From: Chondrosia reniformis
Lineage: Eukaryota; Porifera; Demospongiae; Chondrillida; Chondrillidae
DNA length: 64,000 nucleotides
Direction of reading: 5' to 3'
NCBI GenBank assembly: GCA_947172415.1
Contig: OX359202.1
Coordinates: forward strand, 1,428,501 to 1,492,500
A model generated the notes under the pieces. It was not told the DNA's origin and searched no databases. It was given only the letters and a program-made list of their open reading frames with translations. Position numbers and translations under genes: made by a program. Shown piece by piece: positions 1 through 64,000 of this stretch (positions are counted from its first letter, which is position 1; every line of letters starts with the position of its first letter).

Positions 1-199
1 TGTTGAATGAAAGGTCCATTCTTTGATATTCTTCAGACAGGAGGAAAATGTTCTAGTCTGCAAAACGTTTTTGCTGCCATTCCTTTTTATATTGAAGCAT
101 AGTTACAATAATGTCGTATTAATAATATAAAAAGATAAAATTTATTAGGTTAGTTTACGTTATAGAGGCTATGTATTGCGTATAAATAATTCGCTATTG

Positions 200-207
200 T
201 GACGTCA
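200..207. promoter_or_regulatory. CRE-like palindrome TGACGTCA upstream of the ELM2-SANT gene
   Basis: A perfect TGACGTCA palindrome lies about 500 bp before the first supported coding exon of the gene at 705. This is the consensus site for CREB/ATF bZIP factors. Use as a promoter element is inferred from position only, because the transcription start is not visible. The rest of 1-704 shows no convincing coding sequence. Confidence 0.35.
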
Positions 208-704
208 TTAATGTGTGTTCCGGTAATAGGAAAGTGGAATTTCCACAACGTATTTTGCAGCTCTATGAAAGAGACCACAAAAAGCTGATTTTAGGAGTAG
301 ATTGGGAAGAATAGAGCCAAAAGTGATCCAAAAAGGATATTTCAATCTTGCAAAGGTGATGTTGAAGCGATTTACTCTTTTTTAGCGTACAACGGTGATC
401 GTAGTTCATTTTTACTTGCTTTTTCCGTCCAAAACTCTGTGACTGTCAAAGCGTGTTTGTCACTTTATGTGCCCCTTTCTTGCTGTAGATTACAATCGAA
501 GCTGATTTAGTCGAAAAAGTTTCACTAGTTGAAGTGCAGAATGTAAGTTCTAGACGTGTGGCAGAAGCTCATAAATATATTCATACGTGGGACTAGTTAG
601 GAAAACTTGTTTAGTTGGCTAACCACTGCGAGGCGGAGCTAACACTTAGTCGGCGATTCTCTGAAAAGACTGATATCACTAAGTGTCATATTTTTACTTT
701 ACAG

Positions 705-14225
<13,521 letters not shown>

Positions 14226-15608
14226 TTTTTACAGGTTTTCACTTCAGAAGAATATGCATGTGGTTTTTTTTGAATCCCATTATGTTATTTATTCATGTAG
14301 CATGCTTTAAATAGACAAATGAGACCAAGTCTGTCAAGTTCATTTAACTTCTACTGTTTAACATTGCTAATTGATAACTGTACCTTTCTTATAAATTTCC
14401 CACTTTCATTGTTTCTGCTTCTTGCAAGTGATCGTGATTGTAATTTAATGTGAAAAGCTGCGTGTTCATTATTAAGGTATTTTTAAAGAAACACAGTAGT
14501 ACGAACCTGGATGCTTTAAACTATATCATTTGAAAAAATAAGAAAAAATGAGGAATTTTAGATCTAGAATTTGGCCCATTTCGGTTTAACCACTTTGCGA
14601 AGGTTGTAGAGCATCGAAACATGTTTTGGCGTTTAGAAAAGCATGCAAAAACGACTGAAAACACTCAAAGGCTACCGAAAATCCTAGCGTTGTTGATTTA
14701 TGAGGTGTTAATTGATAATACATTGGATAGGGCGCGCGGCCATGTTTTTTTTTTTCGGCCATCCCTACTTAGAGATAATACTTCCTGTTAAGTGGATTTT
14801 CAGTTATATAATTAGCTCACTTCAGGGGAGATATCGATGTGAGTGGGTGGAGTGTATATGATGATAATATTTCTCTATAATCATATTATATTGCAGGCAG
14901 TTACATAATCCTCACAAATTGCTTAATCCTCAAAATCCGTGTTAATTTGGTAGTAATGGATTGATGCACTCATACAAATCATGAATGAAACTACATTAAT
15001 TGTAACATGATATCTCAGGCCAATTATATATATATACACACATAGAAATATGCATATTAAGTGTTATTGTATATATCAAGTAGGTAAATTGAATTACTAC
15101 ATTGTTTTTGTGGTGGTTAGCTATAGAAAACTGCTTTTGTGCCACATTTACGTACATACATTGATTAAATACAAAGGAATAAGGAGTGCTTGTTGCAATC
15201 ATTATGAGAATAGTCTTATTGAGTGTCAGCGACATTAATTTACGTATATTGCTGATAAGACTCCTTGGTCGAAAATGTCCAGAATTAGTAAATTTATGTT
15301 GCTGACACTCAATAAGACTTTATTCTCATTGATTAAATATGTACATTAAATGTTACATATGCCATAGTTGCAGCATTCCTTCCATGTACGTAGTCCCCGC
15401 TACATACAGCCCAAAAGATTCACATAATTCAAAATCAACAGAAATACAAATAAATACAAGATATAGTAAACTGTAGAAATTAAATGGATAATTGATTAAA
15501 TATAAACATCAACAACCATAAAAAAGGTTATTTCTACACTAAACAATTAAGATTACCTGAACATCCAGAGGTACGAATGGTTAAGGAGTTTAAAATACAG
15601 AGCAGAGA
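14226..15608. other. Intergenic region between convergent genes, with a family C repeat and a foldback
   Basis: This is the 3' flank shared by the ELM2-SANT gene (+) and the Smad gene (-). It is AT-rich and contains a dispersed repeat near 14540-14790 (TTATGAGGTGTTAATTGATA, then GGCCATG...CATCCCTACTTA), related to stretches at 23362-23420 (inverted) and 43480-43700. It also holds a foldback at about 15187-15335. I see no coding exon. Confidence 0.6.
15187..15335. repeat. Foldback element, CTGATAA...GAAAA core
   Basis: Arms CTTATTGAGTGTCAGC and GCTGACACTCAATAAG enclose a centre with CTGATAAGACTCC...GGTCGAAAA. It is preceded by TTGCAATCATTATGAGAAT, a lead that recurs at 37991, 45198 and (inverted) at 63915. 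It belongs to the same loose group as the foldbacks at 38000, 45228 and 63765. Confidence 0.7.
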
Positions 15609-16985
<1,377 letters not shown>

Positions 16986-16998
16986 TTATGTTACGCTA

Positions 16999-17024
16999 TG
17001 ACGTCATAAACTGAGCATGCTCAG
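16999..17024. promoter_or_regulatory. CRE palindrome and CTGAGCATGCTCAG palindrome upstream of Smad
   Basis: TGACGTCA (16999-17006) is followed by the perfect 14-bp palindrome CTGAGCATGCTCAG (17011-17024), 40-100 bp upstream of the Smad start codon. Core-promoter or upstream activator sites are plausible from position. No TATA box is evident. Confidence 0.4.
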
Positions 17025-17112
17025 TAGGTAAAACCCGCTAAGTTTGAACTCTTACATTCCTAAAAGAGGAGTAGCCAAGAAAATATATGTACTGCTTATA
17101 CTTATTTGATAG

Positions 17113-17235
17113 CATAAGAGGGAAGCATGAAAGTATTGGTGGCTCTCTTGCATGCTTCTTTTTTGTTTTTCCTCTTCAAGTGTATGATAATGATTGTGGT
17201 TTGATTATCACTGAGATAATTATTCATCTATATAA
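17113..17235 (+). repeat. Family B SINE fragment (ends only)
   Basis: It begins AAGAGGGAAGCATGAAAG and ends in TGTGGTTTGATTATCAC, the two flanks of the tRNA-derived SINE seen at 28920, 36430 and 60115. The tRNA-like head is missing or too diverged to recognise. The rest of 17025-18100, between the divergent Smad and SERTA genes, shows no coding sequence. Confidence 0.55.
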
Positions 17236-18123
17236 ACAAATATACATATGACCACCTAACAGATTTGGTAATTATACTACCAGCTGGACTAGAACTTGCA
17301 GTTAAAGCATTTTTCAATCTATCAGAAGATTATTTTAGGGATTTTCGTGTTATAATAACTCATTGTCACAATGCCCAATTGACCATGCATGTACATGTAC
17401 ATATGATAAATAGGTATGTTCTATTCGTATACAAAAGACATATAAAAATAGCATAATTCATGATCCACATATACATCATCTAATTCTCTGTAGGCCCAAT
17501 ATTCTGGTCTGATTCTGTAATAAACCTTAAGTTACAATATTCTTTATTAACTGACCATTTAAGTGATGCCTGTTTTAAAGCACTAGGATATCAATGTATA
17601 TAGCACACTGTCAGATGTGAATTATATATTGGGATATTCAGGGGTATATATACACAATATAATAGCTCAGTACTTAATTGGTTGTCATTTTACACTTGCA
17701 TTTAGGACTCATTAATTCAATGTTTCTAATCATCAACTCAATGTTTCTGATGTGACCCCCAAAGAGCTATTCAGAATAATAATATTTATGCAATAGTATA
17801 ATATGCCATACAAAGTGTAAGAATTTGTGTCTTGCTGACTATTTTTCTCACCCTGTCAATAAAAGAGCTAATGAATTTCCTTTCCGAGTTTTGGCCTGTC
17901 TTATCTTGCGTAATGTTAATTATGGCATTACGTCACGAAATTTGAAGGTGAGTTTCTAGTGAAAATTCCCATTCGTCACTCTCTTGCTGACCGCATTCCT
18001 GTGGCTTAGCTCTTTTGGGAAGAAGCCGAAGCTGATTCGAAGGAAGAACGGTTGAAATATAAGCTTTAAATCTTTTTAACTTTACCTTTTATTAAAACAA
18101 GTCAAGACGGCGGAGTGTGGGAA

Positions 18124-18158
18124 ATGTCGGGGCGCTTCAGCCAGAGAAGATATAAAAG
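18124..18158 (+). other. 5' leader exon end of the SERTA gene, with a short upstream ORF
   Basis: An ATG at 18124 opens a short frame that reaches a good donor (AAAAG|GTAAGG at 18158). Joined to the acceptor CCCTGTAG before 19739, the frame stops at once (AGA TAA), just before the main ATG. This fits a 5'UTR intron of about 1.6 kb and an upstream ORF of about 13 codons. The exon assignment is inferred from splice signals. Confidence 0.5.
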
Positions 18159-19410
18159 GTAAGGGACCGAGTCAGTCTCGATTCGTCGCTCCTAATGTCA
18201 TACATGTAATGGATTTCTTAGCAGTAGGAAGTTTGACGAGTCGACGAGCGCAGGCGTTCATTCCTCATTACTAGCGTTAATAACAACACGGACGTTAAAG
18301 TATCTGTTAATTACCGCTTCATATTAAATACCGAGCCCTTTTAAATAGCGCTTGAATATTAGCCGTGGGTCAGGTAGTTGATAGAAATTCGCGATCTCTT
18401 ATTAAACTTCTTGTTTGTATATAGAACAAATATGCTTGGCGCTTTTGTTTGGCGTCAATTGAGAGTGTTTGTTTTCTGTAGTGTGTGCGTGTAGCAACTA
18501 TTGGGGTCAAGTAGTCTTACAAGTTTTGGGCGGGCACATTTTGAGGTGATTAGAAAATAATTTTCCTTCTGCGATAGTTGCCGAATGAATATAAATTCAT
18601 CCGATAGGGAAGGACGAAATTTATTTTTAACAATAAATTTCAAGCACTTTTTTTATAATAAGATATCTCCCCTTATATGGTTACGTTACCATATCGGAGT
18701 GTGCGTGAATAGAGCGTTCAAATAATGCAATTGTATTCATTTTGCTTGAGGAAAGGAAATAAGTGAATATGATTTTTTGAAAGTGTAAGCCACTTAAAAG
18801 GAAGGACTGTGGAGGAGATTATTTGTGGTGTGGGTGGGAGGACTGGAGTGGCCAGTAGCAATTTCACACTCAATTTAACCCTTTCCAAGCACCCACCTAA
18901 CCTCTTGGATATTGTATGAGAGTATGCACAAGTGAATTGTAAATGAAATAAGGTTAAACAAGTTTGGGAATGTGTGTTGGCTTCTGTTGGGCATTCCTTC
19001 TGCATTTAAGTACTTGTAAGGCTTTGTTTACTCAAGTTCTGAGTTCATTCCCTTTAAAGCCTTTCACTCATATTTGGACCTTTTCAACCACTCTATGAAA
19101 CACAGTGCATTCTTTGTGTCAATTTTGATAAGAAGGCTGCCTACTTGAGTTGAATCATTGTATGCATGGTGTGGGATGTTTTTGAAAACAAACAACACAA
19201 TGTCATACAATTTCAAGGTTTTAACATTTCATGGGATTTCAGAATCCTGAACGATTGGGTCTTATAACTTTATTTGTATCATTAAAATTTATTACTTTGG
19301 ATTGGTGAATGATATGATTAACTACGAATGGAGATATAGTATATATATGTACTGTACTTGTAATCGATAGACTTTTCTTATTGACATATATGGTAATTGT
19401 CACATGCATA

Positions 19411-19515
19411 AGTCCAGTGGAGAAGAAGAGAAGTAGAAGGAGAAAACTCTTGTATCCTCATCCAAACTCTCACTAGGTTTAGTTCCCTATAAGTCTTTTA
19501 CTCTAAAGTAGATGT
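19411..19515 (+). repeat. Family A repeat, 5'-truncated copy
   Basis: It starts at AGTCCAGTGGAGAAGAAG, within about three bases of the position that follows the predicted hammerhead cleavage site in full copies. It continues through CTCTTGTATCCTCATCC and TTTAGTTCCCTATA. It sits in the 5'UTR intron of the SERTA gene. Confidence 0.75.
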
Positions 19516-19748
19516 TGAAATAGTTGAATGTCAGCAATACAATTAATAACAGAAATTGAACGTTTCAACCCGGAGTTCTTCATCAGTAATGAATTATAAA
19601 CACAACATATAAGCCTTATATTACTTCTAAAGTTGATTTAGCATATTGAAAAATGATGTATTAGATTGTTAAACTTTATATTGTATTATGTGAGGCCTTA
19701 TAGGTAACTGCTCTCATTCTAACGTACCCTGTAGATAACCAGAAGACA

Positions 19749-20711
19749 ATGCCCGTTGTATGTGGAGTGAAAAGAAAGAGAAGTCTTGAAGACATCTCAT
19801 TGGAGGAAGATATTGATTTAGAACAGCAAGAAAAGTGTCTCTACGATCTTTCACTTACAAAGCTCCGACAGGAGCAGATGCAACAAGGCACTGAATCAAA
19901 GCTGTTAAAATCTGTCTTAATTAATAATGCTCTTAGAATATTACATTGTCATCGCTCATTCATTGAGGATGAAATATTCTCTGGAGCTTGTTCAGATATC
20001 ACACCTAATTTTCTCGCCAATACTTTTGGTCCAAATGGTTATCTTTCTGTTCCATTGTCTCCTTGTCCTTCAAATCTCAGTGCTAAAGCAGTGAAGGAAG
20101 ATTTTGATAGCAATTCTTTACTTAATTCAACTGCTGGTGTCGTACTAGACAGCATTGCTGGGATGGAATCGTCGGATTCAGACTCTGCGGTAGCCTGTAG
20201 CATAGAGATGCCGGTAGAATCTGCCTCTGTGAATGGTCAACCTTTAACAGGAACCTCTCCTTCGAATGAGAACCATTTTAGCATAGTCACATCTGAAGCT
20301 TTTCATGATATAGGAAAATTGAAAATGTACTCTGAACCAATTTCTGATGATTCAGGATTGGGGGAATCAATGGACTCCCCACTTTGCTTCCTTGCTGATT
20401 TACATAATGTAGACATTTCACTTTATGACTATGATCAATTTCAGCCTGACTTGGCTTGTCTGAGTAGTGAAGACTTAATTGAAAGCTCCTGTTCAGTAAA
20501 ATCCTTTGATGAATCTCCGTCTCACTGCTCTCCCCTTTGCTATACATCAACTAAAACCACATTATCAATTGACGTTAGTTGCAGAAATGCCAACTCTCCC
20601 TCTCCCCTAGCCTCAGTCTACCACAGGCCAGTCAAACATTGTGCAATTAGCGCTGAACATGATTATTTTAATGACACAGATCGCATTGTCGGACTTCTTG
20701 TAGATTCATGA
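19749..20711 (+). CDS. SERTA-domain transcriptional cofactor
   Basis: 320 residues with an intronless coding region. The N-terminus has the basic GVKRKRSLED patch, like the cyclin A-binding motif at the start of SERTAD proteins. The SERTA domain follows at about 30-75 (CLYDLSLTKLRQEQ...LKSVLINNALRILHCH). The middle is Ser/Asp-rich and acidic. The last residues (DTDRIVGLLVDS) resemble the conserved C-terminal activation motif of SERTAD1-3. SERTAD proteins (TRIP-Br/SEI) bind PHD-bromodomain factors, E2F/DP and CDK4 and act in the nucleus in cell-cycle transcription; this is family knowledge. The start is supported by KRKR immediately after it and by a leader intron upstream. Confidence 0.85.
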   Translation: MPVVCGVKRKRSLEDISLEEDIDLEQQEKCLYDLSLTKLRQEQMQQGTESKLLKSVLINNALRILHCHRSFIEDEIFSGACSDITPNFLANTFGPNGYLSVPLSPCPSNLSAKAVKEDFDSNSLLNSTAGVVLDSIAGMESSDSDSAVACSIEMPVESASVNGQPLTGTSPSNENHFSIVTSEAFHDIGKLKMYSEPISDDSGLGESMDSPLCFLADLHNVDISLYDYDQFQPDLACLSSEDLIESSCSVKSFDESPSHCSPLCYTSTKTTLSIDVSCRNANSPSPLASVYHRPVKHCAISAEHDYFNDTDRIVGLLVDS

Positions 20712-21056
20712 ATCAATCACATAGATTATATTGTTTTAATCATTTTAGAGAAATGTCTTGTATTAATAGCTTCTTTGATCCCATTTGTCCCATTTGTGAA
20801 TGCTTCACAGTAACTCATTTCACAGATGCTGTATTCAATCCTTTTTACTCTTAATTGTCCCTCATATTTTCAGGTACATTTTAACTGTTCACCAATTATT
20901 TTCACAGAACGTTTTTCCTATGAAATGTTCTGTTTTCTTTTTAATCTCTTAATTTTTGCTGTAAAGTTTTTGGTATACATATTAATATAGTCGTTTCACA
21001 TTATTTCTATAATTTCACTTGACCCTTAATCTTTGACCGGTTTAATTAAATGCAAA

Positions 21057-24000
21057 ATGGCGTCCTTGTACAGTGTAGCTGGCCATGGTTTGCCCTCCGG
21101 GTCGAAATGTAGTTATGGGAGTTGGCCTGGAGATTCATCGTGTTACTTCAATCAAACTGTATGGAGTTGCCCTTATAAGACGGTACTCTATTACACGATA
21201 CTCGGACACTTGTATAGAAGGACGCTCTGTGTTACGTAACTTGTAGCTAGTGTCTGCTTCATAGATTATTAAATATGGATATCTATATAGGCACTAAGTG
21301 ATTGATACGATTCATATGATCAAGGCCATTGCTAAAAATATTAGTTTGACGTGGTACCAAAGATTAGATTACTATTTATTTACTCATTGCACGAGTTCTC
21401 CCATGATTATGATTAAAGTATATATACACACTGACAAAAGTAAGTATTGGATGAAGATCCGATGTTCTTCCTCACTGTGTCAGACAGCTATTCCTATGAA
21501 GTGCACTCTTCATCAGCGACCTGTAGATTTTCTACCACTTTAATACTCTATTAGCATGCTGTAGTGTTGGTATAGTCTCTCTCAGTAACTAGATTGCTCT
21601 CAAGTCACAACTCGGTATTTGTATTCCTTTACAAATGTTCTATATACAATCTGCACTCATATTATTGGAATGTTCAATTGTATTTGGTTAACTTCTCTTG
21701 TCTCCAGTGTCCTTGCACGTACGTACCCCATTACAGTAATGAGACCAGTTGTGCTGCTTTTGATGGTACTGCTTACACTGACTCAGGTGCCGCATATGTG
21801 CTCATTGCTGCTATACTTGTGTTCTTCATGGTAAGCTATGCTGCTGTGTACAGTGAAATATGTTTGAACGTTCACCTCTCTAAGAACAGTATATACATAG
21901 TAAACCCTTTTAAAGTTATTCACATACAATTACTTGTGTAATACAACAAGTGTGTGTGAGTGTGAGTGTGAGTGTGAGTGTGAGTGTGAGTGTAAGTGTG
22001 AGTGTGAGTGTAAGTGTGAGTGTGAGTGTTGAGTGTGAGTGTGAGTGTGAGTGTGAGTGTTGAGTGTGAGTGTGAGTGTTGAGTGTGAGTGTGAGTGTGA
22101 GTGTGAGTGTGAGTGTTGAGTGTGAGTGTTGAGTGTGAGTGTTGAGTGTGAGTGTTGAGTGTGAGTGTGAGTGTGAGTGTTGAGTGTGAGTGTGTGTGTT
22201 GAGTGTGAGTGTGAGTGTTGAGTGTGTGTTGAGTGTGAGTGTGAGTGTTGAGTGTGAGTGTGAGTATGAGTGTTGAGTGTGTGTTGAGTGTGAGTGTGAG
22301 TGTTGAGTGTGAGTATGAGTGTTGAGTGTGAGTATGAGTGTTGAGTGTGAGTGTGTGTTGAGTGTGAGTGTTGAGTGTGTGTTGAGTGTGAGTGTGAGTG
22401 TTGAGTGTGAGTGTGAGTGTGAGTGTTGAGTGTGTGTTGAGTGTGAGTGTGAGTGTTGAGTGTGAGTATGAGTGTTGAGTGTGAGTGTGTGTTGAGTGTG
22501 AGTGTTGAGTGTGAGTGTGAGTGTGAGTGTTGAGTGTGAGTGTTGAGTGTGAGTGTGAGTGTTGAGTGTGAGTGTTGAGTGTGAGTGTGTGTTGAGTGTG
22601 AGTGTGTGTTGAGTGTTGAGTGTGAGTGTGTGTTGAGTGTGAGTGCAAGTGTGAGTGTTGAGTGTGTGTTGAGTGTGAGTGTAAGTGTTGAGTGTGAGTG
22701 TGTGTTGAGTGTGAGTGTGAGTGTGAGTGTTGAGTGTGTGTTGAGTGCGAGTGCGAGTGTGAGTGTGAGGTGTGGGTGTGTGATGTTATCTTTCACTTTT
22801 TTCACTTTAGAAAGCTGGGTTTATGCTTTTAGAATCAGCCTTTGCAGAATCTGACAGGGAAAAGCGTGAAATCATTATAGCTGTCAGTAATGATGACTCA
22901 TTGATTGGTGTTGGATGCCTGTAACATTACTGTTTTGTTTTTAGAAAAATGTGGACGTGTTTGCCAGTGCAATGGGTTTCTTTCTGTTTGGCTGTGACTA
23001 TGTATTTGGGGTCGCCTTGATATACAAGGATGCTCCAATTCCAAACGAGTTCTTCTCTATTCAGCAGCCACTCATTTGGTTTTTCAAGGTATTTGTAAAG
23101 TCAGGGAACATTTGTATGTGTATTTCTGCCTACATGTATAGTAACTGTATTTATGGAGGCTTTTTGTACTTACTTGAATGTTATAGTTTACATTTGCAAG
23201 CAATACGGCCACTCTGATTGGTGGATGCCTAATTAATTTCAAGTACCACATGAGGCTAATTTCAGTTTTCATCAGTGCTTTCATTATTAGTGTGAGTTGC
23301 ACAAACTATACATTTTTGCACTATCAGTATTACCTATCAGAGAGTACAGTAGTACTCTCTACATAGGGATGGCCGAAAACATGGCCGCCCTTTCCAATGT
23401 ATTATCCAATATCACTTCATAAATCAACAATGATGCGATTTTTATATACGTATATACATTTGATTGTGAGATTTACACAACCAACATTTAGCTGTTTGGT
23501 TTTATCTATCGTTGCCATGGTAATGGGATGGAATGCCACTTACATGTGCATCCCATTAACTGGTCACATTCACGGGATCGGACTATATGTGCAATATCTG
23601 AAAGCTTTCTAATAAGTAGCTATAGCGATGGCCAAATAACATGGCTGCCCTAATTTCATTGGATTGTGACATATAGAAAATAAAGGTGTTACTGCTTTGG
23701 ATATGGCCTATCTCTGTCCTATTGGCCAGTGTGTAGGTTGCTGTCCTATCGTCATGACAACGAGATATAATTCAGTTGCAGTCTAGAGAGCTTACATTTA
23801 CATATGTATTGCACTGCAGTGTACATGTAATAGGGACACGTAATAGAATAAGGATTTCTTCTAACTACCTGGAACTTATCTCTTGATTGGTTCATCTTTG
23901 ACTTTTGAGCGTCTAAGAATTGCCGAAGAAGACCCCTTAGGAGAGAAGTGTCCATCAAATGATTGAACCAACTGCATCCTTAAGATGAGCCATTCAAAAG

Positions 24001-27000
24001 AAACACTCTTTATAAATTATATTAGGTTGTATTGAAATGGCTGGATTGCTGTGCATATTAAGCCTTCCTTCATTTTAGGGAGTTTTGCATCCAGTTGTTA
24101 CAAGAGTTATCTGGGGTTACGATTGCAAAACATCCTCTCTCTCCCCATACCGCTTCTGTGTATCTCCGTGGACCCAGGGTTATCTTGGTTGTAACTACAC
24201 TTGTGATAAAATTAAAGAACACTTTCTTGAAAGAGTGTATGCAGTTGACTTTGCCGGTGGAGGAACTGTTCATCTCCTTGGTAACCTAGCATTTATCCAT
24301 CCCATTACACATCTCCTTGGTAACCTATCCATCCCATTGTATGTCTCCACGGTATCCTATTTCCTTCTCTATTCCTTATAAGCATCTCCATGGTAACTTA
24401 TATAATCTGTGATACATCCACTCCAAATGTATATCTCAGGTGGTGTTATGGGACTGGTTTTATGTCTGTTTGCAAAGCATGCCAAATATAGAGACTCAAA
24501 GAGTAATGACTTGGTGAGTTTATACAAGAATCAATGGTCATTCATTACTTGACAGTTGCTTTACTGAATCATGTTTGTCCTATTTCTACAGGTGGAACTT
24601 GATGCAATAGAGAAGAAGAAAAGGTAGTTAAGATCATGCAGAGTATATTCTTCTTATGTATACATGTGTACTATAGCATGTAAAGTGTATTCTTATATAT
24701 ACATGTGTACTATAGCATACTGTATAGTAAGATACTTTCACAGTTAGAAATTTTTGCGAATTTTTGAAAATTAATGTTTACTATTCTTATTTTTGCGAGT
24801 GGCAACTTGAATATCAAGAAAAATGGTGGAAGAAACTTTTACAATTTGGGATTAGCTAACAAAAATGGTCCTTGTGACCTCTTTCATTGGTTTAGATGTT
24901 TGTTTCAATAGCTTTACCAGCTGTTTAAATTGTGTCACATTTTTGAATATCTATTAACCTTTTTTTAACTATAAATGAATACATTGTACTAAAGGTCATA
25001 ATTATGCATAATTGAGGATAATCAGCTTCACTGTCTTCATTGTAAGATATACCTCTCTTATTCTATTAGAGTTGTTGTTACGTTTCTTGTGTTAAATTGA
25101 TTGAAACTGGCATTAAAACAATTGAAATACTAAACAAACTGAAGTCTTAGAGTGATTGATTGTACAAGTTGTCAAAATCACTAAACTATGGATTTATCCA
25201 GACATTTGACTTTCAAAACTTAAAATTAGTTTTCAATTGTGAAGTTATAACTGTAATTCGTTGTACATTTGAGTCATCAATATGATCTATCCCCCTTTAT
25301 TAATGTAAATGCATACATCTGATTGCTGCAGCAGGATGAAATTAATCTCCCACTGAGTTACAATAGCCTCATTTTGTAATTTTCTGTCTCTTAAAATACT
25401 TTTTGAACATCACCTTGTGAACATGTTTTATTTCCTTGTTTGTATAGGCACTAACATAATAATAATAATAATACATTACATTGTGTGAGTGTTAAATGTT
25501 ACATTGAAAATAGGTAATTGTGGTTCAATTTATGTATCACTTTAATTTTCCACATGTATCAATGTTTGGCTGTGCTTTGGTAAAAAAGTAGTTTTGAGAA
25601 TGTTTTTTCAAATGTATCTATTGGATGGTTCATCCTTTGACTTTTTGAGCGTCTAGAGATACAGTTTAAACTTTAGTCAGACATTTTGACCCCGCGGGGC
25701 TCTTCTTCAGTTACTTCAATGCACATGAACATGCTATTTCAGGCAGTTATATAATTAATAAAGCTTCTTAAATTTAGTTTCTTTTTGCAGTTTTTTTCAG
25801 ACAATGTATCCAGTTGGTGGAGGTAAGGAGGAAAATGTTGAGAAAGCCGCTCTTGGGGTCCTCATTCTCTGGTTTGGATGGTTTGCCTTCAATTGCGGCT
25901 CTGCAGAGAACATTAGTGGTATGTACGTATGTATGAAGAATTGAGGTGATAACCAAACCACAACTGTTTAATCATATGTATGTCATCATGTAAGAGGGAA
26001 GCATGAAAGAAGAGCAATTGCTTAGAAGCAAACCTCTACCACTTAGTGATGGTTGCCATAGTGATGCATTTAAAACACATGAACCTCTTATGCTTACTAC
26101 TAATTCATTTACATATTTAGTTCCATTTTGGAGATGTATGTTGTTAACATTGAAATAGAAACTTAAAAACTAGAAGTGTAGGGATATCTTATTATGACCC
26201 TGCCTTAATGCATTATCACCTAGGTAACCAACTGTAGTTGTAGGCCACGATATAAGACAGTGTATGGAGTATACGTGACATTGTATTGTGATTTTTGGGT
26301 ATCCCTAAGAGGCAGGACATATGTGTGTTGCCATAACAGCCAGAAAAAGCTGTCTGGCCCATTGAGAAGACAAGTAAAAGGAGAAACTCTTGTATCCTCA
26401 TCCAAAGCTCTCATTAGATATAGTTCCCTATAGGTCTTTACTCTGAAGTAGATGTAGCATGTAAGAATAATGGTGTGTTTGATTATCTGTGTGTCACCAC
26501 TTTCTGTAAAGAGTGAGGACTGGCAGCTGAAGAGCTGTAGTCTTACACAGCTGTTTAGGCCTTAGTGAAGCTACAATTTATCAGATATCATCCGCTCCCA
26601 TCCTGTCTTATGTGTTTTCTATTGGTATACAGTACGTACATATTCATTTAGGGATATTGAGTTTTACATGTGTACCCTCATATCTAGGAACACATGAATA
26701 GTTTTAGTGATAATCAAACCACAAGTATTCATTTAAAGAGGGAATTACATTATAAAAAGTATATATATATATATATAACTATTGGGAATATTCAATCCAG
26801 GATAGCTGGTTTTAGCAGCCAGTGCTCTGTCACTGAGTAATAATTTCCACAACCTCACTCTATATTATCCATTAGCTTCTCTAGTTTTAAAATTAAACAC
26901 TGAAATAGTTGTGGTGTAGCTACCATGGTGATTAGATGGCTTCCCATTGTGTCCTATATATACCTCATAGGTGGGACTATATATGGATCAGAGGGATACG

Positions 27001-30000
27001 CCCATTCTATCGTGGGCCGTATTGCAGTGAACATGATTCTCTGCTGTGCATCGGGAGGAACTCTTGCTGTTATCATAGCCTGTTGGGCACAAGTAACTAC
27101 ACTCACCTTTATGTTACACCTGTATATATGTCTATTCACTTGTCTGTGTGTGTACTTCCCTGTCTGTGTGTGTACTTCCCTGTCTGTGTGTATACTTCCT
27201 GTCTGTGTGTGTACTTCCCTGTCTGTGTGTGTACTTCCTGTCTGTGTGTGTACTTCCCTGTCTGTGTGTGTGTACTTCCTGTCTGTGTGTGTACTTCCCT
27301 GTCTGTGTGTGTACTTCCCTGTCTGTGTGTGTACTTCCTTGTCTGTGTGTGTACTTCCCTGTCTGTGTGTGTACTTCCCTGTCTGTGTGTGTACTTCCCT
27401 GTCTGTGTGTGTACTTCCCTGTCTGTGTGTGTACTTCCCTGTCTGTGTGTGTACTTCCCTGTCTGTGTGTGTACTTCCCTGTCTGTGTGTGTACTTCCCT
27501 GTCTCTGTGTGCACTTCCCTGTCTGTGTGTGTACTTCCCTGTCTGTGTGTGTACTTCCCTGTCTGTGTGTGTACTTCCCTGTCTGTGTGTGTACTTCCCT
27601 GTCTGTGTGTGTACTTCCCTGTCTGTGTGTGTACTTCCCTGTCTGTGTGTGCACTTCCCTGTCTGTGTGTGCACTTCCCTATCTGTGTGTGTACTTCCTT
27701 GTCTGTGTGTGTACTTCCTTGTCTGTGTGTGTACTTCCCTGTCTGTGTGTGCACTTCCCTATCTGTGTGTGCACTTCCCTGTCTGTGTGTGTACTTCCCT
27801 GTCTGTGTGTGTACTTCCCTGTCTGTGTGTGTGCACTTCCCTGTCTGTGTGTGTACTTCCCTGTCTGTGTGTGTACTTCCTTGTCTGTGTGTGTACTTCC
27901 CTGTCTGTGTGTGTGTACTTCCCTGTCTGTGTGTGTACTTCCCTGTCTGTGTGTGTGTACTTCCCTGTCTGTGTGTGTACTTCCTTGTCTGTGTGTGTAC
28001 TTCCTTGTCTGTGTGTGTACTTCCCTGTCTGTGTGTGTACTTCCCTGTCTGTAAACTCACCTTTGTGCTTGATGCAGTAGTTATCATGTTAAATTAGACA
28101 ATTCTATATGTAGCCATTTTTTATTTATCCAGTCACATGTTCAAGCATGTCATTTATCTGGTCTGCTGGCTAAAGGAGGACCTGGTCTAATGTATATAAA
28201 TATACTACTCTATAATGTAATAGTGTAGCCAAAACATATCCATCCTTTTTTGTTTGTAGATAAGGTACAAAGCAAGTACTGTAAATGCTAATGAGATAGC
28301 CAATGGAGTTCTATCCTGTCTGGTTGCCATAACGTCAGGTTGTCCCTTTCTTCCTTACTACATGGCCTGCTTATGTGGAAGTACGTATGTACAGAATTTT
28401 CTTGTTTTTAAGAGTTAGAGTTCTTTTGTAGTTGCTACATTTCTTGCTATTTGCTACAGTAATTGCAGTTATTCTGTATCACTTTGGTGTCTGGTTGGAA
28501 TACAAGTGGCATATTCCAGATACAGCTAGAGTTGTTCCTGTGCATGGCATATGGTTAGTCAGATTACCATGGTAACACAAAGGGTTTAACTAACAGTTCA
28601 TTTTTGGAGTAGCTATACTAACTTTCGAAAAACTGAGTTTATGTATCCTAATATACAGTACTTTTTGGGTCAGTTGTCCAGACAGGCATTGCAATAGGTA
28701 ATCGGTTAGCACTCGCAACTACCATTTGAACAAACTTTCCCACTAGAATGACGTCACCATGCAGGAATATCCTTTTTACTGATTACCGATTGCAATGTCC
28801 GGTCTGGACAACCGACTCAAAAAGTACTGTATATTACCAGTCATATACACATCTTTGATTTTCAGCTTTTGTTCTAATAACTGAATCATCACCATTTAGT
28901 TTCACTGTAGTTTGTACATATAAGAGGGGAAACATGAATGAAGCACTACTGTGGCAATTGTAACTCAGTGGTAGAGCACAGGTGGTCATAACCAGCTGTC
29001 CTGGGTTCAATTCCCAGCAATTCCTTCTTTTGTGTTTTTACCTCTTCGTGATGTTTGAAAATAATTATTTGTGTTTTGATTATCACTTTGATTTTACATG
29101 TATATAGTCTACAGTTTAATTTGATTACGGTCTCATATATGCATAGATCCATTTTCATGCTACAATTTTCCATTGACCACCTATATGTATGTATATGTCA
29201 ACTGATGGAGTAAACCACAAGTTTTATGTTTATTTGTTACACTGGTTGGTTTTCCATAATGCAGCCATAGTTTAGGTCCTTGTGATTGCTTCCTTCTTTA
29301 CTTTCTGTTTCACAGTGGCCTCTTCAGCATGCTCTTTGCCTCCTTTGGGGCTCTCTATCCTAATGCCCAGTGCCTCCTCCACGCAGCCTACGAAGCAACA
29401 GTCTTCTGCCAGCTCAGACTGCCAGAATTGGTATGTTATATATAACTGGCTGATGCTGTTATAGGGTTGCCATGGCAATGATGGAACATTTACTTTGGAA
29501 TTAGGAAAGTCATCTTGAATGATAATACAGTGTGATTTGTGAAAGGAAATGAATATATTCTGTTATTTGTCAATAGAATTCTAATCTATACCATGTATAA
29601 TTTCCTTCATGACGTCTGCCTATTATGTTATGAATTACAGTAAATATATATGTGCGGCTTAAACTTCCTTTCACTTAGACCTTTTGGGAACTGCTCTGTG
29701 GACAGATAATGGCATGTGGTGTTATCATTGCATCTGGATTAGGAATCTTTATTTTCTACTTTGTCCTCTACTCCATTCAACTAAGATGGTTAGAGAAACC
29801 CATCACGTGGTGAGAAACTAGCATCAATTGATATTATGCCTTGTTAACCAAGTGACTGAATCTTATCTTGCGGTTGGAAGATCAGCGTTGGGTGTTATAT
29901 ATATATTTGTAATTGCTAGACATGTATGTACATAAAATATTATATATTATGTATACACAATTAATTGCTCTATTTATGTGTACGGTACGCGTCAAAAGTA

Positions 30001-31151
30001 ACGCTTATACTCGCGAGATTCGAGTGCAAGTGCCTCGACGAGGCGGGTGTTAACGAGTGGCTTTTAGCTCGAGATTTTAGCAAGGGCCAAATCGAGTGCG
30101 CACGACAGGCCCTGAAAGCGATAATGGTATAAATACGTAGGTGGCGATTTTTCGCATCTTTTCTTCGCAAGGTTTTGCTCTGTCGATACTTCTTAAGCAA
30201 TCGATATATTGCCGAAATCGATACTTCAATTGATTCTTAGCTAATTCTTTCTTAATTCAGCCATGTATGTTCGGTCGCAAGGACTACGATACGTTGTCTA
30301 GCATAAAGAGATAGTGGCGTCACTTGTCTAGTATAAAGAGATAGTCTTGGCATAGCGGCGTCACTTGTCTAGCATAAAGAGATAGTCTTTGCATAGCGGA
30401 GTCACTTGTCTAGTATAAAGAGATAGTCTTGGCATAGCGGCGTCACTTGTCTAGCATAAAGAGATAGTCTTGGCATAGCAGCGTCACTTCTCAAATCTTG
30501 AATATCTCACCTAAAAAAGTGTTACTTTTAGCACTCAATGCGAACGTATTTTCCCAATGATATTAGATCGAGGTGTAGTCGAGTGATGCTTGAGATGATT
30601 TCTTGCCACACCGAGTAATTCGCCCTCATTTCTCAAAATCGTCATCTAAACGTGTCGATTTATATCACTCGGTATAATAGTCAATTTACCCCACGATGAG
30701 CACCTTTCGAGATCGAGAATTTATCGAGTGATCATTCGAGGTTATCACTCGTCTCGTCGAGGCACTCGCACTCGAGTCTCGCGAGTATAAGCGTTACTTT
30801 TGACGCGTACCGTATATATATATATATTTTACTGTTTGTAGCTGTCTGTTCCTTAACTATAAAAATGATGATAGAAAAGAAAAGTTGGATTTTTCAGGCA
30901 ATTTACTATTCTCATCTTCCAAAGATTCCCTTAAAAGACAAAACACTTACAATGCATCTGATTCAGTCTCAGCTAATGAAGAGTCTAGAAGACAGAAATC
31001 GAAAATTGATGCAACAAGGGAAACTACAACAAATTCAGATGATATTGAATCAGAAATAGTTGAATTTATTCCCACCCAACCCACTATTGAACAGAGACAG
31101 GATACCAGAGTGGGTGTACGCACCGTAGAAGTGGAGGTAGAAGTACACTGA
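21057..31151 (+). CDS. AMT-type ammonium transporter with long extracellular N-terminus and C-terminal tail
   Basis: Exons: 21057-21182, 21708-21830, 22811-22882, 22945-23088, 23187-23291, 24079-24280, 24440-24513, 24592-24623, 25791-25918, 26971-27092, 28260-28380, 28460-28553, 29316-29430, 29679-29809 and 30842-31151 (TGA). Phases chain to 632 residues, longer than the usual 400-500. Diagnostic segments in order: AAILVFFMKAGFMLLESAF (TM1-2); FFKFTFASNTATLIGG, whose Phe pair aligns with AmtB F103/F107; AVDFAGGGTVHLLGG, matching D160 and the first pore His; LILWFGWFAFNCGS, matching F215 and S219; ARVVPVHGICG, the second pore His. The Phe gate and twin His are therefore kept, so transport is likely. 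A Cys-rich N-terminal ectodomain of about 70 residues and an insert with several Cys before the DFAGG segment are unusual. The last exon adds a soluble Ser-rich tail of about 100 residues. It would move ammonium across a membrane. Confidence 0.92.
21470..21530 (-). repeat. Diverged family A hammerhead region
   Basis: The minus strand reads AGGTCG CTGATGA ... GGAATAGCTGTC TGACAC. This keeps the first core box and the GTC triplet, but GAAAC is mutated. It is an old copy in the first intron of the ammonium transporter. Confidence 0.5.
21950..22775. repeat. Long GTGTGA/GTGTTGA tandem array in intron 2
   Basis: About 820 bp consist of interleaved TGTGAG and TGTTGAG units in higher-order blocks. 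Long open frames on both strands encode only His-Ser-Thr or Cys-Val-Glu repeats. The array ends about 35 bp before the acceptor of the exon at 22811. Confidence 0.96.
23362..23660 (-). repeat. Family C dispersed repeat
   Basis: The minus-strand sequence TTATGAAGTGATATTGGATAATACATTGG...GGCGGCCATGTTTTCGGCCATCCCTA matches stretches at 14690-14770 and 43620-43700. It has no coding content. It is intronic in the ammonium transporter. Confidence 0.6.
26341..26480 (+). repeat. Family A repeat with damaged hammerhead
   Basis: It keeps AGCTGTCTGGCCC and the downstream body (CTCTTGTATCCTCATCC, then a diverged TATAGTTCCCTATA), but the CUGAUGA half is lost and GAAAC reads GAAAAA. It is intronic. Confidence 0.7.
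26695..26870 (-). repeat. Degenerate family B tRNA-derived SINE
   Basis: On the minus strand, remnants of the tRNA-like head (CTCAGTGACAGAGCACTGG...CCAGCTATCCTGG) lie beside an AATCAAACCACAAGT tail. It includes an (AT)n run and is intronic. Confidence 0.55.
27135..28052. repeat. 20-bp minisatellite GTCTGTGTGTGTACTTCCCT, about 46 copies
   Basis: About 920 bp of near-perfect units, with occasional one-base variants or 18/22-bp units, start about 40 bp after the exon ending at 27092. Because the unit lacks stops in several frames, it creates frames of more than 300 codons on both strands. These are artefacts of the repeat. Confidence 0.97.
28655..28829. repeat. Foldback MITE with CAGTACTTTTTGGGTC ends and TA flank
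   Basis: Termini CAGTACTTTTTGGGTC and GACTCAAAAAGTACTG form inverted arms of about 50 bp, flanked by TA. The same ends recur at 47150-47245, and a fragment lies at 7535-7560. TA targets suggest a Tc1/mariner or pogo relative. Confidence 0.85.
28920..29100 (+). repeat. Family B tRNA-derived SINE
   Basis: The head folds like a tRNA: GCAATTG acceptor, D-arm ACTCAGTGGTAGAGC, T-arm CTGGGTTCAATTCCCAG, CAATTCC. The anticodon arm does not form a normal seven-base loop. It is followed by TTTGTGTTTTTACCTCTTCG and a GATTATCAC tail. Related copies lie at 36430 and 60115. A Pol III promoter (A and B boxes) is implied. It is intronic in the ammonium transporter. Confidence 0.8.
29983..30812. mobile_element. 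830-bp foldback element with TA duplication and internal tandem repeats
   Basis: Terminal arms beginning CGGTACGCGTCAAAAGTAAC, with the reverse complement at the right end, match over about 60-70 bp and are flanked by TA. The interior holds about five imperfect units of TTGTCTAGCATAAAGAGATAG (30299-30490). No ORF of note, so it is non-autonomous. It fills the last intron of the ammonium transporter. Confidence 0.85.
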
Positions 31152-33405
31152 GAGCCTTCTGGTTTTCAAAGCTCAATTAAACACAACTGAAGATGAAGAG
31201 AACAATTGAAAGATTTCTTGTTTTAAATTACTTATTGTATATGCATACCAACTAAACTTCCAATGAACTGATCCCTGCATGATTGGATATGATTTGTTTA
31301 ATGTTTACAAAACACAAAAATATTCATTCTCCCAGCTATATAGTGTTTTAATATATAGCCATATACATTATAGCTTGCAGTATGCAAAACATTCATATAT
31401 AGACCATGCACCTATATAGAATGCTTATAATTATAAATTTACATGCTAATTGTAGTGTATAGTATGGTAGCACTGACCGCCATCCTATTATGCGTATATA
31501 ATATGTGACTCTGGCATTAGTGCATGGCTGTCAAGCCATGCAAATACTTCTTCAAACGTACATGTACAGTGTAAGCAAATATATACACTATAATAATTCA
31601 TATGGCTCCTATATAGGAGGGTCATTGTGGCATTGTATTTATACCCTGGGTAGACCCATTAGTCATAAGCTTTTCATGGATCAAAGCCTATAGCATTATA
31701 TACACAGGAAATAACATGAGAGATATACATACAATTTAATTTAATCAGAAAAAAAGAAAAAATCAATAAAAAAACCACTTGCATGATGGCATACAAAGTT
31801 AATGTATGGTGGGAGATAGGGCAAATATGAGCATAAATTAATATAAAACTTCACTATACCTTACATGTACACTGTATACCTGATAATCTACAGTATACCT
31901 TACCTGTACACAGTATACCTTACCTGTACACTGTATACCTTACCTGTACACAGTATACCTTACCTGTACACTGTATACCTGATAATCTACAGTATACCTT
32001 ACCTGTACACTGTATACCTTACCTGTACACTGTATACCTTACCTGTACACTGTATACCTGATAATCTACAGTATACCTTACCTGTACACTGTATACCTTA
32101 CCTGTACACTGTATACCTGATAATCTACAGTATACCTTACCTGTACACTGTATACCTTACCTGTACACTGTATACCTTACCTGTACACTGTATACCTTAC
32201 CTGTACACTGTATACCTTACCTGTACACTGTATACCTTACCTGTACACTGTATACCTGATAATCTACAGTATACCTTACCTGTACACTGTATACCTTACC
32301 TGTACACTGTATACCTGATAATCTACAGTATACCTTCCCTGTAGACATGGTTGACATCAAATATGAGGCTAATATAAATAGAATATATATACTGGAAACC
32401 TATATATGTATATATATAGTAGAATGCTTTCTTGCTTCATTATTATTTAGATAACTGTGTCTAGTAACTTATATTGTATTATAAAATACATTTCTTTGTT
32501 TTCCCATACAGGTTTACCAAACATACCACTGTCACTGTATAAATACAAACTGAATGGTGTATATACAAGTAAATATGCTTTAAACTCCCTTTGCACATGT
32601 ATCCATATTTGTTATGTAAGATTATTATTTTACAAGTTTATTTTGTGCATGTGTCTCTATAATTAAATATTCACATGAAACCTTGCAATGTCTCCTATAG
32701 TTTAACAATTTAACTGCATGAATAATTATATAATCAATACACCGTACATATATATAGCAGCTCATTTGATAGATCTAGATCTATATAGAGTTACAGCTAT
32801 ATATATATATAAAGACGCCAGTGTTAACTTATATATATATGTCTATATACTTAATTGAAAGAGGTGTGGATATATATATAATTAAATTAGCTATATATAG
32901 TATATAACCTTAATTTTCTGTTTCTCCTTTGTTTCCTTATAGAAGTTATAGAGTGAACTATATACTTATACAGAGGGTCAAATCTCAGGCATAAAAATTT
33001 GAAACTTCTTGAACAGCCAGGTTTCAAAGGATGCTCGATCAAGTATGCACTAATAGATTAATTTCACCGGTTTCAAATTTTAACAGCCCCCTTTCCATGC
33101 ATACTTTTCATACCTATTGAAACCTGGCAATTCAAAGAGTTTGAAATACTGTCATGCCTTCTGAAACCTGACATTTGATCCAGTACCATGATTTTTTTTA
33201 TTCATAGACATACACATTGTCAAACTGTATAAAATGTATATAACATACGTATGGTATTCTACAGATCTGAAGATGAACACATTGTAAAACAGTTGTGGTT
33301 AGTTTATCAATACTCACACACGTATGCATATATAGAAAACTAAAATTTGCATTAATTTTAATAGAACTTGAGAAAAAATATACATTCTTCTCTCAACATG
33401 CAGAA
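31152..33405. other. Intergenic region between converging genes, with a 20-bp minisatellite
   Basis: From 31866 to 32336, about 24 units of CTGTACACTGTATACCTTAC alternate with a variant carrying TGATAATCTACAG. The rest is very AT-rich with TATA runs (32730-32900). It includes short inverted stretches near 33020-33180 (GGTTTCAAAGG and relatives). I see no gene. Confidence 0.85.
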
Positions 33406-35826
33406 TCATCTGAACTTTACATCAGTGGGAACAGTTGCTGATTCGGCTCCTGAGATGGATTTTTCTGACCAGTTGATTTCAATTGAGCCGACTGGTGTTC
33501 CCCAATTGAGATGCTGAGAATTACCAAATTCATAAAATTTAATCTGAAATTTCACAATGAGCTTTGTACCATCCATGTCAAAGGTAAATGGGAGGGTAGC
33601 TCTGGATCCTTTCGAGGTCTTTTGGAAGCCAGAGGTCAACCAGGAAAAGGTGTGTATTGAATTTCTTCCCTCTTCTTCAGACTTCTCTGATTGCAGGTCA
33701 ATGGAATCAATGCTTAATTTGCTGCAGAATCATAAAAATAATATTGACATGCAAATTATAAAAATGCTAAATAGTAAGCATATATATAATACCCTATTTA
33801 CACTAGCCTAGTTTTAGTGGGCCATACATGCAGCAATTATTGCATCATTAGACCAGTGGACTGAGGTAAAAACAAGTACTGTGAACAGGGACTGGACCAA
33901 CTACAAGTAATTTTGGCCTATACTGGATCTTGTTATATGAATATTGTAGTGTATTAACACACAGCGGAATGATTCTCTTCTTAGTTAATTTGATTGTAGC
34001 CGATATTTCATAGAAAGCAGCTTGGACACAACCGCAAGAACTGTTCCAGGCCAGTACTGGTTATTGCACCTAAACTGGGCTTGTGTAACGCATTATTAGT
34101 GTGCTCGTGGTAATAAGAATAAACTACTGTATTTGAGTATCAGAAAATTGGTTGGTTAACAAGTCTCAGAGATGCTGTAATATAAAGATTATTAAGGTAG
34201 CCTCTTATGACAAGGGTGGGACCCTAGGCTTGAAGAGCATTTGAAGATGCAATTGGTTCTTCTTCTTGAGTTCATGAGTTCATGGTCAAACGTTTCCATC
34301 CTGTGGATCTTCTGCAGTTAATGAACTCAAGAAGAACAACCAACTGCATCTCCAAATGCTCCTCAAGCCTAGGGTCCCACCCTTGTCATAATTTGGATGC
34401 AGTATGAAGAAATCCCTACCCCATTAAGGTAGCCTCTTAACTGAAACAAATGAAAATGCATTCACCAATTAAAAGATTAGTCCTAACATGTTTTGATAAA
34501 TGTAAACTATATAATTGTTCAATTAATGAATAATGATAAATTATTATATAAAAACCTAAGTGGTCGAATTGAAGAAGAATAGAGAGAAAACTCTTTTTAT
34601 CCTCATCCAAAACCATCATTTTGTGGGTCTAATATCCTAAAGGTCTTTTATTGTAGAATGGATGTAGTATGTAGAAAATGGTGTCCTTATTATAGATCTG
34701 ACAAATTTTGAGGTATTTCCTTATATGGTATAACTTTGCTAATGTGATCTTTATATCAATTTATGAAAATTGTCAATAATTGAAAAATATTAATCAAGTC
34801 TTAATGTTAAAGTTTTGCACATATTAACAAAATGTGCTAATTGCATTACGAAACAGGATATGCACACTAATCAATACAAGCATGAAGGACACTGAATACT
34901 ATCAAATTGAGTGTGTTTAGCTCATGATTTCATAATAAAAATTGAGACATGGAATAATAATAATAATATAGATTAAGATGAAGAAGGATTGATGAAGGAA
35001 CATGTTACATACCATATATAAGACTATATAATTTTAAGACATTTCCTTATATGGTATTCTGGTATAGCCAAGGTTTGGCGGCTTGCATTACCTCATAATG
35101 CACAATTTTGAGTTACAAAGTGAACAGCTTACTTGTTACACTGTACCAACTTAACATAAATTGCACACTGCCTTATATGAGCATACCACTCCCTTAGCAT
35201 TATGGTTTATGATGTGGGCTTGGTAACAAAGCCACTCACAAACATGTAGATATATGCACATACAAGTGTTAAAGTGTGTCGATAAAGTAGCGTTGGTATG
35301 TAACTGAGCATCTTGCGAATCCTTTGAATTCCGACGATGTCAATATTCACAAATATTCTGGTGCAGAACGACATATTAATCTCGAACTAAATATAAGACG
35401 GACGCATATATATTGCATGTATCGTGTCTATTCGATATGGAGCGCATCACCTTGCATAAATCGTAGCTCCCAGTCACATTATCTCGGAGTTTCTAGACAT
35501 ATCCTCGCGTGCGTACAATATTTCGTTTTGATACATTGGGACTAATTGTGCTCGATAAAAGATGCATTCCGTCCGTCCAATACTCTCTACTGGGCCTAGG
35601 GTACCTATGATCTGTGGTCTGAGATCCGTAACTTATGCCTCACTTACCCGAGAGGAGGGGATCCACTTGGTAAGGACACTTTGATTAAATACTTGACGCT
35701 GGTACTCAACTTGAGTGTACGTTCCTCTAGACTGCTTTGTCCGAAGCGTTTTCCATCTTGTTTGAAATAAATGGGTTGTTTAGTTTGACTGTTTACAATG
35801 CTCAGATGAAATTTGTAAGCAGACAT
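33406..35826 (-). CDS. CNRIP1: CNRIP1 (CB1 cannabinoid receptor-interacting protein 1) homologue
   Basis: Two exons, 35826-35648 and 33721-33406, encode 164 residues, which is the length I recall for the human protein. The N-terminal exon has YFKQDGKRFGQ, like the conserved FYKVDGQRFGQ. The second exon has IKFYEFGNSQHLNWGTPVGS, like [20 protein letters not shown]. The start is a true ATG and the splice phase is consistent (GG|C). CNRIP1 is a small cytosolic beta-sandwich protein that binds the C-tail of CB1 in vertebrates. Invertebrates without clear CB1 keep it, so its older role is unknown. The ATG lies only 128 bp after the stop codon of the upstream same-strand gene. Confidence 0.85.
34204..34391. 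repeat. Foldback element in CNRIP1 intron
   Basis: Arms CTTATGACAAGGGTGGGACC and GGTCCCACCCTTGTCATAA enclose a centre with GGAAACGTTTGACC next to CTGCAGAAGATCC (minus strand). This is a diverged version of the CTGANGAAG...GAAACG core shared by several foldbacks here. Confidence 0.75.
34561..34700 (+). repeat. Family A repeat starting at the predicted cleavage site
   Basis: It opens with TGGTCGAATTGAAGAAG, corresponding to TGGTCCAGTGGAGAAG, the nucleotides immediately 3' of the hammerhead GUC. It continues with the CTCATCC and TAGAATGGATGTAGTATGTAG end. No upstream hammerhead is present. It lies in the CNRIP1 intron. Confidence 0.7.
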
Positions 35827-35954
35827 CTCTTTCGTACAAAATAACTTCTATACAAGAACACTGGCCTTTAAACAAATATACTTCGTGTAATATTACAAAA
35901 TTTGTACGGGATAATACCCGTAGCTTATCAAATAAAATCTAATGTTAACAAGGT

Positions 35955-38900
35955 CTATCTTGTTTCATCTATAGGTAACAAAGTTCTTTCGTCGTACTTT
36001 GAAACAGGTTCCCCTATAATTCCTATAATTTTATCCAGAGCGTTATCGAACCTAATTTAAAAAGGAAAGAGAAATTAAATTAAATTCTAAGATACTTAAG
36101 TGCTTGAAAGGGTAACAGAAGTGAAATAAATTGCAATTCAACATTATTACAATTCTATGAATGAATCAATGTGTTTCAGCCAATGGGTAATAGAGGCCAT
36201 ACATTATAATGGCTAACAATGTACAACTGCATGCATACATTTAAAGGCTTAAGAAATCATTACCTGTTGCCCTTGGCCCATTTTCTCTCTCCCTGCTCCT
36301 CCATTTCATCGCATTTAGTTTCATTGGTTGGGATGTAAGGAGGTTGAAAGACCCAGGCAGCACTATCCTTCGCTGTTGGCAGGACAGATGACAGCATTGG
36401 AGTTCTTGATCTTGTACTGTGCAGCAAAGGTATGAATAATCAAAGTGATAATCAAACCACAAGTAGTTATAATCAGTCAAACATCATAAAAAGGGAGCAA
36501 TTGCTGGGAATCGAACCCAGGACAGCTGGTTATGACCACTAGCTGCTCTGTCACTGAGCTACAATTGCCACAGCAATGCCTCCTCATGCTTGTATGTGCG
36601 CAATTACTGTTATTTCTGAGTGCAATAATTTTATAATATCAAATTGGCTATGCTAAAATCCATGGTACAGAAATAGTATTGGAATGTGACTAGGGATGAG
36701 GTTATTACGTATGTTTATATTATTATAAACAGAAAGTAAGGATTTCTTATGAGTTATCCTAACACAATCTGGTATAAACCCTTAAAATCTTAAATAGCAG
36801 CTATTCAGAATTTGCAACTGTATCTTGTACAAGCGTATACAGTTTTAATGTGTTTCCATTAGATGGCTCATCTTTTGACTTTTTGAACAACCAGATACAT
36901 ATTTTAGTTGCTTATGATCAGACTTTCAACCGTGTGGGTGTTCTTTGGTATATCTAGATCCTTAAAAAGTCAAATGATGACCCATGTAAGAGATGAATAC
37001 TCAAGCACTATGACATAGGACAAGTTTGTTATTTTAGTATAGTAAATTGTATGCAACAACATTATAAATTCATCATAATATGTACATTAACATACCTACT
37101 GAGAATACCTCCTGATAATGCCTTCCTATATAGTGGGAGAATGATGCAAAAAGCATTATTTACCAATTTTGAGATATGTACGTACGTAAGAAAGACATGA
37201 ACAATGGCAACCCATTAACAACTTGAAGCATTGTGAAAATGGATACCATGCTTATAGTGAAAATTTGTACTTACAACTTTGACCCGTCAATGCTTTGATC
37301 CTCAAAGTCTTTAAGAGAAAAGTAGATACAGTAATAATTTACTAAAACTTCTATATTTGGTCATAATAAATGCACTCACCATTAGACTCACCAACTTCCT
37401 CAAGGGGAATTTCCCTATTAAACGTTGATGTTCTAAGAAGCCTAATAAGGAGACAGGTGTTGTGAGTATAAGCTCATTAACAACATTGCAGCATCTGTGC
37501 ATAGGGTACACCAAACTGACCTGCCAACTTCATTTTGAATTACTGACCAATGCTGGCGATGGAACGTAATCCATGCAATACGCATTAAATATTCATAAAA
37601 AACCTGCACCAGGAAATATTGTATATATGTACATAACTGCATTACTCAGTACTGCCAATTCAAGTACAGCACAAAGAAGCAGAAAAGAGTAAAAAATGAC
37701 CCTGCCCAGGATTGAACTGGGGACCTTGAGTGTGTTAGACTCACGTGATAGCCATTACACCACAGGGTCACATCCGACAAGCTGTTGCTAGGTAACCTAC
37801 TTATGGCTAATAAAGACATTTTGTAGAAGCAAAAAAGAAAAAAAATGCAGGTTCCTGGTTTGGATTGAAATCTTCAGTGATACTAGCCAGTTACCCCTAC
37901 AATGCTATTTTTCAATGATTTACTCAACCACATAACCCTTGTGCACTGAATAATGTGTACATATACGTATGTACGTATATACAAATTATATAGGGTACTT
38001 GTTGCGGTCATTATGATTATGAATTCTGTGAGCATCAGCAACATTTACTTAACAGGTAAATTTCAAAATGCTTGTTACTAACTACGTATATCTGACGAGG
38101 ACCTACAGGTCGAACCGTTCTTAAATTCTCCTGTTAAATAAGTGTTGCCGATTGTCAAGAAATCATCATCATAATCATCTGTATACATATACACTATCAC
38201 TGGAGGACTTACATCATAAAATTCTCTATCTGCTCTAGTTTTTGAACACCTGGATCTAAAATTTACCAGAAAAAAAGGTAAATTACAGAATTTGATTTTG
38301 GATAATTTATTGACAAACTTTCCAGCTTTCATGTGATGAAATTCCTCTATCTTAACCCCCAGAATTAAGGAGCAATACAAATTGGCTAATATCTTTCTAG
38401 AAGTCTCCAATCTCTCCTTAGCAGCTGCTATGTTAGTCTGTCTGTTATTATTACTGATAGCAAACTCACTACATAAAGTTAATAACAATATGGCACAGGT
38501 CTGTATACATTCTTTAGCCTATAGTAATTCATATGTACTTACATACGTACATACGTATGTATGAGTATACTAATTTATTGAGACTCAGCAACAATTGTAT
38601 TTAAAAACAAATTGAACGTTTGTGAAAAATGTTTTCGAATCCAAATTTAAATGGTACATACGTACGTACATATATGAATAAAACTAATATATTATCAGTG
38701 AAGAGTAAGTGAAAGTTCACATGATCCATTACTTAATAGACCTAGCCAACAGAATACCTTGTGTGCATGGTTTCCTTTAAAATGTAATACATACTTAATA
38801 AATACCCACATACTGTATACTGTATACGTATACGATGATAAGCAAAAAATTAATCACTGGAAAGTATTACGTCAACCAGCCAAGTGACCGAAGTCTAATC

Positions 38901-40984
38901 TCTTGGCTGGGGGACCAAAGTCCTATTAAATTGGCAACCAGTGATGGCCTCCCAGTCACTTGGCTGGTTGGTATAATACTTTCCAGTGAATATTTTTTGC
39001 TTATCATCGTAGCCTTTGCACGGCTCAGTGCAATTAACTCCCATTATTCATTGTATGTGATGTAGAGCAAAAGTGTACGTACCTTGACGGATTTGTTTGA
39101 ACACATTCCAGAAAGTCTCTCATGTACAGAAGTAGTTGCCAAATAAAGTCATCAATTTCTGCCAGTCTAACACAACAATATTACAGAAGCATATTTAAGT
39201 TATTTCTCAAACAGTGTATCACTCAAAGTCTTTTAGTTAAGGAATTAACTGTATATGCTAAAGGACTTAAGAAAGAAGACAAGAAGACAAAGGTTCACTG
39301 ATGAAGAAGAGTGGAATTCCCAGAAACAGGTTCATTAGAAAAAGAAAAGGAAATGAACTACTTACATCCTCATCTAAATTCTTCCTTAACCTCTTACCAT
39401 GTTTATAGGAAAATGGTATTGTATATTATTCAGGTATAAAATTCCGTCCGAATAATTTTAAAATTTAATGGTTTACTTGTCTCTGAGGTTTTCCCAAACC
39501 ACTCACTTGAAGAAATGATCAAAAATTGTGATGGATTCTTTGCCCATCTGACGAATTTTATCACTGCTTATGTAGTCAATGGCAACCACTACAAACACAA
39601 AATACATAAAGTATGTACATTACATACAGCTAAAGGTCACACAGGGTGCATGTGACTCAGTGGAGAAGAAGAAGAAAGAAAAGACAAGTCTCCTGGACCT
39701 GTATCTTCATTCAAAGCTCTTTCCAGGTTTAGTTCCCTATAGGCTTTTTTACAGAGTAGGCATAGCAAGTAGGAAAATGGTGTATAGATTTTAATGTAAG
39801 CATACGTACATAATAAAAAAAGGATCTTTCATAACAATAATCATTTGGAAATGGGATGGTGCATCTTCTAAACCTTTTAATACCTAGTGATGCAATATAT
39901 TTCCTTTAGAAAGTAAACATTTTAAATTCTGTTCTCATCAGATGCTCCATCTCAAGAAGGAGCTGTAACTACGTAAGTTATGCAGAACATATGAGAAAAT
40001 AAACCAGCTTATGGGTACATGTTCAATATCCAGAGTCATATGATGAGATGTCACAGCTTTAAGATCGGCTTTAGATCTTAAAGTCCTCCATATTCACACG
40101 TAAATATTTGTAGAATAGACAATAAACCTGCGTCTTTAGACACACTAAAAGTCGAAAGATGATCCTTTCAAAAGATAAGTTTGACGCAGTTAGAAGGAAT
40201 CCTTACTCTATTACATATTTGTACTTGGTCTGTATCATACAGAGAGAGGGATCATACGCACGTTTAACCTGCTTCAGTTGCACTTTCTCCTTCAATTCAT
40301 CACTCACAGCTACATCCTCATGCTTCCTTATAAGGGCATATATTGCATCAAAGTTTGCCCTAAATGGTACAAAATGAGTCAATGAATAACAACACAGTCT
40401 TGTATCACAAGAAGAAGTTCAATATTAGCGAGAGAATACTTGTTGAAAGCTAGTGGGTCATTAATCAAAACACTTCAAAATTAAAAGAATTTATGCCATG
40501 TACGTACATAAATGTATGTGCATTTCATTATAGGTTGCGTAACAATCTAAAACACCATTTAGATATGGTTGACAACACAAGAGACCAAGGATACATTAGA
40601 CCATATTCCTCAACTTGCACCTTATACATATATATACATAATAGGGACATATAGTTTTGGACAAGGAGACATGTTATTATTACAGTTATGCTATACTGTT
40701 ATTGCATGTATAAGGGCGCATAATGGATACGTATATAATTCTGCGTGTAATCTGCAATACTACAGACTATATATAGTCTATATTAAGGTCTTTACCGAGC
40801 TTCCTTCCTTTGAGACCTCTTGCCTTCAGATTCCTTCCTATACAGGGAAAATAAAGAACGTCTCATCACTGACTATATATAGTCTGCTGCACATGTTAGA
40901 TATGGAGGAGACTTACTCCGCTTCAAACTCCAGCAGATCCACGCCTTCTGACCAAACCCACTTTCCCTTGGCACCAAGAGACGG
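35955..40984 (-). CDS. PPP1R36-like protein (protein phosphatase 1 regulatory subunit 36), 5' end incomplete
   Basis: Minus-strand exons: 40984-40917, 40837-40796, 40359-40269, [gap], 39588-39507, 39166-39083, 38468-38319, 38255-38213, 37603-37521, 37441-37380, 37308-37275, 36416-36264 and 36051-35955 (TAG). Phases chain except between 40269 and 39588, where a small exon must be missing. Landmarks are GKWVWSEGVDLLEF near the N-terminus, LANLYCSLILGVKIEEFHHM, REFYDVFYEYLMRIAWITF, RQHWSVIQNEVGRLLRTSTF and a C-terminal IIGIIGEPVSKYDERTLLP. The layout (LILG...HHM, AWI-FRRQH, EEVGRLFRT) matches my memory of PPP1R36, a testis-enriched PP1 partner in mammals. The identification rests on pattern memory. 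The first coding exon and ATG are not resolved. Confidence 0.6.
36430..36600 (-). repeat. Family B tRNA-derived SINE
   Basis: The minus strand reads GCAATTG TA GCTCAGTGACAGAGC ... T-arm CTGGGTTCGATTCCCAG then CAATTGC, so acceptor, D- and T-stems all pair. The central arm has an extra two bases and no proper anticodon loop. The tail AATCAAACCACAAGTAG (plus strand) is shared with the other copies. It lies just upstream of an exon of the PPP1R36-like gene. Confidence 0.8.
37697..37769 (-). tRNA. tRNA-Val(AAC)
   Basis: A complete 73-nt cloverleaf: acceptor GACCCTG/CAGGGTC, D-arm GTGTAATGGCTATCAC, anticodon stem TGAGT/ACTCA with loop CTAACAC (anticodon AAC), variable AAGGT, T-arm CCCAGTTCAATCCTGGG and discriminator A. 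A T6 run follows at once, as a Pol III terminator. D-arm and variable region match eukaryotic valine tRNAs. It lies in an intron of the PPP1R36-like gene in the same orientation. Confidence 0.88.
38000..38160. repeat. Foldback with CTGACGAGGACC...GGTCGAAC core
   Basis: Arms around CATCAGCAACATTTACTTAAC and GTTAAATAAGTGTTGCCGAT enclose CTGACGAGGACCTACAGGTC-GAAC. It has the same lead (TTGCGGTCATTATGA) as the foldbacks at 15187, 45198 and 63915. Confidence 0.65.
38833..39009. repeat. 177-bp foldback MITE, TA-flanked
   Basis: Ends CGATGATAAGCAAAAAATTA and TATTTTTTGCTTATCATCG with a TA duplication. Arms of about 70 bp include CACTTGGCTGG and its complement. It is intronic. Confidence 0.85.
39255..39400 (+). 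repeat. Family A repeat, hammerhead without cleavage triplet
   Basis: It keeps the lead, GGTTCA CTGATGA, stem II and GAAACAGG, but the GUC and 3' helix I strand are replaced by unrelated sequence. The motif is therefore incomplete. A second, separate family A copy starts at 39653. Confidence 0.7.
39653..39790 (+). repeat. Family A repeat starting at the predicted cleavage site
   Basis: It begins TGACTCAGTGGAGAAGAAG, the exact continuation after GUC in full copies (TGACCCAGTGGAG). The preceding bases (GGGTGCATG) are unrelated to the hammerhead. It ends near the TACAGAGTAGGCATAGCAAG segment. Confidence 0.8.
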
Positions 40985-41252
40985 CTAAGGTGTGAAAATC
41001 AAAACACTAGACGAATCCACTCATTATCATCATGTAGTCTAAAACACAATCTTAGTAGTAGATCGTTCACAACTTATAAATACTAAAACTAGTCATCGCT
41101 CACTAAGCCAGTTCCACTGGAGTAATTTCTGGGTATCATTAGCAGCCGAGAGCCTTGCTTTCTCACTTCGCTCTGTAGGGGCGTTTGCTGAATGAATTGG
41201 GCGTTTAATTATTTACGGGCGTTTAATTATTTACGTGCGTTTAGATTGAAAA
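40985..41252. promoter_or_regulatory. Shared divergent promoter region, PPP1R36-like / mRpL24
   Basis: This is a 268-bp interval between the first resolved exon of the minus-strand gene and the mRpL24 ATG. It contains two perfect adjacent copies of GGGCGTTTAATTATTTAC (41199-41216 and 41217-41234) and a third partial copy ending 20 bp before the ATG. A bidirectional promoter is inferred from the head-to-head arrangement. Confidence 0.5.
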
Positions 41253-43058
41253 ATGTCGTGGAGGCGCTGGGAGCGAGCTGCTAAGCTGTACGGAAAAACC
41301 CGAAGACCTGTGGAGAAGATCACAAAATGGAACATTGTCAGAGGAGATCTCGTAAGTGTTGGAACACTGAATAGAGTGATACCCTTAACTACTAGTGTGT
41401 TACGGAATGGCGGAGAATGTGGTGTACTTGTGCAGGTTCAGATATTAGCTGGTAAAGATAAAGGAAAACAAGGGAAGGTTAACCAAGTGATCCGGGTACG
41501 GAATTCGGTCATGGTGGAGGGACTGAACACAGTAAGTACTTGTGCACATAGTGACAGTTTGGTTAACTGGATTTGGTCCCCCATTTTAAGTTAAGATTGT
41601 ATTGCTTCCCACATAGCACATTCGTATATTACCAAAAACAGACAATTTTAAAGGTGGAAGGATTCAAAGTGAGGCTCCACTGCACGTCTCCAATGTAGCC
41701 TTAGTGGATCCATCAGACAAGTTAGTAGTCAGTACTTGTGTTTGCAATATATGTCCATATGACATCAAAATGAGGCTGAAGGATTGTTGGTGGAGGAGGT
41801 AGAGATAGGGAAGGGTTTTGGAAGGGCAGAGGAGAGAGATGGGAGGGGCAGGGGAGAGAGATGGGAGGGGCAGAGGAGAGAGATGGGAGGGGCAGGGGAG
41901 AGAGATGGGAGGGGCAGGGGAGAGAGATGGGAGGGGCAGGGGAGAGAGATGGGAGGGGCAGGGGAGAGAGATGGGAGGGGCAGGGGAGAGAGATGGGAGG
42001 GGCAGGGGAGAGAGATGGGAGGGGCAGGGGAGAGAGATGGGAGGGGCAGGGGAGAGAGATGGGAGGGGCAGGGGAGAGAGATGGGAGGGGCAGGGGAGAG
42101 AGATGAGAGGGGCTAGAGAAGGATTTGGGAAGGGGGAGTAGAGGAGGGTTGGAGAGGGGTAGAGTAAGGGTGATACATATATAATATACCAGTTGTACTA
42201 CTGTATGGTTATGATTTATGGGTGAGGGTGCAAGAGTTTTCTACTTCTCCTCTCTCCACTGGTCAGACAGCTGTTTCTGGGAGTTCCGTCCCTCATTAGT
42301 GACCCTGGGAATATTTATCTCCTTCCTGATCTTTAAGAGTCCTTCATCCTAGGTGTGTGTGCATACCTTTCAACTGGCTTATACTTCCATTGCTTGTAGT
42401 CTTCCATGTCGTGTCAAGTACATGTACACAGAGGAGGGGCAAAAGGTGCGAATCTCAAGAAGAACAGGTACTGTTGTACCAAAGCCTCCTGAACTCAAAG
42501 ATCGAAAAGACTTCAAGAGCAGAGCTACTTATATAGGTGGGTGTGTCTGAACATATAGGTGGCTGTGTCTGAGTGTATAGGTGGGTGTGTCTGAGCATAT
42601 AGGTGGGTGTGTCTGAGCATATAGGTGGGTGTGTCTGAGCGTATAGGTGGGTGTGTCTGAGTGTATAGGTGGGTGTGTCTGAGCGTATAGGTGGGTGTAT
42701 CTGAACATATAGGTGGCTGTGTCTGAACATATAGGTGGCTGTGTCTGAGCATATAGGTGGCTGTGTCTGAGCATATAGGTGGGTGTGTCTGAGCATATAG
42801 GTGGGTGTGTCTGAGCATATAGGTGGGTGTGTCAGAAGGAAGTATATTAGGGATTAGGTAGTTTACTTTCACTTACGTATGTAAATATTTATAAAGTCAC
42901 TCGGTCACTTGTCTATTGTAGAGGGTGAATTGGACACAAAGGCGGAGGCGGTCACAAAGGTCACATATATTCCTTCACTAAACAGCTTTGAAAATGATGT
43001 CTTGATATCACTAGGAAGGGAGGATGAAATTAAAGAAAATAAGTGTAGTGAACTGTAA
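41253..43058 (+). CDS. MRPL24: Mitochondrial large-subunit ribosomal protein L24 (uL24m)
   Basis: Exons 41253-41351, 41436-41531, 41617-41720, 42400-42536 and 42922-43058 (TAA) give 190 residues with consistent phases. The KOW motif is clear ([20 protein letters not shown]) and is followed by [10 protein letters not shown]. Later come [15 protein letters not shown] and [20 protein letters not shown], all typical of mitochondrial L24. The protein binds 23S-type rRNA early in assembly of the mitochondrial large subunit. The 84-nt first intron is a multiple of three and stop-free, so reading through it would insert 28 residues. I treat it as an intron because splicing joins GDL to VQILAGKD as in homologues. 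Introns 3 and 4 carry minisatellites. Confidence 0.9.
41815..42112. repeat. 22-bp purine-rich minisatellite in mRpL24 intron 3
   Basis: About 13 copies of a 22-bp unit containing GGGGAGAGAGATGGGAGG. The strong purine/pyrimidine strand bias is the kind that can form triplex or G-rich structures. Open frames through it are repeat artefacts. Confidence 0.95.
42205..42350 (-). repeat. Family A repeat with mutated hammerhead core
   Basis: The minus strand reads GGGTCA CTAATGA GGG...CCCA GAAAC AGCT GTC TGACC. The core G5 is changed to A (CTAATGA), which should abolish cleavage. Helix I and the GUC are kept. It lies in mRpL24 intron 3. Confidence 0.75.
42537..42832. repeat. 22-bp minisatellite whose unit contains the exon 4 splice donor
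   Basis: About 13-14 units of GTGTCTGAGCATATAGGTGG plus two bases begin exactly at the donor of exon 4. Exon 4 ends ATATAG|GTGGGT, and every unit repeats ATATAG-GTGG(G/C)T. Confidence 0.93.
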
Positions 43059-43886
43059 CCACTTGTACTGTCTGTGGTGTAACTGTATTTAGTGTGAGGT
43101 TGCTGTTTGTAAACAAGTAATATTTGTGTCGTACAAAAATGATATATTCCCCTTTTCCTGTTTCTCTAAGTGCCATTTGCACTCCTCTTGAACTATAGTT
43201 ACTTGAGATTTTGGAGTGTCTAGAGACGCAGTAGGCTTTCTTCTCTGCATCTCTAGGTGCTTCAAATCTTTAGATGAACCACTTAAAAGAAGTTTGGTAC
43301 CATTAGAAGGAATTGTTATCATCTAACTCACTAGTTATTTATACATATTTGCCACCAATTCATGGGTGATCAGAAGAAAAAAAATTAATTTTGTGGTTTT
43401 ATTAATGTAAGATTTGGCTGGACTTATATTATTGGTCCACCTTGCGCAATTAGAACCGTCTATAGAAATAATGCAACTTTTATAGCTAGCTCAAAGCTGT
43501 AAAAGAAGAAAAGAAAAAAAAATGAGCATTTAGAATTGGGCCTATATCGCTAGCCGCTTGAAACAATATGCTTGATACATGTATTTAGATTATAGACTCA
43601 AATATAATACATAACCTAAAAGCTGATTTATGAGGTGATAATTGATGTATATGTACATTGGATAGGACGGCCATGTTTTCAGGCCATCGATCCCTACTTA
43701 TAGATCATATGTTACAACATACATAGAAGGTATACAAATATAATGTAGATGGCATGGATCGGATATATACATACGTTTCTGCAAGTGAACACATGCATGC
43801 AAACTGTATTGGGTATTAAATTAATTTTAAAATTAAACATATACTTGTACATCGAGTAGTTTGAAAGTTGTTTTTAAAGTCTACAA
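43059..43886. other. Intergenic region between convergent mRpL24 and coiled-coil genes
   Basis: No coding sequence is visible. It holds a family C repeat stretch (about 43480-43700, ending GGACGGCCATGTTTTCAGGCC). Near 43195-43290 is a foldback-like region with TCTAGAGACGCAGTAGG and relatives of the arms seen at 25650 and 46080. Confidence 0.6.
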
Positions 43887-46800
43887 TTAGTCTACTTCAA
43901 TATATTCCGTATCAGATTCTTCTGGCTTAGTTTTCTTGGCAGTTGGGGTTAAGCTAGCACCTGTCCGTTTGGTACCAAGTGGAGTTGCAGTCTTCCTTCG
44001 GCTACCAATCTTCTCCACGACTTTCACATCTTCCTCGGTCAAAGAACTAGCACTCTCTGTTTGGTCTCTTGAAGCATTCCTTTCAACGGGCCTCTTTGCA
44101 GATGGTTCAATACCACTCAACTTGCAGATTTTCACAACTGGTACACTTTTCAAGTTTGTCTTATTCTCCATCTCGGATGAAGATTTAGTTTCTGTCGGCT
44201 GAGATTTGGAATGTGAGTCTTGACTTTTTGCGTCTCCACTTTCTAGGTTTAACTTTTCATCTGATTGATGTGGAGAAGACACTTGCTTTTTCTCTGAAAT
44301 ATCTGCCGTCTTCTTCATTCCCTTGACATCAGTTTTCTTTGACATTTGAGGGAGTCTGTACAAGTTGAAAAGTAAAATACACAGAAACATGTGTCTGGCC
44401 CAAATGAAGAAAGGGAAGAAAGTTGGTATATACGTATGCTACTCCAAAGCTCTATATATAGGCTTCCCTAAGCGATAGGTCAAGAAAAACATTATATTCT
44501 GAAAATATTTCTTGGTCTCACACTGATGTCAACCATATCCATAGGGGAGTGCATGGTTTTGTTGATCATTCATAAACTTTCAGCTTCATATATTATATGT
44601 ACGTATATACGTATACAGTACAAGTTACAATATATCTATATCTGTGCTAGTCTTATATATGTATAAAATGCACAACACTAATAGTTGCACTTCTTGTAGG
44701 GGTAAAAAATTATAAACGAAGACTACCAGTTTACAAGACTGCTTCTATGTCAATACAAGGATACTCCCAAGGTGGTATGAATAACCAGAGCTATGTACAG
44801 TCAAGGACTCACAAAAGATCAACAAGAAGACAAATATTCCCAGGGTCACTGATGAAGGGTGGAATTCCCAGAAACAGTTGTCTGACCCAGTGGAGAAGAA
44901 GAGAAGTAAAAGGAGAAACTCTTGTATCCTCATGCAAAGCTCTAACTATTTGGCCTTTATTCTAAAGTAGAAGTATAGCATGTAATAAAAAGATGTGTTA
45001 TAGATTTATTTCATATATACTTACTTATGTACGCACCTTGTCTTGGTCGATGGCAAAACAACATATTTGTTCATAATACTGTCCACCTCTCCTGGTGGAG
45101 GCCGGTAGCTCTGCCTGAAAGAGGAAGAAACAAAACCACAAAAGACAATAACAACCAGGAGATGTACTTAACTGTATATGTAGCTATAGTGAAGTGATAA
45201 GGAGTAATTTTAGTTGCGTTCATTATGATAGATAAGTTTATTGGAGCTATCTGCAACGAAAATCAAGCTAGATTGAACCTTCAACCCGTTATTGCTGATG
45301 AAGACCTACGGGTCGAAATGTTCAATCTAGCTCAATATTCGTTGCAGATAGCTCCAATAAACTTGTCTATCGCAGCTACGTATAGTGATACAATAGCAAA
45401 GTTAATGCTTAATGAATGACATATATAGTTAGCATGTGACAAATAACAGTAGTCTATGTATGTACTCAATGTAAAGGTAAACTTTAAGACTTGCGATAGC
45501 TAGCTATAGATATTGTGGCATATACAGTTGGTTGAAGTTGTATATACAAATCTGTATTGGCCAATTAAATTTAGTGTGTTTACTAACAGGCATACAGTGG
45601 CTATAGGAGAATGGTAAATTAATAATTATATCATCAAAATCACAAGTGCCTGCCTGAAGTTTATAATGGTATAGCATGTTATTGTGTTTAGTATATAAAG
45701 TGCTACACTACACTACACTACACACACATGTACACTTAAAGGTACTTAATTCTTAGATAACTACAGCCTTATAGAGTTGGAGGTGCTCAGATTAATGCAA
45801 CATCATGTACCTTCCCTTAGTGAGCTGAACAGATGCCAGTTTGGTTTCTTTGCCAAATCGACACCGTATCTTATAGACTGATGCTAGCCTGGATAACTAC
45901 ATACAGGGTATAAAAAGTATAAAATGGTAAACATTTGGCCCAGTGGAGCAGAAGAAGAAAAGAAAGGACTCCTGATTCTTTCGTATATCAATAATACCAC
46001 ATGGTTGGGGCATATACTATATTGAGGGGGCAACTAGTCAATATTAATAGAATAAGGATTCCTTAGAACTGCATCCAACTTATCTTTGGGATGGTACATC
46101 CTTCGACTTTTTGAGCGTTTAAAAACGTAGTGAGTCACTGAAGAAGACCCCCAGGGTCGAAACGTTTGATGAAGAAACGGAAACAAACTGCGTTTTTAAA
46201 CGCTCAAAAAGTCGAAGGATGTACCATCCCAAAGATAACTAGTCAATATGTTTGCTTTTTATTAAACATTTACAATGTAATTTTATAAGGTGGAGCAAAA
46301 GCCCTCCTCAAAAGAGACCCTGTACACACATCAGATGAAAGTAGTTAGTGTATGTATAAGCATGTTACTAAACTTAGAACATACTTCACTTCTTTCTTCA
46401 ACACTGAGCGGCGGGAGACTTAACCTAGACAGAGAAATTAAAAATTCATATAATAAAACGTATGCATGGAGCCAGAGAACATTCTCACTGTTCACGGCCA
46501 CTATCTTCAACTAGCTTGATTAGCAAAGTGTTAAATCGAATCATCAAGTTCAAATCTGGAATTTGAGTCTGTAGTTACAGTAATAATTAATTTATGCAGA
46601 TGTCATGTCAGAGAGTACATCTAGTATATACCCTACTAGAATACACAGTCTATTCAACTAAGTTGAGGTACAGTTTCATCAAAATCACGGCAACTTTGAT
46701 CAGACTAAACACACTTATGCAGGTATATGTACGTATATGTTTAGAATCTCAACATCTTTCCTATAATATTTTCACCTCTGAGAACAGTGCTAGAGTGTTA

Positions 46801-48278
46801 TAATCACTCCCCAAGTGGTTGCATATCCATTTTTTGTCAACTTCATCCATCTCAGACACTTGAGTGTTGCTGCTTGCATCAATCATTTCTGGTTTTGGTG
46901 TTTCCAAAATCCTCAGTTTTCTCTTAAGATTTCCCATACCTAAAATAAAGGATTTTAGTAACTTTAATGATGGGATTGATTGCAGAAATGTACTGACATG
47001 TGTTCATTATGTGTATATTGAACATACTTATACTTTGTCGTCTCCTCAAATGATCTATTTCACATGTCAAGGAGTCATTTTGCCTTTCAAGTTTAGAAAT
47101 CTCTTCCTCTATAGGAAGTACCGAAAGAGAAACAAAACGTCTGTATGTACAGTATTTTTTGGGTCGGTTGTCCAGACCGGACGTTGCAATTGGTAACCGG
47201 TAAAAGGTTAACGCTACATCTGGACAACCGACCCAAAAAGTACTGTACTAACCCTTGGAATTGCTACCATCGCCAAGACACTTTTAAACACATTAGGCCA
47301 CTTTTACTAGCCTGTGTTTCTATTATATTTACTGTGTATTATGTAGACATGTATACCATACCTAACTTTTTAACTTTCTCTTTGTACTGCAAAGTAGCTG
47401 TCTCGATTTGTTTGGCTAAAAATCCATTTTCTAACAAAGTAATAGTGAGAACTTTGAGACTATATAGGAATTTCCATACTCAAGAATTATAACATGTACA
47501 CTATACCCGATAAATTTAACCATCTTTTCCATTAGTAATTCCTCATTGAATATTTTGTTACTCCTATTCAAAGAGTTATACTTTCTGTCCCTGTTACGTC
47601 ATCATTTTACATATAAACCACTCCTTGTTTGTGTCATATTGCACTGAAGATGGCAATTGTATGATTATCGAAACGATTGTAAATTAAAGAATTTGGTTTC
47701 ATTTGACTAGTGTACGTGTTATAATTCTTGAGCAAAGTAATAGTATCGTGTATAATACACAACTTTAAAACCAGAATACAAATGAATACAAATTGAATAC
47801 AAATGAATTCAATTGCCTCAAACATGACCGCATGATCGTATTCCCATATTTTGATGTCATGCCTATGCTAGCCCTTAGCAGTTACAAAACTTGTTCATGC
47901 TATATATCATACATCAAGATTCCCAGGGTCACTGATGAAGAAGAGTGGAATTCCCAGAAACAGCTGTCTGGTCCAGTGGAGCAAAAGAGAAAAGAAAAGA
48001 AAAGGAAAGACTCCTGTATCTTCATCCAAAGCTCTCTCCAGGTTTAGTTCCCTATAGGCGTTTTTACAGAGTAGGCATAGCATGTAGAAAAATGATGTAT
48101 TAGATTTTTGATACAATTTACCTAGAAAAGCTATCTTCATGATACGTTGAATCTCTTCGCAGAATGCCAAGAAGCCCGCCATATAAACTTCAGGTGAGCT
48201 TTTTAGTCGAAGAGACTTGACAGCCGACTCTAACAACTGTTCCACAGTTCGAAAACGATCTTGAATTGGGGTTTCCAT
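43887..48278 (-). CDS. Unrecognised coiled-coil protein, 405 residues
   Basis: Minus-strand exons: 48278-48122, 47430-47362, 47108-47034, 46939-46776, 46568-46489, 46424-46385, 45896-45811, 45114-45037 and 44355-43887 (TAA). Every junction has GT/AG and the phases chain to 405 residues from a true ATG (METPIQDRFRTVEQLLESA). The first 52 residues look helical. A coiled coil follows at about 53-115 (KLEEEISKLERQNDSL). A middle region contains LIKLVEDSGREQLSLPPLSV, and the C-terminal 160 residues (last exon) are Lys/Ser/Glu-rich, low-complexity and probably disordered. I cannot assign a family. Length and composition would suit a nuclear or cytoskeletal scaffold, but that is a guess. Introns carry several repeats (family A at 44800 and 47915, foldbacks at 45228, 46079 and 47150). 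Confidence 0.75.
44800..44990 (+). repeat. Family A repeat, full-length copy
   Basis: It contains the lead (AGGACTCACAAAAGATCAA), the intact hammerhead motif at 44843-44888, the purine stretch, CTCTTGTATCCTCAT and the 3' end (TTCTAAAGTAGAAG...GATGTGTTA). It is intronic in the coiled-coil gene, opposite to the gene's strand. Confidence 0.85.
44843..44888 (+). ncRNA. Type I hammerhead ribozyme motif in family A repeat (copy 2, best match)
   Basis: GGGTCA (44843-44848) and TGACCC (44883-44888) form six Watson-Crick pairs of helix I. Between them lie CTGATGA (44849-44855), stem II with GGG/CCC, GAAAC (44871-44875), loop AGTT and GTC (44880-44882). Stem III is only two base pairs (A-U, C-G), as in short type I hammerheads of animal repeats. 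Predicted cleavage is between 44882 and 44883. The innermost stem II pair is A-A instead of G-C, the one weak point. Confidence 0.68.
45228..45375. repeat. Foldback with CTGATGAAGACC...GGTCGAAA core
   Basis: Arms GATAAGTTTATTGGAGCTAT and the reverse complement at about 45345-45372 enclose CTGATGAAGACCTACGGGTC-GAAA. The core looks like a hammerhead half, but there is an extra A before stem II and no GUH site with stem III. Confidence 0.75.
45936..45985 (+). repeat. Family A repeat starting at the predicted cleavage site
   Basis: It starts TGGCCCAGTGGAGCAGAAG with no trace of the hammerhead core upstream (preceding AAACATT). Only about 50 bp are recognisable. It is intronic. Confidence 0.7.
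46079..46238. repeat. Foldback element with CTGAAGAAGACCC...GGGTCGAAACG core
   Basis: Arms of about 50 bp (TTTGGGATGGTACATCCTTC and its complement) flank CTGAAGA-A-GACCC-CCA-GGGTC-GAAACG followed by a small CGTTT...AAACG hairpin. Related arms occur at 23880, 25620, 36860, 40150 and 60480. Confidence 0.8.
47150..47245. repeat. 96-bp foldback MITE, TA-flanked
   Basis: Ends CAGTATTTTTTGGGTCGG and CCGACCCAAAAAGTACTG with a TA duplication, the same family as 28655-28829. It lies between two exons of the coiled-coil gene. Confidence 0.88.
47915..48105 (+). repeat. Family A repeat, full-length copy
   Basis: A short lead, the hammerhead motif at 47926-47974, then the body (TATCTTCATCCAAAGCTCTC, GGTTTAGTTCCCTATAGG) and the end (ACAGAGTAGGCATAGCATG). 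It ends about 15 bp before the first exon of the coiled-coil gene. Confidence 0.85.
47926..47974 (+). ncRNA. Type I hammerhead ribozyme motif in family A repeat (copy 3)
   Basis: GGGTCA and TGGTCC (47969-47974) pair over six positions with two wobbles. CTGATGA (47932-47938), GAAAC (47957-47961), AGCT and GTC (47966-47968) are intact. Stem II is three bases longer and less regular than in copy 2. Predicted cleavage is between 47968 and 47969. Confidence 0.55.
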
Positions 48279-48514
48279 TTTTAGAAGTTGCGCAATGTAA
48301 TAACAGTCTCGTACCTTCCTTCCCCCCCGGCCCCTCTAGATCTCTTCTTCTTCCCTGCACCATGCGCCGTAGTGTTCCCTGATTGTGTAGGGGGAGAAAC
48401 TACTCATAATGTAATTTTAATGCACAAATATATGAATGCAGAATGCTATAATTAATAGGCCTATATACGTATATAGCTATACTTGGGTAGCAGTTTGATT
48501 GAAAATGGTGACAA

Positions 48515-49537
48515 TTATAGCTTAAAAAGCTTATAATTGTAAGCTTTGAATATTGGGATGGAATCCAGTTTATTTTGAATGTTGTCCTTCACCTCTGGGG
48601 GCCAATTAATTAGTTTACTTGTATGAGATTCTTCAGTAAACACATGTGATGCGCATTTACTGATGTAATCCTCTGAACATTGAATATCCAAGAAATTGCA
48701 GAGTTTTATTATTTCTTCCCTTGGATTGCCTATTAGATCACTGCAATGTATATCAGTTGTCTTATCTGCTGCAGCCTTCACCTTTTCACTCGCATAATAA
48801 AGTCGAAAATACTCCACTGAAGATTTACTTAATGTTTCTTCGGAAACTTCAATCAATGATGTATTCCTTAAGCCCCTCATCTTTTTAAGTTTATTGCTCT
48901 GGTCATTACTGCGGTATATGGCATGAGTTGCTATATTATCATAGGGATTTCGTACTACTCTTATCACATAGATGTCCATTCTCAACTGCTTTCTTAGTAT
49001 CCCAAATGTCTTACTAATATTGTATGTTTCGTCATATAGGAGCATTGATAGGTGTCTGCCGGATTTTTCTCCAACAACCTCAATGTGGTCCTCAAATTGA
49101 CCTTGCATCAAGTCTTCAAATATAAGTGGGTAACCTTTAAGATGTTCCGTTTTTGTTCTCATACTCGTTGCGCTCTTGATTGAATTAATAGATGCATTGT
49201 ATAGTTCTGCAATCATGAGATCTCTTTGCATTGGTAATCGGCCTTTTTGGAGTTTGGTCATCAGACGATATCCATAAGCAATGATTACATGAGGATGGCC
49301 ATCCAGTATGCTTCCCACGAAACTGTGACAACTTCGTGGCCACCCGACAAAGAGTAACAATTTCTTGACCGAGTCAAATATGTTATGAGTGTTTAGTGAA
49401 TGATCCTTCTTCAATTGAACTGGAATACTTCTGATCGAACTTGCACGCGTACGGTTATCATTGAATAACTTCGTAGAAACTAGGAGTAAAATGCCAGTAG
49501 TAACGAAGGCCAATAGTCTAAAGTTTTTGGAAAACAT
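48515..49537 (-). CDS. Type II membrane sulfotransferase, copy 1
   Basis: 340 residues in one exon. Residues 7-24 form a single hydrophobic segment near the N-terminus, giving a type II topology typical of Golgi sulfotransferases. The 5'-phosphosulfate loop is FVGWPRSCHSFVGSILDGHP (about 63-82), and the 3'-phosphate-binding segment is RVVRNPYDNIATHA (about 193-206). The substrate is not visible; such enzymes move sulfate from PAPS to a sugar, protein or lipid. The gene is a tandem duplicate of the one at 55359, with long identical stretches (for example residues 27-95) and clustered changes around residues 107-125. Confidence 0.8.
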   Translation of the reverse strand: MFSKNFRLLAFVTTGILLLVSTKLFNDNRTRASSIRSIPVQLKKDHSLNTHNIFDSVKKLLLFVGWPRSCHSFVGSILDGHPHVIIAYGYRLMTKLQKGRLPMQRDLMIAELYNASINSIKSATSMRTKTEHLKGYPLIFEDLMQGQFEDHIEVVGEKSGRHLSMLLYDETYNISKTFGILRKQLRMDIYVIRVVRNPYDNIATHAIYRSNDQSNKLKKMRGLRNTSLIEVSEETLSKSSVEYFRLYYASEKVKAAADKTTDIHCSDLIGNPREEIIKLCNFLDIQCSEDYISKCASHVFTEESHTSKLINWPPEVKDNIQNKLDSIPIFKAYNYKLFKL

Positions 49538-50623
49538 TTCGCGGGATTTTCAATTAAGCTATAGACATATTCACTATAACTGGTTAATAATCAATGTTAT
49601 TTACGCACTCTATATATAGCTCGATCTACATTCCTTTTATTTACATTCCTGTGTATATGTCCAAACGTTACGTATATTATTATTATTTTTATCGTAAAAA
49701 CGCAGTGGTTATTGATCCGGCAACCGGACGCCCATTGCGGGTGTTACTAAAATGCGGAACGGTACGGAACGTTCCGCAAAGAGAAAATACGCTTTTTCCC
49801 ACAGAACGTATCATTACCGCATATACTCGTATAGCGTAGAGACATATTATTGCGCAATTATTGGAAGCAATAATAACTTTGTCAGATATTCGTCCTGATG
49901 TTCACCTTGTAAGTATTATGCTTTATCAAATACATTAAGCGACTATACTAAGCTACTAAATATTTCCATAAAACAAATATTGTTTTTTGCAAACTGCCCC
50001 CATTTCAAGTTTGAATTTGCAAGTTTTTATAACCTCGAAGGATTTGATATAAAATCACAAGCGCATAAGCGTATCTCGGACATGTCATTCTGTAGAGATA
50101 TAAAGTCTTCTTCTGAATTATTTATCTTTATTTTAAATTCATTGCCTGAAGTGGATACCTACTAACATGTTAATGAAGAAGTAAGATATTATCTCTTTAC
50201 AGTCGTATTCTTGTTCATAAAGTCTTCTTGTACTTTATAGACCAGAAGAATCTGTGATGTTTTTATTAAAGAAACCAAAAGTATCAGGAGCAATTTTATG
50301 AAGGTATAGTTACTTAATTACTAACCATACATTCACTTTCTTATTATTTGTGTATAATGATAGTTACATGAGCATGCCACCTGAACCAAAATTGATAATG
50401 CTAAACATATTAACTGATGAAGGAAGATGCAAACAGAATTTAATAAAATGACAACTACCAAGGATGATATATTGCTGAAAATTGTAGTTATAAGAAATCT
50501 CCCTTTCAACTATATATTAATGCACATGAAGACAAAATGCAATGATTATTTGTAACATTTCACCCACATTTGAACATACATGAATTTGCAATAGTGGTTA
50601 TGCGTTCTGTAAATTGATTACAG

Positions 50624-52196
50624 GAATATGAAGAACAGTTCCGTCAGGAGTTGGAGCTGAATGCTAGTTTTAATTCTTATGTCAGGTCCTATGAACTTGC
50701 CTTCAACGGACCAAACACCATTCGATACCAGTTAGATGTTCATGACCAAAGCTTTGATGAAGAAGGTAAATTAAGTACAGCTCCATAGCTACTAGTGAGT
50801 GCAGTAGTGTTAACATCACATCCATACACTAATATAACTTTAGATACAATCAGAAATCATGTTTATTTTATATGTCATTACTCTATGGTGTTTTAGCCTT
50901 TGTACAGGTGTATTGCAATTAACTCCCTATAATTCATTTTGTTTTTGTGTCTCTTTAAAACATTATTGTGTTCTGTAGTCCTTTAATGAAACTTCTGACT
51001 TGATAGAAGTACAGGGAGTGAGATTGGAGCTTCTGAGTATAAAATGTCTTCAGCTCCTCCGAGCAATAATTTACAATGAAATCAAAAGGATTGACCCGGA
51101 AGCCAAGGAGAACACTCCAGTAAATTACAGAAAGTAAGACCATTCAATGTAAGAACTCATGTAGCATGTAGTACATGACCCAGCGGAGCTGAAGCATAAA
51201 GAGAGGACTCTTGTAAATGGTATTATGGTAGCTCCATGTTTGGAAAGGAAATAGATTCTTCCTTTTGCGTCAAGCATTGGACCAATGAATAGGATTTAGA
51301 AACCACCTTTACTAATACTATGCAATGTAAAGCCTGCGCAAAAGGTTTTCTATGAGATATGGCCTTGAAATTGATGGCATTCAAGCGCCGACCAGAATTG
51401 GTGAACTGAGCATCTAAGAACCAGCAATTAGTTCAAGTTTAAATACTTGTTATTTACACTTTACTTTGCTTGTTTTGATGTAGCAATCCAATTACAACTC
51501 AAAATCACCAACTAGAACTTTGAAGGTATACTCCTGCAGAAATTGCATTTATAAACACAATTGGCATACTATACGTATACTGTATGTACTCGGTGATAGA
51601 TATTTACTATCCGTTTCTTCACTCGGGGGGCTATGTACTTTAGCTACACAGTAGTTGATTTTATTTGATTGTTTTACCTGAATCAATTATAGATTCTGTG
51701 TTGTGATTCTTTTATAATTATGTAGCGTCTTAGAGGGCTGTCACTTGAAGGTGATCTAAGCATTCTACCTGAAGAAGAACAATACATGCAAGATATGGAA
51801 GGTGACACAACTCAATATGACCTTGAACCTGGCGAAGGTCCACCGAGGACCAACTTCATTGGTGCCTTGGTAACTAGAGATGTTACGCGTATCACTCTTA
51901 CAAGGCAAAAGTGGGTTTCCTTGAGGAGGATATTCAGTCTGGTGTTCCTTTGGCACACTGGATGTTGTCAGACATTTTCATTCAGAAACTTCAGGAGGCT
52001 AAAGTATGTCCTTGCTCAATTCATGGCAGCATGAGGTTCAAGATCATCCATGTCCTGTTTGTGTATAGGCAAAGCAGGAAGAGAAAGAGAAAAAAGAAAA
52101 CTCTGCAAATGAACTTGGATTCCAAGACTCCACTTTTGTGGAACTGGCTTTGAGGGTCCTAGGACTAATGTGTGATGGACAAAACAGAACTTTGCA
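50624..52196 (+). pseudogene. Captured multi-exon gene fragment inside the TIR element
   Basis: Exon-like pieces: 50624-50765 (FRQELELNASFNSYVRSYEL), 51019-51133 (VRLELLSIKCLQLLRAII), 51734-about 51900 (GDLSILPEEEQYMQDMEGD), 51905-51999 (VGFLEEDIQSGVPLAHWMLS) and 52067-52196 (STFVELALRVLGLMCDGQN). Most have GT/AG borders and phases agree between the first three. There is a frame break near 51890, and no start or proper end. The helical leucine-rich style recalls the RIH-type regions of IP3 receptor-like proteins, but I cannot name the parent gene with confidence. Introns are retained, so capture was at DNA level. Confidence 0.6.
51176..51212 (+). repeat. Family A repeat fragment starting at the predicted cleavage site
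   Basis: TGACCCAGCGGAGCTGAAGC starts at the +1 position after the hammerhead GUC. It is preceded by AGTACA and, slightly further up, GTAGCATGTA, which matches the 3' end of the family A unit. Only about 37 bp match. It lies within the TIR element's cargo. Confidence 0.6.
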
Positions 52197-53559
52197 GGTA
52201 AATTGCAAGAAGAAATTAAGTACCATACTTACTATTGTTACGAAGCAGGTGGAGATTTCTGAGCTGATACTTGCATAATATCAGTTCCATTCATGTACTT
52301 CAAACTGGTATGCAATAACTCTTAATTTGTTGTTGCTTTTTCTACTACTAATTCTTATTTATATATAGGACAGTAAAACATTACATCTTGGCAAGCATGT
52401 ACAAGGACACAGGCTCAGCAGTTAAAGAAATGTTTTATTTGTGTACTTATACTTTTTAATATTTTTTATAATATCAGTTTAGTGCATATATTTACTATAC
52501 CTTGTTTTTAGGATCATCAGTGTAAAAAAGAAATATCTCACCTCCCTTTGGTTTAGGAGGGATACAGCCCATGCTACCCGTATTTTGGTGCCTAATTCGA
52601 CTATATTCCACCCCTTTTCATTGTCAAAAGTATTCACTTAAATGTAGAATATCAATTTGAATGTTAATTACATAATTATAACTAAATAATATAATGATAA
52701 TACGTAAATAGGTATCTTACGAAATCGCTAACGTTTTGTAACGCATCACGTGCTGCGGAACGTTCCGTTCCGTTCCGCATTTTAGTAACACCCCCCATTG
52801 CGCTTATGGAACCGGCAATTGCTCACGTGCAAGGCACAGATCACAAGCGCCAATCACATTCCTCGATATTCTTTAATGGTTTTGCCGGCCAGCTAAAGCT
52901 ATAGACGGTCGTCCTTCAGACTCCGAGTACGATTGAAGACACCAATATGATGTCTTGAATTGTATTTCATCTTCGAGTCACGAAGTGCAAGGTAATTTTA
53001 GTGTGTAGGCGAATGATCCAAACTCGGCTATCCTTGCCGACTATAGTTCATCTTTCCAGCCTCAGAGTGGGCTATAGTTATGTTTCTGATGCATCATGTA
53101 GCTGTGCATGTGTTTCCTGACATAAAACGTTTTGCTGGCCCTAGTAGCTAGCTAAGTAGCTTATTAGGATTACAAAACATGTTATTGTATTAAGTACAAA
53201 GATAAAGAGTTCAGTCAAGGGTACTGAAAACAATGCTAGTCCTGCCCCTGGACTGCGGCACAACACTTCCTGCAGAACCACACTTTTGCCGTAAGAATTG
53301 CGGAAGAGTCACTAAAATTACCTTGCACTTCGTGACTCGAAGATGAAATATATACAATTCAAGACATCATATTGGTGTCTTCAATCGTACTCGGAGTCTG
53401 AAGGACGACCGTAGCTTTAGCTGGCCGGCAAAACCATTAAAGAATATCGAGGAATGTGATTGGCGCTTGTGATCTGTACATTGCAAGTGAGCAATTGCCG
53501 GATCAATAGCCGTGAAATGGACGTCCGGTTGCCGGATCAATAGCCACTGCGTATTTTTA

Positions 53560-54506
53560 TTATTATTATAAAATGTGCAATTGCAACGCGTATACGGCCG
53601 GTCGTTTGAGTTACACCCCGTGTTCGAATTCTTTGTCGGGCTTATAAATGTGCATAACGTATAGCGAGAAATTTTCGCGAGGACTTTAATTTCACGGTTT
53701 TTTGCGAGCTAACCCGAATTCGCGAAAATTTCTTCCGCCATTTTATTTTCGCGAGTTTCACGTGCTCTAGCTATGTCTCACTCTCTGCAACGGTGGTTCA
53801 AACCTGTCGATGGAACAGGCAGCCGAAATCTTCCGCGGGACGTGACCAACGATAACTCCATCTTTCAGCACAGCTACTGCGAAGGCATCCTTAGCGTTAC
53901 CTTATTAGAAATTAGGAATTCTTATTTAATGTGGGAAGCCTTTAGCCAAGAGGCTACTCTTCCAGGCACCCACAATAGTACAAACAACATAAACATACCC
54001 AACATACAGCAGCAATAATCAGTTTGTTCAGTGGGCAATGTTTGTTGTCAAGGGGGGTGCTGTCTCTGAAAAACTGCTGCCATGGCCTGGGCTCGAACTT
54101 GGGATATCCCATAATAGAATCTTCTGCTTTAGCTCCAGACCACCAGCACCCCTATTCACTTTGGCACGGAAGTTGGTCGCCGATTGTGGCGGCCCAAACG
54201 TCTTTGTACGCATGATAACCTCTCACTATCGCTTCCACGCTGAAGTGCACACGTTCTGCACCAACTGCAATACATCAAGATTAAGTACACGTGGATCACG
54301 CGAAAATAAGAACCACGAACATATATTCTGAGGACTTTTCCACCAAAGATTCACGAAAATTTCCCGCTATACGGTATAATCCTAAGGATTCTTCATGCTT
54401 AAGTGCCTCCATAATTATAAAGAATGATAGAAAAGGTTACTTAATTGTTTCCCGAAATTTGCAAAATAGATGTATTCATGTATAAATTAAGTATTTTAGT
54501 AATTGT

Positions 54507-54537
<31 letters not shown>

Positions 54538-54975
54538 TTTTTATTAATGTGACATGCTATTCTGAAAAAAAGATCAGTCAGAAATAGCCCAACCCATGGT
54601 GGGTTTACAAGTCACTGGGTATACATTTCCAGGGCCATGCAGGGAGGGTGTGTGTATTACAAAACCTTTATGGAACAAAAATTAGTGAGAATGAGTGAGA
54701 GATTTACGATGAATGTACATACTGTAAATATAATTTGAGATCTTTTGATTTGGGTATGTTAGGATGAAAGTATCCAGTATATATATGAACAATACGTATA
54801 TGATGAAACGATGAAAACAATATAGGGTTGTGGGAGCCCTATATGGGTAGGTGCCGCTGTTGCAGCTGCAGAAGTGGCAATATACTGGATTCTCTTATTG
54901 TGGCAGGGGAGTACATGTATGTCATTCCTGAGGTGATGTCATTGTTGTTTCCATGACTACCATATCAAGTGGATC
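53560..54975 (+). pseudogene. Decayed duplicate of the asparaginase 5' region
   Basis: Segments match the intact gene at 56512. 53570-53600 matches its intron 1 (ATGTGCAATTGCAACGCGTA). 53626-53657 and 54380-54480 match intron 3 (CCTAAGGATTCTTCATGC). 54855-54935 matches exon 4 (GTGCCGCTGTTG...CTTATTGTGGCAGGGGAGTA) with a deletion and frameshift. Exons 1-3 are missing. With the sulfotransferase at 48515, this is the left half of a tandem duplication. Confidence 0.8.
53658..54375. mobile_element. 718-bp TIR element at a paralogous empty site
   Basis: Ends CGTATAGCGAGAAATTTTCG and CGAAAATTTCCCGCTATACG are inverted. The duplicated block at 57536 reads GCATAATCCTAAGG without any insert, so this is a filled site with a short TA/ATA duplication. 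Inside is an 81-codon frame (53773-54018) and a tRNA-like B box (minus strand AAGTTCGAGCCC near 54095). Similar ends occur at 61740-61916. Confidence 0.8.
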
Positions 54976-55358
54976 CAGAACCATCTCCTAAAGTGTTAAC
55001 TTATACTTCTATCCATACTTTGATTACATAGGAATGTAAGCAGTATATAGTATATGGAAAAATAGGGGAACTTTAAGATCCCTAGTAAAACCAATCTAAA
55101 AGCATCAATATCATCATCATTAAACTCTTAGACTGGATATATATATACCCCTGCCCACTCATGTCTCCTGAGGAGCACAATGCAAAGTATACCGAAGACA
55201 AAAGGTTAAAGTGCATGAAGGAAGTAGCAAGAAGAGCTCAAATCATAACTCTTGTAACTCAGTGACTCATGGGCCCAGCTAGTGTACACACGCATGTATC
55301 ACTCTAATATACAGTTATTACTATTATAATAGCTATATATTAATGGTAATGGTAACAA
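54490..55358. other. Spacer with (TAA)n microsatellite
   Basis: About ten ATA/TAA units lie at 54507-54536, then unassigned AT-rich sequence around the exon 4 pseudo-copy. I see no other gene before the sulfotransferase stop at 55359. Confidence 0.6.
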
Positions 55359-56396
55359 TTATAGCTTTAAAAGCTTATAATTGTAAGCTTTGAATATTGG
55401 GATGGAATCCAGTTTATTTTGAATGTTGTCCTTCACCTCTGGGGGCCAATTAATTAGTTTACTTGTATGAGATTCTTCAGTAAACACATGTGATGCGCAT
55501 TTACTGATGTAATCCTCTGAACATTGAATATCCAAAAAATTGCAGAGTTTTACCATTGCTTCTCTTGGATTGCCTATTAGATCACTGCAATGTATATCAG
55601 TTGTCTTATCTGCTGCAGCCTTCACCTTTTCACTCGCATAATAAAGTCGAAAATACTCCACTGAAGATTTACTTAATGTTTTTTCGGAAACTTCAATCAA
55701 TGATGTATTCCTTAAGCCCCTCATCTTTTTAAGTTTATTGCTCTGGTCATTACTGTGATATATGGCATGAGTTGCTATATTATCATAGGGATTTCGTACC
55801 ACTCTTATCACATAGATATCCATTCTCAATTGCTTTCTTAGTATCCCAAATGTCTTACTAATATTGTATGTTTCGTCATATAGGAGCATTGATAGGTGTC
55901 TGCCGGATTTGTCTCCAATAATATCGATGTGGTCCTCAAATTGACCTTGCATCAAGTCTTCAAATATAAGTGGGTAACCTTTAAGATGTTCCGTTTTTGT
56001 TCTCATATTCGTTACGCTCTTGAATGAACTAATAGATGCATTGTATAGTGTCGTGAGTATGAGATCTCTTTGCATTGGTAATCGGCCTTCTTGGAGTTTG
56101 GTCATCAGACGATATCCATAAGCAATGATTACATGAGGATGGCCATCCAGTATGCTTCCCACGAAACTGTGACAACTTCGTGGCCACCCGACAAAGAGTA
56201 GCAATTTCTTGACCGAGTCAAATATGTTATGAGTGTTTAGTGAATGATCCTTCTTCAATTGAACTGGAATACTTCTGATCGAACTTGCACGCGTACGGTT
56301 ATCATTGAATAACTTCGTAGAAACTAGGAGTAAAATGCCAGCAGTAACGAAGACCAATAATCTAAAGTTTTTGGAAAGCATTATCGGAATATTCAC
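55359..56396 (-). CDS. Type II membrane sulfotransferase, copy 2
   Basis: 345 residues in one exon. It has the same membrane anchor, the same FVGWPRSCHSFVG phosphosulfate loop and the same RVVRNPYDNIATHA segment as copy 1, so both should be catalytically competent for PAPS binding. The first ATG adds five residues (MNIPI) before the Met that aligns with the start of copy 1; either could be used. About 25-30 residues differ between the copies, clustered around positions 107-125 and 152-158. The start lies 115 bp from the asparaginase ATG, head to head. Confidence 0.8.
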   Translation of the reverse strand: MNIPIMLSKNFRLLVFVTAGILLLVSTKLFNDNRTRASSIRSIPVQLKKDHSLNTHNIFDSVKKLLLFVGWPRSCHSFVGSILDGHPHVIIAYGYRLMTKLQEGRLPMQRDLILTTLYNASISSFKSVTNMRTKTEHLKGYPLIFEDLMQGQFEDHIDIIGDKSGRHLSMLLYDETYNISKTFGILRKQLRMDIYVIRVVRNPYDNIATHAIYHSNDQSNKLKKMRGLRNTSLIEVSEKTLSKSSVEYFRLYYASEKVKAAADKTTDIHCSDLIGNPREAMVKLCNFLDIQCSEDYISKCASHVFTEESHTSKLINWPPEVKDNIQNKLDSIPIFKAYNYKLLKL

Positions 56397-56511
56397 TCAC
56401 AGTCACTGTTGGATGGCTATTCATATAATAACCAATGTTCCATATTGTATAAGAATGATTAAATTAACGCACTCGATCCACATTCCTTTTACATTCCTGT
56501 GTATGCCCTAA

Positions 56512-59500
56512 ATGTTACGAGTACACGATGACGCAATACGGTCTGCCGAGATAGGATCACTGCATGACGAATATTCTTATCAAACATTTTCAAGGATGAC
56601 TGAGTTTTCTTACAAGAAGACACAAGTCGAGAAGATTCACCGTCCTGAAATAAAGAAGCGGGTACTAGTTTTATACACTGGAGGTACTATCGGAATGATT
56701 TACAGTGAAAATGGTTAGCCTATTAAAATGTACAATTGCAACACGTATGGCCGGCTGCGTAGCGTTTCAGTGTATAGTATATACTTTCATAGGACTAATT
56801 CCATTCCCTATTGAAGAAATTATACGCAAGTTTCCTATGTTGAACGACTTTGACTATGAGTTTAGTGATGAAGAGAGAAAAAGCTTTCCTTACCCGCCAA
56901 TTTCAATGCCGTAAGTGTGAATATATGGCAAGATAGCGATCTGACTACATGCGGCCACTATGAGCCAGGCGTTTATTCAACCACACCTCTCACACACCTA
57001 CCCCTGCCCCCTTTGTAATAACATTCATAACTTATGACTCGCATTCTTTTAGACTGACATTTAACAAGTTTCTGATTCAGTACTGTGTGGTCTCATATGA
57101 TCCTCTATTGGACTCAAGTAATATGAACATGGATGATTGGGGAAGAATCGCAGAAGACATTGGTAGATATTACAAGGATTTTGATGGGTTTGTGGTGTTG
57201 CATGGAACAGATACAATGTGCTACACTGCCTCAGCTCTCTCTTTTATGTTGGAGCATCTTGGGAAACCAGTCATCATCACAGGAGCACAGGTAAATCCCC
57301 TTCTCTCTGGGGACATTCCCAGAGAGAGATTTGGATTTACGGGGAAGTATACCTTTGCAAACAAACACACCCTAGTTAACTTTTGTTTTGTAGCTGTTGT
57401 TACCAAAGTACTTGTGTCTCTATGCCTCCCCCTTCACGTTGTCCTGAAGCTAAATATTTATGCTATGAAGCAAGTAATTTGAGTTCTGTGTTCGAATTGC
57501 TTGGTCTCTTTGTTGGGTTTATAAATATGCATAATCCTAAGGATTCTTCATGCTTAAGTGCCTCCATAATTATAAAGAATGATAGGAAAGGTTACTTAAT
57601 TTAGGCTTCCTGAAATTTGCAAAATAGATGTATTTATGTATAAAATTAATATTATATACCGTCGAAACTCATTATAACGAGATCACTTAAGTGAACTTTG
57701 CTTTATAACGAATCGCTTTCCATTTCAAGTGTATTTACAATGTTTCATGGGTAGGTGCCGCTGTTGGAGCTGAGGAGTGACGGAAGGGATAATATACTGG
57801 ACTCTCTTATTGTGGCAGGGGAGTATGTCATTCCTGAGGTGATGTCATATTGTTGTTTCCATGACTACCATATCAGGCTATTCCAAAGTAGGTATAACCC
57901 AACTGACTGGGAGCAGGCGGGCCTTAAGTCAACCCTGCTGCCATACCATACTCCCAGCCAGTATGTAATTATTTTACAGTTTACCTGTAGTTGAGTTGAT
58001 TCCCAATTCTTGTCTTCTCTCTGTCACTTCAGGTTTGCATTCTCTTTAATAGTAAGCTTTTCAGAGGGAATCGTTGTACCAAAGTGGATTCCAGTAGAAT
58101 GGATGCCTTCAACTCACCTGGCCTTCCTCCTCTAGCTACTCTGGAGATTGATATTAAAGGTACCCAGGCAGTAGATCAATTTGATCTATTAATTTGCATA
58201 CATATATAACCTTAGTGTCTGACTATTAGATTATTTAGTTTATCATAGGACTGTTTACTATGTGGTATTATGTTTACCATACCACTAAACTAATATTTAA
58301 GTATTATCACCTATTGTACTATTTAAGCTGCTGTAGTTGTAGCTGATATTGATTCATTTTGTCAGTGTGGTTAACCGTTCAGTGGTGACTCGTGCTAGCG
58401 TTCTGTGAGCTATCTCGGCAAGGCGCAGGGATTAGCTCTGATATTGCATACCTGAGCTTACACATACATTACTTCTTTCTCTCTCTAAGTTGCTTGGGAT
58501 AGTATTCATAGAAACACGGAATTGGTGTCCTTTACTGTTGAGAAGAATATGAATCAGAATGTTGGAATACTGAGACTCTTTCCAGGTATTACACCTCAAA
58601 CAGTGAGTCTTTGTACTTTCACGCTCTTGAAGCATCAGTTATCATCTCAAGACTTACATGTTTGTTAGTTCTGAACCCTAACAGTTACTGGTTATAGATA
58701 GTTATTGAGCGTAATCGCAGCGACTGGAATACACAATGAACAATTCAATTAATTTCCAGGACGTTTCAATCCGAGCACCTTTCTCAACTGGTATAAAAAC
58801 AAACTGAAACGACTGAAAGAAACACTTCCTAAAATAGGTGTGGGTGACAGGGAATTTGGTTTTTATACCAGTTGAGAAAGGTCCTCGGATCGAAACGTCT
58901 TGTTGAATTGTTCATTGTGTATTCCAGTCGCTGCGATTACGCTCAATAACTATCTATAATCAAGACTTACATGTTTGTTAGTTCTGAACCCTAAACAGTT
59001 ACTGAAGTAAAGATGATATGTATGCCTAAACACGTTGATTGTGTATATGGTTAAGTCACTTAAATCTTAGTATAACACTTCCGTATGCACAATTAGCCTT
59101 ATCACATAATTGCTGTCTTGTTTAGTAATTTTTCCAAATCTACTGTCTAATCTGCATTCGGCTATTCTCTAACCACAAGTGTTTATTTCCTATATCAAAC
59201 TATACCCCAACCACAAGTGTTTGTCTTCCTTCATAACTATACCAAGGTGAGATCGTTCCTCCAGCCACCTATGGAAGGTGTCATCCTTCTTAGTTTTGGG
59301 GCTGGAAATGTTCCAGATCGCAACGAGGCACTTCTAGCAGAGCTGAAGGCTGCAACAGATAAGGGGCTGATCATTCTCAACTGTAGTCAGTGTGCTAGAG
59401 GTCACGTCAATGATAAGTATGCGGCTGGCAGGGTGAGTACAGATAATGCAGGGGCTGCATACCCCCCTAGGATTGATCCCCCCAGACTTTTGGAAAGTTA

Positions 59501-62079
59501 ATATTATATACCATTGCCCCCCTAAATTTTGAAAATTTTCATCTTGCCTTCCCCCCATACGCCAAGTTCTGCATACAGCCCTGTAATGTATAGTATGGTA
59601 TATACTAGCAGTGCTGAGGATAACAGTTTCGTCATCAGCCAAATTTTCCAAGCAAAACATCGTTGGTGTAGACATACGAGATTTCAGTTACCTATTTCAG
59701 CACTGTACTGGATGTGTTGGGGTTGGTTGTGTGTATGGAGGAGTTATTGCATTAAGTCACTGCCCAATAGTATGTCTGTCAAGTAATGGATACTACTCCT
59801 GTAGTGACTTACTGGTCACTGTAATACCAATCGCTGATCACACTTTTTGTATGACATAACACTAATGCAAAATGTGTATGCAAACTTTTCAAACATGAAT
59901 GCTAAATATGGAAATTTATCATTATTGCCAATATCAAGTTCACTGATTTATGATATGTCATTTCTAAAGCAATCCTTCTGATCTTTGTTGTAGATCTTAC
60001 TGTCGAAGGGTGTGATTCTGGGCGGAGATATGACGGCGGAGGCTGCCTTGGCCAAGCTGTCGTATGTTCTGGCTAAAAAGGAAATGACTTTGGAGAAAAA
60101 GAAAGAAGCAAGTGCATGAATAATCAATGAGATAATCAAACCACAAGTAATAATCAATCAAACATCATAAAGAGGGAAAAACACAAAAGAAGCAATTACT
60201 GGAATTGAACCCAGGACAGCTGGTTATGACCACCAGTTGCTCTGCCACTGAGCTTCAACTGCCACAGCAATGCCCCCCTCATGCTCTCCCTCTTAAGCTA
60301 ACTATAACTAATTATTGGTTTACATTCTTAATTCAGTGGTGATTCTCTTCATCAGTACAAGCTGATAATCAAGACTACATACATACCTACACACACACAT
60401 GGACATGTGCACAATGTGCCACAACATTTGTATACATGGTAGTGATATAATAGAATGAGGATTTCTTCTAACTGCGTAAAGCTTATCTTTTGAAAGGATC
60501 ATCTTACGACTTTTAGAGTGCCTAAAGATGCAGTTTTGTTTTCTCTGATGATCAAGAGAGACAACAAAACTGCATGTTTAGGTGTTCTAAAAGTTGAAAG
60601 ATAATCCTTTCAAAAGATATATTGACTAAAATGGAATTGAGCAAACTTACTAATAGAACTAATTCCCCCTCCCCTTGTGATATTTTCTAAAAGAAATTCT
60701 AGCTACGTGTGTGTATTACAAAAACATAGGTATACAATATTTTTTTGTAAATGTAATTTTATAATTATTATAAAATTATTCTATTGAATTTTTACTAAAC
60801 TTTAAGCAACAGTAACACTTCTAAGATTTATCTCTCTCTATTACATTGTAAATTAGCCTGACTTCTCTTCTGATGCATTTAGATGCTCCAGAGGAACATT
60901 CGAGGTGAGCTGACCACATTAGTGGAAGACAAGCCTACTGAGGGACCAACCACTACCGGCTTCCTGCGGCTCTTAGCTCAGACAGTCGGACTTACATCTG
61001 AGAAGGTGGAAAACACTGGTTTAATGTACATACATATATTAGCGTATCTTGTAAATTTGTGCTGATTACTCCAAGAGGTTTCAGCTAAGTGTATTTCACC
61101 ATGGTAACTTCTACATGTCTTCAGGAGGTAGCAAACATGAAGACGTACCTGCTGCCCCAGTTAATGTGCTCTGCTGCAGCCAAAGGTGACATAGACACTC
61201 TTTTAGAACTGAAAAAACAGGTAAGAATTTATAGTTTACCAGAATTTATGATGAAACACCCTGTAGATTTACAGAGAGCCAAGGACTCACAAAAGATCAA
61301 GAAGAAGATAAATATCCTCAGGGTCATTGATGAAGGTTGAAATTCCCAGAAACAGCTGTCTGGCCCAGTGGAGAAGAAGAGAAGTAGAAAGAGAAAACTC
61401 TTTGTATCCTCATCCAAAGTTCTCACTAGGTATAGACCTTTATTCTAAAGTAGATGTAGCATTTACACTCAATCCTCCCTTATCCAGACACCTTGTAAAA
61501 AATGGTGTGTTAGACTAGTATATTCTTATATATAGGGGGGTGACTTTAGTCTTCCAGACTATGATAATCGAACTCCACTCCACATCGCATGCTGCCAAGG
61601 CCATTTTGATACTGTCAAGTTGTTACTATCTCATGGAGCATCAGTTCATATAAAAGACCGCTTTGGTCACACCCCTCTTATAGATGCCATTAAATTCAAG
61701 TGAGACTTTTTAATGCCACTCTTTATGTGGTACAATGTACCGTATAGCAGGAAATATTGGCGGGAAGAATATTTGGTGATTTGGGACAGATTTAAATATT
61801 GGTGGTTACCCATGTTACAATGGATTACATCACTATGATGCAATAATATTGGTGATTGGTGTGAAAATCGCCAATTCACCAAAATAAATTCCCCGCCCAT
61901 ATTTCCGGCTATACGGTAAATACTTAAAGCTAAAAATTGAGTTGAGTTTAAACTTTAAACCATATTCCTGATTTTGTTGTGATGTGATGTAGGCATTTCG
62001 ACATTATTAACCTGTTAGTTCAAACTGGAGCTCACATACAGACAGAAACTAACTTCTACATAGTGTCAGAACTATGTCA
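56512..62079 (+). CDS. ASPG: Cytosolic L-asparaginase with ankyrin repeats (ASPG-like), 3' partial
   Basis: Exons: 56512-56713, 56793-56910, 57053-57290, 57755-57838, 58033-58159, 58490-58602, 59247-59432, 59994-60107, 60883-61005, 61125-61220, 61536-61699 and 61993-62079, continuing beyond the window. Phases chain. The catalytic boxes are present: YTGGTIGM with the nucleophilic Thr, FDGFVVLHGTDTM with the second Thr-Asp, SDGRDN, and TKVDSSRMDAF with the Lys. LQPPMEGVILLSFGAGNVP and NCSQCARG follow. The C-terminal part holds ankyrin repeats (NRTPLHIACCQGHFDTVKLL, then HFDIINLLVQTGAHI). It hydrolyses asparagine to aspartate and ammonia in the cytosol. The mammalian homologue is also called 60-kDa lysophospholipase. 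Intron 8 uses a GC donor (GAA|GCAAGT at 60108). Confidence 0.92.
58700..58965. repeat. Long foldback in asparaginase intron 6
   Basis: Arms of about 110 bp: TTATTGAGCGTAATCGCAGC and its complement near 58935, and AACTGGTATAAAAAC with GTTTTTATACCAGTT. Both arms carry the GAAACGT motif beside a GGTCCTCGGATC-type box. It is intronic. Confidence 0.85.
60113..60300 (-). repeat. Family B tRNA-derived SINE in the GC-AG intron
   Basis: The minus strand reads GCAGTTGAAGCTCAGTGGCAGAGCAACTGG...CTGGGTTCAATTCCAGTAATTGC with the shared AATCAAACCACAAGTAATA tail. It begins about five bases after the GC donor at 60108. Confidence 0.8.
60455..60625. repeat. Foldback element, asparaginase intron 8
   Basis: Arms TATCTTTTGAAAGGATCATC and GATAATCCTTTCAAAAGATA enclose a loop with CTCTGATGATCAAGAGAG. 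One arm and its AACTGCG...TTCTAACTGC flank also occur singly at 40150-40210. Confidence 0.75.
61276..61510 (+). repeat. Family A repeat with C3-mutated hammerhead
   Basis: Full lead and motif: GGGTCA TTGATGA ... GAAAC AGCT GTC TGGCCC (61321-61366). The first core C is T, which should impair cleavage. Near 61465-61495 the 3' end is interrupted by an insert reading TCCCTTATCCAGACACCTTG. It is intronic in the asparaginase gene. Confidence 0.8.
61740..61916. repeat. 177-bp MITE with CCGTATAGC ends and TA flank
   Basis: Termini CCGTATAGCAGGAAATATTG and the reverse complement at the right end (GGCTATACGG) with TA on both sides. The ends resemble the 718-bp element at 53658. Confidence 0.85.
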
Positions 62080-62543
62080 GTGAGTCAACGCACACCTCAA
62101 TGTATCAAGGATCTAGGACAATGCAGTACAATTACAAGTTGCCATTTTATATTGACATTCACTACTTAATCTCATAGTTTATCTATCAAACTCGGAGAAT
62201 GTTTAGTTTTAGCTGCTGTAGTGAATGACACTTGAGACAATTTGTTTGACACCTTTGGGAGTGCAACTTGATTACTCAATGCAAAAAATAAGGCGAACTC
62301 TATATATCACAATCTGGTATAAACTGTACAAAGTGTACATTTGTACCCTTTCAATATAAACTGTATACACTGGTACAAGAAACAACTGAAAATTCTGAAT
62401 AGCTGCTACAAGAAACAGCTGAAAATGACCCAAATTCTAAATAACTTTTTGGGGCGCCACAGGCACCCCTATATTGTTTTCAGAAATTATGTTAACGTAT
62501 GGCTTCCTGTTCGTAGTCTTGTATATATATATATATATGTGTA

Positions 62544-63747
62544 CAGTAGAATCTCATAACGAAATTGCTCATAGTGAATGTCTTAAGTATAGTGAGGCTA
62601 ATTACACTCAAGTACACTACACAGTGAAAGTTACTGGCAATATTAAAATTACAATCAAGTACTACACAGTACAAGTTACAAATTTAAGAGGGCCAAGTGA
62701 CTATACAATATTAAAATTACAATCAATAACTAGCTACACATGCAGTGCAAGTTACAAATTTAAAGAGATCCAAGTGACCCCTAGGATAATCAGTATTTTA
62801 AACAGTACAAGACTTTAGTCACACTAGTACTGTTGCAGGCTTTGAAATCCTCAACTACTGCATAGAGAGTAGTAGTTGATACAGATCATCCAATTGCAAG
62901 GTAGAACACATGGCCTACCAATTACCTTTTCACACCTTAGTATAGACTGAAGATGATGCATCTGCATGCCATATATCAACAAAGGCTCCAGTATTAAAGG
63001 GGTCTCAGCTAATAACCACAGCAGATTTGATTTGTCTTGTGAGGGAGCTAAGAACACCGACGGTTGGTCGCATGCATTCACATAATCAACAGGGTTAGAG
63101 ACCATTTTGTAACTTGTACACAAGGGACATCACATACGTATATAAAGGCCTTGGCCTTTTATGTCCCTTGTGTACAAGTTACAAAATGGTCTCTAACCCT
63201 GTTGATTATGTGAATGCATGCGACCAACCGTCGGTGTTCTTAGCTCCCTCACAAGACAAATCAAATCTGCTGTGGTTATTAGCTGAGACCCCTTTAATAC
63301 TGGAGCCTTTGTTGATATATGGCATGCAGATGCATCATCTTCAGTCTATACTAAGGTGTGAAAAGGTAATTGGTAGGCCATGTGTTCTACCTTGCAATTG
63401 GATGATCTGTATCAACTACTACTCTCTATGCAGTAGTTGAGGATTTCAAAGCCTGCAACAGTACTAGTGTGACTAAAGTCTTGTACTGTTTAAAATACTG
63501 ATTATCCTAGGGGTCACTTGGATCTCTTTAAATTTGTAACTTGCACTGCATGTGTAGCTAGTTATTGATTGTAATTTTAATATTGTATAGTCACTTGGCC
63601 CTCTTAAATTTGTAACTTGTACTGTGTAGTACTTGATTGTAATTTTAATATTGCCAGTAACTTTCACTGTGTAGTGTACTTGAGTGTAATTAGCCTCACT
63701 ATACTTAAGACATTCACTATGAGCAATTTCGTTATGAGATTCTACTG
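62544..63747. mobile_element. 1.2-kb near-perfect palindrome with pogo-like ends
   Basis: Arms of about 590 bp start CAGTAGAATCTCATAACG and end CGTTATGAGATTCTACTG, flanked by TA on both sides. The arms look identical over the stretches I compared; reading frames in one arm recur unchanged in the other. A spacer of about 30 bp (GGCCTTGGCC at its middle, near 63150) joins them. CAGTAGAA...ATAACG ends resemble pogo/Tigger transposons. No transposase. It lies in or just past the last visible asparaginase intron. Confidence 0.85.
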
Positions 63748-63764
63748 TACACATGGAAAACGTA

Positions 63765-63945
63765 CACACATGGATAAGAATAAAGCCTTGTTGAACATCA
63801 GTAACATAAATTTACTAATTCTGGACGTTTCAACCCGGAAGTCTTCATCAATAATACAGGAATGGGAATATCAAGTAGTAAATTAGTAAATTCGTGTTCC
63901 TGAAGCTCAACAAGGCTTTATTCTCATAATGATCGCAACAAACAC
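63765..63945. repeat. Foldback with GAAGAC...GGGTTGAAACGTCC core
   Basis: Arms GAATAAAGCCTTGTTGA and TCAACAAGGCTTTATTC enclose, on the minus strand, TTGATGAAGACTTCC-GGGTTGAAACGTCC. The minus-strand lead TTGCGATCATTATGAGAAT is shared with the foldbacks at 15187, 38000 and 45228. Confidence 0.75.
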
Positions 63946-64000
63946 TCCTAATTCCTACACATGGACAAGTAAAAATATGAACAAAAGGTGTAAGAAGAGA

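Follow-up and report, generated by a model that had tools for sequence, protein, structure and literature searches.

In the kidney sponge Chondrosia reniformis, the repeat family that carries a hammerhead-like motif (family A) is the pseudo-LTR (pLTR) of a Penelope-like retrotransposon (PLE) and not a free-standing SINE. Taking our proposal as a whole, the motif within this pLTR probably self-cleaved the element RNA before reverse transcription in an older lineage, with a young lineage cleaving poorly or not at all. The sequence under study is a 64,000-nt part of chromosome 14 (the window), which we compared with copies from the rest of the genome. An initial annotation had called family A a dispersed repeat; its copies are indeed interspersed, but they are not a unit of their own and belong to a PLE, one of the element types which that annotation had named.

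The motif at 44843-44888 (+) reads GGGTCA-CTGATGA-AGGGTGGAATTCCCA-GAAAC-AGTT-GTC-TGACCC, with the predicted cleavage point at 44882/44883 (Table 1). Reading of the sequence bears out the motif here as well as at 6080-6125 (-) and 47926-47974 (+), the last without the 3-bp GGG/CCC stem II. Among the copies described as decayed, those at 21462-21523, 26340-26484 and 39261-39432 are truncated or deleted, whereas those at 61321-61366 and 42260-42305 are nearly intact. Family A has the CUGAUGA and GAAA core boxes, the NUH triplet and the open helix I of a type I hammerhead, and its helix III/loop is ACAGCTGT, as in the retrozyme-like units of the same genome, but the G-C pair that closes stem II at 10.1/11.1 is missing. 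The G10.1-C11.1 pair is important for hammerhead metal binding and activity. The A-A pair given in the initial annotation as the innermost of stem II is real and common: across 98 distinct motif copies the pair is A.A in 67, G.C in 24, A.T in four, and A.C, G.T and C.A in one each, a sample that is not random because most loci were collected via similarity or motif pattern. All 24 G.C copies are the canonical retrozyme-type copies. The full hammerhead was absent from RNAfold minimum-energy folds, in canonical copies as well as in family A.

Table 1. Hammerhead motif parts and pLTR copies in the window.
Feature	Position	Strand	Basis
Helix I 5' strand GGGTCA, 6 Watson-Crick pairs with 44883-44888	44843..44848	+	sequence and model match
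CTGATGA core box	44849..44855	+	sequence and model match
Stem II: A.A at 10.1/11.1, 3 G-C pairs, 7-nt loop	44856..44870	+	sequence and fold
GAAA box, 2-bp helix III (AC/GU), loop AGTT, GUC cleavage triplet	44871..44882	+	sequence and model match
Helix I 3' strand TGACCC; 44883 is the first base past the predicted cleavage	44883..44888	+	sequence and model match
Solo pLTR copy, older subfamily	44799..45007	+	self-comparison of window and genome copies
Hammerhead motif in pLTR copy 5941-6149 (-)	6080..6125	-	canonical-hammerhead model, 24.8 bits, E 0.00015
Hammerhead motif, stem II altered, in pLTR copy 47916-48114	47926..47974	+	canonical-hammerhead model, 28.2 bits, E 1.6e-5
Hammerhead motif with TTGATGA box, in pLTR copy 61264-61458	61321..61366	+	canonical-hammerhead model, 26.1 bits, E 6.1e-5
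Hammerhead motif in pLTR copy 42223-42344 (-)	42260..42305	-	canonical-hammerhead model, 21.0 bits, E 0.0018
pLTR copy, homology from +1 after predicted cleavage site	39653..39792	+	sequence comparison
pLTR fragment, homology from +1 after predicted cleavage site	45936..45968	+	sequence comparison
pLTR copy, homology from about +5	19414..19499	+	sequence comparison
pLTR copy with internal deletion: CTGATGA kept, cleavage site lost	39261..39432	+	sequence comparison
pLTR copy truncated at -15, within motif	26340..26484	+	sequence comparison
Degraded piece of motif region	21462..21523	-	sequence comparison

The motif is real and beyond chance: the pattern CTGATGA-N(4-34)-GAAAC-NNNN-GTC has 2306 matches in the 117.4 Mb genome, as against eight for a reversed-pattern control. 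The Rfam check put forward in the initial annotation went the other way, since Rfam (RF00163, Hammerhead families) gave no match to family A at E≤10 in the window, in the 101 bp around the motif or at two family-A loci, though the same scan found the genome's canonical hammerheads at five loci with 34.6-39.4 bits. A covariance model built from those canonical hammerheads only (R1), with no family-A sequence in its training, ranked five family-A copies first to fifth in the window (E 1.6e-5 to 0.0018), the next-best match having an E of 1.6; it passes over the family-A stem II as an unaligned insert. Within seven canonical motifs, 96.4% of cells were paired, a level reached by seven of 500 shuffles, and the covariation score exceeded all 500, while the number of pairs with two-sided changes was matched by 131 of them. 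Family A stands outside this count because MAFFT aligned its stem II out of register with the canonical motifs. Together with the clustering of 5' ends described below, the canonical-hammerhead model backs the initial description of a type I hammerhead-derived motif in which the cleavage triplet is GUC and helix III is very short.

The 5' ends of inserted copies were examined relative to the predicted cleavage site. A TATA-like box lies 30 bp upstream of a cluster in which 12 of 41 copies start at -89..-87, presumed to be the transcription start, so that the predicted cleavage site falls 89 nt downstream of it. The window copy at 44799 begins at this presumed start (alignment start L040:1445, about -90) and reaches the 3' part, and the copy at 61264-61458 extends upstream beyond it, to about -106. 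Genome-wide, one 14-base anchor is present in 1721 pLTR copies. For the wider map, 160 unselected copies were compared with 19 reference entries (13 and six per anchor), and 147 were counted, 13 being left out because they had little match beyond the anchor. Within -60..+60 there were 51 independent 5' breaks, of which nine fell at -1..+2 (p 7e-6) and 18 at -1..+6 (p 6e-10). At least four of the 51 reflect indels that interrupt the alignment rather than true 5' ends (L127/L128, L188, L196/L203, L124/L165); these four all lie outside -1..+6, and omitting them gives p 3e-6 and 1e-10, respectively. The excess of shortened older copies that start near the predicted cut hints that the RNA was once self-cut in living cells. 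The peak is broader than one nucleotide, with six independent events at +6 and four at +1, so the reverse transcriptase may in part have stalled at helix I; the ends at +8/+9 lie in purine-rich sequence, in which the limits of alignment are uncertain.

Genome-wide counts behave similarly. The 19-mer that starts at +1 has 354 copies, 217 when the three preceding bases are included and 185 with three more, a loss of 39% across the cleavage site versus 15% at the following step. The count of 354 is inflated by copies duplicated along with neighbouring DNA and by one small array (C2:757 kb); with duplicates collapsed by eye, the loss among the matches listed is 28/83 versus 8/55 (p 0.009). In the young lineage, the same extension across the site goes from 1222 to 1096 copies, a loss of 10%, and no copy (0/43) starts at -1..+3, compared with 18/104 in the older lineage (raw copies, representing ten independent events). 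The young lineage carries an A x C mismatch in helix I, with five of the six pairs kept in nearly all of 31 copies.

These data also bear on the main competing explanation, that the motif is an inactive relic in which A.A killed an ancestral active hammerhead before the visible copies arose, their 5' ends coming from reverse transcriptase stalling at helix I or at the GC-rich TGGCCC. The failure of Rfam to detect family A and the frequency of A.A speak for it, as do the 6/51 independent breaks at +6, approximately where a stall ahead of the helix I 3' strand falls, and the retention of the motif by a young lineage that has the mismatch and lacks such ends. Stalling, however, predicts ends at about +7, whereas 9/51 lie at -1..+2, and across the genome many copies are already lost over the three bases just before +1. 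The young lineage keeps most of helix I and yet shows no pile-up. The motif is furthermore less diverged between the lineages than its flanks, with 3/46 columns changed versus 57/199 (p 0.001), which is weak on substitutions alone (3/46 versus 31/173, p 0.07). On balance we regard the relic as unlikely, at perhaps a quarter of our belief, and cleavage in the older lineage as the better account.

The identity of the element follows from its structure. The PLE unit is ∼3.5 kb, with a fixed 3' end and variable 5' truncation. A 318-320-bp unit, each of whose 40 scored copies has 100% identity (rounded), occurs at five places as direct-repeat pairs 3500-3501 bp apart. In 30 excised copies the left limit of homology varies and the 3' end TTTTTCAT is constant; five loci run on from TTTTTCAT into one common internal sequence, and the paired pLTR copies extend left unequally, from 180 bp to at least 1500 bp. 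One internal open piece matches GIY-YIG (PF01541) with 22.6 bits, equal to the cut-off, and is stop-free here and at four further loci. Another matches RVT_1 (PF00078) with 26.7 bits, below the cut-off of 29.6, and contains a YIDD box; it is stop-free, as is the reverse transcriptase (RT) stretch at seven of eight further loci, and it had no match among solved structures at E≤0.01. The order is pLTR-GIY-YIG-RT-pLTR, with the endonuclease N-terminal to the RT and the two pieces in the same frame as judged by spacing across the 183 bp between them. GIY-YIG and RT together are diagnostic of PLEs. Both are found here, the RT below its cut-off, along with head-to-tail partial copies that act as pLTRs with fixed 3' and variable 5' ends. 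The element is apparently autonomous. In the window, tblastn with the coding pieces gave no match at E≤1, and neither of two copies inspected had a convincing target-site duplication.

For the same reasons there is very little room for family A being an independent SINE or the solo LTR of an LTR retrotransposon, with a hammerhead-like string in it by chance. Many short interspersed copies would suit either, and the 318-bp unit with its TATA-like box, in near-identical pairs 3501 bp apart, led us to suspect an LTR retrotransposon. Both candidates were rejected on the unequal left homologies of paired copies and on the internal GIY-YIG and RT, which make the unit part of a coding element; widely variable 5' ends with a fixed 3' end also stand against them, and a tRNA scan of the window, which covers a tRNA-type head only, called no tRNA at family-A copies. 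A metazoan retrozyme was likewise rejected for family A, which is single or arranged as pLTRs around a coding internal region and does not form tandem, non-coding units of ∼150-450 bp.

Units of the latter kind do occur in this genome. Three units (L249, L250 and L251) form direct tandems with a spacing of 355-363 bp at three loci, from dimers to a tetramer, and thus have the tandem ∼150-450-bp organization and canonical type I hammerhead of retrozymes; Rfam Hammerhead_1 is above threshold for L249 and L250, and the L251 dimer is recognized by sequence only. Different ∼355-bp units have an identical GAAACAGCTGTC, yet distinct complementary helices I and II. By eye, the retrozyme-like units and the PLE have common 3' tails (AGTTCCCCTAT; TTTTC-CAT). 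The least probable reading, by a small step, is that the element spread a string that resembles a hammerhead by chance, for although a single much-copied founder would also exceed the reversed-pattern control, and A.A and the Rfam miss would fit, it is opposed by the distinct helices around the identical GAAACAGCTGTC, by the top ranking of five family-A copies under a model made without them and by the clustering of 5' ends about the predicted site.

Type I hammerhead motifs have reportedly been described in PLE pseudo-LTRs by Cervera and de la Pena in 2014 and Lunse et al. in 2017. As far as those accounts go, family A resembles such motifs in being type I and in its setting, the pLTR of an element that encodes GIY-YIG and RT and that is present both as tandem or partial-tandem copies and as numerous short dispersed ones; it differs in its helix III/loop ACAGCTGT, its A.A at 10.1/11.1 and its N-terminal endonuclease. 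PLEs with permuted domains and an N-terminal GIY-YIG are said by Craig et al. 2021 to form the Naiad/Chlamys group, which the Chondrosia element resembles in domain order, its GIY-YIG preceding the RT and, to judge from the spacing, sharing its frame. In PMC7761336 and PMC6155905, PLE hammerhead motifs are described as minimal and without helix III. The nearest experimental comparison is Poseidon PAc of Anolis carolinensis, also a PLE, whose hammerhead lies near the pLTR-ORF junction, where reverse transcription initiates internally; an internal start of this kind would account for the many solo pLTR copies in Chondrosia. According to PMC11167929, PAc has no RNA-seq ends at the hammerhead site, its insertion in vitro needs no ribozyme cleavage, and the ribozyme needed added protein to cut, results that weigh against the cleavage proposed here. 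In Chondrosia, by contrast, genomic copies do cluster near the predicted cut site. PAc also differs in that its endonuclease is C-terminal and its cut site lies 26 bp inside the ORF. The canonical Chondrosia units resemble metazoan non-LTR retrozymes as portrayed in PMC7229834, being tandem with a type I hammerhead, whereas family A does not form tandems of ∼300 bp and belongs to an element that, when complete, encodes an RT. The main text of PMC7229834 does not contain the words sponge or Porifera, and a search of open-access literature, mostly outside subscription papers, found none joining 'hammerhead ribozyme' and 'Porifera'. According to PMC7761336, some retrotransposons bear ribozymes at the RNA 5' end, L1Tc being named in the work that it cites; the proposed 5'-end processing by a self-cleaving motif is shared with these, although theirs are of HDV-like/twister classes in other element types.

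Under the proposed mechanism, the motif of the older lineage, despite A.A beside the core, would have self-cleaved its RNA, and the reverse transcriptase of the element would then have started at the pLTR tail and copied the shortened RNA. The outcome would be ∼155-bp genomic copies from the cleavage site, alongside ∼245-bp copies from the transcription start. The young, recently amplified lineage, with A x C in helix I, would cleave poorly or not at all.

More tentatively, and somewhat short of an even chance, the genome may be a fossil record in which both transcription-start and ribozyme-cut ends are preserved: an A.A hammerhead might have worked in cells and fed the reverse transcriptase, and a later-expanding lineage with an altered helix I might have left no copies with cleaved ends, as though longer, promoter-bearing insertions were favoured once self-cleavage was escaped. 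Inserted copies can serve as a record of where RNA 5' ends lay, and for this reason a census in any genome that contains elements of this type could test the cleavage question. In Chondrosia, an older, apparently cleaving lineage and a young, apparently non-cleaving one stand side by side in one genome, and family A bears on how much variation at the 10.1/11.1 pair a natural hammerhead can tolerate.

A hammerhead-like motif sits where the initial annotation had placed it, at 44843-44888, and sequence inspection gives the layout GGGTCA + CTGATGA + AGGGTGGAATTCCCA + GAAAC + AGTT + GTC + TGACCC, with helix I formed by six Watson-Crick pairs. Among the family-A copies that had been called decayed, those at 21462-21523, 26340 and 39261 are indeed truncated or deleted, whereas those at 61321 and 42260 resemble the intact 44843 copy. 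The window lies on contig 14 of 15 in an assembly totalling 117,379,552 bp; the genome report lists, for odChoReni1.1 of the kidney sponge Chondrosia reniformis, 14 chromosomes of 10.41, 10.29, 9.42 ... 6.75 Mb and a mitochondrion (PMC12181767).

Features of the window, with R1 denoting a covariance model built from canonical hammerheads only
Feature	Position	Strand	Evidence
Hammerhead-like motif	44843-44888	+	sequence; R1 E 2.2e-5
Motif like 44843-44888	6080-6125	-	sequence; R1 E 1.5e-4
Motif like 44843-44888	47926-47974	+	sequence; R1 E 1.6e-5
Motif like 44843-44888	61321-61366	+	sequence; R1 E 6.1e-5
Motif like 44843-44888	42260-42305	-	sequence; R1 E 0.0018
Shortened or deleted family-A copies	19414, 21462-21523, 26340, 39261, 39653, 45936
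Second hammerhead-like string	45295	+
Second hammerhead-like string	19586	-
Second hammerhead-like string	63822-63855
Long inverted repeats	46080-46238, 47145-47250, 58760-58899
tRNA-like	36493-36569	-	Rfam, ARAGORN
tRNA-like	60191-60262	-	Rfam, ARAGORN
tRNA-like	28954-29025	+	Rfam, ARAGORN
tRNA-like	37696-37770	-	Rfam, ARAGORN
Remnant similar to canonical units	38824-38958	-
Remnants similar to canonical units	55051-55182, 40026-40094

An Rfam Hammerhead_1 covariance scan, which had been suggested as a check, returned no family-A match, and Rfam hammerhead models gave none at E<=10 across the whole window, none in the 101 bp around the motif and none in the family-A loci L031 and L046. The R1 model, made from seven canonical motifs of the same genome (those with G-C at 10.1/11.1) and zero family-A sequences, was run on the window with filters off; five family-A copies rank 1-5 (E 1.6e-5 to 0.0018), and the sixth match has E 1.6. 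Since stem II was skipped as an insert in the four matches shown, the R1 score rests on the boxes, helix I and helix III. The caveat that the innermost stem II pair is A.A for G-C holds: across 98 distinct motif copies, which are retrieved sequences and not a random sample of the genome, the 10.1/11.1 pair is A.A in 67, G.C in 24, A.T in 4, and A.C, G.T and C.A in one each.

Genome-wide, the pattern CTGATGA-N(4-34)-GAAAC-NNNN-GTC has 2306 matches (1147 and 1159 by strand) against 8 for the backwards pattern, an excess that by itself is evidence of a repeat and nothing more. More telling, some of the 2306 belong to a second kind whose stems are canonical (CTGATGAGTCCTAATAAGGACGAAACAGCTGTC and CTGATGAGCCCAAATGAGGGCGAAACAGCTGTC are examples), which argues that the motif is not due to chance. 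Tightening the pattern to canonical motifs leaves 233 matches (119 and 114 by strand), with 0 in the control, and all five canonical loci scanned (L249, L250, L252, L257, L265) score 34.6-39.4 bits with Rfam Hammerhead_1, threshold 34. The helices of the seven canonical motifs are 96.4% paired and their covariation score exceeds all 500 shuffles; two-sided change, at 3 pairs, was not above shuffles (131/500 reach the same). Of 17 canonical loci retrieved by position, three carry direct tandems 355-363 bp apart: L249 with four copies, L250 with two and a further inverted one, and L251 with two. These three were chosen because neighbouring matches were visible in the canonical match list and are not random among the 17; other canonical matches form inverted pairs in the lists of match places. 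The layout of the canonical units resembles metazoan retrozymes as described in PMC7229834, and the tandem units are apparently sponge retrozymes. The window remnants are 77-87% similar to parts of canonical units L045/L050 and L041/L057, with the hammerhead outside the matched parts.

Penelope-like elements (PLEs) are defined by GIY-YIG plus reverse transcriptase (RT), pseudo-LTRs (pLTRs) and variable 5′ truncation. A genome search using 320 bp of locus L040 as query scored 40 candidates and produced 42 matches, with direct-orientation pairs 3500-3501 bp apart at five places. Across the 30 copies compared (L059-L088) the 3′ end is fixed, at ...ATTTTTCAT, and left homology stops at many distances; five loci (L072, L077, L079, L081, L087) continue rightward into one common internal sequence. 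A stop-to-stop open frame in L077 starts 57 bp after the pLTR and matches GIY-YIG (PF01541) at 22.6 bits, equal to the cut-off, and an open frame in L066, the opposite end of the same element, matches RVT_1 (PF00078) at 26.7 bits, under the cut-off of 29.6, with a YIDD box present. Both pieces are free of stops, as are the N piece in four further loci and the RT stretch in 7/8 others; from their spacing across 183 unread bp the two pieces were judged to share one frame. The endonuclease precedes the RT, a permuted order that we take to be that of the Naiad/Chlamys group. Most simply, these features are explained by a PLE with a hammerhead in its pLTR that is either related to that of the retrozyme-like units or convergent with it; the PLE is a candidate mobiliser of those units. 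The initial annotation was right in recognizing a dispersed short repeat with a hammerhead motif, but the repeat is not free-standing: the family-A repeats of the window are solo pLTRs of a PLE. Canonical units and PLE have GAAACAGCTGTC in common, and by eye a tail AGTTCCCCTAT / TTTTC-CAT is possibly common to both.

A second hammerhead-like string of ~36 nt, of the CTGATGAAGACC..GGTCGAAATGTTCAAT type, differs from family A and recurs amid otherwise dissimilar surroundings, also at L049:1192-1227; it presumably resembles the minimal, helix III-less hammerheads of PLEs. Its 45295 copy lies inside a ~145-bp inverted repeat (45227-45371) whose identity to its reverse complement is 82%. The three long inverted repeats in the table have Rfam plant/animal miRNA precursor scores below threshold and are possibly MITE-type palindromes, and some of the tRNA-like sequences may be heads of tRNA-derived SINEs, not genes.

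Family A comprises an older and a recently amplified young lineage. Between 14 older and 10 young copies, with flank ends trimmed, the motif differs at 3/46 positions and the flanks at 57/199 alignment columns (p 0.001); for substitutions alone, the flanks differ at 31/173 positions versus 3/46 in the motif (p 0.07). In the young motif GGATCA faces TGACCC, which makes helix I pair 4 an A x C mismatch, and pairs 1-6 are formed in 29, 29, 29, 1, 30 and 30 of 31 young copies.

Numbering from the predicted cleavage site, with +1 the first base after it (44883), 12 of the 41 family-A copies with long flanks start at -89, -88 or -87 (three further rows of this tally are unrelated motifs and were not counted). 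We presume that transcription starts there because the position is 30 bp downstream of TATATAAG in longer copies; window copy 44799 starts at this point and 61264 extends past it. To sample copies independently of the motif, two anchors lying 3′ to the predicted cut were used: TAGGTTTAGTTCCC (genome count 1721, control 1; the 100 places listed) and CTTGTATCCTCATCCAAAGC (627, control 0; the first 60, out of 100 places listed, that the TAGGTTTAGTTCCC set did not already contain). Of these 160 copies, 13 with little match beyond the anchor were excluded. The alignment breaks within -60..+60 in 71 of the 147 left, or 51 once copies with the same 5′ flank are collapsed; nine of the 51 breaks fall at -1..+2 (p 7e-6 versus uniform) and 18 at -1..+6 (p 6e-10). 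Indels, not 5′ ends, account for at least four of the 51 breaks (L127/L128, L188, L196/L203, L124/L165), none of them at -1..+6, and their removal gives p 3e-6 and 1e-10, respectively. The peak is not sharp, with 2, 4, 3, 1, 1, 1 and 6 breaks at -1, +1, +2, +3, +4, +5 and +6. The main rival to cleavage is that reverse transcriptase stalls at helix I, piling up 5′ ends, which would account better for the ends at +6 than for those at +1/+2. Window copies 39653 and 45936 start at +1. Starts at -1..+3 in the unselected sample number 0/43 in young versus 18/104 in older copies (raw counts; ten independent events).

Exact genome counts also bear on the predicted cleavage site. In the older subfamily TGGCCCAGTGGAGAAGAAG, which runs from +1, has 354 copies, 217 preceded by GTC and 185 by GCTGTC, a 39% loss across the three bases at the site versus 15% across the next three (p 5e-10); the 354 are not all independent, as eight form an array at C2:757 kb and some neighbours resemble duplications. 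With array and duplicates collapsed by eye among the first 100 places listed, the loss is 28/83 versus 8/55 (p 0.009). The young subfamily goes from 1222 copies to 1096, a 10% loss, and two places lost in that count, L143 and L159, are simple mutations on inspection. The array (G000 C2:756961-757398) packs eight TGGCCCAGTGGAGAAGAAG matches into 440 bp, with spacings that are mostly 25 or 50 bp, and is a minisatellite that expanded from the first bases past the predicted hammerhead cleavage site.

PLE hammerheads are already known; PMC7761336 and PMC6155905 describe them as minimal forms that lack helix III, and PMC7761336 calls their role unknown. As far as the literature searched extends, mostly outside subscription papers, the sponge example, the A.A pair as a family's usual state, the combination of permuted domain order with a hammerhead and the 5′-end footprint around it are new. 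We propose that the element RNA would start at -89, that in older lineages part of it would be cut at the predicted site through putative catalysis by the A.A motif, and that reverse transcription from the pLTR tail, comparable to the internal initiation described for PAc of Anolis in PMC11167929, would yield ~245-bp and ~155-bp solo copies, the type to which the family-A repeats of the window belong.
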